Position numbers and translations under genes: made by a program. Source: Planococcus antarcticus DSM 14505 (GTDB lineage: Bacteria > Bacillota > Bacilli > Bacillales_A > Planococcaceae). Taken from it: 64,000 nt of DNA. The notes below the pieces were generated by a model. It had not been told where the DNA came from. It ran no database searches and saw only the letters and a list, made by a program, of their open reading frames with translations. The stretch's first letter is position 1. Every line of letters begins with the position of its first letter. Shown here in pieces: positions 1-64,000 of this stretch. The stretch spans positions 2,670,501 through 2,734,500 of the forward strand of contig NZ_CP016534.2 in the NCBI RefSeq assembly GCF_001687565.2, read 5' to 3'.

Positions 1-56
1 TTGTCTTTTAAGGAACTTTACCCGCATGGCAACAGAATAATCAAGGATTTTACAAA

Positions 57-1214
57 TTATTTTAAGTTTCGAATGAATTTTTCCATTCGATCCATGCCTT
101 CTTCAAGGTCCGTCATGCTACAGGCATAAGAAATTCGTATAAATCCTTCTCCGTAACGTGTAAATGCAGAGCCCGGCACCGCAGCCACACCTCCCTCTTT
201 CAATAACCGCATAGCGAATTCAAAAGAAGTCATGCCGAATTTCTCAATCGAAGGGAAAATGTAAAATGCACCTTTCGGCAAGACAACATCAATGCCCATC
301 GCTGTTAAACGGCTATAAACAAAATCTCTTCGTTGAATATATTCTTTATTCATTTCAGCGGGAACATGGCGCTGATTTTTTATCGCTTCAAATGCTGCAA
401 ATTGACCTGGAACAGAAGCGCAAATGGCATTATACTGATGGACTTTCAAGACATGCTTCATATACATTTCCGGCCCCAGCACAAAACCGATTCTCCAGCC
501 TGTCATCGAGTGCGATTTCGATAGACCATGAACTAAGAATGTGCGGTTGCGCAATTTTTCAAAGTGAGCTACAGTAACATGTTTCCCCTCATATGAGTTT
601 TCACTATAAATTTCATCGGTGACGACAAAAACCTGGTGTCTCTCTAGTACAGCGGCGATTTTTTCCAGCTGGGTAGATTCCATTATGACACCTGTGGGAT
701 TAGATGGAAAATTCATCAATATCGCTTTAGTCCGACCTGTGAACAAGCTTTCCAACCGCTGCGGATCAGGTTGGAAACCGGTATCTGACATGTCCAAGTA
801 AACCACTTTACCGCCGCATAGCTTAATAATTGGTTCGTATCCGGGGTAGGCAGGAGCAGGTAAAATGACTTCGTCGCCTTCTTCTAAAATTGCTCGAAAA
901 AGAGAATCTAAGCCTTCACTCGCACCATTAGTAACAATGATTTCTGTTTTTGGTTCAAAGTTCAACTCATACGTATCCTGAAAAAAAGAGGCGATTTCTG
1001 TCCGTAATTCGAGCAGGCCCGCATTATGTGTATAGGTGGTGTGATTGTTCCGGATAGCCTCAATCGCGGCTTGTTTGACCGCTTCAGGAGTCGGGAAATC
1101 AGGCTGTCCAATTGTTAAGTTAATGGCATCTGGAAAATCGGCCAATTGATTTGAAAACTGACGAATGCCCGAAATTTGAATAGATTCGATTCGACTATTG
1201 ATTGATATGCTCAT
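57..1214 (-). CDS. PLP-dependent class I/II aminotransferase (PatA-like)
   Basis: A fold-type I pyridoxal-phosphate aminotransferase of 385 residues, which should transfer an amino group between an amino acid and a 2-oxoacid in the cytoplasm. Family marks seen are TIGQPDFPTP near the N terminus, NFPSNPTG in the middle, DEIYSE, the PLP-lysine motif GLSKSHSMTGWR and the C-terminal FIRISYA arginine motif. I chose ATG at 1214 because AAAGG lies 9 nt upstream; the TTG at 1223 touches that site. It is co-oriented with and 64 nt downstream of dctM, so it may be read through from the TRAP operon. The closest family I recognise is the N-acetyl-diaminopimelate/PatA group. The substrate cannot be read from the sequence; glyoxylate as acceptor is a guess from context. 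Confidence 0.9.
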   Translation of the reverse strand: MSISINSRIESIQISGIRQFSNQLADFPDAINLTIGQPDFPTPEAVKQAAIEAIRNNHTTYTHNAGLLELRTEIASFFQDTYELNFEPKTEIIVTNGASEGLDSLFRAILEEGDEVILPAPAYPGYEPIIKLCGGKVVYLDMSDTGFQPDPQRLESLFTGRTKAILMNFPSNPTGVIMESTQLEKIAAVLERHQVFVVTDEIYSENSYEGKHVTVAHFEKLRNRTFLVHGLSKSHSMTGWRIGFVLGPEMYMKHVLKVHQYNAICASVPGQFAAFEAIKNQRHVPAEMNKEYIQRRDFVYSRLTAMGIDVVLPKGAFYIFPSIEKFGMTSFEFAMRLLKEGGVAAVPGSAFTRYGEGFIRISYACSMTDLEEGMDRMEKFIRNLK

Positions 1215-1278
1215 GAGTGACAACCTTTCTTTTGACTAAGTTTGACAACACAATTTACTCAGACAGTAAACACTGCCG

Positions 1279-2568
1279 TTATTCATAAAGTCCCGGTAAC
1301 CATAAAGACAGCGCAGGAATAAATGTGATGATCAATAGACATATTATCATCGACAGCAGGAATGGCAGAACTGCAAAAGCAATCCGTTCAAAGCGGACAC
1401 CGCCAACACTCGAAGCCACAAATAGATTGACTCCAAGCGGCGGCGTAACAAAACCAATAGCCAAGTTAGCCACAAGGATAACACCAAAGTGAACCGGATC
1501 CACTCCGACAGTCACGACAATTGGCAAAAGAATCGGGGTCAGGACAACTAGCGCTGAAATGGTGTCGATAAACATCCCCACCACAAGCAGCAATAGATTA
1601 ATTGCCAACAGGATAACCAACGGATTGCTCGATAAGGCAATCAAATAATCGGAAATTTCTCCCGGAATCTGTTCGATCGTCATAAAGTACGCAAATGATA
1701 CCGATAAACCAATAATGATCATTGTGGTGGCATTGATGACGATTGCCTGTCTGAAGCTTTCATAAAGCCCCTTCCAGGATAATTCCTTATAAACAAATTT
1801 GCCAATAATTATAGCATATACTACTGCCACAACAGCAGCTTCTGTAGGTGAAAAAATTCCGCCATATATTCCGCCAAGAATGATGACCGGAATCAGCAGA
1901 GCCCATTTCGCATCCCAAAAAGTTTTAAGGACGTCCTTAAACTTGAAAGATGATGCTTCTCCAGGCTCAGGTTTATACCCACGCTTTTTGGAAATAAGGT
2001 AAGCTGTAAGCAGCAGTCCGGATCCAATAATCAGCCCAGGAATGATGCCCGCTAGGAACATACTGCCGACCGAAACACCCCCGATAACACCATACAGCAC
2101 AAACGGAATACTCGGCGGAATAATAACGCCGATAGATCCTGCCGCAGCTGCAACTGCAGAAGCAAAGCCTCCATCATAATTACGGGCAATCATCGCCGGA
2201 ATCATAAAGCTACCGATCGCCGCTACAGTTGCCGGACCTGAACCTGAAATCGCTGCGAAAAACATACAGGCAACGATTGTTACCATACCCAATCCGCCGG
2301 TCATCCAGCCGACCAAAGCCGACGCGAACGCTAGTAGCCGTTTAGAAACCCCACCTTTACCCATGAGAATTCCAGCAAGCATAAAGAATGGAATCGCCAG
2401 CAGCGGAAATGAGTCCAGTGAAGTAAACGCTTTTTGTGTAATGATGCTAAGGGGCAGGTTCGTGCCGAAATAAATGGCTGTCAAAGCTGAGACACCGAGC
2501 GCAATCGCAATCGGAACACCAATAAACAAACAAATAAATAAAGTGCCGAATAACAGAGCTATTGTCAT
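1279..2568 (-). CDS. dctM: TRAP transporter large permease DctM
   Basis: The 429-residue large membrane subunit of a tripartite ATP-independent periplasmic (TRAP) transporter, a secondary transporter using a cation gradient. It is highly hydrophobic with about 11-12 predicted membrane segments. Typical DctM stretches are FFMLAGILMGKGG, GSGPATVAAIGSFMIPAM and IGFVTPPLGVNLFVAS. Length is usual for the family. Its ATG overlaps the dctQ stop by 4 nt (ATGA), indicating translational coupling. Genes run dctP, dctQ, dctM downstream of a GntR regulator. The likely cargo is a small carboxylate, inferred from the divergent 2-hydroxyacid dehydrogenase. Confidence 0.95.
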   Translation of the reverse strand: MTIALLFGTLFICLFIGVPIAIALGVSALTAIYFGTNLPLSIITQKAFTSLDSFPLLAIPFFMLAGILMGKGGVSKRLLAFASALVGWMTGGLGMVTIVACMFFAAISGSGPATVAAIGSFMIPAMIARNYDGGFASAVAAAAGSIGVIIPPSIPFVLYGVIGGVSVGSMFLAGIIPGLIIGSGLLLTAYLISKKRGYKPEPGEASSFKFKDVLKTFWDAKWALLIPVIILGGIYGGIFSPTEAAVVAVVYAIIIGKFVYKELSWKGLYESFRQAIVINATTMIIIGLSVSFAYFMTIEQIPGEISDYLIALSSNPLVILLAINLLLLVVGMFIDTISALVVLTPILLPIVVTVGVDPVHFGVILVANLAIGFVTPPLGVNLFVASSVGGVRFERIAFAVLPFLLSMIICLLIITFIPALSLWLPGLYE

Positions 2569-3059
2569 GCTGGAATGTCCCCTCCTTTATGCATCTCATA
2601 ATCGCCTTTCCAGATTTTGAACAATTGCTGAATCAGCCTGATACACATTCCAATTCCGCCTAATGGAATCGCCAGAAATGGAATCCACATCGGCAGTTGC
2701 ATTGCAGGAGTAACTTGGCCATTGGTAATACTGCTCAAAACGAGATCTGTTCCAAAGTAGGCCAGGAACAAAGCCATCGCAAACCAGATCGCCAACGTAA
2801 TCGTTTCCAAAATTTTTCTCGGCAATCCTTTAAAGCGGGTGATGAATGCCTCAACGCGTATATGTTCCCGTAATTTCACGGCATAGCTTGCCCCAATCCA
2901 TACTTGGAAAATATGTATGTAGCGGGCCATCTCTTCTGTCCAGCTTGGCGCATCGGAAAAAACATAGCGTCCAACGACCTGTCCAAAGATTAAAGCCACC
3001 ATAACCACTAATGTCAGGACCAGAAAGGCTTCCTCTGCCTTTTCGAACTTCTTGATCAT
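2565..3059 (-). CDS. dctQ: TRAP transporter small permease DctQ
   Basis: The 164-residue small membrane subunit of the TRAP transporter, with four predicted hydrophobic segments. The family motif W(T/S)EEMARY appears as SWTEEMARYIHIFQVWIG. The start is placed at ATG 3059, seven codons into the open frame, because GAAAGGAAG stands about 8 nt before it; the upstream ATG at 3077 has no comparable site. It overlaps dctM by 4 nt. A hairpin at 3130-3153 separates it from dctP and probably lowers permease expression relative to the binding protein. Confidence 0.92.
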   Translation of the reverse strand: MIKKFEKAEEAFLVLTLVVMVALIFGQVVGRYVFSDAPSWTEEMARYIHIFQVWIGASYAVKLREHIRVEAFITRFKGLPRKILETITLAIWFAMALFLAYFGTDLVLSSITNGQVTPAMQLPMWIPFLAIPLGGIGMCIRLIQQLFKIWKGDYEMHKGGDIPA

Positions 3060-3129
3060 TGCTGCACTTCCTTTCATTAAGAAACTTCAATCAAAGTCAT
3101 ACCAACCCTTAAAACGTGATAAAAAGAAA

Positions 3130-3153
3130 AATCAAGGAATTTCTTCCTTGATT
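3130..3153 (-). terminator. Intercistronic hairpin between dctP and dctQ
   Basis: An inverted repeat with 10-bp arms (AATCAAGGAA/TTCCTTGATT) and a 4-nt loop, followed on the minus strand by TTTCTTTTT. It lies between dctP and dctQ, so it probably acts as a partial terminator or 3' stabiliser. Such an element would make the extracytoplasmic binding protein more abundant than the permeases. Confidence 0.7.
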
Positions 3154-3172
3154 CTTCAACTGTTGTTTCTCT

Positions 3173-4198
3173 TTATTCTTCATTTGCTGCCAATGCCTGA
3201 TCGATGACATCTCTACCAATCTGATCCTCATATTTTGTGTAGACGGATTCTGCCGCTTCGCGGAATTCATTGCGCTGCTCATCCGTCAAATCATTTACTT
3301 GCATACCTTCTGACTCAAGCTGATCAAGGAATTCGCCATCCTGCTGCTGAGCCAATTCACGCTGTTCCGTACGGAAGTCTTCAGCTGCTTCTGTAATGAT
3401 GTCCTGAAGATCATCCGGCAGGCTATTATAGAAATCGTCGTTCACCAACAATGCCGTTGCTGCATATACGTGGCCTGTCAATGTCAGGTAATCCTGCACT
3501 TCATAGAATTTGTTTGTGTAATAAAGGGAAATCGGACAATCCATTGCATCATACGTGCCTTGCTGAAGCGCTGTATAAAGTTCTCCAAAAGCAAATGGCG
3601 AGGCATTTGCACCAAAAGCATTAAAGGTGTCTGTATGCAACGGGCTTTCCAATGTCCGCATCTTCAATCCCTGCATATCTTCTGGCGATTCAATCGGTCC
3701 TTCATTGTTGGAAACGTGGCGGAATCCATTCTCGCCAAAAACCAAGCCTTTCATGCCGTTATTTTCGAGGTCAGCTAATAATTCCTGGCCCAGTTCACCA
3801 TCTAATGCCCGATATGCCGCTTCATTGTTATTGAACAGGAAAGGCAAATCGAATACCTGGAACTTTTCGTTGAATGAAGCCATAGCCGCTACAGCTGGAA
3901 TAGTCATTTCAACATTTCCAAGCTGGACCGCTTCAATCGCTTCTCGGTCTGAACCGTACAATTGACCATTCGGGTATAACTCTACTTTTAACTGGCCATC
4001 TGATTCAGACTCCAACTTTTCCTTAAATGCCACTGCTGCGATATGGGAAGATTGTTCTTCTGGAACTAGGTGAGCAAGACGAATCGTGAAGGTTTCGTCA
4101 CTGTTTTCGCCGTCTTCAGTAGTCGTTCCGCTATCCGGTCTTCCGCAGGCTGATAAGATAAATAATCCGATAAGAAATAGTCCAAGTAATTTTTTCAT
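3173..4198 (-). CDS. dctP: TRAP transporter solute-binding lipoprotein DctP
   Basis: The 341-residue extracytoplasmic solute receptor of the TRAP system. It begins with a lipoprotein signal (MKKLLGLFLIGLFILSAC, Cys about residue 18) and an acidic linker. The DctP fold is visible: IRLAHLVPEEQSSHIAA, GSDREAIEAVQLGNVEM, and the substrate-arginine region LKMRTLESPLHTD. The usual DGQENP segment reads DAMDCP here. Its ATG overlaps the stop of the upstream gntR gene (CTATGA), so regulator and transporter are one transcription unit. The ligand is inferred to be a hydroxy- or dicarboxylate. Confidence 0.94.
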   Translation of the reverse strand: MKKLLGLFLIGLFILSACGRPDSGTTTEDGENSDETFTIRLAHLVPEEQSSHIAAVAFKEKLESESDGQLKVELYPNGQLYGSDREAIEAVQLGNVEMTIPAVAAMASFNEKFQVFDLPFLFNNNEAAYRALDGELGQELLADLENNGMKGLVFGENGFRHVSNNEGPIESPEDMQGLKMRTLESPLHTDTFNAFGANASPFAFGELYTALQQGTYDAMDCPISLYYTNKFYEVQDYLTLTGHVYAATALLVNDDFYNSLPDDLQDIITEAAEDFRTEQRELAQQQDGEFLDQLESEGMQVNDLTDEQRNEFREAAESVYTKYEDQIGRDVIDQALAANEE

Positions 4199-4860
4199 AG
4201 TTCCTCCTGTGTGATGTATTTCAGCAGCCGGCTTTCAATATTGTCCAAATGGATAGCCAATTGCTGTTTGGCGTTAGTCAGATTGCCCTCTTCAATTGCG
4301 TGGAGAATGGACAGGTGTTCTTCGTATGCTTTTTTTGCGCTGTCAGCAGCAGTATCAGATAACAATAGAAACGCCCTGCTTCCGCCGCTGTTGATACCTT
4401 TTATCATTTCTTTCAAGCGATTATTGGTATGGTTCTGGTATAGATAGGAATGAAATTCCTGATCCAAATCCATAAATTCCACAACTTTTTTTGCCTGAAC
4501 AGCCAGTAATTGATGGTTCACATTTTCCTTGATTTGCCGTATGACAGGCTGTTGATCTGCCTTTGACAGATTTTCAAGTCCATGGATTTCCAATAACCTG
4601 CGAAGCTCCATTATTTCGATGACATCCTGATAAGTAAAAGCCGCTACTACCGCAGGCCTTGGTTTTCTTAACTCAATAAGCGCATCAACAGCCAGCCTTT
4701 TCAACGCTTCCCTCAAAGGAGTTCGACTGATTCCAAGTTCCAGCGCTAGTTTTTCTTCCGGTAGCTCCTGGCCTGGCTTTAGCTTTCCGGTAATAATCAT
4801 TTTCTTAATATACTCGTATGCTTGATCTGCCAGCGTAGCCTGCTTTATGATTTTTTCCAT
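4195..4860 (-). CDS. GntR-family regulator with FCD domain
   Basis: A 221-residue FadR-subfamily GntR repressor. Residues about 10-75 form the winged helix (YIKKMIITGKLKPGQELPEEKLALELGISRTPLREAL). Residues about 80-215 are an all-helical FCD ligand domain with the metal/ligand pattern EFHSYLY and a late HLSILHAIEEG helix. It is the first gene of the dctPQM operon and diverges from the D-2-hydroxyacid dehydrogenase. A perfect 15-bp palindrome in the 187-nt divergent region (4894-4908) is its probable operator. The expected effector is the transported acid, but this is inference. GGGGAGG precedes the ATG. Confidence 0.93.
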   Translation of the reverse strand: MEKIIKQATLADQAYEYIKKMIITGKLKPGQELPEEKLALELGISRTPLREALKRLAVDALIELRKPRPAVVAAFTYQDVIEIMELRRLLEIHGLENLSKADQQPVIRQIKENVNHQLLAVQAKKVVEFMDLDQEFHSYLYQNHTNNRLKEMIKGINSGGSRAFLLLSDTAADSAKKAYEEHLSILHAIEEGNLTNAKQQLAIHLDNIESRLLKYITQEEL

Positions 4861-4893
4861 AATTCCTCCCCTCTACATAATTAGTTGGTACAG

Positions 4894-4908
4894 TGTATAC
4901 TGTATACA
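4894..4908. promoter_or_regulatory. Palindromic operator between gntR-dctPQM and the dehydrogenase gene
   Basis: TGTATACTGTATACA is a perfect 7-1-7 inverted repeat midway between the two divergent transcription units. FCD-type GntR proteins usually bind short palindromes of this kind near their own gene, so this is the best operator candidate for control in both directions. Assignment to this regulator is inference. Confidence 0.7.
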
Positions 4909-5047
4909 GAAAGTATAGAATAGACAGATTTGTTTGTATAGTAAAAAACACAATTTTCTAACATTTTTTCGAGATTCTTATTTGTCCTCAGTGATACAAA
5001 GCCGCAATTTTTTCTCCACCTATTTTTATTCTAAGGAGCCTACTTAA

Positions 5048-6412
5048 ATGACAAAACATTGGATCATACAATTACTAAACACGTTACATACAGATCAATG
5101 CTCAATGAGCGTTAGTGAACGATATCGACATAGCCACGATGAGTCCGACCATGCGCCTTCAGAACCCGAAATTGTCTGCTTCCCAGAATCAACTGACGAT
5201 GTGAGAGTCATAATGAATATTGCCCGTGAAGCTTCCGTACCTGTTACGCCATTTGGTGTTGGCTCTGGTCTGGAAGGCCAGGCCATTCCCTTGAGTGGCG
5301 GTATATCAATCAACTTTGAACGCATGAATCAAATAGTGAAATTTTCACCGGAGGACTTGTTGGTTACGGTCCAACCCGGTATCACACGCCTGCAATTAAA
5401 CAGCATCATCAATCGGCATGGCCTTCAATTTCCGGTGGATCCCGGCGCAGATGCTACCATCGGCGGGATGGCAGCCAATAATGCCAGTGGAACGACCGCT
5501 GTCCGCTACGGCGTCATGCGCGATCAAATCATGGATTTGGAAGTCGTACTGGCAGACGGTACCGTGCTGCACACCGGTACAAAAGCTAAAAAATCGTCTT
5601 CTGGCTATCATTTAACTGGTTTATTCACCGGATCAGAGGGCACGCTTGGCATCATTACGGAAGTCACTTTAAAACTTCACGGGATTCCGGAGCACACCAT
5701 CGCTGCCAGCTGTACGTTCGAAACTCCCTATGAATGTGCAGAAGCGGCGCATACGATATTGCTGAGCGGCATTCCTGTGCAGCGCATGGAGTTCGTAGAT
5801 GCTTATAGCATCGCGAAAGTGAATGTATATGGAAACTATGGACTACCCGAGAAGCACTCCCTTTTCTTCGAGTTTGCTGGCATGAAAGCTGCAGCTGAAG
5901 AAGAAGCCGCCATGGCCCAGGAACTACTGACCGATATGGATTGTGAAAACTGGCGTGTTGCAGCGGATTCGGAAGAACGGGCATTGATTTGGAAAGCCCG
6001 TCATGAAATGGCTTACGCCTATCGGCATCAGGCTGGAATGACGATTACCGGAGGAGACGTCTGCGTCCCGATTTCAAAGCTACCCGATTTGATCGATTAT
6101 GCCCGAGAACTCATTGCAAAAAGCGGATTGGAAGGCGGAATTTTGGGACATATTGGCGATGGCAATTTCCATACCTCGATTGCTTACGATGCTAAGGATC
6201 CCGCCCAGCAGCTTGCCGCCGAAGAAATCAATGAAAAACTTGCCTACCGCGCAATCAAAATGGAAGGCACATGTACTGGTGAACATGGTGTCGGCCTTGG
6301 CAAGATGAAATACCAGGATGCTGAACATGGCGCAGCCGTTGCTGTCATGAAAAATATGAAAAAAATGTTAGATCCCGATAATTTGCTGAATCCCGGAAAA
6401 ATTTTCGCATAG
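5048..6412 (+). CDS. FAD-linked D-2-hydroxyacid dehydrogenase (GlcD/D-lactate dehydrogenase DLD type)
   Basis: A 454-residue flavoprotein of the FAD_binding_4 (PCMH) plus FAD-oxidase C family. It should oxidise a D-2-hydroxyacid such as D-lactate or glycolate to the 2-oxoacid. FAD-binding features are VTPFGVGSGLEGQAIPLSGG, VDPGADATIGGMAANNASGT, GLFTGSEGTLGIITEVTLKL, and the C-terminal ILGHIGDGNFHTSI and CTGEHGVGLGKMKY. The EHGVGxGK ending and single-chain length favour the DLD1-type cytochrome D-lactate dehydrogenase over a GlcDEF subunit; no GlcE or GlcF gene lies nearby. It diverges from gntR-dctPQM, and AAGGAG precedes the ATG. Confidence 0.9.
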   Translation: MTKHWIIQLLNTLHTDQCSMSVSERYRHSHDESDHAPSEPEIVCFPESTDDVRVIMNIAREASVPVTPFGVGSGLEGQAIPLSGGISINFERMNQIVKFSPEDLLVTVQPGITRLQLNSIINRHGLQFPVDPGADATIGGMAANNASGTTAVRYGVMRDQIMDLEVVLADGTVLHTGTKAKKSSSGYHLTGLFTGSEGTLGIITEVTLKLHGIPEHTIAASCTFETPYECAEAAHTILLSGIPVQRMEFVDAYSIAKVNVYGNYGLPEKHSLFFEFAGMKAAAEEEAAMAQELLTDMDCENWRVAADSEERALIWKARHEMAYAYRHQAGMTITGGDVCVPISKLPDLIDYARELIAKSGLEGGILGHIGDGNFHTSIAYDAKDPAQQLAAEEINEKLAYRAIKMEGTCTGEHGVGLGKMKYQDAEHGAAVAVMKNMKKMLDPDNLLNPGKIFA

Positions 6413-6416
6413 AAAA

Positions 6417-6447
6417 AACCAGTTGGAATGACGCCAACTGGTTTTTT
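6417..6447. terminator. Rho-independent terminator after the D-2-hydroxyacid dehydrogenase gene
   Basis: A 10-bp hairpin (AACCAGTTGG/CCAACTGGTT) followed by TTTTTT ends the plus-strand gene. The A-run on its left arm could let it also terminate the convergent LytTR gene. Confidence 0.9.
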
Positions 6448-6466
6448 GGGGGATTATGGCACATCA

Positions 6467-7117
6467 TCAGAACCCGAGCCGTTCTCTGACACTTGCTGCG
6501 TAGTTCTGACTGACCGGCAAAATCGACCCGTCTCTAAGTGTCAGTTGGTAGTTCGAAGCGATATCACGAGAGATTTCTTCTATATAATTGATGTTGACGA
6601 TATAAGAACGGTGAATTGGCAAAAAGCTGTCTGGCAATTGATGCTTCAGGTTTTTTAACGTATGGATGGAGCAATAGGTTTCGTTGTCTGTATAGAACCA
6701 AGTTTTCTTTTGGCTGCTTTCAATATGAGAGACTTTATCTACCGGAACCGGCCGCCATGTTTCATCTATCTTGCCAGTCAGGAATCGGATTGGCTGTTTT
6801 TTGCGGATCAAGTAATCGGGTGGCAGGATGATGACCAAAACCCCTTCTTTATCTCCTATTCTTATTGGATAGCCAATTCCGTAGTAAGCTGTTCCCAGAA
6901 TCGATTCCTCGACAAACATTTCGATACGATGGCCTTCCTTTTTAGCACGTGCAGCAATACTGCCAGTCAGCACCGGCTGGCCTTCCTGAATCTGCAGGTC
7001 ATGAACACCAGCTTTATAGTAGATATAACTATCCCCTATAGCAATTGCAATCGATGCTTCTTTTGGAATCCAGTCCCCGATAATAAAACCCATTTGCTCT
7101 AGCACACTGATTTCCAT
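6467..7117 (-). CDS. LytTR-domain DNA-binding regulator with N-terminal sensory domain
   Basis: A 216-residue regulator. Residues about 115-215 are a LytTR DNA-binding domain (VDKVSHIESSQKKTWFYT, LPDSFLPIHRSYIVNINYIEEI, LRDGSILPVSQNY). Residues 1-110 resemble a PAS/GAF-like sensor (IGDSYIYYKAGVHDLQIQEG, IGYPIRIGDKEGVLVII) rather than a receiver; there is no receiver-type aspartate pocket. It is therefore a one-component regulator. It lies between the dehydrogenase gene and malate synthase and diverges from the latter, so control of aceB is plausible. RBS AGGGGAG precedes the ATG. The signal it senses is unknown. Confidence 0.87.
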   Translation of the reverse strand: MEISVLEQMGFIIGDWIPKEASIAIAIGDSYIYYKAGVHDLQIQEGQPVLTGSIAARAKKEGHRIEMFVEESILGTAYYGIGYPIRIGDKEGVLVIILPPDYLIRKKQPIRFLTGKIDETWRPVPVDKVSHIESSQKKTWFYTDNETYCSIHTLKNLKHQLPDSFLPIHRSYIVNINYIEEISRDIASNYQLTLRDGSILPVSQNYAASVRERLGF

Positions 7118-7226
7118 ACCACAACTCCCCTTTCAGATGTGTTCATTCCTCTTTAACAATTAGTAAGACCTACTCTGTTCAAAGCAGAAGATTAACTAAC
7201 CTTAAAAATCTGACTGTCTAAACTAG

Positions 7227-7270
7227 CACTCAGAGAAGTGAAGAGAATCTGCACTGAGTGAAACTTCTCT
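7227..7270. other. Overlapping alternative inverted repeats between lytTR and aceB
   Basis: Two inverted repeats interleave: CACTCAG at 7227 with CTGAGTG at 7254, and AGAGAAGT at 7232 with ACTTCTCT at 7263. Their left arms share two bases, so the two hairpins exclude one another. Function unknown; the segment lies 150 nt upstream of aceB and about 110 nt upstream of lytTR. Confidence 0.35.
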
Positions 7271-7368
7271 TTATCGTCCAATAATTGCTTTTATCGCTGA
7301 ATATTCCTTTCCGTCCAATTTATAAGACAGTAAGAATTTTCTGTTATATATTAATATACATCAAAGTA

Positions 7369-7386
7369 AACTGTATTAATACAGTT
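7369..7386. promoter_or_regulatory. Perfect 18-bp palindrome upstream of aceB
   Basis: AACTGTATTAATACAGTT is a perfect inverted repeat just 5' of the aceB ribosome binding site, after an AT-rich stretch that can hold the -10 element. The position fits an operator overlapping the transcript start. Its half-site TGTAT/ATACA resembles the gntR-side palindrome at 4894 but with different spacing. Confidence 0.6.
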
Positions 7387-7418
7387 GTTCGAATTTTTTT
7401 CAGAAAGGGATGATTTAT

Positions 7419-9011
7419 TTGTTAACCAAATCGACTGTGACCATAAAAGGGAAAGAAGTTCGGGGAATGGAGACCATTTTAACTCCTGAAGCATTGGATT
7501 TTATTGAAAAACTGCATACAACTTTTGATAAGCGTCGAGTCAAACTTCTGGAAAAACGGCAGACGCGCCAAAAAGAAATCGATGCTGGGAAGAAACTGGA
7601 CTTTCTACCTGAGACTAAGCATATCCGAAAAAATAATTGGACGATTGCACCTCTTCCGGAAGATATGAAAGACCGTCGCGTTGAAATCACAGGCCCGACC
7701 AACCGGAAAATGCTGATCAACGCATTGAACTCTGGTGCCAAGATGTTCATGGCAGATTTAGAAGATGCTACCGCCCCCAATTGGTTCAACGTCATTGATG
7801 GTCAGGTGAATTTACGCGATGCGGTTCGGCGCCAAATTGATTTTGAAGTTCCGGAAACCGGAAAAAAATATGCCTTAACTGAAAAAACAGCAGTCCTTAT
7901 GGTTCGCCCACGCGGCTGGCATCTCATGGAAAAGAATATCCACATTAATGGACAGCCCATTTCCGGCAGCCTTGTCGATTTCGGATTATACTTTTTCCAC
8001 AACGCACAGGAATTGATTGACCGCGGCACCGGCCCTTATTTCTATCTTCCAAAATTGGAAAGCCATTTGGAAGCCCGCCTCTGGAACGACGTTTTCGTTT
8101 TCGCACAAGATGAACTGGGAATTCCACAAGGGTCGATTCGTGCAACCGTATTGATCGAAACTATTTTAGCCGCGTTTGAAATGGATGAAATTCTATACGA
8201 ATTACGTGATCATTCTGCCGGCCTGAACTGCGGGCGCTGGGATTATATCTTCAGTGTCATCAAGCGAATGCGCAATTTGCCGGAATACATTTTCCCGGAT
8301 CGCTCACAAGTAACGATGACCGTACCTTTTATGCGGGCCTATACGCAGCTGTGCATCAAAACCTGCCATAAGCGCAACGCACCAGCTCTCGGCGGCATGG
8401 CTGCTCAGATTCCGGTCAAAGGCAATGATGAAGCAAACGCAACAGCGTTCCAAAAAGTCACGGAAGATAAACGACGTGAAGCGATGGACGGTCACGATGG
8501 AACATGGGTCGCACATCCAGGAATGGTCGCGATCGCCATGGAACAATTTGATGAGCATATGCCAACTCCTAATCAGATCGATAAAAAGCGTGATGATGTT
8601 CAAGTAACCGCTGAACAACTGGTTGATGTTCCAACGGGTTCGATCACCGAAGAAGGCCTCCGTTCCAATATTTCAGTCGGTATCCAATACATCGCTTCCT
8701 GGCTGTCCGGTAACGGTGCCGCTCCGATCAATAACCTGATGGAGGACGCAGCTACCGCTGAAATTTCCCGCTCTCAAGTGTGGCAATGGATCCGCCATCC
8801 GAAAGGAATTCTGGAAGACGGCCGAAAAATTGACGTCTCTCTATTCCATGAAGTCATTGAAGATGAAGCCGCCAAGATCCAGCAGGCGGTCGGCGAAGCG
8901 AACTATTCATCCGGACATTACGCGGAAGCCCGTGAGTTGTTTACAAACCTTACATTGCAAAGTGATTTTGCTGAATTCCTGACACTGCCTGGGTATGAAA
9001 TACTAAACTAA
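7419..9011 (+). CDS. aceB: Malate synthase A
   Basis: Condenses glyoxylate with acetyl-CoA to malate in the cytosol. Malate synthase A family features are [59 protein letters not shown] and [11 protein letters not shown] place the start at TTG 7419, because AAAGGGA lies 8 nt before it and the resulting N terminus aligns with usual family starts; ATG 7410 has no space for a ribosome site and ATG 7467 would drop conserved residues. This gives 530 residues. No isocitrate lyase gene follows, unlike the common aceBA arrangement. Glyoxylate from 2-hydroxyacid oxidation upstream is therefore an attractive, unproven source. Confidence 0.95.
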
Positions 9012-9030
9012 ACTACTGGAGGAGATCACG

Positions 9031-9159
9031 ATGAAAAACATGCAAACTTACGAAACTCGTTCAAAAAAGGAATGCCGGGAATGTGGATGCGAGATAAAGG
9101 AACAACGCGAATCGATTATTTATGAGTGCGAACGCTGTATAGGGCATCAAGAGGAATAA
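9031..9159 (+). CDS. yhfH: YhfH-family mini-protein
   Basis: A 42-residue protein with two Cys-x2-Cys pairs (CRECGC and CERC), the layout of the short YhfH family of Bacillales (KKCxxCGxxIEEQxEx(4-6)CxxC). The pairs suggest a zinc knuckle. A strong GGAGGAG lies 6-12 nt before the ATG, and a terminator follows directly. It is 19 nt after aceB and is probably cotranscribed. The function of this family is unknown to me. Confidence 0.8.
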   Translation: MKNMQTYETRSKKECRECGCEIKEQRESIIYECERCIGHQEE

Positions 9160-9200
9160 CGTAAAAAAGAGGAAACCCAGTAAATTGGTTTTCCTCTCAG

Positions 9201-9243
9201 ACTGTAGACAAACTCGATCATTAGAGTTGTCTACAGTTTTTTT
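9201..9243 (+). terminator. Rho-independent terminator after yhfH
   Basis: A long hairpin with arms ACTGTAGACAAACTC and GAGTTGTCTACAGT (one bulged base) is followed by seven or more T residues. A second imperfect hairpin of gaggaaa/ttttcctc sits just before it (about 9170-9196). Confidence 0.9.
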
Positions 9244-9440
9244 GTCAGAAGTAAATTGCTCCGAACGATTTGTTTAGAGCGAAGACGATTGCTCCTGCGC
9301 AAGCTCGTCGGAAAGGAGGAGCCAAAATCGCCTCTCCTTGGCTCCCGCTAGAAGCTAGGAAGAGCGCCTGCCTTCTAGCTTCGCCTACCCCATGGACGCG
9401 CCATCGCTGGTATGAGCTTCTCCTTTTATGAAGATTGGCA
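9244..9440. repeat. Non-coding GC-richer segment with nested hairpins
   Basis: No plausible gene is seen. The segment is richer in GC than its flanks and holds a perfect 8-bp hairpin (GGAGCCAA near 9315 with TTGGCTCC near 9340) followed by a repeated CTAGAAGC/CTTCTAGC motif. Composition and palindromy resemble the dispersed intergenic repeats of Bacillaceae. Copy number cannot be checked here. Confidence 0.4.
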
Positions 9441-9486
9441 AACAGCTTCTTTTCCTACTTGGTTATCGTCTTTACTAGTAGTTATA

Positions 9487-10092
9487 TTATTCCCTTATTT
9501 TTTCTAATAATCTCTCTTGATCATTAAATTGAATTTTCCCGATTTTCCCTTCTACCGGCACGATGGCTTCTCCTTTAAAATCAAACGTCTCGGTTTCTCT
9601 TGATTCATTTTCATACATGACTTGGAATGTGGACGTATACAAGGTCTTCTCGATTTCGTTTTGAGTGATTTCAATTTCAGAAGTGTTTAATTTGTATTCT
9701 TGATCTGAATAACTATAGATAAACGCATCTGTATTACTAAAGGTTTCATAGGCATTTTCAGTAAAATAAGGAGCATACGTATTGCTCATGTAATCGATTA
9801 ATGCTTTTTATTCTGGCCCTTTCATCCACACGGCGTATTCTTCTTCATTCATCTCGGCTGTTTGGATTTCTGTTGCTGCGTCCCATAGTTCTCGATACTT
9901 TTTGTCTGGACCAGTGAATTGTTTTTCAATGACGGCTTGAATTGCCGCTTTGTCTTTTTCGATTGAGTGGGTTGTTTTTTCAGCTTCTACTGCTTTTGCT
10001 TTCTCGTTGTCAGAACACCCGACGATGAGTAGGCAAGAAACGAGTACTAGCAGTAATCCTAAAAGCCGCTTACTTCTTATGAAAATGTTCAT
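9487..10092 (-). pseudogene. Lipoprotein gene interrupted by an in-frame TAA
   Basis: Codons run in one frame from ATG 10092 to the stop at 9487 and would give about 201 residues, except for a TAA at 9808-9810 after ...WMKGPE. Reading resumes in the same frame (KALIDYMSNTYAPYFTENAY...). The N terminus is a clear lipoprotein signal (LLGLLLVLVSCLLIVGC, Cys about 26) followed by a charged helical segment. The second half looks like a compact soluble domain rich in beta residues. I do not recognise the family. One base change explains the break: a recent nonsense mutation, a sequencing error or, less likely, readthrough. The downstream ATG at 9789 lacks a good ribosome site. Confidence 0.75.
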
Positions 10093-10188
10093 CCTTATTC
10101 CCCCTTTGAATTCACTACACGTAGTTTATAAAAAAGTAATTTACTGTTGTACGAACCCACTCTCAATAAGTTCCATTTTTTCACAATA

Positions 10189-10244
10189 AAAAACACCCTC
10201 ACTACTCATCATTCAGGTTGATTAAACCTTGAGAACTGGGGTGC
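10189..10244 (-). terminator. Possible terminator of the 97-residue gene
   Basis: On the minus strand an interrupted hairpin (CACCC...CTCA-AGGTT/AACCT...TGAG-GGTG) ends in TTTTTT. The stem is imperfect, so confidence is moderate. Confidence 0.5.
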
Positions 10245-10316
10245 TGATATTATGATGAAATTTTTGTTGAAGGACTATATTGCATTTTTTAATCAAGCAA
10301 TTCTTAGACAGTTGAT

Positions 10317-10610
10317 TTATTCTTGGTTAGATGATTTGAAACGGTAGCGGGTATCTTCTTCAAGTTTATTAAAAACTTCGATATAACGGATACCGCCTTG
10401 TTCGCGTTCATCGGGCGCTTCGTCTCCGTCGAGAATTTCAGCGAGCGGACGAGCTTCAGGTTCGATGATTGCTGAATCATAATCATGCATCAAACCTTGG
10501 AGCTCCTTATAAGTTTTAATGTCTTTGTCTTTTTTCACTTCTTCAAATAACCGTTCTGACTCATCTTGTGATAATTCCACGTACCCAACGGTGATATGCT
10601 GCTTTTCCAT
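10317..10610 (-). CDS. Hypothetical acidic 97-residue protein
   Basis: A soluble, charged protein with no signal peptide or membrane segment and no family I recognise. The first two thirds look helical (ELSQDESERLFEEVKKDKDIKTYKELQGLMHDYD), and the end is IRYIEVFNKLEEDTRYRF. A strong AGGAGG sits 7 nt before the ATG, and a probable terminator follows, which supports a real gene. Its start region overlaps the extreme left end of the divergent HAD open frame, so the HAD gene very likely starts later. Confidence 0.7.
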   Translation of the reverse strand: MEKQHITVGYVELSQDESERLFEEVKKDKDIKTYKELQGLMHDYDSAIIEPEARPLAEILDGDEAPDEREQGGIRYIEVFNKLEEDTRYRFKSSNQE

Positions 10611-10718
10611 CCAAAAACCTCCTGTAGCTTAATCAGTCATTTCTTCTTCTATACCCATCAAGTAAAATTTCATAAACCTGCAACTGCCATTCACTGGAAG
10701 AGGGCTTCGATTTCAGCT

Positions 10719-11429
10719 ATGATGGAGACAGCAGAAAAAATTGAGAAACCGGAGTTGATCGCTTTGCGCGTAGCCATATTCGATTTTGATGGAACTTTGT
10801 ATTCGAAGGAAACTTTCCAGCTGATGATGGACCATTTAAAGAACCATCCCGAACATAGCAGGCGCTACCGCCAATTTTACCGAGCTATCATGCCTCCTTA
10901 TATAGGTCATAAGTTGAAAATCTATCCGGAATGGAAAATGCGTGAACGTTCTGTTCAAGCCTATTTGTCTGCATTGGAAACTTTTACACAAACTGAACTT
11001 GAGCAGTATTTTGGTGAAATTGCTGAGCGGATGCACGATGATATGAACCCGAATGTTGTTGAACGACTGAAAAAACACGTTGCTAACAATGATTACGTTA
11101 TGCTCGTATCGGGAGCTTTTACTCCACTTCTTCACGCTGTCACGGAACAGCTGCCGATTAAAACCATCATCGGGACTGAGATTCTTTATAAAAATAACAT
11201 TCTAGACCACCGGACACCATTGTCGCATATTCAAGGATCGCTAAAAACGATAAAAATTAAAGAAGCACTCGAAGGCTGGGACATTGACTGGGGCAATAGT
11301 TATGCATACGGTGACAGCTTTTCGGACTTGCCTGTACTGGAACTTGTCGGCCATCCTGTAGCCGTACAACCTAAACCTAAATTGCGTACAGTGGCCGAGC
11401 GGCGTAACTGGGAAATCATTAGATTATAG
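10719..11429 (+). CDS. HAD-superfamily IB phosphatase
   Basis: A haloacid-dehalogenase subfamily IB hydrolase (phosphoserine-phosphatase-like). Motif I is FDFDGTLY with the nucleophile Asp, motif II is LVSGAFTP, and motif IV is YGDSFSDLPVLELVG. The helical cap between motifs I and II is rich in Tyr, Arg and His. Substrate is unknown; members act on small phosphorylated metabolites. The start is uncertain: ATG 10719 (236 residues) has its purine stretch 15 nt away, whereas TTG 10764 has GGAG at 9 nt and would begin LRVAIFDFDGTLY, the usual N terminus. A bidirectional terminator follows. Confidence 0.85.
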   Translation: MMETAEKIEKPELIALRVAIFDFDGTLYSKETFQLMMDHLKNHPEHSRRYRQFYRAIMPPYIGHKLKIYPEWKMRERSVQAYLSALETFTQTELEQYFGEIAERMHDDMNPNVVERLKKHVANNDYVMLVSGAFTPLLHAVTEQLPIKTIIGTEILYKNNILDHRTPLSHIQGSLKTIKIKEALEGWDIDWGNSYAYGDSFSDLPVLELVGHPVAVQPKPKLRTVAERRNWEIIRL

Positions 11430-11433
11430 AAAA

Positions 11434-11462
11434 AACGGATCGCAATTGCGATCCGTTTTTTT
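11434..11462. terminator. Bidirectional terminator between HAD gene and pcp
   Basis: A perfect palindrome of 12-bp arms (AACGGATCGCAA/TTGCGATCCGTT) flanked by A-run and T-run serves two convergent genes. It touches the pcp stop codon. Confidence 0.92.
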
Positions 11463-12069
11463 ATGTTTCATTCAATACTTTAATACAAATCTGAATACCC
11501 TTTAGCAGATCCTCATGGGACCAGCTTGGAATTCGGCCATGCTGAATCGCTAATTCATGCGATGCTGGAATATGGATAAAGCCTGTCTGCAGACCCGGTT
11601 TATTGATTTTAGCGTAATGCAATCCTTCGTACATAACGTTATTGCATAGATACGCACCCGCTGTATTAGAAATAGCTGCAGGCAGACCATTTGCAAGCAG
11701 GCGATCGACCATTTTCCGGACAGGCAATGTAGACAAATACGCCGCTTCCCCGTCTTTCCGGATCGGTTCATCGACGGGTTTGTTGCCTTCGTTGTCAGCA
11801 TCTCCGTCTTTAACATTTAGCGCAATCCGCTCCGGTGTGATTTTATACCGCCCTGCTGCAAGTCCAAGAGAAATGACTGCATCCGGTTTTTCTTCATCGA
11901 TGAAATCGATCAAAGACCCTCCTGACAAATTGAAGTCCACAGGCATAATCTTCCCGACAATCCGGTAGTTTCCGGTTATTGTCCCATCCAGCGCTTCCAC
12001 TATTTTCATCGTCGGATTGACCGTATAATCCAAAAAAGGTTCGAAACCGGTCAATAATAATTTTTTCAA
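11461..12069 (-). CDS. pcp: Pyroglutamyl-peptidase I
   Basis: A 202-residue cytoplasmic cysteine peptidase (family C15) removing N-terminal pyroglutamate from peptides. The N terminus LLLTGFEPFLDYTVNPT is typical. The catalytic residues are visible as Glu80 (KITPERIALN), Cys142 (NTAGAYLCNNVMY) and His166 (TGFIHIPASHE), at the usual spacing. Length matches the family. It is monocistronic, converges with the HAD gene, and diverges from the amino acid ABC operon across 415 nt. Confidence 0.95.
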   Translation of the reverse strand: MKKLLLTGFEPFLDYTVNPTMKIVEALDGTITGNYRIVGKIMPVDFNLSGGSLIDFIDEEKPDAVISLGLAAGRYKITPERIALNVKDGDADNEGNKPVDEPIRKDGEAAYLSTLPVRKMVDRLLANGLPAAISNTAGAYLCNNVMYEGLHYAKINKPGLQTGFIHIPASHELAIQHGRIPSWSHEDLLKGIQICIKVLNET

Positions 12070-12484
12070 TCTTATCGCCCCCTATTTCAAGTTGAGCTAC
12101 CGATATTCATCTGTCCATGTTTCACACTGCTTTTTTGGATAATTATGCAGCAATAGAAAATTGCTTATTTACCGGCTAATTTCTCCACGCGGCTTTGTGC
12201 GGAGATTATGCCTGAAGTGGCGCACAGAAAGTGAAGTACTTTATCAATAAGCTCTCCACCAGTTGAAAAGCAGCGAATAGCCGCCTCTTCTTTTCAACTT
12301 GCCTATTCGTTGTTTCGCTATTATACCCAATTCAGCTCTTTTTTCCCAGAAAGCATACTCAAATCGAATAAACTATCAGAAAATACAAACTATTTTTTCT
12401 TTAATAAAAAAACTTCTCAAATCTTATCTCTTATGTTAAAATTCATTACAACGAATAATTATACATAAAACAGGAGGAATATAC
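12070..12484. other. Gene-free 415-nt divergent region with interleaved inverted repeats
   Basis: No gene is apparent. A 10-bp hairpin has arms AGTTGAAAAG (12261) and CTTTTCAACT (12290). Its loop contains CGAATAG (12274), which is complementary to CTATTCG (12303) beyond the hairpin: an interleaved, pseudoknot-like arrangement. An imperfect hairpin CTCCACGC/TGTGCGGAG lies at about 12191-12212. The last 150 nt are AT-rich and should carry the promoter of the amino acid ABC operon, though I cannot fix its boxes. Confidence 0.4.
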
Positions 12485-13264
12485 ATGATTAAAAACAAAC
12501 CCTTTATCGCTTTATTCGCATCATCTGTTTTATTATTAGGGGCTTGCGGAAGCTCTACCGAAGATGAATCAGACTCTTCAGAGGAAAAAGAAGTTTTGGA
12601 AATGGCAACATCCGCTGAATTCGCTCCATTTGAATCACGTAACCCAGAAGGAGACATTGTCGGATTCGACATCGATCTTGCGAATCATATTGCAGACGAA
12701 CTCGGCTATGAACTTGAAATCACAGACATGAAATTTGATGGCTTGATCGGTGCTTTGCAAAACGATCGTGTCGACATGGTCATCGCCGGCATGTCAGCAA
12801 CCGATTCCCGTAAAGAAAACGTTGACTTCTCAACAGAATACAACCATTCTGGCGAAATGTTCGTCACAACCAAAGATTCAGAGCTTGCTAGCCTTGGGTC
12901 ATTGGAAGGTAAAATAGTTGGCGTCCAACTTGGAACGATTCAGGAAGAAGGCGCGAAGAGTATCATTGCAGAGGAAGGCATCAATTTTGAATTGAAGGCT
13001 TTGGACGATTCTGGGGCATTGATCCAGGAAATCTTATCTGGTCGTATCGATGCTGCATACATGGATAAACAAGTCGCTCTTGGCTATATCGAAGCACAAG
13101 ACCTTGGCGCATTTGATGATCCAACAACTGCTTCACCGGGTATGGCTGTCGCTTTCCCGAAAGGCAGTGAGCTTGTTGACGATGTTAATGGGGTACTTGC
13201 TGAAATGGAAGAAAGCGGCGAGCTCGATGAATTGAAGGAACAATGGCTGACTGAAGAAGAGTAA
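12485..13264 (+). CDS. Polar amino acid ABC transporter substrate-binding lipoprotein
   Basis: A 259-residue SBP_bac_3 family receptor anchored to the membrane outer face by a lipobox (FASSVLLLGACGSS). Family signatures are FAPFESRNPEGDIVGFDIDLANHIADELG, LIGALQNDRVDMVIAGMSATDSRKENVDFS and the C-terminal SGELDELKEQW. Ligand is a polar or basic amino acid (arginine, lysine, glutamine or similar); sequence alone does not decide. It is first of a three-gene operon with permease and ATPase. RBS AGGAGG precedes the ATG. Confidence 0.94.
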   Translation: MIKNKPFIALFASSVLLLGACGSSTEDESDSSEEKEVLEMATSAEFAPFESRNPEGDIVGFDIDLANHIADELGYELEITDMKFDGLIGALQNDRVDMVIAGMSATDSRKENVDFSTEYNHSGEMFVTTKDSELASLGSLEGKIVGVQLGTIQEEGAKSIIAEEGINFELKALDDSGALIQEILSGRIDAAYMDKQVALGYIEAQDLGAFDDPTTASPGMAVAFPKGSELVDDVNGVLAEMEESGELDELKEQWLTEEE

Positions 13265-13292
13265 ACTTACTTTTAGAAAAGAGTTGTAATCT

Positions 13293-13952
13293 ATGAACCT
13301 GGATTTCTCACAAATAGTTCCCTATATCCCTTTCATGCTGGAAGGAATATGGACCACCTTAAAATTCGTGTTTTTCGCTATTATTCTGGGATCGATTCTC
13401 GGAACATTGCTGGCTTTACTCAAAATAGGCAGCATCAAGCCACTAAGATGGTTCGCCGATGCCTATACGTCCATATTCCGTGGAACACCGTTGATCCTGC
13501 AATTGATGATCATCTATTATTCCATTCCCCAACTGACTGGATATGATATTTCAGCATTTCTTTCTGCCATTCTGGCTTTTGGACTGAATTCATCCGCCTA
13601 TATATCGGAAATCATCCGTGCCGGAATCCAGGCAGTTGACAAAGGACAAACGGAGGCTGCACAAGCTCTTGGTGTTCCTTATCGCTCGATGATGAAAGAC
13701 ATTATTTTGCCTCAAGCCTTGAAGAACATTCTGCCGGCTTTGATGAATGAATTCATCACCTTAACAAAAGAATCCGCCATCGTCTCGACCATCGGTTACC
13801 TTGATCTCATGAGACGCGCACAAGTGGTCGGAGCAGACTTGTTCCGTAACTTTGAACCGCTGTTATTTGTCGGCCTCATCTACTGGTGCCTAGTGATGGG
13901 ATTGACAATGATCGGCAAAGTTTTCGAACGGAGGCTGAAGCAAAGTGATTAA
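13293..13952 (+). CDS. Polar amino acid ABC transporter permease
   Basis: A 219-residue HisM/GlnP-type permease with about five membrane segments. The N terminus ([28 protein letters not shown]) and the EAA loop ([40 protein letters not shown]) are diagnostic. It probably works as a homodimer, since only one permease gene is present. It overlaps the ATPase gene by 8 nt. Confidence 0.95.
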
Positions 13953-14667
13953 AGTCCAGAACCTGTATAAAAAATTTGGCACCAATGAAGTGCTTAGTGA
14001 CATTTCCACTGCTGTGACGAAAGGTGAAGTGGTGTCGATCATCGGCCCTTCTGGCTCAGGCAAGTCCACTTTCCTGCGCTGCTTAAATTTGTTGGAGCTA
14101 CCAACTTCGGGCACCATCGAAATCAACGGCAAGAACTTGACGGCTTCTAAAAAAGAAATCCACAAGATCCGCCAGCAAATCGGTATGGTGTTTCAGCATT
14201 TTCATTTATTTCCTCATTTGACGGTACTTGAAAATCTAACCTATGCGCCTATGAAGGCAAAAGGCATCAAAAAAACCGAAGCGGAAATGAAAGCGCGCCT
14301 TCTACTGGAACGCGTCGGCTTATCTGAAAAAGAAAAGGCCTATCCGAACAGCCTGTCAGGCGGCCAGAAACAGCGTGTTGCGATTGCGCGTGCCTTGGCC
14401 ATGGAACCCGAATTGATGCTGTTTGATGAACCAACATCGGCACTTGATCCGGAAATGGTCAAGGAAGTATTGGATGTCATGAAAGACTTGGCAAAATCCG
14501 GAATGACGATGGTCGTCGTGACGCATGAGATGGGCTTTGCCCGTGAAGTCGCAGACCGTGTCTTGTTTTTAGATCATGGTGTACTAGTCGAAGAGGGTCA
14601 ACCGATTGAGTTTTTCAGTCATCCGAAAACCGCACGTGCTAAAGATTTTTTAGATAAAGTATTGTAG
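13945..14667 (+). CDS. Polar amino acid ABC transporter ATP-binding protein
   Basis: A 240-residue ATPase of the GlnQ/HisP class. Walker A is GPSGSGKST, the Q-loop lies in [16 protein letters not shown], the signature is LSGGQKQR, Walker B is [14 protein letters not shown], and the switch His is in [16 protein letters not shown]. It starts with GTG inside the permease gene, giving coupled translation. A strong terminator follows the stop codon directly. Confidence 0.96.
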
Positions 14668-14697
14668 CAGGCATCCCGTGGGATGCCTGCTTTTTTT
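14667..14697 (+). terminator. Terminator of the amino acid ABC operon
   Basis: An 11-bp perfect hairpin (GCAGGCATCCC/GGGATGCCTGC) with a 2-nt loop is followed by TTTTTTT. It begins at the last base of the ATPase stop codon. Confidence 0.96.
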
Positions 14698-14771
14698 ATG
14701 ATATCTCTTTTTCTTCTTAGGGGTTGTTCATTTGATGCTCAAATATCGACAGTATTCCTCTAGTCTCCCCA

Positions 14772-14779
14772 TGTTATAA
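14772..14779 (+). promoter_or_regulatory. Extended -10 promoter of the anchored 294-residue protein
   Basis: TG-T-TATAAT is a consensus extended -10 box about 40 nt before the inferred GTG start. No good -35 box is seen, as is usual for extended -10 promoters. Confidence 0.55.
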
Positions 14780-14818
14780 TCAAATTTGGCAAACACGCAG
14801 AAAACAGAGGTGGAAAAT

Positions 14819-15703
14819 GTGTTTAGAAAACTAGTTATTTTAGTAGGAGTTGTATTTTTCATGTCGCTGATTATTTTTACAGCTGTCATGTTTTTAAAAA
14901 ATGAAGTTGAACTTTATTCGGAAAACAATGTTTCCTTAACGGTTGAAAAACCGACTTTTATCACGCTTAGCGAACCCGAAGTCACAGAAAGTGGTTCAGA
15001 CTTAACACAGGTATACAATATGACCTTGCTCGGATTGGATGTTGGCACGTATACATTGGTCGATCGATCGCTACAAAATGGCACGTCCCTCATTTTTGAG
15101 GAAATCAAAAACACTGGTTGGATCCCGTATACATTGTCGATGAATGTTAACAATCTGGAAGACTCTCGCTATAAGTCCTGGAATCCACAGCCAGTTGATA
15201 AACTCGACGAGACTAAATACGGTTCAGATCTCACCACCAATCCCTATGGGGTTTTCACGGCCGGAAACGGTGAAATCTTAATAGGCAATGTTTACGTATC
15301 GCGGAATTTGCAACTCGGCAATGGTGACCCGGTACAAGAACTGCGTCACGAAATTGCAGAATTCACAGTAGAAGAAAGCACCTTATCAAAAAACCTTTGG
15401 CTCCCTCCTAAACATACGAGTCAGACATGGCTGATGGCTTCTCAAGAACCATTATTCGAAACAGAAGAAGTGGAAGACGAATGGGTCGCCTTTTCACTCC
15501 AAAATCGACTGTCCCAGTTAAACTGGTTAACTCCGGAAGGGCCGTACGTCAAACTCGAATTGACGGACGACCCACGAACACAACTCGCCTATGGCTATAT
15601 TGAAAAACGGACGGCAGACCTAACTTCCCTGGAATGGAATGAAACCTCTCCTTCCCTGTTCTTCGAATCCATGATTCTGAACGCACAAATCAATCAGCAA
15701 TAA
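14819..15703 (+). CDS. Hypothetical membrane-anchored extracytoplasmic protein, 294 residues
   Basis: I do not recognise the family. The protein begins with a cytoplasmic stub and one membrane helix (LVILVGVVFFMSLIIFTAVMFL), then about 265 residues predicted outside the cell, rich in beta-type residues and Trp (KNTGWIPYTLSM, LSQLNWLTPEG). No cysteine or catalytic signature stands out. I chose GTG 14819 because AGAGGTGG lies 5-6 nt upstream; the longer frame from TTG 14786 lacks a ribosome site. The gene is monocistronic, with its own promoter and terminator. Confidence 0.75.
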   Translation: MFRKLVILVGVVFFMSLIIFTAVMFLKNEVELYSENNVSLTVEKPTFITLSEPEVTESGSDLTQVYNMTLLGLDVGTYTLVDRSLQNGTSLIFEEIKNTGWIPYTLSMNVNNLEDSRYKSWNPQPVDKLDETKYGSDLTTNPYGVFTAGNGEILIGNVYVSRNLQLGNGDPVQELRHEIAEFTVEESTLSKNLWLPPKHTSQTWLMASQEPLFETEEVEDEWVAFSLQNRLSQLNWLTPEGPYVKLELTDDPRTQLAYGYIEKRTADLTSLEWNETSPSLFFESMILNAQINQQ

Positions 15704-15708
15704 TAAGC

Positions 15709-15745
15709 AAAAAACCGTTAGAGCTATTGCTCTAACAGTTTTTTT
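15709..15745. terminator. Terminator after the 294-residue protein gene
   Basis: A hairpin (CGTTAGAGC/GCTCTAACAG) flanked by an A-run and TTTTTTT. Confidence 0.9.
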
Positions 15746-15796
15746 GCTTATAGTTGTTTTCCCGCAATAAACCTGCGGGATTCCAAGTGATTTCCC

Positions 15797-15825
15797 TTTA
15801 TATTTAACAGAATATTCAGTATACT
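15797..15825 (+). promoter_or_regulatory. Sigma-A-type promoter of the 56-residue gene
   Basis: TTTATA and TATACT are separated by 17 nt, about 70 nt upstream of the small gene at 15895. Confidence 0.5.
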
Positions 15826-15894
15826 ATAAGTGAGACAGGACTCCGCTTTCATTGCCATATGGCTGCTAAGTAGATAACGAGGAGGTTGGTTATA

Positions 15895-16065
15895 ATGGAA
15901 CGCAAGTTACTCGATCCACAAGAAGCCGAACTTCGTTCAGATGACGATTTCAATGCTATTCTGAATATGATTGGTGAAGGTGCACCTGATTACACAGCCT
16001 ATGAAGAAGACGAGATTCCAAAAGAACGACGTCGGGAGGAAGACAAAGCGAAAGATCTGCTCTAA
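15895..16065 (+). CDS. Hypothetical 56-residue acidic protein
   Basis: A small, highly charged, probably disordered protein: MERKLLDPQEAELRSDDD... ending EEDKAKDLL. A strong GAGGAGG lies 9 nt before the ATG and a promoter-like sequence lies upstream, so expression is likely. I recognise no family. It converges with the luciferase-like gene. Confidence 0.65.
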   Translation: MERKLLDPQEAELRSDDDFNAILNMIGEGAPDYTAYEEDEIPKERRREEDKAKDLL

Positions 16066-16107
16066 GTTCAAATTATCGCCTTTCCGCATGGGGAGGTGAT
16101 TTTTTGC

Positions 16108-17127
16108 TTAGTCCATCATTTCTGCCACATAATCATACGACCGCAGGCGATCTTCCTGATGAAAGATTGGCGAGTTGACGATGACTTCGTTGGCTCTCGT
16201 TTTTTGGATAAAATTTTTCAACTTTTGTTTGACGACGCCCGGTGTTCCAACAATCATCGATTCAGAATCCAACTTGTCATGGAAAATCGCAATTTCACGA
16301 TCCGTCCAAACTTCTCCAAGGTTGTCGATAGGCGGTTGGAACGTCGTCGGCTCGCCTCTCATCAAGGAGAACATCTGCTGTTGCGAAGAAGTTGCCAGCC
16401 ACTCGGCACGTTCCTGTGTCTCCGCAACAATGATATTGACGCCAAGCATTGCGTAAGGCGACGCCAAAGCTGGAGAAGGTTTGAAATTTTGGTGGTACAA
16501 CTGCAGCGCCTGCATCATATAATCCGGTGCAAAATGGCTGGCAAATGAAAACGGCAAGCCTTTTAATGCGGCAAGCTGTGCACTGAACCCGCTCGAACCC
16601 AATAGCCAAAGCGGAATCTTCAAATCAGTTCCAGGATAGGCACGAACACGTCCAACCGGATTTTCCGAAAAGTAATTTTCCAACTCTGCTACCTGCTGCG
16701 GAAAATCATCTCCGCTGTTCTGTATATTGCGGCGCAGTGCATGGGCTGTAGCCTGATCACTGCCCGGTGCACGACCGAGACCTAAATCGATACGTCCTGG
16801 ATAAATGGTCTCTAGCGTTCCAAATTGCTCCGCAATGACAAGTGCTGCATGATTTGGCAACATGACACCTCCGGAACCCACACGAATAGAGCTAGTCGCT
16901 CCAGCAATATGTCCAATGAGAACCGACGTTGCTGAGCTGCCAATACCCGGCATATTATGGTGTTCAGCTAGCCAATAACGGTTGAACCCCAATCGCTCAA
17001 CATACTGTGCCAATTCTACACTATTTTTGAATGTCTGCGCCGTTTCAGCACCTTCGTTTATCGGCGCCAAATCAAGCACCGACAATGGTATATTTTCGAA
17101 TTTCTTAATCTGCATAATTACTTTCAC
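16108..17127 (-). CDS. LLM-class flavin-dependent oxidoreductase (luciferase-like monooxygenase)
   Basis: A 339-residue bacterial-luciferase-fold protein of the MsnO8/YhbW-like group. It should use FMNH2 and oxygen on an unknown organic substrate. Diagnostic stretches are [54 protein letters not shown] and [28 protein letters not shown] (TIM-barrel flavin site). The start is GTG 17127 or ATG 17115; both have usable purine stretches. It is not linked to a flavin reductase gene here. Confidence 0.9.
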
Positions 17128-17188
17128 TCCTATTCCCTTCCATTGTAGCGATGTTTATCTTAATCGTCCTTTTTTTTGCTCAAGCTAT

Positions 17189-17470
17189 GAAAAGTGAAAG
17201 TGCCTGGTCAGCTCTGACAGGTATAAGGCAGACCAGTAGTGTGGCGTTCTTTGCCACACAGCTGGGCTGACTTATGTCCCGAAGAGCTAGGCACTTGCAA
17301 CTGGACAACACGAAAAGCGGAAGCTGCCGTGTAGCTCTGACAGGCATAAGGCAGACCGGCGAAGCGACGTTTCTTCAGTCGCACAGCCGGGTTGCCTTAT
17401 GTCCCGAAGAGCTGGCTGCTGAAGCTAGACAACACGAAATGTGAAAGTGCCTGGTCAGCTCTGCCTTAAG
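17189..17470. repeat. Tandem 123-nt hairpin repeat, two full copies and a stub
   Basis: Copy 1 runs about 17189-17311, copy 2 about 17312-17435, and a truncated third from 17436. Each full copy contains AGCTCTGACAGG(T/C)ATAAGGCAGACC and CTTATGTCCCGAAGAGCT, which pair into a long imperfect hairpin, and ends in GACAACAC. The sequence resembles the GAAAAGCGGAAGCGCC...GACAAGCATAAG type of dispersed intergenic repeat known in Bacillaceae. No coding potential is seen. It separates the monooxygenase gene from the SAM riboswitch. Confidence 0.75.
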
Positions 17471-17602
17471 TAGTTAATCAAACTAATTTCCCGCCCACTC
17501 TATATATTTCCATTATTTAAAATTCAACCCTTGCTTTTCTTCGTCAATTGGTTTACGATTACCAACATCGAATCAGAAACAACCCAAACTTAATAAGATA
17601 TT

Positions 17603-17709
17603 TCTTATCTAGAGAGACGGAGGGATTTGGCCCTGTGAAGTCTCAGCAACCAGTCTGACGAAGACTACGGTGCTAATTCCAATAGGCTTTTGCCTACCAG
17701 ATGAGAAGA
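17603..17709 (+). ncRNA. SAM-I (S-box) riboswitch aptamer
   Basis: The core is unmistakable: CTTATCTAGAGAGACGGAGG, then GGCCCTGTGAAGTCTCAGCAACC, GGTGCTAATTCC, and the closing P1 strand AGATGAGAAG. S-adenosylmethionine binding should favour the terminator at 17721-17761 and switch off metI-metC. The antiterminator would use the 3' P1 strand and the 5' arm of the terminator. Confidence 0.97.
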
Positions 17710-17720
17710 ATGCATTTCTA

Positions 17721-17761
17721 AACAGAGGCTTTCTTCTTTTGAAGAAAGTCTCTGTTTTTTT
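17721..17761 (+). terminator. SAM riboswitch expression-platform terminator
   Basis: AACAGAG-GCTTTCTTC, a TTTT loop, then GAAGAAAG-T-CTCTGTT and a T-run form the intrinsic terminator between the aptamer and metI. Confidence 0.93.
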
Positions 17762-17782
17762 ATTGTTGGGAGGATGAGTAGA

Positions 17783-18907
17783 ATGACAAGACACAACTTG
17801 GAAACTTTATTGGTTCAATTAGGCAATCGCAGTGACTCTGCTACCGGAGCGGTAAATCCACCCATTTATTTATCAACAGCCTATGAACACCAGGAACTTG
17901 GACAATCAACTGGCTATGATTATACGCGAACAAAAAATCCGACGCGTTCAGTCCTTGAAGAAGGATTTTCAGAACTTGAAGGGGCGGATGCCGGATTTGC
18001 CTGTAGTTCTGGAATGGCAGCTATCCAACTGGTTTTGTCTCTTTTCCGTCCAGGCGACGAAATATTAGTGCCAGAGGATATTTATGGCGGAACGTACCGC
18101 CTACTGGACCACTTTGCAGCTACTTATAATATCCACCCCCAATATGCCGAGTTTAAAGATGTACAGGTCACCGAAGAAAAAATCACATTAAATACGCGTG
18201 CGCTCTTTATTGAAACACCAACGAATCCGCTCATGCAAGAAATCGATCTTATTGCCTATGCAGCATTGGCCAAAAAGCATAAGCCTCTATTAATAGTCGA
18301 TAATCCCTTCCTGACACCTTTCTTTCAGCAGCCGATTGAACTGGGAGCAAATATCGTCATCCACAGTGCTACCAAATACATCGGCGGCCATAATGACGTC
18401 CTGGCCGGCCTAGTTGCTGCAAAAGGCGAAAGCATCTGCGAAAAGCTCTCGATGTTCCACAACTCAGTTGGCGCCGTACTATCGCCTTTCGACTCCTGGC
18501 TGTTGATCCGCGGATTGAAAACCCTTCCCTTGCGCATGCGGCAACATGAAGCAAACGCAAAGGCTATCGCAGCATTTTTGGCCCAGCAGCCGGCTATTTC
18601 GGACGTGCTGTATCCCGGAAGAGGTGGCATGTTGTCGTTCCGGCTGCAGGAAGAAGAATGGGTCGGTCCTTTCCTTGAACACATCAAACTCATCACTTTT
18701 GCTGAGAGCTTAGGGGGCGTTGAAAGCTTCATCACCTACCCAGCCACTCAAACCCATGCAGATATCCCTTTTGAAGAGCGCACCAAACGCGGTGTCTGCA
18801 ACCGGCTATTGCGCTTCTCGGTTGGCGTCGAACTGGCTGAAGATTTAATCGCTGACCTGATACAGGCATTTTCGAAATTACAGAAGGAGGTTGTTGAATA
18901 TGACTGA
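17783..18907 (+). CDS. metI: Cystathionine gamma-synthase / O-acetylhomoserine thiolyase (MetI)
   Basis: A 374-residue PLP enzyme of the Cys/Met metabolism family that joins cysteine or sulfide to an activated homoserine in methionine synthesis. Motifs seen are YDYTRTKNPTRSVLEEGFSELEGA, ACSSGMAAIQLV, FIETPTNPLMQEID and the PLP lysine in HSATKYIGGHNDVLAG. ATG 17783 is preferred because GGGAGG lies about 9 nt before it; ATG 17774 adjoins that site. It is controlled by the upstream SAM riboswitch and overlaps metC by 8 nt. MetI rather than MetC is assigned by order and similarity to the B. subtilis metIC operon. Confidence 0.93.
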   Translation: MTRHNLETLLVQLGNRSDSATGAVNPPIYLSTAYEHQELGQSTGYDYTRTKNPTRSVLEEGFSELEGADAGFACSSGMAAIQLVLSLFRPGDEILVPEDIYGGTYRLLDHFAATYNIHPQYAEFKDVQVTEEKITLNTRALFIETPTNPLMQEIDLIAYAALAKKHKPLLIVDNPFLTPFFQQPIELGANIVIHSATKYIGGHNDVLAGLVAAKGESICEKLSMFHNSVGAVLSPFDSWLLIRGLKTLPLRMRQHEANAKAIAAFLAQQPAISDVLYPGRGGMLSFRLQEEEWVGPFLEHIKLITFAESLGGVESFITYPATQTHADIPFEERTKRGVCNRLLRFSVGVELAEDLIADLIQAFSKLQKEVVEYD

Positions 18908-20072
18908 TCGTGTTGAAACCAGGTTTATTCACTCTACTGGAGTTGACCCGCAAACCGGGGCCGTTAACGTACCAATCTATTTATCTTCCACATTCCATCA
19001 GAAAAGCCTGGATTCGTTTGGACCTTTCGATTATAGTCGCTCTGGAAATCCGACTCGCCTGGCATTGGAAGAAACCATTGCAAACCTAGAAGGCGGCAAA
19101 CGTGGATTCGCCTTTTCTTCAGGCATGGCCGCTATTTCCTCCGCTTTCATGCTACTGTCTTCCGGAGACCACGTCCTGGTTTCAGAGGATGTCTACGGAG
19201 GCACTTACCGTTTTATCACCGAGGTTTTGAATAAATTTAATATCGAGTATACCTTTGTCAATATGACCGACTTGAACGAAATGGCCAATGCAATCCAGCC
19301 GAATACAAAAGTGATTTACTTGGAAACACCATCAAATCCCGTCATGAACATTACTGACATTGAAATCGCGGCAAAGTTGGCGAAAGCTAATGGCTGTCTG
19401 ACATTCGTAGACAATACCTTCATGACGCCACTTTACCAAAATCCATTAGAGCTTGGTGCAGACATCGTGCTTCACAGCGCGACGAAATTCCTTTCCGGAC
19501 ACAGTGATGTCATTGCAGGTCTTGCCGTGACCAAAGATGAAGAACTCGGAAACCGCCTTGGTTTTATTCAAAATACTTTCGGTTCGGTTTTAGGAGCGCA
19601 AGATTCCTATCTATTGATCCAAGGCATCAAAACTTTAGGTGCCCGGTTAGGCCAGTCATCTGAATCGGCCCGCCTTATCGCTGAGTACTTGCATAACCAC
19701 CCGTTAATCGAAGAAGTATACTACCCTGGATTTTCATTCCATCCCGGTAACCCAATTCACGAACGCCAGGCAAAAAATGCAGGGGCGGTTCTCTCCTTCC
19801 GCTTAGCTGATAAAAAATCAGCTCGGGTTTTTGTGGAGCATTTGAGAATTCCAGTATTTGCAGTAAGCCTTGGTGCAGTTGAATCGATCCTGTCGTATCC
19901 GGCAACAATGTCCCATGGCTCTATGCCTGCTGAAGAACGAGAAAAGCGTGGAATTACCGATGGCTTGCTGCGTTACTCTGTCGGCCTTGAACATCCGGAT
20001 GATTTGGTGCAGGATCTCACCCAAGCATTGGCCCAGGTCGCTCGCCGAAACGGCTTGAGCATCGCAAATTGA
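18900..20072 (+). CDS. metC: Cystathionine beta-lyase (MetC)
   Basis: A 390-residue PLP enzyme of the same family, expected to cleave cystathionine to homocysteine, pyruvate and ammonia. Motifs are FDYSRSGNPTRLALEETIANLEGG, AFSSGMAAIS, YLETPSNPVMNITD and HSATKFLSGHSDVIAGL (PLP lysine). ATG 18900 has AGAAGGAGG 9 nt upstream; the frame opens earlier at TTG codons that are not needed. The start overlaps the metI stop (ATGACTGA). A terminator follows at 20181. Confidence 0.92.
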   Translation: MTDRVETRFIHSTGVDPQTGAVNVPIYLSSTFHQKSLDSFGPFDYSRSGNPTRLALEETIANLEGGKRGFAFSSGMAAISSAFMLLSSGDHVLVSEDVYGGTYRFITEVLNKFNIEYTFVNMTDLNEMANAIQPNTKVIYLETPSNPVMNITDIEIAAKLAKANGCLTFVDNTFMTPLYQNPLELGADIVLHSATKFLSGHSDVIAGLAVTKDEELGNRLGFIQNTFGSVLGAQDSYLLIQGIKTLGARLGQSSESARLIAEYLHNHPLIEEVYYPGFSFHPGNPIHERQAKNAGAVLSFRLADKKSARVFVEHLRIPVFAVSLGAVESILSYPATMSHGSMPAEEREKRGITDGLLRYSVGLEHPDDLVQDLTQALAQVARRNGLSIAN

Positions 20073-20180
20073 ATATATTTTATGTAGTGAAGAATATTGT
20101 TCCAAGGATAGCCTTCTATTCGAAAAATCAAAATACACTTTGGCAGCCTTTGGATAATTTCTTAATACATGCGTATAAAA

Positions 20181-20213
20181 AGCCTCTTGCCAATATTGGC
20201 AAGAGGCTTTTTT
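20181..20213 (+). terminator. Terminator of metI-metC
   Basis: A perfect 11-bp hairpin (AGCCTCTTGCC/GGCAAGAGGCT) with a 6-nt loop and TTTTTT tail. Confidence 0.95.
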
Positions 20214-20416
20214 ATTCTGGATAAAGAAAAAATCAACGAAACGGATCCAGATGTAATTCGAAAACCCTTATGAACTTTATAGAAGTACCATAAATCTATT
20301 ACTGTCCTTGTTCTCTCCTGCAACCATATTGCTCTAAAAATAAACACTGATGGACCATCGCCTACTCATCTTTTCGACACAAATATAAAAAAAACGATAT
20401 ACTTCGTTAATTCTGA

Positions 20417-20468
20417 TTGACATTCTCAATTAGCTCTCTATAATTGAGGTTGAGAATGATTTTCATTT
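20417..20468 (+). promoter_or_regulatory. Consensus promoter overlapped by a Fur-box-like palindrome
   Basis: TTGACA (20417-20422) and TATAAT (20439-20444) are 16 nt apart. Just downstream, TGAGAATGATTTTCATT (20451-20467) matches the Fur 7-1-7 pattern with few mismatches and would cover the transcript start. A related CATTCTCAA/TTGAGAATG inverted repeat also spans the promoter. Iron-replete repression by Fur is the expected control. The 200 nt before it show nothing I can name. Confidence 0.85.
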
Positions 20469-20503
20469 AAGTTCTCAATTACATATCAAAGGGAGAGACA
20501 CTC

Positions 20504-21571
20504 ATGAAAAAAAGCTTTTATCTTATTTTAGCATTTTTACTTCTTGTTTTAGCAGCATGCGGAAGTAATGATGCATCCGAACCAGCAACAGATGATGCAC
20601 CTGAAGAAGCAGCGGAAAGCAAAGAAGTCAATTTATATACGGCAAGACATTACGATGTAGACGACGAGTTATACAAGAAATTCGAAGAAGAGACAGGCAT
20701 TAAAGTGAACTTGATCAAAGGTGAAGCAGATGAATTGCTCGAGCGCATCAAGCGTGAAGGAGACGGTACCCAAGCTGACTTGTTCTTAACGGCAGATGCC
20801 GGACGCTTGTTCCGTGCTAAAGAAGATGGATTGCTGCAAGCAGTGTCGAGTGACTTGCTAGACGAACAGATTCCAGAAAAATTCCAAGATACAGACCAAA
20901 TGTGGTACGGCTTAACTAAACGTGCACGTGTAATTGTTTACAACAAAGAAACAGTAACACCTGAAGAATTATCCACATATGAAGCTTTGACAGAAGATGA
21001 GTGGAATGGCCGTGTATTGATTCGTGGCTCTGAAAACATCTACAATCAATCTTTACTTGCTTCATTCATCGAAATAGACGGTGAAGAACAAGCCAAAGAA
21101 TGGGCTGCAGGCCTTGTAAAGAATTTCGCACGTGATCCTGAAGGCGGAGATCGTGATCAAGCTAAAGCGATCGCAGCTGGAGTTGGTGACGTCGCTATTA
21201 TGAACAGCTATTATTTCGGACAAATGCTGAACTCTGAAGATCCTGCTGAAGTGGAAATCGCAGAAGGACTTGGATTGTTCTTCCCGAACCAAGAAACGAC
21301 TGGCACACATGTTAACATTAGTGGTGCTGGAGTCGTCAAAACCTCTAAAAACAAGGAAAACGCCGTGAAACTGCTCGAATTCCTTTCGGCTCCTGAAGCT
21401 CAAGGTACATTTGCAGAAGCTAATTACGAATACCCGGTAAATGAAGAAGTTGAGCCTTCTGAGTTATTAAACTCATGGGGTGAATTTAAAGAACAGGATA
21501 TTCCGCTTTCTGCATTAGGAGATAACAATGCTAAAGCAATTCTGCTCTTCAATGAAGTAGGCTGGAAATAA
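20504..21571 (+). CDS. fbpA: Ferric iron ABC transporter substrate-binding lipoprotein (FbpA/FutA type)
   Basis: A 355-residue iron(III)-binding receptor with a lipobox (LLLVLAACGSN). Diagnostic parts are VNLYTARHYDVDDELYKKFEEETGIKVNLI, the ADLFLTADAGRLFRAKEDGLLQ region, GLTKRARVIVYNKE, and the paired iron-ligand tyrosines in IMNSYYFGQML. It is first in a Fur-type controlled operon with permease and ATPase. Members bind free or loosely chelated Fe3+ outside the membrane. Confidence 0.93.
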   Translation: MKKSFYLILAFLLLVLAACGSNDASEPATDDAPEEAAESKEVNLYTARHYDVDDELYKKFEEETGIKVNLIKGEADELLERIKREGDGTQADLFLTADAGRLFRAKEDGLLQAVSSDLLDEQIPEKFQDTDQMWYGLTKRARVIVYNKETVTPEELSTYEALTEDEWNGRVLIRGSENIYNQSLLASFIEIDGEEQAKEWAAGLVKNFARDPEGGDRDQAKAIAAGVGDVAIMNSYYFGQMLNSEDPAEVEIAEGLGLFFPNQETTGTHVNISGAGVVKTSKNKENAVKLLEFLSAPEAQGTFAEANYEYPVNEEVEPSELLNSWGEFKEQDIPLSALGDNNAKAILLFNEVGWK

Positions 21572-21584
21572 TTAAGTTGCTCTG

Positions 21585-21612
21585 CCCTTGCTGTAGTTTT
21601 TTACAGCAAGGG
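21585..21612 (+). terminator. Intercistronic hairpin between fbpA and fbpB
   Basis: CCCTTGCTGTA and TACAGCAAGGG pair around a T-rich loop. No T-tail follows, so it more likely stabilises the fbpA message or partly terminates than ends the operon. Confidence 0.65.
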
Positions 21613-21643
21613 ATTTCTGACGATTGGGAAGGTGGCTAAAACC

Positions 21644-23275
21644 ATGCAAAGAAGATTAGCTAATGTAAATATTTGGACGGTTGCAGCCATCGCCATTATC
21701 GCTGCATTATTTTTACCGAATTTAACGATTGTGACAGGCCTTTTTACCCCCTCTAACGACAATTGGGCACATATGAAAGAATTTGTCCTCTGGTCGTTTG
21801 TAACAAACTCCTTGATACTTGTTGTGGCCACTGCTGCTTCAACAATTTTAATTGGCCTAAGCTTGGCTTGGCTGATTGCCCAGTATCAGTTCCCTTTCAG
21901 GCGATTTTTAAAATGGGCACTGATTCTGCCTCTTTCCATTCCACCTTTCATTGGCGCCTATACATATCATGGGATCGTCAATTATACAGGAGTGATTCAG
22001 ACAACGCTTCGTGAGCGTTTCGGCATGGAATTGAACCCTGCGCACTTCGACATTATGAACTTGCCGGGAGCAATTTTCATCTACACAGTGTTCCTGTATC
22101 CGTATGTCTACACCATCACACAAGTTTTCTTGTCGCAGCAATCCGCTTCACTCATTGAGAGCACACGACTACTCGGAAAAGGTCCATGGCGGACATTTTT
22201 CCAAGTAGTGGTCCCGATATCACGGATTTCCATTATTGCTGGTGCCAGTTTAGTCATCCTAGAAGTTTTGAATGATTACGGCGTAGTTAAATACTATGGC
22301 ATTCAGACGTTTACGACGGCGATCTTTCAATCTTGGTTTGGCTTGGGGGATATCGAAACATCCATTAAGCTGGCAGCTTCTTTGATGGGATTTGTCATTG
22401 TGATTCTGCTGATTGAAAAAATTCTGCGTGGCAGACGCCAATACAGCTATTCTTCCACTAAAGTCAGGCCATTGCCACTCATCAAATTAACCGGCTGGAA
22501 AGCTTTTGCTGCCGCTGGCTATGGCTTTTCCATACTGGCTTTAGGATTTTTCATACCTGTTATCCAATTGATCGACTGGACGGTTTTGACTTTCGGAACC
22601 ATTCCACTGGATGAATTTATGTCCTATATAAGGAATTCGGTCTTTGTAGCAGGATTCAGCGCAGCAGCTATTATCGTTTTCGCTTTGATTGTCGGCAATT
22701 TCGCGCGTCTTGTCCAGGGAAAGCTGGCCAAACTGCTGCCGAAACTGACTGTTCTTGGCTATTCCATTCCCGGGGCTGTCATTGCGGTCGCTGTTGTAAC
22801 AGCCTTTGTGGCACTGGATGAATTTCTGGCCCCGCTTTACCAGTTGGCCGGATTGAACACAACGCTTGTACTCAGTGTCAGCATCATCCTGCTCATCACG
22901 GCTTACATCATCCGGTTTTTCGCCATCGGCTACAGTTCCATCGAAACGGGTTACGATAAAATCGGTACTGATTTCCAGGATGCTTCTCGCCTATTAGGTG
23001 CAGGACTGACAAGAACTTTCTTCAAAGTAGACATGCCGATGATGAAAGGGGCCATCGTCAGCGGATTTATCCTTGTCTTCATCGATGTGCTGAAAGAAAT
23101 TCCATTGACCTTGATTTTGCGGCCATTTAATTTTGATACACTTTCTACGAAAGCTTTCCAATACGCTAGTGATGAAAAGATCATGGAAGCTTCTCAAGCT
23201 TCTTTATTGATAGTCGGTATTAGTGCCCTTGCAATCATCGTCTTCTATAAGTTCCTGGAAAAGGAGTTGGATTAA
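21644..23275 (+). CDS. fbpB: Ferric iron ABC transporter permease (two-domain FbpB)
   Basis: A 543-residue fused permease with about twelve membrane segments and two copies of the binding-protein-dependent transport inner membrane domain. The EAA-like loops are LIESTRLLGKGPWRTFFQVVVPISR in the first half and DIGTD-type FQDASRLLGAGLTRTFFKVDMPMM in the second. ATG 21644 is chosen because GGGAAGGTGG ends about 8 nt upstream; the frame also opens at GTG 21632 within that site. It forms the channel for the FbpA/FbpC system. Confidence 0.93.
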   Translation: MQRRLANVNIWTVAAIAIIAALFLPNLTIVTGLFTPSNDNWAHMKEFVLWSFVTNSLILVVATAASTILIGLSLAWLIAQYQFPFRRFLKWALILPLSIPPFIGAYTYHGIVNYTGVIQTTLRERFGMELNPAHFDIMNLPGAIFIYTVFLYPYVYTITQVFLSQQSASLIESTRLLGKGPWRTFFQVVVPISRISIIAGASLVILEVLNDYGVVKYYGIQTFTTAIFQSWFGLGDIETSIKLAASLMGFVIVILLIEKILRGRRQYSYSSTKVRPLPLIKLTGWKAFAAAGYGFSILALGFFIPVIQLIDWTVLTFGTIPLDEFMSYIRNSVFVAGFSAAAIIVFALIVGNFARLVQGKLAKLLPKLTVLGYSIPGAVIAVAVVTAFVALDEFLAPLYQLAGLNTTLVLSVSIILLITAYIIRFFAIGYSSIETGYDKIGTDFQDASRLLGAGLTRTFFKVDMPMMKGAIVSGFILVFIDVLKEIPLTLILRPFNFDTLSTKAFQYASDEKIMEASQASLLIVGISALAIIVFYKFLEKELD

Positions 23276-23276
23276 T

Positions 23277-24020
23277 ATGTTCGTAACGATTGAAAACCTT
23301 TGCTTTTCTTATCCCAATACAAAAGCTACTGCACTCGACAATTTCTCTTTGCAGATTGAAAAAGGAGAAGTGATTTCCATTCTCGGGAGGAGCGGAAGCG
23401 GAAAAAGCACCGTGCTCCGCTTGCTTGCGGGACTTGAAAATCCAGCAGTTGGAAAAGTGACGATTCAGGATCAAGTTCTCTGTGATAAACATACTTTTGT
23501 ACAGCCAGAAAAACGCGGCATCGGAATGGTATTCCAAGATTATGCATTATTTCCCCATATGACGGTTGCCGATAATATTTTGTTCGGGCTTTTCCGGATG
23601 AAACGAGCTGCAAAGCAAAAACGTCTTCAGGAAGTGTTAGAGCTTGTGGAATTACAAGGCTATGAAAAACGTTATCCCCATCAATTGAGCGGTGGACAAC
23701 AACAACGTGTAGCGATTGCCAGAGCACTCGCTCCAAACCCACATCTCTTGTTACTCGATGAACCGTTTAGTAATTTGGATGCAGAACTTCAGGAAAAAAT
23801 TCGTAAAGAGTTACGTGATATCTTGAAGAAAGCAAACATCACTTCTATCTTTGTGACACACGATGAGAAGGATGCCCATATCCTGGCAGACCGAATCGTC
23901 AAAATCAAAAATGGCCAGACCGATTTTATCGGCCGTCCCTGTGATTTGCTTGATGTTTATCGGCAGGAAAAACAAAACCTGCCACCACTTTCAGAAAAAA
24001 AAGAATTATTATATACTTAA
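23277..24020 (+). CDS. fbpC: Ferric iron ABC transporter ATP-binding protein
   Basis: A 247-residue ATPase: Walker A GRSGSGKST, Q-loop IGMVFQDYALFPHMTV, signature [15 protein letters not shown], Walker B LLLLDEPFSNLD, switch His in SIFVTHDEKDA. ATG 23277 has AAGGAG 10 nt upstream. It starts right after the fbpB stop and is followed by a terminator. It is shorter than FbpC proteins with a C-terminal regulatory domain. Confidence 0.94.
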   Translation: MFVTIENLCFSYPNTKATALDNFSLQIEKGEVISILGRSGSGKSTVLRLLAGLENPAVGKVTIQDQVLCDKHTFVQPEKRGIGMVFQDYALFPHMTVADNILFGLFRMKRAAKQKRLQEVLELVELQGYEKRYPHQLSGGQQQRVAIARALAPNPHLLLLDEPFSNLDAELQEKIRKELRDILKKANITSIFVTHDEKDAHILADRIVKIKNGQTDFIGRPCDLLDVYRQEKQNLPPLSEKKELLYT

Positions 24021-24024
24021 AAAC

Positions 24025-24068
24025 AGCCAACATTCCGCTCTTGAACAAGCGATGTGTTGGCTTTTTTT
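24025..24068 (+). terminator. Terminator of the iron ABC operon
   Basis: AGCCAACA...CGCT pairs with AGCG...TGTTGGCT and is followed by TTTTTTT. Confidence 0.88.
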
Positions 24069-24196
24069 ATCCGATTTGTGTTGCAATGTACTCTTCTTCA
24101 TCAGCATTTATAGATATTCAAAATGATTTATAAACGTTTTAGGAAATTTGTCGATGCTCAGCTATATTTACAGTCGTTCAGCAAAATTTCAAACGA

Positions 24197-24231
24197 AAAA
24201 CCCATCCGCCTGAATATAAATGGATGGGTTT
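24197..24231 (-). terminator. Terminator of the malic enzyme gene
   Basis: On the minus strand AAACCCATCC and GGATGGGTTT pair around a 14-nt loop, followed by a short T-run. Confidence 0.8.
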
Positions 24232-24241
24232 CTTCGATATA

Positions 24242-25486
24242 CTATATCCGTTCTTCTCCAACGGCCGATAAGCTTGCTGTTTTCTGCTGCAGATCATCCG
24301 TTTCGATGGTTTTACGGGCAACCCCTGTCTCTATAGCAGCTTTGGCAACCGCTATCGCAACAGCTGAAGCAACGCGCAAATCGAATGGTTTCGGTATGAC
24401 ATAATCTTCATGCAACTCATTGGTCTCCAGTAAGCCGGCAATCGCTTCGACTGCAGCGATTTTCATGGCATCATTTATATCTGTAGCCAAGACGTCCAAA
24501 GCGCCTCTAAAGAGCCCAGGGAAGGCTAACACATTATTGACCTGGTTCGGGAAATCGGAACGCCCTGTGCCGACAACTCTTGCGCCAGCCTGTTTTGCCA
24601 AATGCGGAAGGATTTCAGGATTCGGATTGGCCATTGCAAAGATGATGGCATCGCTATTCATAGTTCGAACCATTTCTTGAGTCAATGCACCTTCTGCCGA
24701 AACTCCGATAAAGACATCTGCCCCCTCAATGACATCTGCCAATAGCCCTTCTTTACGTCCGTAATTACTCATTTCAGCCACTTCTTCTTTAAATGGATTC
24801 ATGCCGTTTTCGCGTCCTTTGAAAATGGCACCTTTCGTGTCACACATGATCAAATGACCAAAGCCAAATTTGCTCAGTAGTTTGACAACGGCAATTCCTG
24901 CAGCTCCCGCACCGTTCACCACAACTTTGGTGTCTTGCACGTCCTTGCCGACCAGTTTCAATGCATTGATCAAGCCAGCTAGGGTAACAATTGCTGTACC
25001 GTGCTGATCATCGTGAAACACCGGAATTCCCATTTCTTTTTTCAGACGCTCTTCCACTATGAAACAAGTAGGAGCTGAAATATCTTCCAGGTTGACGCCC
25101 CCAAAGCCAGGTTCAAGTAATTTCACCGTTTGAATAATGGTTTCTGCATCCGTTGTATCCAAGCAGATTGGAAAAGCATCTACTCCGGCAAATTCCTTGA
25201 ATAATACTGCCTTTCCTTCCATGACCGGCAATGCGGCAAGCGGACCGATATTGCCAAGTCCTAGAACAGCTGTACCGTCTGTCACCACCGCGACCATATT
25301 GCTTTTCATCGTATAGTCATGAACTTTCGCCGGATCTGCAGCGATTTCCCGGCAAGGCTCAGCTACTCCTGGAGAATATGCGAGGCTCAAGTCCCTTTCA
25401 TTTTCCAACGCCACTTTTGACCGAATCTCCAATTTCCCTTGATGCGTTCTATGAAGTTGCAACGAATCGTTTTTCAACTTAGACAT
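24242..25486 (-). CDS. NAD(P)-dependent malic enzyme (oxaloacetate-decarboxylating)
   Basis: A 414-residue enzyme converting malate to pyruvate and CO2. The catalytic tyrosine region is LSLAYSPGVAEPCREIAADP; the metal and substrate region is VNLEDISAPTCFIVEERLKKEMGIPVFHDDQHGTA (shown here as family context); the NAD site is VVNGAGAAGIAV. Length fits the small bacterial YtsJ/MalS class. ATG 25486 is preferred since GGGAG precedes it; ATG 25495 lies within the ribosome site. It could return malate made by AceB to pyruvate. Confidence 0.94.
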   Translation of the reverse strand: MSKLKNDSLQLHRTHQGKLEIRSKVALENERDLSLAYSPGVAEPCREIAADPAKVHDYTMKSNMVAVVTDGTAVLGLGNIGPLAALPVMEGKAVLFKEFAGVDAFPICLDTTDAETIIQTVKLLEPGFGGVNLEDISAPTCFIVEERLKKEMGIPVFHDDQHGTAIVTLAGLINALKLVGKDVQDTKVVVNGAGAAGIAVVKLLSKFGFGHLIMCDTKGAIFKGRENGMNPFKEEVAEMSNYGRKEGLLADVIEGADVFIGVSAEGALTQEMVRTMNSDAIIFAMANPNPEILPHLAKQAGARVVGTGRSDFPNQVNNVLAFPGLFRGALDVLATDINDAMKIAAVEAIAGLLETNELHEDYVIPKPFDLRVASAVAIAVAKAAIETGVARKTIETDDLQQKTASLSAVGEERI

Positions 25487-25495
25487 TTGCCTCAT

Positions 25496-25855
25496 CTCCC
25501 TTAGTTCATAATTGTTTATTATAAAGGGTATTCAGATAATTGAAAGAGTTTTCAATTAATTTAGATAATATTCAGACTTTTGACGGATACAGTAGTAAAG
25601 TTGGTTTGTCTCATCCATTTTTTCTGGCTTCCAATGTCCCAAATCGAACCACTGCTTTATCAACTAGTTTTCAGACTTTCTCAATAACGCTCAAATCTCC
25701 AAAAATGCGATGGATTTTAGGCTATGCCTTTATAGCTCCGAAAGCGCGACTTCAAAAGCAGCTCGATTTCTTCTGGAAACTGCTATATCGGCGATCAGTT
25801 TGCAAAAGTCAATGCGTTTTTCTCTGCTTACTTTCCGTAAAACGGAGATCTCGTT
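25496..25855. other. Gene-free 360-nt interval
   Basis: Between malic enzyme and the hydroxyacyl-CoA dehydrogenase. Open frames of 119 and 81 codons occur on the plus strand, but they lack ribosome sites, overlap one another and have unremarkable composition. A hairpin GTAAAACG/CGTTTTAC around the dehydrogenase stop (25837-25859) may be a weak terminator without a T-tail. Promoter of the malic enzyme gene is presumably near its right side. Confidence 0.4.
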
Positions 25856-26797
25856 TTACAGTTTATCTGCCTTCAAATCGGTTTTTAAGAAATGGATAAG
25901 AGTTTGTTCTCGCTCTTTATTTAATTCTGCTGAAATATCGGGCTTCCACGAATAAAACCCTTCACCTGTTTTATCTCCGAGCTTTTTTTCTTCCACAAGT
26001 TTGGACAGCGTTTCACCTGATTGCTGATCTTTCGCTAAATCTTCGAACAAATAATTAGAAATTGCCGCGAAGACATCAAGCCCTCCCATATCCGCAGTCA
26101 TGAGCGGGCCTGTAACCGGCAACCTGCGCCCGATACTATACGTGACAGCTGCATCAATATCTTCTTTTGAAGCAGCTCCAGCATCCAACAAAGCCTGAGC
26201 TTCCCGGAACAATGCATATTGCAGACGATTGCCGATAAATCCTGGAATTTCCTTGTGGAGCAAAATTGCTTTTTTGTTCATTTCTTTTAAAACATTCATC
26301 GCTCGCTCGACAGTCGCCTCATCGGTATGCTCACCTTTAACTACTTCTACCAAAGGAATAAGATGTCCTGGATTCCAGAAATGCGTGACTAGAAAGCGAT
26401 TGGGTTGCCTCATCTCTTCAGCCAATAAACTCGGTTTAAATCCTGAGGTGTTACTGGCAATAATCACGTCATCGCTGATCAACGTTTCCAATCTACTGTA
26501 AAGTTCTTTTTTTAACTCCAGCACTTCGGGTACAACTTCGATAATGAAAGTCGAGTCCGAAATAGCTCCTTCAAGGAGAGTAGTCAATCGAATTCGTTTT
26601 CTAATTTTTTCTGCTTGTTCTGCAGTAAACAATTCATTGTCTGCCATGACTTTGAGTTTATTATTTAATCCTTTGTCAGCATTTTCTAGGTCCTGCTCGT
26701 TAATGCCATATACAGATACAGTTTGGCCAGCCCATGCGGCTGACAAAGCAATTGAATGGCCCATCGTTCCTGCTCCAAGAATTGAAATTTTCTCCAT
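25856..26797 (-). CDS. 3-hydroxyacyl-CoA dehydrogenase family protein
   Basis: A 313-residue NAD-dependent dehydrogenase of the short 3HCDH type, oxidising a 3-hydroxy group on an acyl-CoA or a related substrate. The Rossmann motif is ISILGAGTMGHSIALSAAWAG; SNTSGFKPSLLAEEM and VTHFWNPGHLIPLVEVVKG carry the catalytic His (THFWNP); a C-terminal 3HCDH domain follows (PGFIGNRLQYALFREAQALL). Related enzymes act on L-gulonate or carnitine, so substrate is open. It has GAGGGGTG before the ATG and is not in an obvious beta-oxidation cluster. Confidence 0.88.
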   Translation of the reverse strand: MEKISILGAGTMGHSIALSAAWAGQTVSVYGINEQDLENADKGLNNKLKVMADNELFTAEQAEKIRKRIRLTTLLEGAISDSTFIIEVVPEVLELKKELYSRLETLISDDVIIASNTSGFKPSLLAEEMRQPNRFLVTHFWNPGHLIPLVEVVKGEHTDEATVERAMNVLKEMNKKAILLHKEIPGFIGNRLQYALFREAQALLDAGAASKEDIDAAVTYSIGRRLPVTGPLMTADMGGLDVFAAISNYLFEDLAKDQQSGETLSKLVEEKKLGDKTGEGFYSWKPDISAELNKEREQTLIHFLKTDLKADKL

Positions 26798-26832
26798 CCT
26801 CTACACCCCTCTATCGTTTGACTGTATAACCG

Positions 26833-26876
26833 AAACTGCCCAACAAACATTGAACTGAAAGTTTGTTGGGCAGTTT
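26833..26876. terminator. Long hairpin upstream of the hydroxyacyl-CoA dehydrogenase
   Basis: AAACTGCCCAACAAAC and GTTTGTTGGGCAGTTT form a 16-bp perfect stem. T-tails are short. On the minus strand it follows the stop codon of the unidentified frame at 26881, as a terminator would. Confidence 0.6.
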
Positions 26877-26880
26877 CATC

Positions 26881-27063
26881 TTATAATCCAAGTGAGAATA
26901 ATACAACTGCCAATGCACCAAATGCAGGATACGCATCTCGATGTGTTTCACCTGCAATTGAGCGAATTGTCGGTACGATGTATACGCCCTGTGTCAATGA
27001 ATCAATCAAACCAGCCTGAAAAAATGGCATCCATTCTACGTCAGACTTCGAAATTGACGCCAT
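26881..27063 (-). other. Unidentified 60-codon frame, possibly the 3' remnant of a gene
   Basis: A minus-strand frame ending PTIRSIAGETHRDAYPAFGALAVVLFSLGL, directly followed by a strong hairpin. The ending looks protein-like, but there is no ribosome site before the ATG and I recognise no family. It may be the tail of a deleted gene. The remainder of 26877-27150 shows nothing else. Confidence 0.25.
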
Positions 27064-27152
27064 ATCTAAACAATAAGTCGCCAGTAATTGCCTGACCGCT
27101 GGATGATGAACTGGTGCTGTGGTTCTGCAATGAGCATCCTATAATTTGCAAC

Positions 27153-27178
27153 AAAAAACCTACCGTTTTTCCGGTAGG
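27153..27178 (-). terminator. Terminator of the 110-residue gene
   Basis: On the minus strand CCTACCG-GAAAAA-CGGTAGG is followed by TTTTTTG. Confidence 0.9.
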
Positions 27179-27199
27179 CTGAACATAAGCTACGCAACT

Positions 27200-27532
27200 T
27201 TATGATAAATGAAACGAATCGTCATAAAGCGGCTTCATATGCAAATCATATTCTTTTTTCGCTTCTTCTATGTCGTAGATCTTACCCGGATGTCCAGGAC
27301 TGCTCATTTGTTCCACTTGTTCATGAACCAAATCCGCAAAATATTTTCCGCAGGCAACATCATTTGGATACTTCGCCTTTACTTTAGCTACTAGCTCTTC
27401 ATCGAGTATCTGATTGAATGCGTGATACATTGCCGCGTTGACAATCGTCAATGCCTTTTTGGAAGCATAGGACACGATATAATAATTTCCGTACCGGTCC
27501 TTCAGCAAATCTCTCTTTGCTACAATTTCCAT
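27200..27532 (-). CDS. Hypothetical 110-residue protein
   Basis: A soluble protein with no signal peptide and no family I can name. Visible features are an N-terminal beta-like stretch (MEIVAKRDLLKDRYGNYYIVSYAS), a helical core (LTIVNAAMYHAFNQILDEELVAKVKAKYP) and a charged tail. I set the start at ATG 27532, which has AAAGGAGG 8 nt upstream; the frame stays open for another 60 codons without a site. A clean terminator follows. Confidence 0.7.
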   Translation of the reverse strand: MEIVAKRDLLKDRYGNYYIVSYASKKALTIVNAAMYHAFNQILDEELVAKVKAKYPNDVACGKYFADLVHEQVEQMSSPGHPGKIYDIEEAKKEYDLHMKPLYDDSFHLS

Positions 27533-27724
27533 ATCTTCACCCTCCTTTAGTTCTATACTGTTCCATACCCTTCTGCATCTCCCAAAAAACAGTCCAGAAG
27601 AATATGCTCCAGCAGCTCTTAAAGCCACGTCGCGTCCATGGGCCACACGGAACAATAAAACAGGTATCCTTTTATTAGCCTTGTTCAAAGCGATACGGAA
27701 AAACGCAGACACACAGAAAAACCC

Positions 27725-27742
27725 ATCTGCTTCGAGCAGACA
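27725..27742 (-). terminator. Possible terminator of the cps-like operon
   Basis: On the minus strand TCTGCT-CGA-AGCAGA is followed by TGGGTTTTT. It lies about 57 nt after the stop of the dehydrogenase-like gene. The stem is short, so confidence is moderate. Confidence 0.45.
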
Positions 27743-27798
27743 GGTCCAACAGGTTTGTTCAACTTAAGTGATAGAACACCACTTCTCCAAACACAATG

Positions 27799-29085
27799 CT
27801 ATAAACGCAAAAACTGGATTCTTTCAGGTTTTTTCTTCATATCAAGGACGCCTTTTACATCAAAGACAATTCCACGTTGTCCAATCAATAAGTCTTCAAA
27901 TTGCTGCCAACCGCTTTCTTTATATGGCTTATGCGGAACTGCCAGAATAACTGCGTGCGCAGGCTTTAATTGCTGACGAGTTAGAAGTTCTGTTCCGTAA
28001 AAGCTTTCTGCATCTTCCGTGGAAGCATAAGGATCAGCTAATTGGACGTCCATGCCGTATTCTTTCAATTCCCGTACGATGTCGATCACTTTGGAGTTGC
28101 GCAGATCCGGAACATCCTCTTTGAAGGACAGCCCCAATACGATGACACGGCCATCAGCTGGATTGATATTTTCTTGAATCATCTTTTTTATCAGTGATTG
28201 TGCAACGAACCGGCCCATTCCTTCATTGATATTGCGTCCTGACAAAATCACCTCAGCGCTGTGGCCGACCAATTGCGATTTGTTCGCTAAATAAAGAGAT
28301 GCCAATTCGACTCCTTGTCCGCCCACTAAACCCGGTAAAGCTTTCACGAAATCACGTTTGCTTCCTGCTGTTTCCAGCACTTCCAGTGTATCGATTTTTA
28401 AGCGCTCACAAATTATCGCCAATTCGTTCATAAGCGCCACGTTGACATCAAGCTGGATGCTCTCAATCAATTTCGCAGTTTCAGCGACACGGATGGATGG
28501 GGCTTTATATATTCCACCACCAACGATACTGCCATATACCAGAGCCAAAAAATCTGTCACTTCTTTGTTTTGTCCGGCAACTACTTTTTTCGTTTTTGTG
28601 TAGCTGCTTTTTTTTCCTCCTGCCAGCACTCTTGGAGGAGAATAGCCGACAAAAAATTCTTTGCCACTCTCGTAGCCTGAATACTTCTCAAGCAGCGGGA
28701 TACACAGTTCTTCAGTCATTCCCGGTGCCACAATTGATTCGTAGACCACCACTGCGCCTTTTTTCATATGTTCCCCCACATATTTACTGGCTCTTTGCAA
28801 AGCGGATAAGTCAGGCATTTTATCTCCATCAATGGCTGACGGCACGGCAATAATGATAAAACCTGCTTCTTTTAAATCTGAAGGGTCAGCTGTAAAAACG
28901 ATAGTTGATTTTGCAAGTTCTTCACGGCCTATCTCATTAGTCTTATCCAGTCCCAGCGTTAAAGCTTGGATTCTTCCTGTACTTATATCGTAGCCGATGA
29001 CGGGATACTTTCGATTAAAGGCGGCCGCTATAGGCAATCCGACATACCCCAAACCGACTACTGCTATTTTTAAATTTTGCAACAT
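27799..29085 (-). CDS. UDP-sugar dehydrogenase homologue lacking catalytic residues
   Basis: A 428-residue protein with the full architecture of WecC/TviB-type nucleotide-sugar dehydrogenases: N-terminal Rossmann domain (IAVVGLGYVGLPIAAAF), central helical domain (ALMNELAIICERLKIDTLEVLETAGS) and C-terminal domain (VPDLRNSKVIDIVRELKEYG). The active site is eroded. The catalytic-cysteine motif GGHCIGVDPYYL reads GGQGVELASLYL (residues 255-266), so Cys is Gly258 and the Asp is Ala. ESTVYPG reads ESIVAPG, SPER reads SPPR, and IENxQRD reads IESIQLD. The frame is intact. It ends an operon with a BY-kinase. NAD binding is likely; oxidation to a uronate is not. It could be a regulatory or scaffold protein. 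Confidence 0.85.
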   Translation of the reverse strand: MLQNLKIAVVGLGYVGLPIAAAFNRKYPVIGYDISTGRIQALTLGLDKTNEIGREELAKSTIVFTADPSDLKEAGFIIIAVPSAIDGDKMPDLSALQRASKYVGEHMKKGAVVVYESIVAPGMTEELCIPLLEKYSGYESGKEFFVGYSPPRVLAGGKKSSYTKTKKVVAGQNKEVTDFLALVYGSIVGGGIYKAPSIRVAETAKLIESIQLDVNVALMNELAIICERLKIDTLEVLETAGSKRDFVKALPGLVGGQGVELASLYLANKSQLVGHSAEVILSGRNINEGMGRFVAQSLIKKMIQENINPADGRVIVLGLSFKEDVPDLRNSKVIDIVRELKEYGMDVQLADPYASTEDAESFYGTELLTRQQLKPAHAVILAVPHKPYKESGWQQFEDLLIGQRGIVFDVKGVLDMKKKPERIQFLRL

Positions 29086-29205
29086 GTTGACGTATGCCCC
29101 CCTTTTCCCGCTCTTTTCAATGAACTTTCTGGATTGGCCACGTAGCTGTTACGCCACCGCTTATTTCTCAGTGGCTGAAGACAATATGTGCTACTCCAGA
29201 GGCGA

Positions 29206-29718
29206 TCAAAGCAAATTCTCTTTTTCTCTCAATGAAGTAATCAAAATAGGTTGGCCATTTGAGTTTAATGCCAGCTTCCACGAAATCACATCATCTACTT
29301 TGTTGTTGATATGCAGGTTGATTGCAAAAGACTTGAGACGGTCAAAATGGGGAATTTTGCTGCCTGCGAAAACAAATCGTGTCTGTGGATGCTTATAGAT
29401 TTTTTCAAGTGTATTTAAGTCATAGGCATATGATTTTAAATTCCCTTGATGGTCTAATCCACACGAAATCCCACCGATTTCATCCGCAAATCCACTGATG
29501 CTTTCAACAGTTCCTATTTCCAAGCTGCCCGATAGCAGAGACACTGTGTTGTTTTCACAATAAGTCACTAGATGAATGGTATTCAGAGCATACGGATAGA
29601 TTTTGTTTAGAGAAGAGTGCTGTACGATTATGTCATCATTTTGAAATGGAAGATCTCTTCCGAAATTATAGACTTCCTCTCCAAAACGAAACTCAGTAGA
29701 GTATTTTTCTGCTCCCAT
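29206..29718 (-). CDS. Short, degenerate sugar-transfer-associated ATP-grasp protein
   Basis: At 170 residues it matches only the C-terminal half of the sugar-transfer-associated ATP-grasp family (PF14397-like, usually about 300 or more residues). YALNTIHLVTYCENN parallels the SLNTIRIVT segment, GGISCGLDHQG the GGI-GID-G segment, and YKHPQTRFVFAGSKIPHFDRL the HPDTG..F.G..IP.WD segment. The terminal WDVAI...GPVLIEGN motif reads WKLALNSNGQPILITSLREKEN, losing the metal-binding acid and Asn. The frame has its own RBS (AAAGGGGTGAG) and starts 6 nt after the SDR stop, so it is a defined gene rather than a broken one. Family assignment is by my own alignment. Confidence 0.6.
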   Translation of the reverse strand: MGAEKYSTEFRFGEEVYNFGRDLPFQNDDIIVQHSSLNKIYPYALNTIHLVTYCENNTVSLLSGSLEIGTVESISGFADEIGGISCGLDHQGNLKSYAYDLNTLEKIYKHPQTRFVFAGSKIPHFDRLKSFAINLHINNKVDDVISWKLALNSNGQPILITSLREKENLL

Positions 29719-29724
29719 TTACTC

Positions 29725-30678
29725 TCACCCCTTTGTTCTTTCTTTTTTAATAATCGAAATAACCAGTTCCCGCGCCTCTTTTTTAGGATTTTTTTTCAAT
29801 TGTTTCAGTAGACGTGCCAATTCTATTTGGCTGATTCCCGTCTGTTTTTTAGGTCTGATTCGTACAACCGCGTCTTTTTGATGGAATGAACTCTCTTTAC
29901 CTAATCTTATGTTTGTCTCTCCAGCCTGAAGTATCTGTTGTGCCGTATAGACAACTGGCGCTTTCTGCTCGAACAAGTGACCAGATCTCTTGGATAATTG
30001 TTTGTCATGAAGGAGTGTTTCAGGTGATCGAAAAATTGTGTACTGTGTCGAACTAGTTGTTGAAACACTTTCCACGGTCATTTCCGCTAGTCTTTTGACT
30101 GCTTCCTTGAAATTACGCGGCTTAGCAGCTTGTTCGGAGGAAACCATTACAAAAGTATTGACTCGATAGCCGTTTGCCGCTTCGGCGATATTATAAGTGC
30201 CGAAAACATGAACACAGAGGGCTTCAGTTGTCTTCTCTTCTGCAACATCGAGTTGCTGATGGCCATCTGTATGGTATACGATATCCGGTTTATACCGCCC
30301 GACTATTTCAAAAATCCTTTTTTTATCTTGAATGTCTACAACAATTGGAATAATTTCTGCATGACTCCCCACCCGCTTTTGTAGCTGACTCTCAACGGTA
30401 TAGATAGACTTCGGCCCATCTCCAAGCAGCAAAATTCTGGCTGGTTGATATTGAATGAGCTGACGGCTGATTTCTGAACCAATCCCCCCACCAGCCCCAG
30501 TAATCATGACGGTTTTTCCTGTTAGGTGTAGCGCTTTCGGCATAGCCGCATGCTCTAGTTTTTCTTCGAAATTTTCAAATCCAATCAGAACGAATGTGCG
30601 AAAACGGCGAAAAGCGATAAGAAAAGGTACCAGGGATCGATGAAAAATTTCAAGTACATGCTGCTTATCCAACTTCAT
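29725..30678 (-). CDS. CapD/FlaA1-type SDR homologue lacking the catalytic triad
   Basis: A 317-residue protein related to nucleotide-sugar 4,6-dehydratases. The NAD fold is intact (LTGKTVMITGAGGGIGSEISRQL; VVDIQDKKRIFEIVGRYKPDIVYH; HVFGTYNIAEAANGYRV). The active-site segment STDKAVNPTNVMGATKR reads SSEQAAKPRNFKEAVKR, so the TDK catalytic residues become S-E-Q. The AAAYKHVPL segment reads TDGHQQLDV, and the substrate loop RFGNVLGSRGS is replaced by FRSPETLLHDKQ. It lacks the four membrane helices of CapD. RBS AAAGGGAG precedes the ATG. It is third in the BY-kinase operon. Function as a dehydratase is improbable. Confidence 0.8.
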   Translation of the reverse strand: MKLDKQHVLEIFHRSLVPFLIAFRRFRTFVLIGFENFEEKLEHAAMPKALHLTGKTVMITGAGGGIGSEISRQLIQYQPARILLLGDGPKSIYTVESQLQKRVGSHAEIIPIVVDIQDKKRIFEIVGRYKPDIVYHTDGHQQLDVAEEKTTEALCVHVFGTYNIAEAANGYRVNTFVMVSSEQAAKPRNFKEAVKRLAEMTVESVSTTSSTQYTIFRSPETLLHDKQLSKRSGHLFEQKAPVVYTAQQILQAGETNIRLGKESSFHQKDAVVRIRPKKQTGISQIELARLLKQLKKNPKKEARELVISIIKKERTKG

Positions 30679-30702
30679 CCCTGTTCTCCCTTTCCTGTCG
30701 AA

Positions 30703-31407
30703 TCAACTAAATTGACTATCGTAATTATGATAATAATAATTTTCTTTATTCATCGGATAATTATTCAAGACAACCCCTAAAATAAAAGCTTTTGCAGTTG
30801 CCAAAGAATCTCGTGCTTTTTCAACACTTATTTTTTCTGATTTGCCGGTATTGACCACCAGCACTGTACCGTCGCATTTATTTGCAAGAATTTTGGAATC
30901 GGTTACGGAGAGGATAGGTGGCGAGTCGAAAAGCACGTAATCGTAGAGTCCTCGCATTTCCTCAATCAATTCATCCAACGCATCAGACTCCAGCAACTCC
31001 GCTGGATTTGGAGGAATTTGTCCGCTCATCAGCAAATCCAGATTTTGAATGCCGCTCGCTTTTACCGATTGCTTGAGTTTGCCTTTTCTTATCAATAAAT
31101 TGGACAGGCCAATATTGTTGCCGAGCTCAAAAGTCCGGTATAAAGTTGGACGTCGCATGTCTGCATCAATCAGCAACACTTTTTTGCCCGTTTCGGCAAA
31201 AACAATAGCCATATTCGCTGCAGTCGTCGACTTTCCTTCTTCCTTTGAAGCGGACGTGAACAGGATAACTTTTGAATCCAAGCCGGGAGTCGAGAAGTTA
31301 ATATTGGTTCGAATTGTACGGTATTGTTCCGCTGCAATCGATTGTGGATTAGTACGAGCCACCAATTTTCGCGGCATTAACCTTTTTGTCTTTTTCATTG
31401 CCCGCAT
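30703..31407 (-). CDS. BY-kinase (CpsD/YwqD-type tyrosine-protein kinase)
   Basis: A 234-residue bacterial tyrosine kinase. The P-loop is SASKEEGKSTTAANMAIVF; Walker A-prime is KVLLIDADMRRPTL; Walker B is YDYVLFDSPPIL. The C-terminal tyrosine cluster NYYYHNYDSQFS is the usual autophosphorylation tail. It needs the adjacent Wzz-like protein for activation and normally controls polysaccharide export and UDP-sugar dehydrogenases. The gene overlaps the upstream adaptor gene by 59 nt in another frame; AGAAGGA precedes ATG 31407. Confidence 0.93.
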   Translation of the reverse strand: MRAMKKTKRLMPRKLVARTNPQSIAAEQYRTIRTNINFSTPGLDSKVILFTSASKEEGKSTTAANMAIVFAETGKKVLLIDADMRRPTLYRTFELGNNIGLSNLLIRKGKLKQSVKASGIQNLDLLMSGQIPPNPAELLESDALDELIEEMRGLYDYVLFDSPPILSVTDSKILANKCDGTVLVVNTGKSEKISVEKARDSLATAKAFILGVVLNNYPMNKENYYYHNYDSQFS

Positions 31408-32137
31408 GTAGATCCTTCTCCAATCTGTCTGTTAGATTTAATGGCTTTTCCATTTTCAAATTGCTGTCCACTGGACTGACGACACCTAAAATCCGAAGTC
31501 CCGCCATTTCTTCGATATCTTCTTCAGAACGGACTGTTGTATTCAATTGCTCCAGGATTAACGTGATGCCCATCCCAAAAACCAAACCGACGATGGCCCC
31601 AATGGCCATGTTGAAAATAGGATCCGGGCGAATTGGCTTCGGACTTCCGGTTGTCTCTGCTGCAGCCAAGATACTGACATTGTCTACTTTCATCATTTGC
31701 TGAATTTCTTCTTGGAACACCTTGGCTGTCGTATTGGCAATCAGTACTGCCTGCTCCATAGAAGAATCTTCAACCGATAAGCTGACCACTTGAGAACTTT
31801 CAATATTATTGACAGTGGTCCGCTCGGTCAATGTTTGGACCGTTTCTTTCAACTGCAATTCCTCAATCACATTGGCCAATATTGCCGGACTTTTTATAAT
31901 AACGTTGTAAGTTCCGATCAATTGAAGATTCGTATCGATATCGAGACTGTCGAAATCCTGGTTGCTGACTGTGTTTTGATTGATTAGAATCTGAGTTGTT
32001 GCCTTGTAAACAGGCTTCATAATGGTGTAGCTAGCGACAGCACTAAAGACAATAAAAGCCAAAGTAACAAGGATGATCAAAGCCTTTCTTTTTTGCATCG
32101 CTTTTAGGAATTTATTCAGATTGAATGTACTCTCCAT
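31349..32137 (-). CDS. Wzz-type polysaccharide co-polymerase / kinase activator (CpsC/YwqC)
   Basis: A 262-residue membrane protein with two membrane helices (IILVTLAFIVFSAVASYTIM near residue 20-40 and FNMAIGAIVGLVFGMGITLIL near 175-195) enclosing an outer Wzz domain. The typical PIRPDP proline motif precedes the second helix. The cytoplasmic tail should activate the BY-kinase. It is the first gene of the operon. Neither glycosyltransferases, flippase, polymerase nor a phosphatase gene lie beside it. Confidence 0.92.
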   Translation of the reverse strand: MESTFNLNKFLKAMQKRKALIILVTLAFIVFSAVASYTIMKPVYKATTQILINQNTVSNQDFDSLDIDTNLQLIGTYNVIIKSPAILANVIEELQLKETVQTLTERTTVNNIESSQVVSLSVEDSSMEQAVLIANTTAKVFQEEIQQMMKVDNVSILAAAETTGSPKPIRPDPIFNMAIGAIVGLVFGMGITLILEQLNTTVRSEEDIEEMAGLRILGVVSPVDSNLKMEKPLNLTDRLEKDLHAGNEKDKKVNAAKIGGSY

Positions 32138-32227
32138 AATTAGATCCTCCTAATGTTTATCCTTATACTCTTATTTTAGAATGTGAAGGTTAAATATACG
32201 TTAAAAAAAATCTAAAAATTCAATAAA

Positions 32228-32711
32228 CTATATAAGTTGAACTAAAGAAACATCTTTTTCAACTTAACGAAGTAGGGAAACGAAGAAATCGCTCCAGACG
32301 GATGCTTTGGGCCCACAAGATGTGGGTCATGCAACTGGCGCGACAACTTCTCGCCAGTTGCCAAGGACATCGCCCCAGCCTTCTCGTCGCAAGCTACTGC
32401 GGGGTCTCTTGGATGTCGCTTCACTGCTCCAGCAGCAAAGTCATTGAACAATGAGAGTTCGGGCAATGGCTTTGCGACGAAGCTAGCATAGCGATGCAGG
32501 AGCACATCTTTGCCCTTCGCCGTCTTGCGCTCTTTCTTCTAAGCTTCCTTGAGTAACAAAACGGCAGAACACAGAGCAAACCAGCGGAGACTGTTATGAG
32601 AGCGGCGTAAGTGACATGGAAAGTGACAGCCCGAGTTCGTTCGGCGCCAGCTCTTAGCAGCTGATTGGCGGAACATTAACAGGCCGGAATCATTCGTTCA
32701 ACTTATATAAT
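32228..32711. repeat. Non-coding element with imperfect terminal inverted repeats and internal hairpins
   Basis: About 480 nt bounded by TATATAAGTTGAAC on the left (32229-32242) and GTTCAAACTTATATA on the right (32696-32710), inverted repeats differing by one inserted A. Inside are CCCACA-AGA-TGTGGG, a perfect 10-bp hairpin GCAACTGGCG/CGCCAGTTGC and a GACATCG...GATGTCG pair around CCCCAG/GCGGGGTC. GC content is higher than the flanks. It has no credible gene. It may be a MITE-like or dispersed intergenic repeat upstream of the cps-like operon. Confidence 0.6.
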
Positions 32712-32886
32712 GATTTTATGTTTTTTCTTTGTAGCTATGGTCGCTTTAAGCACAGTTTTAACTAAAAGCCGTGAAAAGCTCGTACCGGCGCTTGAAAACT
32801 CACTTATACTAGACGATTCAACACGTGAGTGAAATTATAAGCGTGTTATATTCCCGAAAAGAGTTTTGACTGTCCTATTTCAACGC

Positions 32887-32921
32887 AAAAAAAAACATCC
32901 GGTGCATGGCAGCCGAATGTT
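32887..32921 (-). terminator. Terminator of the response regulator gene
   Basis: On the minus strand AACATTCGG and CCGGATGTT pair around a 10-nt loop, followed by nine T residues. The right end lies at the gene stop. Confidence 0.88.
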
Positions 32922-33617
32922 TTACTCCAATATGAACTTATAGCCAAAGCCCCTCACCGTCTGGATATATTTGGGGTTGGCCGGATCTTCTTCGATTTTT
33001 CTTCGTAAATTGCTAATGTGTACTTTAACTGTTTGCACGTCTCCCTCGGAATAATAGCCCCACACCTGATCATATAATTGTTCAGCAGTCCAAACGCGGT
33101 TGGGCGTCTGAGCCAACAGCAGCAATAATTGAAATTCCTTGTGGTAAAGCTTTACCGGGTTTCCTGCAATGTATAGTTCACAGGCGTCTACATGAATATG
33201 GAGATCTTCGTATTTCAGGATGGTCAGCCGATCTTCCTCGCCGCTCCTCCAGCCATTTCTCCGAAGAATTGCACGGATACGAGCTTCTAGTTCATTGAAA
33301 TCAAAGGGTTTGGTGATGTAGTCATCGCCTCCTGCTTCGAGTCCTTGAATTTTATAAACCAGCTCTTTCCGGTAGCTAACAAATAGGATAGGCAAAGTTG
33401 TTTTCAAACGAATTTTCTCGCATACTTCTAGCCCATTCATCCCTGGCATTTCGACATCCAGCAAAATAAGATCCGGTTTTTCTTTCTCCAGCAGATCCAA
33501 AGCTTGAAAGCCGTCTTCTGCCTGAAGGACGTCGTAACCTTTCTTGAGTAAGAACAAACGCATCAATTCACGGATTCCTTCATCGTCTTCTACAATCATT
33601 ATAGTTGCAGCATTCAT
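32922..33617 (-). CDS. OmpR/PhoB-family response regulator
   Basis: A 231-residue regulator. The receiver domain (residues about 5-120) has the acidic pair VEDDEG, phosphoacceptor Asp in DLILLDVEMPGMNG, a Ser/Thr switch region in PILFVSYRKE, and Lys in YITKPFDFNEL. The winged-helix domain (about 130-230) has VWTAEQLYDQVWGY and VHISNLRRKIEEDP, ending in TVRGFGYKF. It lies 18 nt downstream of the hybrid kinase gene, so the two are cotranscribed and form the likely pair. Confidence 0.95.
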   Translation of the reverse strand: MNAATIMIVEDDEGIRELMRLFLLKKGYDVLQAEDGFQALDLLEKEKPDLILLDVEMPGMNGLEVCEKIRLKTTLPILFVSYRKELVYKIQGLEAGGDDYITKPFDFNELEARIRAILRRNGWRSGEEDRLTILKYEDLHIHVDACELYIAGNPVKLYHKEFQLLLLLAQTPNRVWTAEQLYDQVWGYYSEGDVQTVKVHISNLRRKIEEDPANPKYIQTVRGFGYKFILE

Positions 33618-33635
33618 CTGTCTTCCTCCTGTCCT

Positions 33636-36600
33636 TTAGCGAAAAGTCAACGGCAATACAATGATAAAGACGCTTCCCTTCTCTTCTGTGCTATCGGCCC
33701 CAATCTGTCCTTTATGCGCCAATATGATTTCTTTGGCAATCGCCAATCCAAGTCCGCTGCCTTTATAGCCTGCAGAACTGTCGATTTTGTAAAAGCGGTC
33801 AAAAATATGAGGCAAAGCTTCTTTTTTGATGCCGCAGCCATTGTCGGCAATTCGAATGACTAGTTCTCCATCCCATTCTTCTTCATCGAGCATTGCATCT
33901 TCGTTATTTTTAGCTATTATTTCTGTGGATAGTGTAATTCTGCCTTCTTCTAAAGAAGTGTGCTTGACGGCATTCCACAAGATATTGGAAATCACCTGAT
34001 CAAGGCGATCCAGATCGATAGTCAGAAACGGCCGGATCATCTCGTCTAAACTTTCCGTTCCAAGAAATTCGAAAGCCCTGCCACTTTGTGTCACATCAGA
34101 TGCCATCGAATCCACCAGCCGTGCCAACCATCCATCCAACTCCCTTTCTTCAAACCGCAAAGTCATGTTTCCTGACTTGTATTTGGTCAACTCTACCAAA
34201 TCTTCCGTGAGGCGTTCGAGAAGTAGTAGTTTTTTATGGATCATATCCAAGTACCTCGGATTGTTTTCTTCGATTAAACTTTCTTTCACTGCCTGTATAT
34301 AACTGTGAATCAGCGTAATCGGTGTTCCTAGCTCGTGCGAAATCGCCGACAGCATTTCAGTACGGGACTTTTCGATTTCCTGAATTTCATCGTTGACCGT
34401 CAGCAGATTCATATTGGTAATTTCAAGCGCCATTGTTCGTTCTTTGACATTACGTTCAAGAAAATAGTTCATATTGGTGATTTCCTGAGTCAAGCTGCGC
34501 ATATTCGCCAAAGTCTCAACGCGCAATAAAAATTCTTCTTTATCGCAGGGCTTCAATAAAAAATCGTTGGCGCCTGCTGTAAAAGCATCCTTTTTTTCAC
34601 GTAGACTATCCACATTCGACAGTATAAGAATGGGCAATTCCGTCAGCGTAAAGTCCAGTCGGATGCGCCGGCATAATTCATCTCCCGACATGTCAGTCAA
34701 ATAGCCGTCCATCACAATCAACTCCACTGGCTTATGCGCCAGCAGTTGCATCGCCGCCTTGCCATCTCCCACTCCAAAAGCCTGATAGCCTGCTGATATG
34801 AGTTGGCGCAATAAAACCAGACGGTTAATTTCTTCTGATTCAATTACAAGAATATGCAAGCTTTGTTTTATCGGATGTTGCTTCAATATAGAGTCCGCTA
34901 ACTGGAAAGCCGTCAATTCCTTAAGAGCCGAATCAATGCCCAACGAAATTTGCGTGGTCGTTTCGCTAGCATGAATCGGCAAAGTAAAACTGAAAGTCGA
35001 ACCGATTCCGGCCTGTGACTCACCCCTCAATGATCCCCCTTGGAGCTCGACCAAGTTCTTGGTGATCCGCAAACCTAGCCCCTGACTTTCTGGAATTTTT
35101 TCTTGCTGAATGTTCCATTCAAACAAAGATGGAATCCGTCCTTCCTGTATGCCGATACCCGTATCCTTCACCGAAATTTCAAGCTGATCTCCCTTAACGT
35201 GTGCCGAAACAATTATTTCTCCCTCATGAGTATGATGAATGGAATTATCGACGAGATTATACAAAATCTGTTGGACGCGGTTAGGATCGGCGAGTACTTT
35301 TGGCAGCGAAGCTGGAACTGTATGGTAAAGCTTCACGGATTGTGTCGGCATCAACGGTCGGCATAACGATAAAACAGTATTGCACAGTTCATCAATAGCC
35401 ACTGCTTCAGCATGAACCGGCAAAGGAGACTGCTTTAGTTTTGAAAAGTCGAGAATTTCATTGACCAGATGCGCCATGTTTTTCCCACTTGCTACCAGGT
35501 CGTTTAATTGGTTTGCCATTAAAGTAGAGATTTTCCCCGTCGCTGATTCCTGAAGTGATTCTGCAATGCCGATCATGCCGTAAAGAGGTGTTCGCAAGCC
35601 GTTTGAAGTAAATGCCAATAACTCATCCTTTCGCGCATTGGCATTTTTTAGCGCTTCAATTTCCATCAGCTGGCGATTTTGAGTTTGCCGCTCCAGTTGT
35701 TCCTTCTTTTCAAGATTTATTTTTTCTTTTGCCAGCAGCGCGTTCGCTATGAAAAGAACACTAATTCCAGTTACGAGATACAAGCCATATTGAATATTTG
35801 TTTCATACGGCAAAATCGCTGCGACCGTAAGAAATGAAACAATGAGTGCAACTATGGATAAAAATAAGGCGACTGCATATGAAGCAACAAAGAGATGGCC
35901 CTTTTTCCAAGCATGGAAGGACACGCCAAAAGATAAGGCAACGGATAGAAATACGACAAAAAACAGAACCACACCAGCAATTCGATAGGAGAAGAAAGAA
36001 AGCACAATTGAAAACAGCACAAAAACAGTCATAGTTTTAATAGCTGTCGGAAGCCAGCGCAATTGCAAAACATCTGTTACAAGCTCTTTAGTAATAAAAA
36101 CCACTGAAATACCAGCAGCTCCAAAAGAAACCCAAGCAATCTGTCTATTCCATCCTCCCAGTTCCGGCCATATCGAGGCTAAACTCATTTCGGTCCATGT
36201 TGATGAAACAATTAAGACTGATAGAGATGATAAAAGGAGATAAAGGAAGTTTTTTTGTTGGTAGTTGAAAAACCACTTGATGCAGTACACCATAAACAGC
36301 AAACTCATTCCGCTCAATAAACCGACTATCGCTGCTGTCTGCTGAGACTGCGCTTCGAATGCTTCCTGTTCCCAAATCGTCAAAGGCAGATGCATCGCCC
36401 CTTGTGATCCAACTCTCAAGAAGAACGTAGTTGCTTCCTCATTCGGCAGAAGCAACTGAAAGACTAATTTACTTTGTAGATAAGTTTTTTCTGAATCCGA
36501 AATGGAATTTCCAAGTGGAATAGCGGAATACTCGCCTGAAGGTTGCGGCGAATATAAAGTCACTGTTTCTAGAGATGAATTAGCCACTTCCAGAAGCCAT

Positions 36601-36929
36601 TGCCGATCGTCCGAATTGTCTTTTATGGTAAAACGGAGCCAATACACACCGGAGCTCAATCCCCCATTCGGAATCTCCTTTTCGTTCGAAACAAATTTCC
36701 AACTATGCGGAGGCTGTAACAGCTCATCTATTTCAAGCGTTCCTTCTGTATCCCTAAGAATCAGCAAGTGTTTTGCGAGAGGCACCTCGTCAACTTTGGC
36801 AGTTAAAACAACTGCATCAGTGTCGCCATAATTCGCAGACGTTTTCTCGATATCAAGAAAAAAGAAACAAACCCACAAAGTACAAAAAATTCTAATAATA
36901 ATAGAAGTTCCACAATAGGATTTTTTCAT
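33636..36929 (-). CDS. 7TMR-DISM hybrid histidine kinase with two kinase cores
   Basis: A 1097-residue protein: signal sequence, extracellular 7TMR-DISM domain (about 50-190), seven membrane helices (about 200-395), coiled coil, first HisKA/HATPase core, a receiver, then a second HisKA/HATPase core. In the first HisKA, SHELRTP reads SNGLRTP, so the phosphoacceptor is Asn443, although its ATPase boxes (LVDNSIHHT, DTGIGI, GLGLRITKN) remain. The receiver keeps Asp741 (VMDGYLTDMSG) and the Lys. The second core has His865 (ISHELGTP), NILWNAVKHT and GSGLGLAIAKE. ATG 36929 has GAGGTGAG upstream. The second core probably phosphorylates the neighbouring regulator. Confidence 0.92.
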   Translation of the reverse strand: MKKSYCGTSIIIRIFCTLWVCFFFLDIEKTSANYGDTDAVVLTAKVDEVPLAKHLLILRDTEGTLEIDELLQPPHSWKFVSNEKEIPNGGLSSGVYWLRFTIKDNSDDRQWLLEVANSSLETVTLYSPQPSGEYSAIPLGNSISDSEKTYLQSKLVFQLLLPNEEATTFFLRVGSQGAMHLPLTIWEQEAFEAQSQQTAAIVGLLSGMSLLFMVYCIKWFFNYQQKNFLYLLLSSLSVLIVSSTWTEMSLASIWPELGGWNRQIAWVSFGAAGISVVFITKELVTDVLQLRWLPTAIKTMTVFVLFSIVLSFFSYRIAGVVLFFVVFLSVALSFGVSFHAWKKGHLFVASYAVALFLSIVALIVSFLTVAAILPYETNIQYGLYLVTGISVLFIANALLAKEKINLEKKEQLERQTQNRQLMEIEALKNANARKDELLAFTSNGLRTPLYGMIGIAESLQESATGKISTLMANQLNDLVASGKNMAHLVNEILDFSKLKQSPLPVHAEAVAIDELCNTVLSLCRPLMPTQSVKLYHTVPASLPKVLADPNRVQQILYNLVDNSIHHTHEGEIIVSAHVKGDQLEISVKDTGIGIQEGRIPSLFEWNIQQEKIPESQGLGLRITKNLVELQGGSLRGESQAGIGSTFSFTLPIHASETTTQISLGIDSALKELTAFQLADSILKQHPIKQSLHILVIESEEINRLVLLRQLISAGYQAFGVGDGKAAMQLLAHKPVELIVMDGYLTDMSGDELCRRIRLDFTLTELPILILSNVDSLREKKDAFTAGANDFLLKPCDKEEFLLRVETLANMRSLTQEITNMNYFLERNVKERTMALEITNMNLLTVNDEIQEIEKSRTEMLSAISHELGTPITLIHSYIQAVKESLIEENNPRYLDMIHKKLLLLERLTEDLVELTKYKSGNMTLRFEERELDGWLARLVDSMASDVTQSGRAFEFLGTESLDEMIRPFLTIDLDRLDQVISNILWNAVKHTSLEEGRITLSTEIIAKNNEDAMLDEEEWDGELVIRIADNGCGIKKEALPHIFDRFYKIDSSAGYKGSGLGLAIAKEIILAHKGQIGADSTEEKGSVFIIVLPLTFR

Positions 36930-37345
36930 TTTCTCACCTCGAATATTCAAAAAATTAGCTGATTTAAGACGATTTCAATATTTTTCTTACCTTTATCAAA
37001 AAAGGTTCGATTAATAATTTCCTAAGATATATAAAAATAATAAGGTATATATAATTACTTTAATAACCATTTTTTGTATTTTAAATAGGTTTTATGATTT
37101 AAAAGAATCATAACATTTTTCATAGAAAAAGAAAACTTTTTTATTTCTGAAAATTCAAATACTACTTTTGACTTACATATTTTTCATTTCCCTTAGAAGG
37201 GAGTATTCTATTTGTAATCGAATTAGAGAATAAATGACGTTATTCAAAACCTTTTACCTCGACATTTTTTACTCGCCTTGATATTCGCTTATACTAACGA
37301 TTGGAGTTCCAGAATTCTCCAACAAAAAACATGAACCAGTTCGGC
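36930..37345. other. AT-rich gene-free region upstream of the hybrid kinase
   Basis: Very AT-rich, with several runs that could hold the kinase promoter (minus strand). No open frame with a ribosome site is seen. The terminator of the GGDEF gene is at its right end. Confidence 0.4.
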
Positions 37346-37352
37346 TCATGTT
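37329..37352 (-). terminator. Terminator of the GGDEF gene
   Basis: On the minus strand ACATGAGCC and GGTTCATGT pair around a 5-nt loop with one mismatch, followed by TTTTTTG. It overlaps the gene stop codon. Confidence 0.8.
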
Positions 37353-39019
37353 GGACTTACTTGAAATGTATTTTTTTCCTGTTGCTTTGCTTTATACATT
37401 GCAGTATCAGCACGCTTCATCATGGCAGAAATGGAAATTTTCTCAGCAGGCGCTAGGGCGATGCCCATACTGATCGAAATTTCCAGCGATAAGCCCAGCA
37501 CTTTAATCGGCTCTTTCATCACTCGGTAAATGCTATCGGCGACTTCCGCCACTTGTTCTTTAGTATCGATATCTGCCAGTAGGATGACAAACTCATCTCC
37601 TCCTAAACGTGCAGCCATATTCTCTCCGTGCATACAGCTATTCAACCGGTAACCAAACTCTTGAATAACTGCGTCTCCGGTTTCATGTCCCCACTGATCA
37701 TTGATTTCCTTGAAATCATCAATATCTAGTATAAGTACCGCTATACCGCTTTGGTTCTTTTCCTTCAGCTCGAGCCTTTCAGTCGCGTACTCCTGAAAAT
37801 AACGGCGGTTTGGCAGTTCTGTCAGAGAATCGAAATAAGCAAAATGCTTAAGTTGGCTCTCATACTCTTTTTGAATCGAGATATCCCGTGCCACCATCAC
37901 CATATGGTTAAAGCTCTTATCTTCCCCAAAAACTGAAGTGCCGTTGATTTCTGCCCAAATCCATCCTCTTTCCTGATGAAGCAGCCGAATCTGCACCAAA
38001 TAACTAGAGGCATCTTTAGCAGCCTGTTCAAAAGCACTGGAAATCGTCACGATATCTTCGGGATGAACACTATAAATAGGCTTCTGAGCAGTGACCTGAT
38101 CTGCTTTAAAACCAAATATATTTTCAGAAGACGGAGACACATACAGAAAATTTTTGTGGTGGTCCATCAAAATGATGACATCATGAACATGTTCCGCAAT
38201 GATTCGAAAATTTTCTTCGCCTGCCTCATAAAGACTGGCGATTTTATCCAACTCCGTCATGTCTTTGGCAATCATATAAAATCCAGTAATTTTACTTTTT
38301 ACATTTATTGGAATGAACTTTACTAAACAAGCTACTGATGCACCCGACTTATTGGAGATTTGAAGGCGACAATCTTTAATATTGCCTAAAATCGAAAAAT
38401 GAAAATGTGCTTTTGCCTGCTCTTTTTCTGCAGGAACGACAAATTCAATAAAGCTTTTACTTGCCAGTTCGTTGATGAAATAACCGCTAAGCTTATGCCC
38501 TGCAGAATTTCCTCCTGTAATACAGCCTTTAAAGTCAACAGTAAAAATGGCATCCGCATTACTGTCGAATAAGGATCGATAACGCGCACTGCTTTCTTCG
38601 AGACGTTCGCGAATCCCTTCGCTTTCCAGCTTAGCTATTTTCTCATTGGTGATGTCTTTTACTAAACTGACTATATGAGTACATTTTCCTGCATTATCGA
38701 AAAGGGGAGTCAGAATTGTTTTTGAATAGAACAGGTTTTTGGCAGTGGAATAAAATGAATCCTCATAGCTCATGCTCTGGTTTTTCTGGACTACTTCACC
38801 ATATTTCCCATTTAGAAACTGGGCCATTATCGTAGAATGAATGTCATCAAAGGTTTTCCCAATGGAAGTGGCGTCTAATAAGGTACTTTCTATCACTGCA
38901 CTATTAAAAAACTCATACGTAAAAGAACAACCTTTATCAACTTTTACAACAAATACCATTTCTTTGATGCCTTCCATTAATACACGTGCAAAAGATAATG
39001 AAGCTGCTTTGTTCTTCAT
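37346..39019 (-). CDS. PAS-GGDEF diguanylate cyclase
   Basis: A 557-residue cytoplasmic sensor. Three PAS-like domains lie at about 10-125, 145-260 and 265-385 (for example SLFDSNADAIFTVDFKGCITGGN and DVIILMDHHKNFLYVSPSSENIFG). The GGDEF domain spans about 390-555 with FDSLTELPNRRYFQ, ILDIDDFKEINDQWGHETGD and an intact GGDEF at 473-477. The inhibitory RxxD motif is absent (HGEN at that place). It should make cyclic di-GMP. No EAL domain is present. RBS GGAGG precedes the ATG. Confidence 0.93.
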   Translation of the reverse strand: MKNKAASLSFARVLMEGIKEMVFVVKVDKGCSFTYEFFNSAVIESTLLDATSIGKTFDDIHSTIMAQFLNGKYGEVVQKNQSMSYEDSFYSTAKNLFYSKTILTPLFDNAGKCTHIVSLVKDITNEKIAKLESEGIRERLEESSARYRSLFDSNADAIFTVDFKGCITGGNSAGHKLSGYFINELASKSFIEFVVPAEKEQAKAHFHFSILGNIKDCRLQISNKSGASVACLVKFIPINVKSKITGFYMIAKDMTELDKIASLYEAGEENFRIIAEHVHDVIILMDHHKNFLYVSPSSENIFGFKADQVTAQKPIYSVHPEDIVTISSAFEQAAKDASSYLVQIRLLHQERGWIWAEINGTSVFGEDKSFNHMVMVARDISIQKEYESQLKHFAYFDSLTELPNRRYFQEYATERLELKEKNQSGIAVLILDIDDFKEINDQWGHETGDAVIQEFGYRLNSCMHGENMAARLGGDEFVILLADIDTKEQVAEVADSIYRVMKEPIKVLGLSLEISISMGIALAPAEKISISAMMKRADTAMYKAKQQEKNTFQVSPT

Positions 39020-39162
39020 GGTCGTTCCTCCTGATTACTTAATATTAGATTTCTTTCGAAAAAATCTCTTTTCATAGTGTAGCAGAAAAAACTTCCAATT
39101 GAAACTTTTGACCTACCTAAAACCCAAAAAATTTCTAGCAGTTTTTCAACATTATTTTAATC

Positions 39163-39440
39163 GATCATTTCAACACCTATCTTTTTAACCCATAAAAAAT
39201 TAGTCTTATTCGAGGCTGGTTCAGGTCGAGCTTTTCTCCTATCCAGAGGATTGATCTGTGCTTCAAGTGATTGCCTGCGGTTGCTATAGGTTTCGGCACA
39301 GAATCTGGAATTAGCAGCACCATCTCGGGGAATAGATGTCACGCGACGGACTCTTTTTATAATCACCCGTACGCATTCCTTCGCCATTTGACTTACAGGT
39401 GAATTTCCTTTGTGGACATGCCTTAAACAGGAGTCTTGCT
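39163..39440 (-). pseudogene. Probable C-terminal remnant of a DDE transposase
   Basis: The minus-strand frame contains VRRVTSIPRDGAANSRFCAETYSNRRQ followed by LEAQINPLDRRKARPEP (positions about 39200-39390). The pattern SIPRD...ETY..RR..xE..N...ARxR is that of the end of IS4/ISNCY-like DDE transposases, but the fragment has no start and no upstream domains. Recognition is weak. Nothing else is seen in 39020-39460. Confidence 0.35.
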
Positions 39441-39464
39441 TTACAATCAGGATAGCTCTCTCTG

Positions 39465-39491
39465 TTAACAGAACGAGTGATTGTATATACT
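39465..39491 (+). promoter_or_regulatory. Promoter candidate of the NRDE gene
   Basis: TTAACA and TATACT are separated by 15 nt, ending about 20 nt before the gene. Confidence 0.4.
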
Positions 39492-39512
39492 GAATCAAAA
39501 AGGGGAAATAAA

Positions 39513-40271
39513 ATGTGCCTCATCAATCTACAATTTCGAAATCATCCCACATATAAACTAATCGTCGCTGCTAATCGGGACGAGTTTTATGGTCGCCCAA
39601 CTGAACCAGCCCATTTTTGGGAGGACGAACCCACTATTTTGGCAGGCCGCGACTTGACCGGAATGGGCACTTGGCTTGGCGTTACAAAGCAGGGACGCAT
39701 TGCCGCATTGACTAACTTTCGCGATCCCACCAATTTGGAATCGGGGCAGTTATCCAGAGGAGCAGTCGTCAAAAATTTTTTAACAGGGACAAATTCTCCG
39801 GTGGAGTACTTACAGACGATTGACCCGAAGCAGTACGCTGGATTTAATCTTATTGTAGGCAATGCTGAAAGGCTCATTTATTACAACAACATCCAGGAAG
39901 AATCCTATGCGATCCCGCCAGGTACCCACGGGCTCAGCAACCATTTTCTGAACACTCCGTGGCCGAAGGTGACAAAAGGCAAAGAAAAGCTCGCTTCTTA
40001 TATGTCACAAATCGACAAAGCAGATTTGGAAAAGATCTTTGCGATACTGGCAGACGACGGACACGCACCGGATACCCACCTCCCCGACACGGGTGTCGGA
40101 CTAGATCTCGAGCGGATGCTGTCTCCTATGTTCATCAAAACACTGGATTACGGTACGCGTTCTGCAACCGTCGTTCTGGTCACCCATGACGGTACTCTTA
40201 CCTTTGCTGAAAGAAACTACGAAAAAGGCGTCTTTAAAGAAGACCGCTTTTTTGAATTTAACATCGAGTAA
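39513..40271 (+). CDS. NRDE-family (TANGO2-like) protein
   Basis: A 252-residue protein starting MCLINLQF with the family hallmark Cys2, then IVAANRDEFYGRPTEPAHFW (NRDE motif) and AGRDLTGMGTWLGVTKQGRIAALTNFR. The family has an Ntn-hydrolase-like fold; the biochemical activity is not settled. ATG 39513 is chosen since it has AAGGGG at 8 nt and yields the conserved MC start; an earlier in-frame start at 39477 would hide the Cys. Confidence 0.92.
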   Translation: MCLINLQFRNHPTYKLIVAANRDEFYGRPTEPAHFWEDEPTILAGRDLTGMGTWLGVTKQGRIAALTNFRDPTNLESGQLSRGAVVKNFLTGTNSPVEYLQTIDPKQYAGFNLIVGNAERLIYYNNIQEESYAIPPGTHGLSNHFLNTPWPKVTKGKEKLASYMSQIDKADLEKIFAILADDGHAPDTHLPDTGVGLDLERMLSPMFIKTLDYGTRSATVVLVTHDGTLTFAERNYEKGVFKEDRFFEFNIE

Positions 40272-40390
40272 TAAATCTCAGCACTCCCATTCATAGAGTT
40301 AAGCCGTCGTTGGCTGATGGACAGCCTTAAAGAGTCAGTTGCGTATGATCTGAACAACAATAGGATCGACCATTTTAAAGGAGTGTTTTT

Positions 40391-40699
40391 TTGGCACAAT
40401 TAAGAGAAATAAAAAATGAATTCGAGCACATCCCAGAACTGCAAAGCTTTGAAGAAACCCATCAAATAGACAAAATCGTCAAAACCACTTCTCTGTATAC
40501 GATAAAGCTGATTTCCCGAAAAGATACCTCTGATTTTTGCCGTGAGGTTTTATTGCTTGAACATGCCCCAGCAAAAGAAATGCAGGCATATCTTTGGGTA
40601 CACAAAGTTAATGCAAACGATACGCAAATTGAAGTTATGCGAAAAATCAACAAGGCTCTGGAGCGCCGGTTTGATAATAAAGGCAGGAAGCATCTATAA
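40391..40699 (+). CDS. Hypothetical 102-residue protein
   Basis: Soluble and charged, with helix IKNEFEHIPELQSFEE, a beta-rich middle (TTSLYTIKLISRKDTSDFCREVLLLEHAP) and helix MRKINKALERRF. It starts with TTG after AAAGGAGTG. I recognise no family. It may be monocistronic; 119 nt separate it from the NRDE gene, with nothing notable in between. Confidence 0.6.
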   Translation: MAQLREIKNEFEHIPELQSFEETHQIDKIVKTTSLYTIKLISRKDTSDFCREVLLLEHAPAKEMQAYLWVHKVNANDTQIEVMRKINKALERRFDNKGRKHL

Positions 40700-40763
40700 C
40701 CTGAGAATTTAACCTGCTCACGAATAAGTTGCTTTCATTTCCGAAAAAATTACACATGCATAA

Positions 40764-40994
40764 CTATGTTAAAATTAAAGAGCCCCCATAGACAAGGAAT
40801 AGGGCTGAGCCCGCAAGAAACATATATCCATCGAACTTTCTTTTTTCTTGCGCTGATACTTGAACTCCAGTGAATAACACGAGAACGCCAGTCCCTAGCA
40901 AAGCGTATGGCAGAAACTCTTCGTTGCTCGTTGAAAGTCCATAACCTACAAGGAACAAAACAATTAAGGATAAAATAATTTTCATTATCTTCAA
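40764..40994 (-). CDS. Small membrane protein, YczI-like (DUF3953)
   Basis: A 76-residue protein with three hydrophobic stretches (IILSLIVLFLVGYGLS, LLGTGVLVLFTGVQV, MFLAGSALFLVYGGSLIL) resembling the DUF3953/YczI pattern. I choose TTG 40994 because GGAGGAG lies 6 nt upstream; ATG 40985 would leave 15 nt. The function is unknown. Confidence 0.6.
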   Translation of the reverse strand: MKIMKIILSLIVLFLVGYGLSTSNEEFLPYALLGTGVLVLFTGVQVSAQEKRKFDGYMFLAGSALFLVYGGSLILT

Positions 40995-41235
40995 AATGGT
41001 CTCCTCCTTTTTTATAAAGCATATCAAATGGGTAAAATTTTGAGCATTCTTTCTAATGTTCAATTCTTATTCCAAAACAACTCTAATGTCTTTGATCATA
41101 CCAATAAAATCTACTTTTCTCTAAGAAATATAATTCCCAAAAATTCGCGATTTTTGAATCGTTGCGTAAGTTCTGAACACCTTAAATGTTCTCAAAAATC
41201 TACTTTAACATAAAAGATAAAAGGCTGGTAAACAA

Positions 41236-41286
41236 TAAAAAGAGCGCTCATAAATGTGGATAACCACTTTATGAACGTCCTCTTTT
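41236..41286. repeat. Hairpin repeat, copy A
   Basis: AAAAAGAGCG(C)TCATAAA pairs imperfectly with TTTATGA(A)CGTCCTCTTTTT. It resembles the copy at 41817-41862 in the same orientation. It may act as a bidirectional terminator. Confidence 0.55.
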
Positions 41287-41335
41287 TCCCATTCCCTTTT
41301 GCGAAAGGCTGTCTCTGTTTAAGTTATTCCGTTTA

Positions 41336-41560
41336 TCAATTTAAGCTAGACAGATCTACTCCATTCAGGTGACTCATAAATGCCTCCAGGGGTGTACGGT
41401 AATTCAGCGACTTCCGAGGGATATTATTCCGCTTGTCTGCACCGTGGAAATGAAAAGCAGAAGAGTTTGCTTGTTTGGCAATCTGTTCAATCGGAACTGT
41501 TTCTTCAATATGCTCTTCCATCTAATCGCTGGCCTGCTGAAGCAATTCTACCCATCCCAT
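41336..41560 (-). pseudogene. AraC-type regulator remnant joined to an IS30-type transposase tail
   Basis: Reading from ATG 41560 (RBS AAAGGAG) gives MGWVELLQQASD, then TAG at 41522-41524, then MEEHIEETVPIEQIAKQANSSAFHFH in the same frame. This is the first helix-turn-helix of an AraC protein; Tyr normally stands where the TAG is. After HFH the frame continues ADKRNNIPRKSLNYRTPLEAFMSHLN, which matches the C-terminal end of IS30-family transposases (NxRPRKxLxYRTPxExF). An AraC gene was apparently hit by an IS30 element that later lost most of its body. Confidence 0.7.
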
Positions 41561-41816
41561 AGCTCCCACTCCTTTACCTGACCTTACCAACCACAACGTT
41601 ATTGGTCTGGTCTTTTGGTGCGGACTGTGGAAAGCTAACACTCCTAAAAGTGAGCTTTGCAAAAAATAGGCTTGGGTCATTTGTGATTTTGGAGAAGTTC
41701 AGGTGTTCATCCGCAACAAGCGCAACTGATTTGCGAAATATCAACATGATAAATCATTGGTTCATCTTCTATAACAACCATACATAACAAGCCACCTATT
41801 CAGATGCTTAAAAGCG
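41561..41816. other. Gene-free stretch beside the AraC/IS30 remnant
   Basis: No supported gene. A plus-strand frame ending INHWFIFYNNH faintly recalls the end of an integrase-core transposase, but the match is too short to call. Confidence 0.3.
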
Positions 41817-41864
41817 CAAAAAAGAACGTTCCTAAATACGTCAACACATCTTACGAACGCTCGG
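41817..41864. repeat. Hairpin repeat, copy B
   Basis: AAAAAAGAACGTTC-CTAAAT pairs imperfectly with ATCTTACGAACGCTC. Same design and orientation as copy A at 41236, about 580 bp away. Confidence 0.5.
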
Positions 41865-41941
41865 CAATTTGCATAAATATTTGGCACCGAACCTCTTTGC
41901 TGAAACAGAAACTAAATGAGTAGGATCTTCATAGCAGCCGG

Positions 41942-42427
41942 TTACTCAAAGGAAGTATGCATGTTTTCAAACAAGCGCTTGTATTCAGGGAACCAATGCT
42001 CCCACTCCAAAGTTCGTTCAATTCCTTTTTTGTCGAGAAGAGCTTCGAGAACGTCTAAGCACACATGCCATCCCGCCACATCTTTTGGCGTATGGTCTGT
42101 AAACACTAGTATTTTTTCCACCAGTTTCAATCGGGTCTCTTCACCTTCAGGGATGAGTTCAAACAAAACATGGTCTTGACCCCATTCAAAACCTAATCGC
42201 TTTTTCTCTTCAAAGTCCGTAATCGCCAATTCCTTATAATTGCCATGACCCGTATCAAATGACAAGTAGCCGCCTTCTCCTGGCTTTTCCAGCTGTAATC
42301 CTGAAAACCATTGATGGATTTTTTGATTGTCTGTCAACATCCTCCAAACCTGTTCTGGTCCATGTGTCAATTTGCGGTCAAAAGTCGCCATGTATCCTTG
42401 CTCGGTCTGCGTTACTTCTGCAATCAT
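41942..42427 (-). CDS. SRPBCC / AHSA1-like domain protein
   Basis: A 161-residue START-like protein (activator of Hsp90 ATPase homologue 1 type). Typical stretches are FDRKLTHGPEQVWRMLTDNQKIHQWFS and a C-terminal GWHVCLDVLEALL helix. It should bind a small hydrophobic ligand; its role is unknown. GAGGAGG precedes the ATG. It diverges from uvsE. Confidence 0.88.
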   Translation of the reverse strand: MIAEVTQTEQGYMATFDRKLTHGPEQVWRMLTDNQKIHQWFSGLQLEKPGEGGYLSFDTGHGNYKELAITDFEEKKRLGFEWGQDHVLFELIPEGEETRLKLVEKILVFTDHTPKDVAGWHVCLDVLEALLDKKGIERTLEWEHWFPEYKRLFENMHTSFE

Positions 42428-42458
42428 TGAAATTCCTCCTCATCGGGTTATTTCTATT

Positions 42459-42506
42459 ATTATACCCCTAACAAAAGGAATGCAATCCGTGCGAGGAGGG
42501 TATAAT
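42459..42506. promoter_or_regulatory. Mirror-image divergent promoters of the SRPBCC gene and uvsE
   Basis: TATTATACCC and GGGTATAATA form an inverted repeat whose arms are -10 boxes pointing outward, 36 nt apart. The -35 regions must overlap between them, so the two genes probably share control. Confidence 0.55.
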
Positions 42507-42528
42507 AAAAGCAAGGAGCTGATACAAC

Positions 42529-43401
42529 ATGAGATTAGGTTATGCCTGCATGAACACCGAATTGAAAACGATCTTTAGAACTTTGCGTGTAGCGACTGCG
42601 GAAGCGGACGACACAGGTAAAATAAAAGAACTGACGATGAAAAATTTCGAGACCACACTCGAAATCCTTCATTGGAATCTAAAAAATGATATCTATTTTT
42701 ACCGGGCTTCCAGCTCGATTGTTCCTCTTTCCACCCACCCGATAAATGATTGGATCTGGTGGCAGGATCCCGACGTAGTGGCCATCACCAATGAAATCCG
42801 CTCGATTGTCGAAACACACGAGATGAGAGTCTCTGTGCATCCCGGCCAATACACCGTCCTCAATTCCCCCAAACCGGAAGTGGTCCGGAAATCGATTGAA
42901 GACCTCGAGTACCATGATAAGCTGATTCAATTGCTTGGTGGCTCGGATATCATTCTCCATACCGGAGGAGCTTATGGCGACAAAGAAGCAGCCAAACAAC
43001 GCTTTGCGGAAGCTTACTTGGCATTATCACCAAGCATACGCCAGCGGCTGCGGCTTGAAAATGACGATAAAACCTTTACTGTCAGAGACGTTCTGGACGT
43101 CCATAACGTCTGCGGAGTGCCAGTCTGCTTTGATATTCACCACCATAACTGCAACAACGATGGTGAACCAGTCGATTATGCTGAAATTTTGAAAACTTGG
43201 GAAGACTATGGCACACCTAAAGTCCATATTAGTACTGGAAAAGAAGGATTTACAGATCTTCGCCACCACGAACTGGTTTCTGAAACGGATTTCCAGGAAT
43301 TATTGAGATTATTAGATGGTATAGATGTGGACATCATGTTTGAAGCCAAACTGAAGGAACAATCGATACTACCTTTTGTCCGTCAATTAATGCATAAATA
43401 A
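42529..43401 (+). CDS. uvsE: UV damage endonuclease UvsE
   Basis: A 290-residue TIM-barrel endonuclease that nicks 5' to UV photoproducts and starts alternative excision repair. The start MRLGYACMN, HPGQYTVLNS, ILHTGGAYGDKEAA, RLENDDKTF, FDIHHHNCN and PKVHISTGKEG supply the metal ligands of the family. It ends somewhat earlier than many homologues. RBS AAGGAG precedes the ATG. A terminator follows. Confidence 0.95.
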   Translation: MRLGYACMNTELKTIFRTLRVATAEADDTGKIKELTMKNFETTLEILHWNLKNDIYFYRASSSIVPLSTHPINDWIWWQDPDVVAITNEIRSIVETHEMRVSVHPGQYTVLNSPKPEVVRKSIEDLEYHDKLIQLLGGSDIILHTGGAYGDKEAAKQRFAEAYLALSPSIRQRLRLENDDKTFTVRDVLDVHNVCGVPVCFDIHHHNCNNDGEPVDYAEILKTWEDYGTPKVHISTGKEGFTDLRHHELVSETDFQELLRLLDGIDVDIMFEAKLKEQSILPFVRQLMHK

Positions 43402-43439
43402 ACCAGCAGTCTCCAAGGAGACGCTGGTTTATTTTTTTT
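43401..43439. terminator. Terminator between uvsE and the 5TMR kinase gene
   Basis: AACCAGC-GTCTCC and GGAGAC-GCTGGTT pair around AA with a bulged A, followed by TTTTTTTT. It sits between convergent genes. Confidence 0.92.
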
Positions 43440-44739
43440 CAAATGTGGCGATGTTCGGAAATTCCAATGTGAACTCGGTACCTTTTCCTTTCTGAGAATC
43501 AACCATGATTTGGCCGTTCATTTGGCTGACGATGCTGTACGTAACCATCATCCCAAGTCCCGTCCCTTTAATTTTATTTGAAAAATAAGGTTCTCCCAAA
43601 CGCTGGACTTCTTCTTTCGTCATGCCCACACCTTCATCGGTCACTTCTATCCAAACTTTGGCTGGGGACGATTTTGCTGCAATCGCCAGTGTTCCACCGT
43701 CCGGCATCGATTCAACGCCATTTCGGATAATATTGACCAATGCTTGCTGGAATTTCTGCCGATCAACAAGGATTTCCGCAGTTTCATCCATATCGCCGAT
43801 TTGCATTTTCACGTCTTTTCCGTTGGCATAGGGTGCCATGATCTTAAGAACATGATGGACTTCTGTCGAAACTGTGATGGGCTCAAGCTGTCCATAGGTC
43901 GGTTTTGCATAGACCAGGTAGTCATCGATCAAATCTTCTGCAGCATTAATTTCTTTTAAAATCAGACTGTGAAACTCCACTTGCTTCTCACGGCTGTAGT
44001 CATATTCTTTCATCAGTTGAATAAACCCTTTGATGCTTTGCAGAGGATTGCGCAATTCATGCGAAACAGCCGCAGCAAAATGGCTGACCGTCTCCATTTT
44101 CTCATGCTTCAATAGCGAGTTGTATAGGTACTCCTGCCGCTGCATATGCTCAATCATCAATGCTGTTAAAACGATAATTGTTCCTTGGTTAATTATCAGC
44201 ATCACCCATATGCCAATGATGTCATGAATTGGATCTCCAAAAAAGTAAGCGCCCGCTAACATATTGAATAACAAGGAAGCAATGGAAATGCAGAACACCA
44301 GAACGATTTTCCCAAATCTTTTTAGCCGCATGTACAGAGGTCGAAGGAAAGGAACTCCCGCTGCAATGACAAATTGATTGAAGATGGCGATGTACATCCC
44401 GTCTCCTCCGATAAGAAATCGGCCACCAGAGGAAACCAGAAACAGGACGGCCGACACTAAGGGACCTCCGTACAGAGCACCAACGATCATCGGAACTTGT
44501 CGCAGGTCAAAAATATATTGATCTGTTAAAAATTGATAGGGAAAAAGCATACAAAGTATGATGGAAATTGAAAAAAGAACAGTCATTGTAACGCGATGGC
44601 TGACGAAAAAATTTCGTTGGCCGGCTGTCGCCAGCATCTGATAGATGATAATTGGAAATATGATGAAGAAAATATTATTGATCATGCCAGTCATCATTGC
44701 TTCCATATAAGTCATCTCCATTTCTTTCTGCTGCGTCAT
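43429..44739 (-). CDS. 5TMR-LYT-type sensor histidine kinase
   Basis: A 436-residue membrane kinase. Residues about 15-210 contain five to six membrane helices of the 5TMR-LYT type (LRQVPMIVGALYGGPLVSAVLFLVSSGGRFLIGGDG). HisKA holds His227 (AAAVSHELRNPLQSIKGF), and the ATPase domain has NIIRNGVESMPDGG, VTDEGVGM and GTGLGMMVTYSIV. It resembles sporulation-type kinases. No response regulator gene is adjacent, so the partner is unknown. Confidence 0.92.
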   Translation of the reverse strand: MTQQKEMEMTYMEAMMTGMINNIFFIIFPIIIYQMLATAGQRNFFVSHRVTMTVLFSISIILCMLFPYQFLTDQYIFDLRQVPMIVGALYGGPLVSAVLFLVSSGGRFLIGGDGMYIAIFNQFVIAAGVPFLRPLYMRLKRFGKIVLVFCISIASLLFNMLAGAYFFGDPIHDIIGIWVMLIINQGTIIVLTALMIEHMQRQEYLYNSLLKHEKMETVSHFAAAVSHELRNPLQSIKGFIQLMKEYDYSREKQVEFHSLILKEINAAEDLIDDYLVYAKPTYGQLEPITVSTEVHHVLKIMAPYANGKDVKMQIGDMDETAEILVDRQKFQQALVNIIRNGVESMPDGGTLAIAAKSSPAKVWIEVTDEGVGMTKEEVQRLGEPYFSNKIKGTGLGMMVTYSIVSQMNGQIMVDSQKGKGTEFTLEFPNIATFEKK

Positions 44740-44820
44740 TTATTATACAATCCGATTTTGTTACCTACCACCTTTTTCTGACCATTGCATACAGCTGCCT
44801 TTCAGCAGTCTCTCTTTTTC

Positions 44821-45300
44821 CTACTCCTTGAACGGATGTGGCGTGGTTTCTTTTAGCTTTTTCAGCAGCCGCTCACGCCTTTTTTTCATTCCAGCAAGTG
44901 AGATTTTCTCGCTAACAGCCAAATCGGTAAGCCTACAGCCTCTCACATAAAGCGCTTCAAGCAGCCATTTTTCAGGCTCATTAAGCATACTCACCTCGAG
45001 CCAATCGGGTAGACCTTCTGCTACTGATTCTCCCTCTTCTTCTTGAATGCTGTTTATATAAGTTGCCTGGTCATTTCTTCTGGTCTCCCGCTTTAATTCA
45101 TCGAGCATCGCTCCTTGGATGCTTCGGTAGGCAAAAGGGGTAAAATTCCCTTTTGCGTCTTCGAAACGCATCCATGCCTGCCACAGCGCAATATTGCCGA
45201 TTTGGCGAAACGTATCGTAATCGCGGTAGATGTGGAGCTTGCGGATTATGGCAGACACCATTGGTGCATATTGTGTAGCTACTTCTTCAAAATCTTTCAT
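44821..45300 (-). CDS. Orphan sigma-70-family sigma factor (SigH/ComX-like)
   Basis: A 159-residue factor. Region 2 is visible (DTFRQIGNIALWQAWMRFEDAKGNFTPFAYRSIQGAMLDELKRETRR), followed by a linker and a region-4 helix-turn-helix (WLLEALYVRGCRLTDLAVSEKISLAGMKKRRERLLKKL). There is no anti-sigma factor gene beside it. It diverges from comK across 241 nt, which suggests a competence role like staphylococcal SigH; this is inference. RBS AGAAGGA precedes the ATG. Confidence 0.85.
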   Translation of the reverse strand: MKDFEEVATQYAPMVSAIIRKLHIYRDYDTFRQIGNIALWQAWMRFEDAKGNFTPFAYRSIQGAMLDELKRETRRNDQATYINSIQEEEGESVAEGLPDWLEVSMLNEPEKWLLEALYVRGCRLTDLAVSEKISLAGMKKRRERLLKKLKETTPHPFKE

Positions 45301-45479
45301 TGTCTTATCCTTCTGAACGTTCGTTGATTCCCGGGTCTATTCAGAATAAGTTCTTGAACTAAAAGTAGCCAGTTGTCTACCGTGCCATTTGCCCTTACAA
45401 AAAATCTTTTCTGATATCATAAACAGGATGTTTGACTCATTAAATTGTCAAAACAGTATCTATTTTCAGAAAAAATACA

Positions 45480-45508
45480 TTGCCTCGTAAAGTTGCTAAT
45501 GGTAGAAT
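45480..45508 (+). promoter_or_regulatory. Promoter of comK
   Basis: TTGCCT and TAGAAT are separated by exactly 17 nt, about 34 nt before the GTG start. AT-rich A/T-run motifs just upstream (about 45405-45475) might hold ComK boxes, but none fits AAAA-N5-TTTT pairs exactly. Confidence 0.6.
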
Positions 45509-45541
45509 TTTTATGTGTTGAGAAAGGGGAGCTTGTAAATA

Positions 45542-46012
45542 GTGAAGAAGTACGATGAGCATTTAATTGATCGATCGGTGTTGTTTGTTGAAAGTTATTT
45601 TGAAACGGAGAGAAAATCTAAAATCGTGACGAAGGACGGCGTCTTTTATTCACGTGATTCGGTTGTGACATTGATCGATAAGGCTTGTATGATGTTTGCA
45701 TCTACATACGAAGGCCGCGTAAAAGCCACACGGCACAATCTCAAACAGCACAAAAAAACAACACTTCTCATCTCGGAAGATGGTTTGGCCGCCTATCCCA
45801 CAAAGTCTCCTAACGACCCTGGCTGTGTATGGATTTTCAACCACCATTACCGATTGGAAACCATCGCCCCAAACAGGACCCGCATTCTTTTCGATGAGTT
45901 CAATGTCTCGACAGAGGTCAACGTATCTATAGGCATCCTGCAAAAACAGCGAAGCCGTATGTATGAGATGATCTACTATTATTCAAACGTTCGTGAAAGA
46001 AACAGCCAGTAA
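45542..46012 (+). CDS. comK: ComK-family competence transcription factor
   Basis: A 156-residue protein matching ComK over its length: SKIVTKDGVFYSRDSVVTLIDKACMMFASTYEGRVKATRHNL, then LAAYPTKSPNDPGCVWIFNHH, which parallel the FFGSSYAGRKAGT and FPTLSSTRPQCGWISH segments of B. subtilis ComK. It is shorter than that protein (192 residues), mainly at the C terminus. The start is GTG with GGGGAG 10 nt before. It should activate DNA-uptake genes. It diverges from the orphan sigma factor. Confidence 0.88.
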   Translation: MKKYDEHLIDRSVLFVESYFETERKSKIVTKDGVFYSRDSVVTLIDKACMMFASTYEGRVKATRHNLKQHKKTTLLISEDGLAAYPTKSPNDPGCVWIFNHHYRLETIAPNRTRILFDEFNVSTEVNVSIGILQKQRSRMYEMIYYYSNVRERNSQ

Positions 46013-46020
46013 AACAAAAG

Positions 46021-46076
46021 AAGACACCTCTCTCTGCAGTGACATTTGCGGCCAATGCAGAGAGAGGTGTCTTTTA
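46021..46076. terminator. Strong bidirectional terminator after comK
   Basis: An 18-bp perfect stem (AAGACACCTCTCTCTGCA and its complement) with a 17-nt loop, flanked by A-rich and T-rich ends. It serves comK and the convergent gene at 46084. Confidence 0.93.
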
Positions 46077-46083
46077 TATAGCT

Positions 46084-47147
46084 TCAGCCAGAGCTGCCAC
46101 AACTGCTACCGCAGGAAGAACCACCACCAGAATCTCCAGAACCGTCGGAATCACTTGTGTCAGAACCACACCAAGCTTCTTTTGAACCTTTCGGCTTATC
46201 CAAAACGGTTCCGAAGAATCCAGAATTCCCTCCATCGGAATCTGATTTTATCGTCCGATGGGTTTTTGCAAGTCCAAGTGATTCGGAATACGTTGCATTG
46301 GTGTCTACAGCTGCCCAGAGTACATAAGGAAGCGTCAGTTCATTAGATGTTCCCAGTGCAGGATAAGAGCCTTTGACGATACGGGATTGTTGTTCTAGAA
46401 ATCGTCCAAATTCCCCTTTATTCTCTGCAGATTCAATATCATTCTTGATGTCTCGAATCAATCCTTGAACGGAGCAATGGATTTCGCTCTTGTCAAAAAA
46501 GTACCGGCTTTGGAGTTGAGGAATACCTGAATCGCTCCATTCTGCAATAAAACTATCACTTGGCACTGTTTCATAAAACGGAGAACCCCATGATTTCGCC
46601 GAAAAGAGTTTCTCGATAAACAGTTTTTTGTACATCATATCAAATAAAAACTTATCGTCGGCTCCATCCCGGCCGTCCATATTTGGTGCATGATGGATGA
46701 ACTGTCCGGCGAATTTCTGTGTGAAATTTTGGTAGTCATTAGTGAACATTAACTGTTGATGCCAAACTTCGTCTATCGCTTTCGAAAACATAGGCACTTT
46801 TTTCAGGATGGATGCCATCAACAAAAAGCGTTTCTGCTCAAACATCAATTCGAGAATGGTTTCCTGGCTGTACTCCGTTTCCTTGACCATTCGGTTGTAG
46901 ATATGCAGTTGATAATCAAGTGTATAAGCATCTTCAAGCTCTTGTGCACGGTTTCGAAAAGTGGATTCCGTATCTTTCACAAAATCCAATTCCAATGTCT
47001 GCTGCTTTTTCAAGAAATCATCTTTTGTCAGCAAAAGCAATTCTCGATTGTCATTTTCCGATTCGGATTTTTTCTTATAATGATCCCAATAAAGTCCGAC
47101 ACTCACTAACCCAAAACAATAATAGTAGCACCAATGTAGCCAATCAT
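46084..47147 (-). pseudogene. GRDP-like WH-motif protein with Cys/Gly/Ser tail, frameshifted at its N terminus
   Basis: The main frame (340 codons from GTG 47106) has the glycine-rich-domain-protein-like motif FSKAIDEVWHQQLMFTNDY...FIHHAP and ends SGDSGGGSSCGSSCGSSG. Immediately upstream ATG 47147, with AAAGAGGCG before it, reads MIGYIGATIIVLG then TAG; adding one nt at about 47108 joins it to LVSVGLYWDHYKKK and completes a membrane anchor. GTG 47106 has no ribosome site. So the gene has probably lost one base, or the sequence has. Family function is unknown. It converges with comK. Confidence 0.7.
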
Positions 47148-47261
47148 TCCATCGCCTCTTTGCTTTATTTCATATCTTTTTCACTATACTTTCTTGATGA
47201 ATATTTTGAAAAAACTTATACAATTTACTAACTATCATAGTTAGCGATTGGGTACTCTTTT

Positions 47262-47780
47262 CTATGCAGCTTCGTCTCTCATCAGCAGAAAGGCGATTTC
47301 GATTGCCCACTTATTTAAATCAGGTTCTGTTTCCGGGTCGGTTACGTAAAATTCAAAGCGGCCGTTCCAAATTTCTTCTTCTTCTTCCCATCGTTTATCG
47401 ATGTCCAATCCTTCCTGTACAGCCCATTTTTCCAGTGCCGTGAGAGATTTTTCCAAATTGTCGGGATGACCCCTGTGGATAGCTGACAAATAGGACCCTC
47501 CAGGGATATAGCTGGCAATCACACGGTCGTCGCCAGTCACCATGCGCTTGACTGGCACGCCGACTTCCATCTTGTATTTATCTTCTGAGTCACCCATACA
47601 CCAATAACGAAAAAATGGCGCCCCTGCCGGTTTAATGCCTTTCGCCTTCAGCCAGTCAAAGAGCTCCCCTACCAACCCATTGACTTCTTCCCATTCCGAC
47701 AGTCCGGCCAAAATGGGTATGCCGATATAAGGCTGTTCTGTCCGTTCCTCAACAACTGGTTCACTGATATACTTCTGCAC
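47262..47780 (-). CDS. GyrI-like small-molecule-binding domain protein
   Basis: A 172-residue protein of the AraC effector-binding (GyrI-like/SOUL-type) fold without a DNA-binding domain. Seen are VVEERTEQPYIGIPILAG, PFFRYWCMGDSEDKYKMEVGVPV, and YIPGGSYLSAIHRGHPDNLEKSLTALEKWA, with the acidic EWEEVN and EFYVTDPETEP common to this fold. It may sequester or sense a hydrophobic ligand. Its ligand is unknown. Confidence 0.85.
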   Translation of the reverse strand: MQKYISEPVVEERTEQPYIGIPILAGLSEWEEVNGLVGELFDWLKAKGIKPAGAPFFRYWCMGDSEDKYKMEVGVPVKRMVTGDDRVIASYIPGGSYLSAIHRGHPDNLEKSLTALEKWAVQEGLDIDKRWEEEEEIWNGRFEFYVTDPETEPDLNKWAIEIAFLLMRDEAA

Positions 47781-48012
47781 CGTCCAACCCTCCCTTTTAA
47801 AAACCTCAAGCTAATTCTAATTCTACTATTCTATACTTGCAGACATAGTCCTTTAATTCGCCTATGAAATTTTCAGCAAACTCTAGTCAGTAGGGCTTCT
47901 TCCTTCGTTGAAAAGTAAATTCAAAGGAATTTAAAGCCAGCCATGAAATTGTCACATGATCCAAAGTTCCTCAAATTGACTTTGCTTCTTTTAAAAGATA
48001 ATCCGAAACAAG

Positions 48013-48047
48013 TGACCGATTGGTCATTAAAAGTGACCAATTGGTTT
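48013..48047. promoter_or_regulatory. Two tandem palindromic TetR-type operators
   Basis: TGACCGATTGGTCA (48013-48026) is a perfect palindrome; TGACCAATTGGTTT (48034-48047) repeats it with two changes. Centres are 21 bp apart, two helical turns, so two repressor dimers would bind the same face. They lie directly before the tetR ribosome site. Confidence 0.8.
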
Positions 48048-48059
48048 AGGAGGGCTCAA

Positions 48060-48878
48060 ATGGATAAAAGAACCGAATTATTAAAGCAGGCTGTACACTT
48101 ATTTTCTTTGAAAGGCTTTCATCAAACATCGGTACAGGAAGTAGCACAAGCTGCCGGTATTTCTAAAGGCGCTTTCTACAAGCACTTTGATTCGAAGGAA
48201 AATTTATTCATTGAAATCCTAAAGCAATACCATGAAGAAATTACACAAGCAATTTCCCATTCTCAGCATGCACCAGGGTCCGACAATAAGGATGTCTTCA
48301 AAGAAAAATTGTCGATTGAGATTGAACGTACTCTTTCTAATCAGGATTTTTTCATGATGGTACTCAAGGATTTTCCGCTCAGTGACAGCGAAAAGCTAAA
48401 ATCATTGTTCCTGGAACTACGACAGTCGACTCTAACGCTGCATAAGACGATTTTGTTGGATACTTACGGAACGAGCATCGAGCCGTTTTTGCCTGACTTG
48501 GTGTTGGTGCTTGAAGGGCTGATGCAGCAATATATCGTTACGCTTGTGATCGAACAAAAATATGTCACGATCTCCAGGCTTGTCAATTTCATCACTGCGT
48601 CCATCGACGCGATTGTCGACAACCTGCACAAAATGGAACCTGTCTTAACCGAAGCACGTTCCCCGGCTGCCACACTGGAGGAAAGTTTTCAGCAATTAGC
48701 TGAAAAAATCAAGACATCCATTCCCCTTCCCGAAAAATTGCTGGCTTCACTCGATCTATTAAAAGAGCAAGTCGGCAAACAACAGCAAGAGGAATTTTTA
48801 ATCGAAGCCTTGTTGGTTTATTTAAAACAACATCCATCCATTAAGAACGAAGTATCGTATCTGGAAAACTTTATTTGA
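48060..48878 (+). CDS. TetR-family repressor of the RND pump
   Basis: A 272-residue regulator. The N-terminal helix-turn-helix is ELLKQAVHLFSLKGFHQTSVQEVAQAAGISKGAFYKHFDSKENLF; the remainder is a helical ligand domain. ATG 48060 follows AGGAGGG at 5 nt; the frame extends upstream across the operators without a start signal. It is followed 18 nt later by the RND gene. Self-repression through the two palindromes is likely. Confidence 0.92.
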   Translation: MDKRTELLKQAVHLFSLKGFHQTSVQEVAQAAGISKGAFYKHFDSKENLFIEILKQYHEEITQAISHSQHAPGSDNKDVFKEKLSIEIERTLSNQDFFMMVLKDFPLSDSEKLKSLFLELRQSTLTLHKTILLDTYGTSIEPFLPDLVLVLEGLMQQYIVTLVIEQKYVTISRLVNFITASIDAIVDNLHKMEPVLTEARSPAATLEESFQQLAEKIKTSIPLPEKLLASLDLLKEQVGKQQQEEFLIEALLVYLKQHPSIKNEVSYLENFI

Positions 48879-48896
48879 GAAAAAGGAGCCCACAAG

Positions 48897-51800
48897 TTGA
48901 AGAAAATTATCGATTTTTCCTTAAACAACAAATTCGCGATTTGGATTTTGACCATTATGATCGTCGTAGCAGGTCTTTATGCAGGTTTGACGATGAAGCA
49001 AGAATCCATTCCAAGCATCACCCTGCCCGCTGTTACCGTAGTTACTACGTATCCGGGCGCTGCACCTGACGAAATTATGGAAGAAGTCACCATTCCGATG
49101 GAACAGCGAATTCAGAATATGAACGGTGTCGAGCTTACGACATCCACTTCAATGGCAAATGCCTCGACCATTCAAGTCCAATACGACTTTGAAGTCGATA
49201 TGGACGAAGCGACCCGCGAGTTGGAGGATGCCTTGTCACAAGTCTCGATTCCCGAGGCTGCCAATGAGCCTCAAGTATCGCGCATCAGTTTGGATGCCTT
49301 CCCTGTTCTGACATTGAGCATCAGCGATTCTGGAAGTTCATTGGAAGAATTAACGGCTAGTGTCGAAGAAAACGTGCTGCCTGCCCTTGAAGGGGTAGCT
49401 GGTTTGTCAGATGCTCAAGTTTCTGGACAGCGTGTGCAGAAAGTCACCATGTCCTTTGATCAAGAAGCTTTGGCACAATACGGCTTGACTGAAGAAACCA
49501 TTCAGCAATTGATCCAAGGATCAAACCTGACGTTCCCGCTAGGATTGACCGATTTTGACGGGGAGCTGAAAAACCTGGTTATTGACGGCGATATTACATC
49601 TGTCGATGATTTGAGAAATCTGCAGATTCCGGCTCTCCCTCAAGCTGTACCTGCTGCACCAAGCGAAACACCAGCAGCTCCTGATGCAGGATTTGGTGCC
49701 GGTGCTCCTGCTACTGGGGCGCCGGCAACTGAAGCACCAGCTGCTGAAAATTCAGCTGCTGCACCGACTGTCATCCCGACGGTTGCATTAAGCGAACTGG
49801 CTGAAATCGAAATCGTCAGTGAAGCGGAATCGATTTCACGGACAAACGGAGAAGAATCAATCGGCATCTCGATTATCAAATCACCGGATGCCAACACTGT
49901 TGAAGTGGTAAATGGCGTTAAAGAAATCGTTGCAGATGTTGAAGAACAATACGGCTTGACCGTCGCTTCTACGTTTGACCAAGGTGAACCGATCGGAAAA
50001 TCGGTTGAAACGATGCTCAGCAAAGCCCTATTCGGTATTTTATTTGCTGTCGTCATTATTTTGCTATTCCTTCGCAGCTTTAAGACAACCTTGATCTCGA
50101 TCATCTCTATTCCTTTGTCGTTATTGATGGCAATTTTCCTGTTGAACCAATTGGACATCACCTTAAATATTATGACACTCGGGGCATTGACGGTCGCAAT
50201 CGGACGTGTTATCGATGACTCGATTGTAGTGATCGAAAACATTTATCGCCGGATGGCCTTGCCTGGTGAGAAATTGCGCGGCAAAGAATTGATCCGTGAA
50301 GCAACACGCGAAATGTTCGTGCCGATTTTCTCATCAACAGTAGTGACCATCGCGGTATTCTTGCCGCTCGCATTAGTCAGCGGACAAATCGGCGAATTGT
50401 TTCTGCCGTTCGCTTTGGCAGTGGTCTTTGCTTTATCGGCATCTTTATTGGTTGCTGTCACCATCGTTCCGATGATGGCGCATTTGATGTACCGCAAGCA
50501 ATTAAGCAACATGGATACGCCTAATTCTAAACAAAAAGAGCATAAGCCAGGTAAAATGGCTGCTAGCTACAAACGTATTTTGGAGTGGGCTTTGAACCAC
50601 AAGATCATCACTTTTGGAGGAGCTTCGGTAGTCCTTGCGGCAAGTTTGTTCTTGATCCCGGTTATCGGTGTCAGCTTCCTGCCCGAAGAAGAACAAAAAA
50701 TGGTCATGGCAACTTATAGCCCGGAACCAGGCCAAACACGCGAAGATGTAGAAGCCATTGCGCTTGATGCAGAAGGCGCCATTGACGGACGTGAAGGTGT
50801 TACGTCATACCAATACTCGCTCGGCGGAGGCAATCCAATGGCAGCAATGGGCGGCGGCGGAGATAATTCCGCATTGTTCTATATTGAATATGATGACGAA
50901 TTCGAAGCCTTCGGCGACGAAAGTACCAAACTGATTGACGACTTGAATAACTCTACTGAATCCGGAGAATGGGCCAGCATGGATTTTGCGCCCACCGGGG
51001 GAAGCGGACTGGAAATGTTCGTCTACGGTGACAATGTGGAAGATATCCAATCCGCCATCGATCAAATCCAACCATTCATGGAAAATAATGAAGGCCTGGA
51101 AAATACTGAATCCAGCTTGACTGAAGCTTATGATCAATTTACATTAGTGGCCAGCCAGCAAAGCTTGAGCGAAAATGGCTTGACCGCGGCACAAGTCGGC
51201 ATGGCGTTGAGCGGAGTTGGTGACGCACCTATCTTGACAACAGTTAGTCATGAAGACAAAGATATTAATGTTTATATCGAGACAGAAGAAACGCAATACG
51301 CTGGTATTGAAGATGTAACAGCTGTAGAAATTCCAACAGCACTTGGAACGACCGTTACAGTTGGTGACGTCATGGAAGTGGAAGAAGGCAAATCGCCGGA
51401 TACCATCAATCGCAGAGACGGCCAAATGTTTGCATCTCTAACTGCAGATGTCCTCGGCAACAATGCCGCTGAAATCACTACGGAAATTGATGAGCAAGTA
51501 GCAGAGCTTGATTTGCCGGCTGGTGTCACGACTGACCACGGCGGCGTAACCGAACAAATCAACGAATCGTTCACTCAGCTTGGCCTGGCAATGCTTGCAG
51601 CCATTGCGATTGTTTACTTTGTGCTAGTTGTAACATTTGGCGGCGCACTCGCTCCGTTCTCTATCCTGTTTTCACTGCCATTTACGGTTATCGGCGTTTT
51701 GGTGGCATTATGGATCACTGGAGAAGCATTAAGTGTCAACGCATTGATCGGTGTATTGATGCTGATTGGTATCGTTGTCACCAACGCCATCGTCTTGATT

Positions 51801-52082
51801 GACCGGGTCATTCATATGGAAGAGGCCGGTTTGACAACACGTGAAGCCCTTCTCGAAGGCGGTGTTACACGTCTGCGGCCGATCCTGATGACAGCCTTAG
51901 CAACAATCGGAGCGCTTATCCCGCTCGCTCTTGGCGTAGAAGGCGGAGGCGGCGGATTAATCTCCGAAGGCCTTGGCATCACGGTTATTGGCGGATTGAT
52001 CAGCTCCACTTTACTAACATTGGTCATCGTACCGATTGTTTATGAAGTCGTATCGAAATTCCGTAAGAAACAAGTAAATTGA
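48897..52082 (+). CDS. RND-family efflux transporter (SwrC/YerP-like)
   Basis: A 1061-residue AcrB-type proton-driven pump with twelve membrane helices and two large outer domains. FSLNNKFAIWILTIMIVVAGLYAGLTM starts it. Helix 4 holds GRVIDDSIVVIENIYR with the family acidic pair, and the second half has GIVVTNAIVLIDRVIHM and GVTRLRPILMTALATIGALIPLAL. Outer residues about 246-295 carry a Pro/Ala-rich insertion (PAAPSETPAAPDAG...). The start is TTG with AAGGAG 8 nt upstream. Substrates may include surfactant-like lipids or drugs. Confidence 0.94.
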   Translation: MKKIIDFSLNNKFAIWILTIMIVVAGLYAGLTMKQESIPSITLPAVTVVTTYPGAAPDEIMEEVTIPMEQRIQNMNGVELTTSTSMANASTIQVQYDFEVDMDEATRELEDALSQVSIPEAANEPQVSRISLDAFPVLTLSISDSGSSLEELTASVEENVLPALEGVAGLSDAQVSGQRVQKVTMSFDQEALAQYGLTEETIQQLIQGSNLTFPLGLTDFDGELKNLVIDGDITSVDDLRNLQIPALPQAVPAAPSETPAAPDAGFGAGAPATGAPATEAPAAENSAAAPTVIPTVALSELAEIEIVSEAESISRTNGEESIGISIIKSPDANTVEVVNGVKEIVADVEEQYGLTVASTFDQGEPIGKSVETMLSKALFGILFAVVIILLFLRSFKTTLISIISIPLSLLMAIFLLNQLDITLNIMTLGALTVAIGRVIDDSIVVIENIYRRMALPGEKLRGKELIREATREMFVPIFSSTVVTIAVFLPLALVSGQIGELFLPFALAVVFALSASLLVAVTIVPMMAHLMYRKQLSNMDTPNSKQKEHKPGKMAASYKRILEWALNHKIITFGGASVVLAASLFLIPVIGVSFLPEEEQKMVMATYSPEPGQTREDVEAIALDAEGAIDGREGVTSYQYSLGGGNPMAAMGGGGDNSALFYIEYDDEFEAFGDESTKLIDDLNNSTESGEWASMDFAPTGGSGLEMFVYGDNVEDIQSAIDQIQPFMENNEGLENTESSLTEAYDQFTLVASQQSLSENGLTAAQVGMALSGVGDAPILTTVSHEDKDINVYIETEETQYAGIEDVTAVEIPTALGTTVTVGDVMEVEEGKSPDTINRRDGQMFASLTADVLGNNAAEITTEIDEQVAELDLPAGVTTDHGGVTEQINESFTQLGLAMLAAIAIVYFVLVVTFGGALAPFSILFSLPFTVIGVLVALWITGEALSVNALIGVLMLIGIVVTNAIVLIDRVIHMEEAGLTTREALLEGGVTRLRPILMTALATIGALIPLALGVEGGGGGLISEGLGITVIGGLISSTLLTLVIVPIVYEVVSKFRKKQVN

Positions 52083-52100
52083 ATAGTATTATGACAGTAA

Positions 52101-52134
52101 AGCAGGCAGCTCATTGTGGGCTGCCTGCTTTTTT
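52101..52134 (+). terminator. Terminator of the tetR-RND operon
   Basis: AGCAGGCAGC and GCTGCCTGCT pair around a 9-nt loop, followed by TTTTTT. Confidence 0.93.
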
Positions 52135-52151
52135 GTATGTGATTTTAGCTG

Positions 52152-52246
52152 ACCGCACCTCGTTTACCGATAACCGCACCCCAAACAGGCATAACCGCAC
52201 CTCAAACGGCAAAGACCGCACCTCATCACTCCATAACCGCACCTCA
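52152..52246. repeat. Five 21-bp tandem repeats with core ACCGCACCTC
   Basis: The core ACCGCACC(T/C)C begins at 52152, 52173, 52194, 52215 and 52236, an exact 21-bp period; the 11 nt between cores vary. The array lies between two converging terminators. In one frame it would encode (D/N)RT(S/P)xxx heptads, but there is no ribosome site for that frame. Confidence 0.85.
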
Positions 52247-52248
52247 CG

Positions 52249-52282
52249 AAAAAAAGCCTGCTCAGCTAAACTGAACAGGCTT
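52249..52282 (-). terminator. Terminator of the DUF1028 gene
   Basis: On the minus strand AAGCCTG-TTCAG and CTGAG-CAGGCTT pair around a short loop, followed by seven T residues. Confidence 0.9.
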
Positions 52283-52287
52283 CTATG

Positions 52288-53163
52288 CTATTGCTTCTGC
52301 AAATATTCCAGCACCGATTCATCAATTAATGCTTCTTCTGACCAATGATCGTCGAAGTTCTCACGCAGAGCAAAAGTTTTCAATGCCTCTTTCACTTCCG
52401 CATCGTAACTGCTATGATCAGCCGATTCCAACAAATTAACTTTTACCAATTGCTTAATAATCGATTCCAACACGTCTTTCTCGATAGCCAATTTGTCTTG
52501 TGACGGCGCGGCGAACATTTTGTGCAGCTCATATAATCGTTGCAGTTCTTCGATTGGCTCCGGATGATCATCCACGCGCAAATCGACTTTAACATCGTTA
52601 TAGCCGCCGTATCCTGCGCCTTCTTGCAGGACATAAACAGCAGCTGACTGTTTACCTCTGCTGTCGCCTCCAGCTTGCTGAGCAGCCGATATGGCGCTCA
52701 GCAAGCGTTCAGCGAGCGAGCCTTCCGATTCTTCAAAAGCTCTGCTCATTTCGCTGACGGTTTTCTCGCTGACTAAAATATTGCCCTGACAGGAATGATG
52801 CTTCCCTATTTTGTGGCCTGCCCAGTCATAGCACGCATTGCCCGTAAAGGCACTTGCTTCACCGTCCGAATTGATAATGGCTACCTGTCGCAAGCTTCTG
52901 CCTGGATCGTCGGCAATCAGTTTGTCAATCACTGCCTCGGGCGACAATCCTTTCTCCAGCAAATCCAGTCCTTCTGGTCCATAAGCGGTATTAGCCCAGG
53001 ATTGTGTGGCTACAGCACCAACACCCGCTTTTGCCCACGGAACGACGGACCCGACTGCCAAAAACTTCGATTGAACCGCCACACCCACTTCTCCCGTTTC
53101 GGGATTCGCAGCAACAATGGAAAATGTCGCAACCAATTTATCTTTGTCCATTTTATTGTTCAT
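52288..53163 (-). CDS. DUF1028 protein (Ntn-hydrolase-like fold)
   Basis: A 291-residue protein. DUF1028 covers about residues 8-215: ATFSIVAANPETGEVGVAVQSKFLAVGSVVPWAKAGVGAVATQ, then CYDWAGHKIG and GGDSRGKQSAAVYV. The C-terminal 75 residues form a helical domain often found in this family. The first Thr/Ser of the ATFSIVA segment would be the nucleophile if the protein is processed like Ntn hydrolases. Substrate unknown. G-rich ribosome site before ATG 53163. Confidence 0.9.
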   Translation of the reverse strand: MNNKMDKDKLVATFSIVAANPETGEVGVAVQSKFLAVGSVVPWAKAGVGAVATQSWANTAYGPEGLDLLEKGLSPEAVIDKLIADDPGRSLRQVAIINSDGEASAFTGNACYDWAGHKIGKHHSCQGNILVSEKTVSEMSRAFEESEGSLAERLLSAISAAQQAGGDSRGKQSAAVYVLQEGAGYGGYNDVKVDLRVDDHPEPIEELQRLYELHKMFAAPSQDKLAIEKDVLESIIKQLVKVNLLESADHSSYDAEVKEALKTFALRENFDDHWSEEALIDESVLEYLQKQ

Positions 53164-53237
53164 TTGATGCCCCCCCTTTTACCTACTGTAATTCAATCCA
53201 AGAAAAATTTCTTGCTTGTTTGATTATTTGCAATAAA

Positions 53238-53268
53238 AAAACTGCAGTTCCTCAACGGATTTCTGCAG
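53238..53268 (-). terminator. Terminator of tagGH
   Basis: On the minus strand two CTGCAG arms 15 nt apart, the second followed by TTTTTTT. It overlaps the end of tagH. Confidence 0.7.
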
Positions 53269-54085
53269 GTTTTTCATCTTTCTTGGATTGCCGATCGAGT
53301 GCACGGTTCCGATATTTTTTTTTGTCAGCTTTTGATAGAGCTTTGTATTCTTCCAGAAAAGATTCATATTTGGCTAAGACTTCTTTGGTGGCGCCGTACT
53401 CTTTGACCACACCAAACTCCAGCCACAAAATCTGATCACAAAATCTTCTCATCTGTGAAATCGAATGGCTGACAAAGAACATCGTTTTCCCTTTTTCTTT
53501 GAACTCCATCATCTTGTCCAGACTTTTTTCAGAGAATGCTTTATCTCCTACGGACAAAGCTTCATCTACTATCAGGATATCGGGATTGACGCGGACTGAA
53601 ATGGAAAAGCCCAAACGTGATTTCATTCCGCTCGAATAGGTTTTCACTGGCTGGTCGATAAACTTTTCCAGCTCAGCAAACTCAATGATTTCTTCTTCCA
53701 TGGCGCCAATTTCCTTTTCGGAAAATCCAAGCATCAATAATTTGAGTTCGATGTTCTCGCGCCCTGATAACTTGCTGTCCAGTCCAGCATTCACCGCAAT
53801 CAAAGCGACATTGCCATCGCTTGTCACTTGACCATTTGTCGTTGGAATAACACCTGCGATTATATTCGCCAAGGTCGATTTTCCTGATCCATTAATGCCA
53901 ACGAGCCCGACAATCGAGCCCTGCTCCACATCAAAAGAGACATTCTGCAAAGCGAAAAAATCCTCCCCATAATCTTTATAAGGAATCAGTAAATCAAGAA
54001 TTCGTTCAGATTGTTTTTTATATAATTTATAACGCTTAGAAACGTTTTTGACTTCCACTGAATTAACCAAGAGTTTCACTTCCAA
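53252..54085 (-). CDS. tagH: Teichoic acid ABC exporter ATP-binding protein TagH
   Basis: A 277-residue ATPase of the polysaccharide-exporter type (TagH, RfbE/KpsT-like). Walker A is GINGSGKST, the divergent signature is YSSGMKSRLGFS and Walker B is ILIVDEALSVGD. KRYKLYKKQSERILDLLIPYK is typical of TagH starts. It is shorter than B. subtilis TagH (527 residues), lacking its C-terminal extracytoplasmic part. It follows tagG by 3 nt. Function: export of wall teichoic acid. Confidence 0.93.
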   Translation of the reverse strand: MEVKLLVNSVEVKNVSKRYKLYKKQSERILDLLIPYKDYGEDFFALQNVSFDVEQGSIVGLVGINGSGKSTLANIIAGVIPTTNGQVTSDGNVALIAVNAGLDSKLSGRENIELKLLMLGFSEKEIGAMEEEIIEFAELEKFIDQPVKTYSSGMKSRLGFSISVRVNPDILIVDEALSVGDKAFSEKSLDKMMEFKEKGKTMFFVSHSISQMRRFCDQILWLEFGVVKEYGATKEVLAKYESFLEEYKALSKADKKKYRNRALDRQSKKDEKPAEIR

Positions 54086-54088
54086 TTT

Positions 54089-54907
54089 TTATAAAAAGTC
54101 AATGAATTGACTTCTAAATTTCACATGAAGATAAGCACCTATAAGGAACGTGAGTGCGACCACTCCAACAAAATAAAGGGTATAGACAGGATTCTCAATA
54201 AAATACCAGCCTTCCCCAAGCAGCGAGTAACGGTAGCCTTCAATAACATAGTAGAACGGATTAAGTTTCATGAAGGGTTGCCATGAATCCGGCAGCAACG
54301 TCGGCGGCCATAAAATCGGCGACAAATACAACAGCATGCGCATGACCGACTGCAGTAGCATTTGAACGTCTCTGATGATGGTCGACAAAGTAGATGTAAT
54401 CAGAGAGAAACTGAATAAGAATACGAGCAGGCCAATTATATAGATAGGCAACTGCAAGTAATAGATGGAAATTGGGTACCCTAGAAACTGCAACATCACC
54501 ATTCCGATAGCTAATAATATCAGATGAGGGTAAAACTGTGCAAAGATTGTGTAATTCGGAATGACACTCATCGGGAAATTCATCTTGGAAAGCATCTTGA
54601 TTTTGCTGTAAATCGATTTGGATGATTTCATTACGCTGTTATTGATAAAGAACCACACTAGAATTCCAGCAAACATCCATTGAAAATATGGAATATCCCC
54701 AACAGCTTCTCGCTCCCGGATTCCAAAACCAAAAACAAACCAGTATATGAGAATTTGGATAGCCGGATTGATGATCTCCCAGGCTGCTCCCAGGTAATTG
54801 CCTCTTGTTAAACTGCGCAACTCATAAACAGACAATCGTTTAACTAAATGAAAGAATTTAACTTGCTCTTTGATAACTTTTATAGCTGATTTCATAGGTA
54901 GCCTCAC
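54089..54907 (-). CDS. tagG: Teichoic acid ABC exporter permease TagG
   Basis: A 272-residue ABC-2-type permease with six membrane helices. Diagnostic: RSLTRGNYLGAAWEIINPAIQILIYWFVFGFGIR, FLFSFSLITSTLSTIIRDVQMLLQSVMRMLLYLSPILWPP and LNPFYYVIEGYRYSLLG. It pairs with TagH to flip the undecaprenyl-linked polymer. It follows the TagF-like gene by 67 nt on the same strand. Confidence 0.94.
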   Translation of the reverse strand: MRLPMKSAIKVIKEQVKFFHLVKRLSVYELRSLTRGNYLGAAWEIINPAIQILIYWFVFGFGIREREAVGDIPYFQWMFAGILVWFFINNSVMKSSKSIYSKIKMLSKMNFPMSVIPNYTIFAQFYPHLILLAIGMVMLQFLGYPISIYYLQLPIYIIGLLVFLFSFSLITSTLSTIIRDVQMLLQSVMRMLLYLSPILWPPTLLPDSWQPFMKLNPFYYVIEGYRYSLLGEGWYFIENPVYTLYFVGVVALTFLIGAYLHVKFRSQFIDFL

Positions 54908-54974
54908 TTAATCACTTTTTATCTCGTTAAACCGCGAGCAATAGTTCTGCTGTTCGAAACTTAACTGGTATGCT

Positions 54975-56165
54975 CTACTTCAAAAATGCTTTTACTACCC
55001 GCTCCGTTGCCTGTCCATCTTCAAGAGAAGAAAAGCGGTCTTTAAACCCGGAGAAAGTTGGGCTCAACTGTATATTTGAATCCGCCGTTGCCTGAATTGC
55101 TTGGAAAAGTTCATTTTCCGTCTGTACAATTGGTCCGGGCGCATCTTTTTCGATGTCGATATAGAAGCCGCGCAGCTGGTCACGATAGTTCGCCAAATCA
55201 TACATAAAGAAAATGATCGGCCGGTCTAAAATCGCATAATCGAAAAAGACAGAAGAATAATCCGTTATCAGCAGATCAGAAGCTAAGTATAGATCGCGGA
55301 TATCTGGATAAAGTGATACATCATATACCATACCTTCATATGCCGAGAAATCAAAGTTTTCAGCTACCAGATAATGCATGCGGGATAGTAGCACCCATTC
55401 GTCACCGAATTCTTTCTTCCAATTTTCCAGATCAAATTGGAATTTAAACTTGTACTTTCCTTTTTGATAGAATTCATTGTCTCTCCAGGTAGGAGCATAG
55501 AGCATCACTTTTTTGTCTTCAGCAATCCCCAGATCCCTTTTCAGATTGCTGATCAATAGATCCGAATGACTAGTCAATACATCATTGCGGGGGTATCCGG
55601 ATTCAATGACTTTTCCATTATAGTGGAAAGCACGCCTAAAAATCTCAGTCGAATATGGATTCGGCGAAATGAGGTAATCCCATTTTTCTGATTCCAATGT
55701 AAAATTCTTTTTATACGACTCTGTCTCCGTATCAGGCATGTGGATTTCTTCGATATCCAGCCCTAGTTTTTTTAGAGGAGTTCCGTGCCACGTTTGAAGG
55801 TATACGGTACCTTTAGGCTTCGGCATCCACCTTGGCAGCCGGACATTGTTGACCCAGTACTCAGCCCGTGGAAATGTCCAGAACCAGGACATGGTGAACC
55901 TGCGAATATATGGCACGTTGAATTCTTCAAAAAGGCTGATTGCGCTCTTATCAACGCTCCAGAGAAGCTTGAATTCCGGATAATGTTCTTTCATGTATTC
56001 ATAGATGGCACGTGGATTGTCACTGAATTGTTTCGCGTGAAAACTTTCAAATACGACCAATTTTTTCTTTTTCGGAAGTTTTCCCAGTATCACAAAGACC
56101 GCCCGAAAAACCCTTCTTGTGTAGCTGCTATCTTTAAGACTTTTAACTTTTTGGATGAAATTCAA
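54975..56165 (-). CDS. CDP-glycerol glycerophosphotransferase (TagF/TagB family)
   Basis: A 396-residue membrane-associated enzyme that adds glycerol phosphate from CDP-glycerol to teichoic acid. Family motifs are QTWHGTPLKKLG, GYPRNDVL, MLYAPTWRDNEF, LLSRMHY and LLITDYSSVFFDYAILDRPIIFFMYD. The N-terminal extension of full-length TagF is missing, so it is a catalytic-domain-only form. The start is uncertain: TTG 56165 with AAGGTG 7 nt before seems best; the frame stays open to 56219. Confidence 0.88.
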   Translation of the reverse strand: MNFIQKVKSLKDSSYTRRVFRAVFVILGKLPKKKKLVVFESFHAKQFSDNPRAIYEYMKEHYPEFKLLWSVDKSAISLFEEFNVPYIRRFTMSWFWTFPRAEYWVNNVRLPRWMPKPKGTVYLQTWHGTPLKKLGLDIEEIHMPDTETESYKKNFTLESEKWDYLISPNPYSTEIFRRAFHYNGKVIESGYPRNDVLTSHSDLLISNLKRDLGIAEDKKVMLYAPTWRDNEFYQKGKYKFKFQFDLENWKKEFGDEWVLLSRMHYLVAENFDFSAYEGMVYDVSLYPDIRDLYLASDLLITDYSSVFFDYAILDRPIIFFMYDLANYRDQLRGFYIDIEKDAPGPIVQTENELFQAIQATADSNIQLSPTFSGFKDRFSSLEDGQATERVVKAFLK

Positions 56166-56426
56166 ATTATTCACCTTACTTCTTTCTTGAAAAACGGATT
56201 TGGCAGAAAATTTACACAAATAATGGGATCGCGCTTCTTTTTATTTTATACTGAAACGAAGAGTAGACCAAGTATATTAAAAAAACGCATCTTTTCCTTG
56301 ATAAATGCGTCTAATACCTCATACATACCTATATTTCCAATAGCTATTACAAATGATAACATATAAGATAGTATCATAGCATATTGTGAAATAAATCGAA
56401 AATAAGCACTTTTGGAGTGAACATAT
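56166..56426. other. Divergent intergenic region between the TagF-like gene and tagD
   Basis: AT-rich, about 260 nt, with no gene. It must carry promoters in both directions; TATAAG-like boxes lie near 56362, but no pair is convincing. Confidence 0.35.
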
Positions 56427-56819
56427 ATGAAGAAAGTAATAACTTATGGGACCTTTGACTTGATTCATCATGGCCATATAAATATATTAAAACGGGCAAA
56501 AGAGAACGGCGATTATTTAATCGTGGGCTTATCATCTGATGAGTTTAATGCGATTAAAGGCAAATCGGCCTATCATTCTTATGAAGAACGTAAATTGATA
56601 CTCGAGGCCATAAAATATGTTGATGAAGTAATTCCTGAGCACAATTGGGGCCAAAAAGTGACGGATATCAAAAGCTACAATGTAGATTTATTTATAATGG
56701 GTTCTGACTGGGAAAACAAATTCGATGAACTGAAAGACTATTGTGAAGTTCTTTACTTGCCGCGTACAGAAGGCATTTCGACTACAAAAATCAAAACAGA
56801 CCTTTACAATACCCGATGA
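56427..56819 (+). CDS. tagD: Glycerol-3-phosphate cytidylyltransferase TagD
   Basis: A 130-residue enzyme making CDP-glycerol from CTP and glycerol-3-phosphate. It has the nucleotidyltransferase motif GTFDLIHHGHINILKRA (HxGH), the RYVD-like YVDEVIPE segment and the C-terminal RTEGISTTKIK. Length is exactly typical. It provides the substrate for the two glycerophosphotransferases here. Its stop overlaps the tagB start (ATGA). Confidence 0.96.
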   Translation: MKKVITYGTFDLIHHGHINILKRAKENGDYLIVGLSSDEFNAIKGKSAYHSYEERKLILEAIKYVDEVIPEHNWGQKVTDIKSYNVDLFIMGSDWENKFDELKDYCEVLYLPRTEGISTTKIKTDLYNTR

Positions 56820-57984
56820 TTAAAGAAGTTGGAATTTCCATTTATCTATTCCTGTTCAAAATCTTGTTTACTCTGTTTAAGCTTTTCCCTATGAGAAATA
56901 AAACCGTCTTTCTGTCCTCTTTTGGCGATAATGCATTTTTTATCGCGAAGGAGTTATCGAAGGCTGAACAACATCAAATCATCTTCATCAACCAAGCCAA
57001 ATGCAAAATCGACTTTACTGCAGTTGCCACTGACAATAAGAAGATTTACAGCTTTGAAACGTCCAATATTACAGATACTTTTTTTCCATCTATCATTTGG
57101 CCACTTCCAAATATGTCTTTGTCGATAATTATGCAGGAGTTCTTTCAGTCATTAAATTCCGTAAAGAAGTGAAATGTATCCAACTTTGGCACGCAGCGGG
57201 GGCCATTAAGAAATTCGGTTGGAGCGATCCGGAAACTTCTGCCAGAAGCGAGCGGGCAAAGTTAAGATTTCAGCAAGTATATGATCGCTTTCAATACATT
57301 CCTGTTGGTTCACAGCAAATGGCGGATATTTTCTCTGAATCCTTTCATGTTGATCAAAGCCATTTTATCTACACAGGAGTTCCACAAACCGATTTTTACT
57401 TTGACCCGGATGCTAAAGAAAAAGCCTGCACTACGCTGATGGACTTATACCCGGTCATCGCCGGAAAAAAAGTGGTCTTGTATGCACCTACTTTCCGTAA
57501 AAATTCACTGCACAGCATGAAGGTGCAACTGGACGTGAAAGAGATCCTCGATAAGCTGGATGATCAGCATGTTTTGTTGATCAGGCTCCACCCCTCTATC
57601 AAAGAGGCCACTAATTTTACGGAGCATCCGCGCGTCCTGTTGGTCAACGACTACCCGCATCTCAGCGACTTGCTGATTGTCAGCGATATCTTGATCACTG
57701 ATTACTCGTCCATTCCGGTTGAATTTTCATTGCTCGGGAAAAAAATGATTTTCTTCACATATGACCTTGTGGATTACGGTAAAACTCAGGGAATTTGGGC
57801 AGAGAACAGCCTGTATTTTCCCGGTCCGATTGTAAAGACGACCAGCGAAGTAATAGAACATATTCTAGATCCCGAGATTGACCTCGAAAAAATCGATCAG
57901 TTCCGTAATCACTGGAATACATATTCGACAGGCCAAAGCACATGCCAACTCCTAACAGTCATTTACGACCCAAAAGATTTATAG
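56816..57984 (+). pseudogene. tagB: TagB glycerophosphotransferase, frameshifted in a T-run
   Basis: TagB primes poly(glycerol phosphate) by adding the first glycerol phosphate to the lipid-linked disaccharide. Frame 1 (56816 to about 57085) gives the N-terminal part ending SNITDTFF; frame 2 resumes at once with SIYHLATSKYVFVDNYAG and continues KCIQLWHAAGAIKKFGW, TGVPQTDFYF, VVLYAPTFRKNSLH and ILITDYSSIPVEFSLLGKKMIFFTYD. The break is at a run of seven T (57079-57085); eight T would give one frame of about 389 residues, like B. subtilis TagB (381). A real mutation, a slippery tract or a sequencing error are all possible. Confidence 0.9.
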
Positions 57985-57987
57985 AAC

Positions 57988-58025
57988 AAAAGCTAGCTTC
58001 TCGGTAACCCGGGTTGCTGGCTTTT
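57988..58025 (+). terminator. Terminator after tagB
   Basis: AAAAGCTAGC pairs with GCTGGCTTTT around a loop holding GGTAACCCGGGTT, followed by a T-rich stretch. Confidence 0.75.
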
Positions 58026-58126
58026 CGCTTTTCTTAATAAAATATCCAACTTCCAATTTATTGCATTAAAAAGTGTTTATATTTTCTTAATTTTCAGTTT
58101 ATAATAACATTAATTGCTTATAGACG

Positions 58127-58135
58127 TGGTATAAT
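58127..58135 (+). promoter_or_regulatory. Extended -10 promoter of the polysaccharide deacetylase
   Basis: TGG-TATAAT lies 117 nt before the start codon. A second TATAAT-like box occurs at about 58099-58105. The leader between is otherwise unremarkable. Confidence 0.5.
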
Positions 58136-58251
58136 AGGAGTATAAAACTTACGGTTACTTTTCCACTGCTTTCGGATAACTCATCTATATCCTAAATGTC
58201 TCCATACATACGCGGGCTTGGCCCAGCATATTAACTAAAGGGGTGAGAAAA

Positions 58252-59274
58252 GTGCTTTCTAAATGGATTAAAGTCTCAGTAGCCGTATTACTAATCCTGT
58301 TTACCGTGCTATCCTTCTCTGGTCAGTCGCAAGCAGCGAGTTCCACCTATGTCACAAAAGGCAGCACGACCAGCAAAGTGGTCGCTCTGACTTTCGATGA
58401 CGGTTCAGACGGCACAAACATCAACAAGATTCTGGATATCCTGTCAGCCAATAATGTCAAAGCGACGTTCTTTTTAACAGGTTCCGGGGCCAAAAACCAC
58501 CCTACCTGGATCAAGAACATTTCAGCCAAAGGCCACCAGCTTGGCAACCACTCTTATTCGCATCCTGACTTTACCAAACTGACTGCCGCAAAAATGAAGA
58601 TCGAACTTGATACCGCTGAAACCACGATCAAAGGGTTAACCGGGAAAACCACCAAACCGATTTTCAGAGCTCCATTTGGTGCATCCAATGCTGCAGTCTT
58701 GAAGGCGGTCGGGGATGCCGGATATACCCATACGATTCAGTGGAATATCGACACTGTTGACTGGAAAGGGGTCTCATCCACACAAATCACCGACAAAGTC
58801 CTGAATAATATTGTGCCAGGATCTATTGTTTTGATGCATACTGGTGCAGGCGCATCCGGAACTCCAGGTGCTTTGCCGGGAATGATCAGCAAATTGAAAG
58901 CTAAGGGATATAAATTCGTCACTGTCTCTGAATTATTGAAATTGCCTGCAGCACCAGTCGGCAACCAGTATACAGTTAAAGCCGGAGATACACTTTACAG
59001 CATTGCCAAAAAATACAATGTAACTGTTGCAGCGCTGGCTAAAGCCAACAACATTATCAATTATAATCTGATCCAGGTCGGACAGGTATTGACGATTCCG
59101 AACCAAACCACTGCGCCGCCTGTCACTTCTGTCAAATACACGGTCAAGGCTGGAGATACATTATACAGCATTGCCCGCACCTACAATACGACCGTTTCCA
59201 TAATAGCTGCCGCCAATAAGATCACCAATGTCAATGCAATTAGTGTAGGACAAGTGCTGGTGATACCAAGATAG
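58252..59274 (+). CDS. Secreted polysaccharide deacetylase with two LysM repeats
   Basis: A 340-residue exported enzyme. The signal peptide (VAVLLILFTVLSFSGQSQAA) is followed by a NodB domain at about 40-230: VALTFDDGSD with the catalytic Asp pair, GNHSYSHPDF with the metal His pair, FRAPFGASNAAV, and SIVLMHTGAG. Two LysM repeats follow (YTVKAGDTLYSIAKKYN and YTVKAGDTLYSIARTYN) for peptidoglycan binding. It should deacetylate wall N-acetylated sugars. GTG 58252 has AAAGGGG at 8 nt; the GTG at 58243 adjoins that site. Confidence 0.93.
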   Translation: MLSKWIKVSVAVLLILFTVLSFSGQSQAASSTYVTKGSTTSKVVALTFDDGSDGTNINKILDILSANNVKATFFLTGSGAKNHPTWIKNISAKGHQLGNHSYSHPDFTKLTAAKMKIELDTAETTIKGLTGKTTKPIFRAPFGASNAAVLKAVGDAGYTHTIQWNIDTVDWKGVSSTQITDKVLNNIVPGSIVLMHTGAGASGTPGALPGMISKLKAKGYKFVTVSELLKLPAAPVGNQYTVKAGDTLYSIAKKYNVTVAALAKANNIINYNLIQVGQVLTIPNQTTAPPVTSVKYTVKAGDTLYSIARTYNTTVSIIAAANKITNVNAISVGQVLVIPR

Positions 59275-59312
59275 CAGGAGAGCTTACTCTCTAAAATGCC
59301 AAAAACCAAATG

Positions 59313-59348
59313 AAAAGGAGCTGGAATCTATTTTTCCAGTTCCTTTTC
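59313..59348. terminator. Terminator between the deacetylase and DUF4126 genes
   Basis: AAGGAGCTGGAA and TTCCAGTTCCTT pair with one mismatch around a short loop and are followed by TTTTC. Confidence 0.75.
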
Positions 59349-59905
59349 TATATGGCTTTTGGCTTGTGCAGAAACCTGCGGTATAGCTTGAAGATCATAA
59401 ACGCCATGCCAAGCAAAAAGAAAATCGCCAGAACGGGTGCAAGAAATATCAGAATCGGTGCTATTGTAGCCGTAGCATCTTCTGCCACAGAAACGGCCGG
59501 ACTCATCAAAGCAGTTTCACTCACTCCTTTGACCGCTGTAATAGTTGCATGTGAAGCTGTAGCTACTCCTCCGCCACCAATGATGGCAATGCTCCATTCT
59601 AGAAAAGGACTCATATCTCCGATAAAAGAAGCAGTCAACAGGATGCCTGCCAAAGCGGCAATTGGCGTCGAAATCATTTTCATGAACGATCCTACAGCTG
59701 GAATATAATTGACTGCGATTTCAAAAAGCGTGGCTACAGCAAATGCGATGATTGCCGGTGTGCTGCCGATCCAACTGAAACCTTCTGAAAGCGTCAACCA
59801 GTCCACATGGACGAATATTCCCGTTATCAGCAATGGCGTAAAAATTCTAAACCCCACAGTTGCGCTTAATGCCAGTCCGATACAGATTGCAAGAATAGTT
59901 TCCAT
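59348..59905 (-). CDS. DUF4126 membrane protein
   Basis: A 185-residue protein with about five hydrophobic helices. The N terminus ETILAICIGLALSATVGFRIFTPLLI, the NYIPAVGSFMKMISTPIAALAG segment and the SAVAEDA-like VSVAEDATATIAPI segment fit DUF4126. Function unknown. It converges with the deacetylase gene and lies downstream of gtaB with the same orientation, 134 nt apart. Confidence 0.85.
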   Translation of the reverse strand: METILAICIGLALSATVGFRIFTPLLITGIFVHVDWLTLSEGFSWIGSTPAIIAFAVATLFEIAVNYIPAVGSFMKMISTPIAALAGILLTASFIGDMSPFLEWSIAIIGGGGVATASHATITAVKGVSETALMSPAVSVAEDATATIAPILIFLAPVLAIFFLLGMAFMIFKLYRRFLHKPKAI

Positions 59906-60039
59906 CGCGTTGACCTCCCCTGTCTTCGTGTTCTTTCAGTTATACATGAGCCGAATCTTCCCTATTGCTCATGCACTTGCTTACCCCTACTGCATATAAA
60001 ACCCATGTCTATTTTTATCCGGTTGTTCCATTTGCATCT

Positions 60040-60923
60040 TCATAAGAGATCCCGGTCTTTTTCCTCCTGCAAAATCTTTTCGAACAGCTTTAACAACGGC
60101 TCTTTCAGCTCTGGACGCTTTAAGGCGAACTCTATCGTCGTTTCGATAAATCCATACTTTTCCCCCACATCATACCTGCGCCCTTCAAACTCAAAGGCAT
60201 AAACCCTTTGAATTTCATTTAATTTTTGGATGGAATCCGTCAGCTGGATCTCCCCTCTGCTCCAAATTGGTGTTCACCCAAAAAACCAAATATTTTAGGA
60301 GTCAAAATATAACGCCCCATAATCGCGTAATTGGAAGGAGCTGTTCCCAGTGCCGGTTTTTCCACAAAATTTCTTACTTTCATCAACTGACCATCCATCG
60401 ACAACGGATCGATAATTCCATATCGACAGGTTTCTTCTACTGGAACCTGTTGAACACCAACAATCGAGTTTCCGGTTTTATCGAATTGTTTCATCAGCTG
60501 AGCAAGGCATGGCTCTTCATTTTCTACGATATCATCACCCAACAATACAGCAAAAGCCTCATCGCCGATAAAGTTGCGGGCCGACCAAATCGCATGCCCC
60601 AGGCCAAGCGGATGCTTTTGGCGAATATAGTGGATTTCCAGCTTCGACGTTTGAAGAATAGTTTCCAGCATGTCTAGCTTCCCTTTTGCCAGCAATGTAG
60701 CCTCCAGTTCATGCGCGTGGTCAAAATGATCTTCGATTGCCCGCTTCCCTTTCCCTGTGACAATAATGATGCTTTCAATTCCAGATGCGATTGCTTCCTC
60801 CACAATATATTGGATAGTGGGCTTGTCCACGATTGGCAGCATCTCTTTTGGCATAGCTTTAGTAGCAGGAAGAAATCGTGTTCCCAGACCAGCAGCTGGA
60901 ATGATGGCTTTTCTGATGGACAT
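60040..60923 (-). pseudogene. gtaB: UTP-glucose-1-phosphate uridylyltransferase, frameshifted in a G-run
   Basis: GtaB/GalU makes UDP-glucose for teichoic acid glucosylation and glycolipids. Residues 1-223 read normally ([70 protein letters not shown]), then RSS-stop at 60240. The next frame continues [37 protein letters not shown] to a stop at 60040. The break is at four G (60252-60255 on the minus strand); five G would give one 294-residue protein, the normal GtaB size. Confidence 0.92.
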
Positions 60924-61187
60924 TGGTGGTCCCTCCTTTTTTCATACACTCTTTTTTATGTCCATCATACCATTTAACAGAACATTCGGAACCAAACAAT
61001 CACATCTGACTATAAGGTGGAAACGATGCACTTTCCTATTTGTTCTCTGCAACTAGCAGAAATGTTAAATGGCATTATAATTATTTTTAAATTTCAGGTT
61101 ATATAATTATTTATACCTATTTTAAATAAGTGTAACCACGACTATAATAATCTAGATATTCCATTTATTATACACAGGAGGAAGAAA
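60924..61187. other. Divergent intergenic region before the acidic surface protein
   Basis: AT-rich (especially 61080-61150) and without a gene. It should carry the promoters of gtaB and of the surface protein operon; several TATAAT-like boxes occur (for example near 61100 and 61143), so the active one cannot be chosen. Confidence 0.4.
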
Positions 61188-62384
61188 ATGAAACGTTTAG
61201 CTGTATTTTTATTAGTTTTAGGGTTTGCATTTAGTATGATGCCCCTCTCGGCATTTGCCATCAAATCGGATGATGCTAAATTTGACCAATTTTTAGCAGA
61301 AATCAAGTGGGAGAAACAAGATTACCTTAACTATCTGGAAAGTAAAGACTGGTCGTTGAGCGAATTTGACACAATCGACGAATTAGGTACCCCGTTGACT
61401 GAGGAAAACATTCAAGCTCTAACAGGAAAACTGGATCTATCTCGAACAGACATGAATGAATTGCTTTACGAATATGGAGACTTGGAGTATGGCCAGGATG
61501 TTCTTGATGGAATTTACTTGATTTTCATTGAAGACCTTGAATACTACATTGAATTTTATTTGGAAGACTTTATCGGAACTCCAATTGATGACACTAACTT
61601 GCAGCAGCTCTTAGAGGACTATGGTTTTGCTTCTGAGAAAGAACTGGAAGCATTTTTGCAGGAGTATGATGATTCCATCTCATATCACGAATCTATAGAA
61701 GATTTAGAGTCCTCCATTATTTTCTATCAAGACCCTGGCGATTTTGAAATCGATATGGATGGCCTCTTCACTGAATTGGGTTTGACTGAAGAAGAAATTG
61801 AAAATTTGGTCGCTCACATGGAAACATTGGATTATGAAGATCCTGCATTCGAACAAAAACTAATGGAATTAAGTGATCGCATGATGGCAGTCGGCGAATT
61901 TGAAACTGCTGATGAGCTGACGGCAGAACAGATTGCTGAGATTATGGATATCTACAGCGATATGACCGATGTGCTTGAATTGAAAACAACTTATTACTTT
62001 GTAAAAGACGGCGAAAAAACAGCTGTTTCATTAGCTACCCTCATGACGCTTGAATCAACTGAAGGCGCTGATTTATTGATTGAGATTTACAACTTGAAAG
62101 ATGTATTCCTCGCAGACATCCTTTTGACGGCTGAAATGTTTGGATCTGACTTGATCGCAGACACTGGAACTGACTTGAAGACCGTTGAGAAAGTCATTTC
62201 TGCACCGCCTGTGGTACAAAAACCGGTGACAACTGCTCCAACAACACCATCTACAACCCAAACTGTGAAAGGTGGAAAATTACCGGCTACAGCCTCTGAT
62301 TTCGTAGCAAATGCTGTTTTCGGACTGGCCTTGCTTCTGACAGGCATCGCTTTATTCCGCCGAATCAGAGCTGAAGAAGTCTGA
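61188..62384 (+). CDS. Processed acidic surface protein with LPATA sorting signal
   Basis: A 398-residue secreted protein. It has a signal peptide (LAVFLLVLGFAFSMMPLSAFA), a very acidic helical body rich in Glu, Asp and Leu, a Pro/Thr linker (VVQKPVTTAPTTPSTTQ), and a C-terminal sorting region KLPATAS, hydrophobic helix, then FRRIRAEEV. This matches the 'processed acidic surface protein' family (TIGR04383-type) that travels with its own sortase, which follows here with a 1-nt overlap. The product is likely cleaved between Thr and Ala and anchored. Its role is unknown. Confidence 0.9.
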   Translation: MKRLAVFLLVLGFAFSMMPLSAFAIKSDDAKFDQFLAEIKWEKQDYLNYLESKDWSLSEFDTIDELGTPLTEENIQALTGKLDLSRTDMNELLYEYGDLEYGQDVLDGIYLIFIEDLEYYIEFYLEDFIGTPIDDTNLQQLLEDYGFASEKELEAFLQEYDDSISYHESIEDLESSIIFYQDPGDFEIDMDGLFTELGLTEEEIENLVAHMETLDYEDPAFEQKLMELSDRMMAVGEFETADELTAEQIAEIMDIYSDMTDVLELKTTYYFVKDGEKTAVSLATLMTLESTEGADLLIEIYNLKDVFLADILLTAEMFGSDLIADTGTDLKTVEKVISAPPVVQKPVTTAPTTPSTTQTVKGGKLPATASDFVANAVFGLALLLTGIALFRRIRAEEV

Positions 62385-63085
62385 TGATGAAGCACAAACA
62401 GGAAAAAAGAAGAAGCAAAAAACCGCTTCTTCTTACTCTATCCATCGTCCTTATCATACTTGGTCTATGGTTCAGCACTACCAGCACGGCAACTTTCGTC
62501 AAAGGTTATATGCTTTATAAAACTGGAAACGTCGAAGCAAAAGACTTCAGCAATAAACCAGAAACCCAGTCTCCTGCAATTGCCGAAGAACTGGAAATTT
62601 CTAAGGAACCTGAAGTATCTGTGGAACCTGTTGAACAGTTAACCACTGATTCAGTGCTTCCTTCCAAATATCCGGAAACACCCGAAATCGGCGACTTGAT
62701 GGGCGAACTGATTATCCCAAAGCTTGAAGCCAGCCTGCCGATTATACACGGTACGGATGAAGACGAGCTGGAAAAAGGCGTCGGACATTTTGCCCAAAGT
62801 GTTATGCCAGGAGAAAATGACAATTCTGTATTGTCTGGACACCGCGATACGGTCTTCCGTGAGCTTGGCGAAGTTGGAAAAGGCGATACCTTGATTGTTA
62901 AAACCCATTCCGGTGTCTTCACGTACAAAGTCCGCCAAGTGCGAATAGTCGACGAAGACGATCGAACTGTTATTGTTCCAAAACCCAAAGCCACTTTAAC
63001 TGTTTCCACCTGCTATCCGTTTGATTACGTCGGATATGCTCCAGAGCGTTATATATTAGTAGCAGATTTGGTGTCTAGCGAGTAA
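62384..63085 (+). CDS. srtD: Class D sortase
   Basis: A 233-residue transpeptidase with an N-terminal membrane helix (LLLTLSIVLIILGLWF), an acidic linker and the sortase barrel from about residue 105. The catalytic triad is visible as His153 (SGHRDT), Cys210 (TVSTCYPF) and Arg222 (APERYIL). The ATG overlaps the surface protein stop, so the two are coupled and this is surely the dedicated sortase for the LPATA substrate. A terminator follows. Confidence 0.93.
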   Translation: MMKHKQEKRRSKKPLLLTLSIVLIILGLWFSTTSTATFVKGYMLYKTGNVEAKDFSNKPETQSPAIAEELEISKEPEVSVEPVEQLTTDSVLPSKYPETPEIGDLMGELIIPKLEASLPIIHGTDEDELEKGVGHFAQSVMPGENDNSVLSGHRDTVFRELGEVGKGDTLIVKTHSGVFTYKVRQVRIVDEDDRTVIVPKPKATLTVSTCYPFDYVGYAPERYILVADLVSSE

Positions 63086-63096
63086 ACAACTAACAG

Positions 63097-63132
63097 AAAA
63101 AGAGCGGTGAGATTTTATTCACCGCTCTTTTT
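63097..63132. terminator. Terminator after the sortase gene
   Basis: AAAAAGAGCGGTGA and TCACCGCTCTTTTT form a 14-bp hairpin with an 8-nt loop, usable in both directions. Confidence 0.93.
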
Positions 63133-63167
63133 CTTATGCATTTAGGTATTACTCGATATCGACACTC

Positions 63168-64000
63168 TCATAAAGAACCTATAACACTTGAAGTTCTTTT
63201 AGCTTCAATCAGCTTTTGAACTTCTTCGTAAATTCGCTGGCTATTGTTTTGATCTTGATATTTAATAATACCGGTAATTTCGTATTCAAAATTCGCAAAA
63301 TCACTCTTAATTCTGTCTTCAATGATTGTTATGAGCTCTTCTTCATAAGAACCAATACCTCCAATGAAAGTTTCTTCAATCGGACGCAATATGCCTTTTC
63401 GGAAAAAGCGATCGACATCAAAATGATAGTAAACAACCGGTTTATTTAGCAGTGTGAAATCAAAACTGACACTGCTGTAATCCGTTATCAGCAAAGCATG
63501 ATCAATCAATAACTGTTGAACAGTCTGCGAGCCGAGTGGAATGAATTTAATGCGTTCATGCATATTTTCAATCTCACTCTGAAAATAGTCCTGCGCTCGG
63601 TAATGCGGATAAAAATTGATATTTACGTTATACTCCTCAAGCAAGCCATGCAACTTTTCATTTTGTATTAAGTTAGAATACGCAAGGAAGTATTCGCTTT
63701 TTAAAAACTGTTCATCCGTGTTGATCCAGTCACGCCAAGTTGGCATCAATAAAATGTCTCTCGGAGGGTTAACTTGGATTAAATTATCAAAACGAGCTAG
63801 ACCAGTTACTGCTACTTCCTGGTCCTCATAACCCATCTCGTCCATGACAATGACTTGCTTTTCAGGGTCTGAGCTGACAATGAACAAATCAAATGGCATA
63901 TCGTAATTTTTCTTGTGGTATTCAACATTTTTGCGGCCCAACACGCCATGCTGAAGAAAGATTTTGACAGTTTCTTCGTAGCCGAAAAAGCCTCTTGCCG
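63168..64000 (-). CDS. CDP-glycerol glycerophosphotransferase family protein, 5' end outside the window
   Basis: The frame stays open to the right edge (residues ...RGFFGYEETVKIFLQHGVLGRKN), so at least 277 residues are present and the start lies beyond 64000. It has the family motifs FLQHGV, LLMPTWRDW, and LLITDYSSVSFDFTLLNKPVVYYHFD. The GTG at 63944 is internal. It probably elongates or modifies a glycerol-phosphate polymer, as a second or third such enzyme in this region. Confidence 0.88.
   Translation of the reverse strand, partial: ARGFFGYEETVKIFLQHGVLGRKNVEYHKKNYDMPFDLFIVSSDPEKQVIVMDEMGYEDQEVAVTGLARFDNLIQVNPPRDILLMPTWRDWINTDEQFLKSEYFLAYSNLIQNEKLHGLLEEYNVNINFYPHYRAQDYFQSEIENMHERIKFIPLGSQTVQQLLIDHALLITDYSSVSFDFTLLNKPVVYYHFDVDRFFRKGILRPIEETFIGGIGSYEEELITIIEDRIKSDFANFEYEITGIIKYQDQNNSQRIYEEVQKLIEAKRTSSVIGSL

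Follow-up and report, generated by a model that had tools for sequence, protein, structure and literature searches.

In B. subtilis, YwqC, YwqD and YwqF (TkmA, PtkA and Ugd) are encoded in one operon. YwqF is a target of BY-kinases, while in S. aureus CapAB phosphorylates CapE and CapM, CapO is cited as a further target, and CapD is not phosphorylated, as described in the available passages of PMC6441080. BY-pseudokinases have already been described in polysaccharide systems, and passages of PMC12004946 propose a scaffold role for M. xanthus EcpK and C. crescentus HfsB. In this study we focus on a stretch of 64,000 nucleotides from Planococcus antarcticus DSM 14505 (NZ_CP016534.2, positions 2,670,501 to 2,734,500; hereafter the window), in which a Wzz-type adaptor and a BY-kinase are encoded together with three homologues of biosynthetic enzymes that have lost catalytic residues (Table 1).

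Table 1. Features of the five-gene cassette and its surroundings (positions in the window).
Feature	Position	Strand	Basis
Wzz/CapA-type transmembrane adaptor, 262 aa	31349..32137	-	Pfam PF02706 and GNVR
BY-kinase, CapB/YwqD type, 234 aa	30703..31407	-	Pfam and alignment
Pseudo-SDR, CapD/PglF/FlaA1 family, 317 aa	29725..30678	-	Pfam, alignment, AlphaFold model
Pseudo-ATP-grasp piece, sugar-transfer-associated family, 170 aa	29206..29718	-	Pfam and alignment
Pseudo-UGD, CapO/Cap5O-type NDP-sugar dehydrogenase, 428 aa	27799..29085	-	Pfam and alignment
Response regulator, Response_reg and Trans_reg_C, directly upstream	32922..33617	-	Pfam
Hybrid 7TMR-DISM histidine kinase, 1104 aa	33636..36950	-	Pfam
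Relatives of genes adjoining dead-UGD clusters in groups B, C and D	58243..63085		Gene list, BLAST, Pfam

The coordinates and frames that the first-pass annotation gave for this set were correct on checking, and the ribosome sites it saw on the three dead genes correspond to a purine-rich stretch before each ATG that recurs in 11/11 loci. It had also stated that no glycosyltransferase, flippase, polymerase or phosphatase gene is present, which holds for the operon but not for the surroundings, as the window also contains a set of teichoic-acid type at a distance of 21-26 kb. By the gene lists of the window and the other cassette loci, the operon itself has no flippase, polymerase or priming transferase gene, and the genes in the last row of Table 1 include no UGD, sugar transferase or flippase. 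The response regulator is kept beside the cassette in 11/11 loci. The histidine kinase (E 1e-150) is found in 38 of the 39 genomes with this BY-kinase, and is missing in the species with a broken SDR and a lost UGD. Two further wzz/kinase loci are present elsewhere in the genome.

The adaptor matches PF02706 and PF13807 above cut-off, showing a Wzz domain with the GNVR motif, and is 80.5-92% identical across the 10 other cassette loci (dN/dS 0.04-0.10). Its gene overlaps that of the kinase by 59 bp in 11/11 loci, with starts set by alignment. In the kinase, K59, S60, T61, D81, D83 and D161 are invariant in an alignment of 17 kinases, and the Walker A, A' and B residues and the YYYHNY tail are retained in all 12 kinases of this locus (dN/dS 0.014-0.07). 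The Walker motifs and Tyr-rich C-terminus that mark a cytosolic BY-kinase of the Firmicutes type are thus in place, and judged from its sequence the kinase looks intact.

The pseudo-UGD contains all three UDPG_MGDP_dh domains in order (PF03721, PF00984 and PF03720, above cut-off), and Cap5O is among the solved structures nearest to it. According to passages of PMC4794789, Cys260, Asp264 and Glu141 are invariant UGD residues, being the nucleophile, the general base and a loop residue, respectively; their equivalents are kept in 0/11 cassette UGDs. In the protein encoded in the window, GGHCIGVDP has become GGQGVELAS. The Thr118 equivalent is lost in 8/11, and those of Lys204 and Asn208 are retained in 10/11. 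The NAD motif GLGYVG is retained, and none of the 11 has lost the NAD glycines, D33, R329, G255 or G256. Among 129 positions invariant in 15 residue-intact UGDs, 84 are kept and 18 are lost in all 11 cassette proteins; eight of these 18 fall in the catalytic loop (hypergeometric P 9e-4, with loop bounds set post hoc). The gene has a dN/dS of 0.06-0.12. Conserved tyrosines give no clear phosphosite signal, a point against the kinase-linked module proposed below.

In the pseudo-SDR, the Pfam Polysacc_synt_2 match covers only profile positions 1-163 of 293, so that the full substrate-binding domain is missing, as is the N-terminal membrane half along with a large part of the C-terminal domain. 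A homologue search reaching beyond the genus, in which only the 7992 candidates sharing most words were scored, gave the best 120 of 352 relatives; the listed SDRs are full-length in 36/36 cases (295-324 aa). The T-D-K motif, which we take to be the catalytic triad of CapD/PglF dehydratases, with residue roles assumed accordingly, is retained in none of these 36, the window's own included, and is present in 9/9 CapDs of the genus whose residues were read. The cofactor motif GAGGxIG is kept in the window, and all cofactor glycines are kept in 32/36 relatives. The AlphaFold model (pLDDT 81) best matches PglF in the PDB (5bju, E 1.2e-12), and titles of matching structures name the PglF variants T395, D396 and K397. 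Going by position and best hits, the pseudo-SDR may have descended in place from the CapD of the same locus, but a tree of 11 of the 36 SDRs gives just one clade on a long branch, without a placed root.

The ATP-grasp piece is the C-terminal half only, its Pfam ATPgrasp_ST match spanning profile positions 117-250 of 278, and the N-terminal ATP-binding half is missing. Compared with four full-length proteins, WD has become WK in 12/12 loci and E-x-N is gone; the Asp and E-x-N are presumably metal ligands of sugar-transfer-associated ATP-grasps, in which we likewise assume the N-terminal half to bind ATP. The dN/dS is 0.04-0.10, excluding one saturated pair. Relatives among sugar-transfer ATP-grasps are only about 25-28% identical to the piece, and a search with it returned 23 proteins, the six with a named source all being Planococcus. 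Its model (pLDDT 67.6) has many ATP-grasp proteins among the top 50 structure matches, although no PDB entry reaches E 0.001. An origin from the gene that follows CapD in other species was rejected: that gene encodes a 474-aa protein (locus L049) without Pfam match, which shows no BLAST match to the cassette proteins at E 1e-4.

The five-gene order is retained in 11 of the 46 genomes of the genus, and the frames of the three genes, initially described as uninterrupted, are intact in 11 of the 12 genomes with the locus. The alignments bear out the claim that all three proteins have lost catalytic residues (SDR triad, ATP-grasp metal ligands, UGD Cys, Asp and Glu). No restored set occurs in any of the three in the 10 other cassette species, and we came across no active clade that uses other catalytic residues; intact residues are found only outside the cassette, in the CapD that other species have at this locus and in a UGD sister in one species (G024), 61% identical. 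Here and below, an active UGD or CapD means one whose catalytic residues are intact in alignment. The first-pass annotation went astray in two respects, in that the SDR and ATP-grasp genes have been shortened in addition to losing residues, and in that the folds, said to be kept in all three, are kept in the UGD and the Rossmann part of the SDR but with less certainty in the ATP-grasp piece. Over the three dead genes dN/dS lies at 0.04-0.29, where a value near 1 had been named as speaking against function (Nei-Gojobori counts, with cassette-gene ranges from 11 of 55 possible pairs). Catalytic-residue loss under purifying selection, the mark of a pseudoenzyme, is therefore what we observe, and the prediction that the three proteins are non-catalytic and yet selected is well supported.

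Could the three genes nevertheless be relics in slow decay beside a useful wzz/kinase pair? The SDR is clearly less constrained than its neighbours (dN/dS 0.17-0.29). P. versutus (G045) keeps wzz, the kinase and the ATP-grasp piece, its SDR is broken with 12 stops, and no UGD trace is found at its locus; the set is therefore separable, which counts against its acting as one module. Genes have also been lost from the wider pathway. In most other species the UGD cluster includes flippase and polymerase-like genes; the polymerase-like gene is absent in 10/11 cassette genomes, G037 having a 45% relative near a capsule locus, and the MurJ-type flippase is absent in 9/11 at E 1e-60, with 46% relatives elsewhere in G031 and G044. 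However, intact frames, full-length SDRs and dN/dS values well below 1, near those of the working neighbours for the UGD and the ATP-grasp piece, disfavour decay, against which the first reading had cited uninterrupted frames and ribosome sites, and the P. versutus SDR shows what real decay looks like. We thus consider slow decay highly improbable.

We propose instead, giving it an even chance, that the three proteins regulate the Wzz/BY-kinase complex as a module without catalytic activity. Besides the Wzz adaptor in the membrane and a BY-kinase that looks intact, the operon would yield three proteins kept for binding rather than chemistry, as suggested by the loss of residues, the retention in the UGD of the NAD motif and of the glycines of the nucleotide loop, purifying selection, the fixed order and the absence of flippase and polymerase-like genes. 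The pseudo-UGD, and perhaps the Rossmann domain of the pseudo-SDR, may bind NAD and a nucleotide sugar. The pseudo-enzymes may associate with the kinase or be phosphorylated by it, as non-productive kin of CapO/UGD and of the CapE-type SDR, and may tune Wzz/kinase assembly or kinase action on the other polysaccharide loci of the genome, with the upstream two-component system possibly controlling the module. The roles first suggested for them, as ligand sensors, decoy substrates or scaffolds for the kinase, are hypothetical. The nearer relative of the pseudo-SDR is CapD, unphosphorylated in S. aureus according to the same passages as above, which counts against this proposal.

Retained cofactor sites would also suit enzymes with altered chemistry, such as a Cys-independent UGD-fold oxidoreductase or epimerase, since the SDR glycines are all kept in 32/36, the UGD NAD glycines in groups A-C (described below) and the Lys204 and Asn208 equivalents in 10/11. 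Yet the nucleophile, general base and Glu141 are lost together in 11/11 UGDs and Thr118 in eight, the SDR triad is lost in 36/36, the ATP-grasp piece has neither ATP half nor metal ligands, and five loop sequences in five UGD groups are unlike one new active site; continued catalysis is unlikely. Somewhat less probable still, the dead proteins could be incorporated into the oligomers that active UGD or CapD paralogues form and so inhibit or tune these enzymes, in which case the kinase would be a mere neighbour. Active-site residues are shared between UGD subunits in the passages of PMC4794789, CapE is a hexamer with an inter-subunit latch in those of PMC6441080, each of the 46 genomes has a CapD-length frame (612-648 aa, residues read in nine), and all 11 cassette genomes have further UGD genes. 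However, a close residue-intact UGD (48-50% identical, E 1e-60) occurs in only three of them (G000, G016 and G037) and a 45%-identical one in two more (G031 and G044), and the pseudo-SDR has no membrane half and has lost much of its C-terminal domain.

A dead UGD of this lineage is present throughout the genus, in 36 of 46 genomes and in five groups with five different loop sequences (30 sequences read, dN/dS 0.04-0.13, after dropping pairs with a synonymous difference of at least 0.65 or dS of at most 0.05). The six unread ones (G004, G015, G018, G035, G040 and G043) were assigned to group E because of a weak Pfam score and the length of the frame, and for two of them a 46% match adds to this. 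Tabled losses in group B concern chiefly the Cys and its neighbours, and groups A, D and E are without most of the active site. NAD glycines are kept in groups A-C and parts of the NAD motif are lost in D and E, which rules out NAD sensing as a function shared by all groups. In the tree, which traces the lineage within the genus, the dead UGDs fall on one side of a weakly supported branch (82/53), and a tool warning applies to the joining of groups D and E, both on long branches; the Cys may thus have been lost once or several times. Of the 39 genomes that have this kinase, 38 also have the lineage, against 0/7 of those without it, as raw counts that ignore shared descent and include the six unread genes. 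In one genome, G011, the UGD has decayed although the kinase and the histidine kinase are both there, which counts against the module.

Outside the cassette, the dead UGD belongs to a polysaccharide cluster of its own, at a distance of about 25-53 kb when the kinase is on the same contig, and an explanation confined to the operon is therefore insufficient. In groups B-E it lies away from this kinase and often beside a sugar transferase, so that its partner could be that enzyme. The pseudo-UGD would then regulate the priming step, its place by the kinase being secondary. Such a transferase follows the UGD at B, D, E and G024 loci (L055, L058, L082, L062, L066, L087 and L053; PF02397 confirmed for L058, L082, L062 and L053), but none does so in the cassette clade, the listed group C loci or L085 (group D), and we regard this alternative as quite improbable. 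More tentatively than for the operon, we suggest that a genus-wide inactivated UGD lineage provides the Wzz/BY-kinase machine with a regulatory subunit that has no catalytic role. In one clade this UGD may have outlived its own cluster, moved into the kinase operon and been joined by two pseudo-enzymes; if true, this would be a signalling module made wholly of dead biosynthetic enzymes, perhaps reporting nucleotide-sugar supply to other polysaccharide loci.

The genus offers a graded series from the residue-intact UGD of G024 through group B to groups A, D and E, which makes a second, non-catalytic role of UGD in BY-kinase or polysaccharide control testable. Among the open-access papers that our searches listed, we saw none that describes dead precursor enzymes retained next to a BY-kinase that looks intact, and passages of a cold-growth transcriptome paper on Rhodococcus and Polaromonas are silent on these genes. 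As in B. subtilis YwqC-YwqD-YwqF, adaptor, BY-kinase and nucleotide-sugar dehydrogenase share a single operon; unlike the active YwqF, the Planococcus dehydrogenase is without the Cys, Asp and Glu141 equivalents, and two more dead genes lie between. The pseudo-SDR shares Rossmann fold and family with C. jejuni PglF and FlaA1-type dehydratases, but is without the triad, the full substrate domain and the CapD-type membrane half. In the passages on S. aureus, the CapAB targets include a UDP-ManNAc dehydrogenase, of the same class as the pseudo-UGD, and a dehydratase of the SDR class to which the pseudo-SDR belongs; CapE, CapO and CapM are active in capsule synthesis, whereas the Planococcus counterparts look dead. 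Finally, as with EcpK and HfsB in the passages describing them, catalysis has been lost within a Wzz/BY-kinase system, but in those systems it is the kinase that is dead while the pathway is alive, whereas in Planococcus an apparently intact kinase stands beside enzyme homologues that appear dead.

The first-pass annotation had claimed that a Wzz/BY-kinase operon of Planococcus antarcticus carries three consecutive pseudo-enzymes of sugar-nucleotide metabolism, and this is borne out by our comparisons. The CapD-type catalytic triad T-D-K is present in 9/9 genus CapDs read versus 0/36 listed pseudo-SDRs, which display S-E-Q and similar residues at the same place, while the four cofactor glycines are all retained in 32 of these 36. 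In the AlphaFold model of the pseudo-SDR (pLDDT 81, pTM 0.69), the Rossmann core, whose best match is PglF, is preceded by a long helix at the N-terminus and followed by C-terminal helices. The ATP-grasp piece comprises the C-terminal half only; E-x-N is missing, and WK is found in 12/12 loci and in 22/23 proteins by motif scan (one was unmatched by the scan). For the CapO-type dehydrogenase (UGD), 15 genus UGDs with intact residues define 129 invariant positions, of which 18 are gone from all 11 cassette proteins; eight of these fall in the catalytic loop 242-265 (P 9e-4, the loop bounds having been set afterwards). Another 84 are kept in all 11, among them D33, R329, the NAD glycines (all three) and two glycines of the loop.

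Judged from their sequences, the three proteins are inactivated and still under selection. Over the 11 pairs listed, dN/dS is 0.166-0.294 for the SDR, 0.044-0.099 for the ATP-grasp piece (one saturated pair set aside) and 0.057-0.124 for the UGD, the corresponding ranges being 0.014-0.068 (kinase) and 0.038-0.100 (wzz) for the two genes ahead of them. The earlier interpretation is supported in part: its view of the proteins as inactivated without simple decay stands, on residue losses and dN/dS of 0.044-0.294, and the sensor, decoy or scaffold roles it suggested are candidate mechanisms.

Among 46 genus genomes, full-length SDR orthologues were found in the window's genome and 10 others (51-67% identical), all 10 with the five genes in the same order. 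P. versutus (G045) has a broken SDR with 12 stops; its locus keeps wzz, kinase and ATP-grasp piece, and no UGD trace was found in the 16-kb stretch taken. In a 5.8-billion-protein set, 36 SDRs, the window's included, showed 98-100% query coverage and at least 46% identity among the matches listed, the score falling from 376 to 229 bits at ordinary CapD proteins. The ATP-grasp piece gave 23 matches, itself counted, every one of 167-170 aa.

Gene spacing was compared between the window and the orthologous loci. The wzz and kinase genes share a 59-bp overlap, in the window as in 10/10 loci (starts set by alignment), followed by gaps of 24-33 bp (kinase-SDR), 6-97 bp (SDR-ATP-grasp) and 66-254 bp (ATP-grasp-UGD). 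The response regulator-wzz gap measures 784 bp in the window versus 159-369 bp in the 10 other cassette loci; therefore, the repeat insertion there looks restricted to the window's genome, a 3.8-Mb genome with at least 47 pieces matching this repeat, itself counted (40/96 candidates scored). In the cassette clade this gap is too short for the DUF4870-type gene of other species, and in the window it is repeat-filled. Downstream of the cassette, the 170-aa frame listed for a conserved protein of about 109 aa begins 60 residues too early, judged against most relatives.

Features of the window and of loci extracted from other genus genomes
Feature	Location	Remarks
Operon	window 33617-27799, minus strand	response regulator, Wzz-type adaptor, BY-kinase, SDR, ATP-grasp piece, UGD-like gene, in this order
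Interspersed repeat, ~420 bp	window 32260-32680	between response regulator and wzz
Conserved ~109 aa protein	window 27200-27532	downstream of cassette; no Pfam match
DUF4870-type gene	L054:9406-9861	other-species locus, beside wzz on response-regulator side; Pfam-checked in L054 only; similarly sized genes at same place in L049, L050, L051, L067, L068, L070
Relatives of genes flanking group B, C, D UGD clusters	window 58243-63085	without such a cluster
GalU-type gene, seemingly split over two reading frames	window 60064-60923	matches 1-224 and 192-287 of relative; adjoins genes that flank the group D UGD cluster; probably a relic
Teichoic-acid-type genes	window 53252-57984 and 63168-63944	ABC transporter pair, three CDP-glycerol glycerophosphotransferase-like genes, cytidylyltransferase
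350-367 aa proteins	L055:4733-5836 and L058:5421-6473	group B UGD clusters, between two glycosyltransferase-like genes; no Pfam match for L055 protein (the one scanned)
Decayed UGD-lineage member, G011	L086:7575-8318	internal stop; open piece 58.9% identical to window UGD

UGD searches of the genus genomes also revealed relatives at other loci (40-61% identical), and a tree of 46 UGDs places 31 in one clade (98/99). This clade contains the 11 cassette proteins (group A, Cys to G or E), group B (G003, G006, G012, G023; Cys to R), group C (G025, G030, G032; Cys to S), group D (G009, G026, G029, G039; Cys to G), group E (eight read; Cys to P, A, S or T) and the G024 protein, whose residues are intact. 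Group B gives dN/dS values of 0.063-0.089, group D 0.058-0.121 and group E 0.043-0.127, and the one pair of group C gives 0.127; for UGDs with intact residues the range over 6 pairs is 0.025-0.282. A dead member occurs in 36/46 genomes, six unread group E genomes counted in; one genome has an intact member (G024), one a decayed member adjoining intact polymerase-like and flippase genes (G011), and in 8/46 none was found.

Outside the cassette, a sugar-transferase gene (PF02397 in the four checked) comes after the UGD at L055 and L058 (B), L062, L066 and L087 (E), L082 (D) and L053 (G024), in clusters that include a MurJ-type flippase (PF03023 in both checked); no such transferase adjoins the UGD at L085 (D) or at the group C loci listed. 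A polymerase-like gene, named from its position and without Pfam match, is present in all of B and E, and in G024, G025 and G011; it is not in D or G032, and G030 has only a remnant. Since this gene was not found in 10/11 cassette genomes, nor the flippase in 9/11 (E 1e-60), the pathway genes appear to be gone from the cassette clade, the UGD now lying in the kinase operon. Relatives exist near the capsule locus of G037 (polymerase-like, 45%) and elsewhere in G031 and G044 (flippase, 46%). The place used by group E was inspected in three cassette genomes (G000, G007, G016), where it is occupied by another polysaccharide cluster that has a wzz and a kinase of its own. In other species, eight loci of this kinase encode a full-length CapD (617-629 aa) and after it a protein of 395-474 aa; 7/8 have an aminotransferase-like gene as well (Pfam-checked in L049 only).

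A kinase orthologue (at least 65%) is present in 39/46 genomes, and the UGD lineage in 38/39 of these versus 0/7 of the others. A hybrid histidine kinase (E 1e-150) is likewise found in 38/39 kinase genomes, plus G002 and G021; in G016 the match covers its C-terminal part only. P. versutus, with its broken SDR, is the sole exception for both; this joint absence is only a hint, because it occurred once and related genomes do not count as independent observations. G011 is a counter-case, its UGD being decayed though the histidine kinase is present.

The most economical reading is that the substrate-like proteins would have been retained as partners that regulate the kinase or Wzz; we infer ligand binding, contact with the kinase and an output of this pseudo-enzyme module. 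According to PMC6441080, S. aureus CapAB phosphorylates CapE and CapM but leaves CapD unphosphorylated, with CapO cited as another target; in the cassette, a kinase of the same type is coupled to SDR-dehydratase and CapO relatives that are non-catalytic. In our judgement, the cassette belongs with pseudo-enzymes in polysaccharide control, an already known kind. The closest conceptual parallel is EcpK, a pseudokinase for which a scaffold role is proposed in PMC12004946, with the roles reversed in the cassette.
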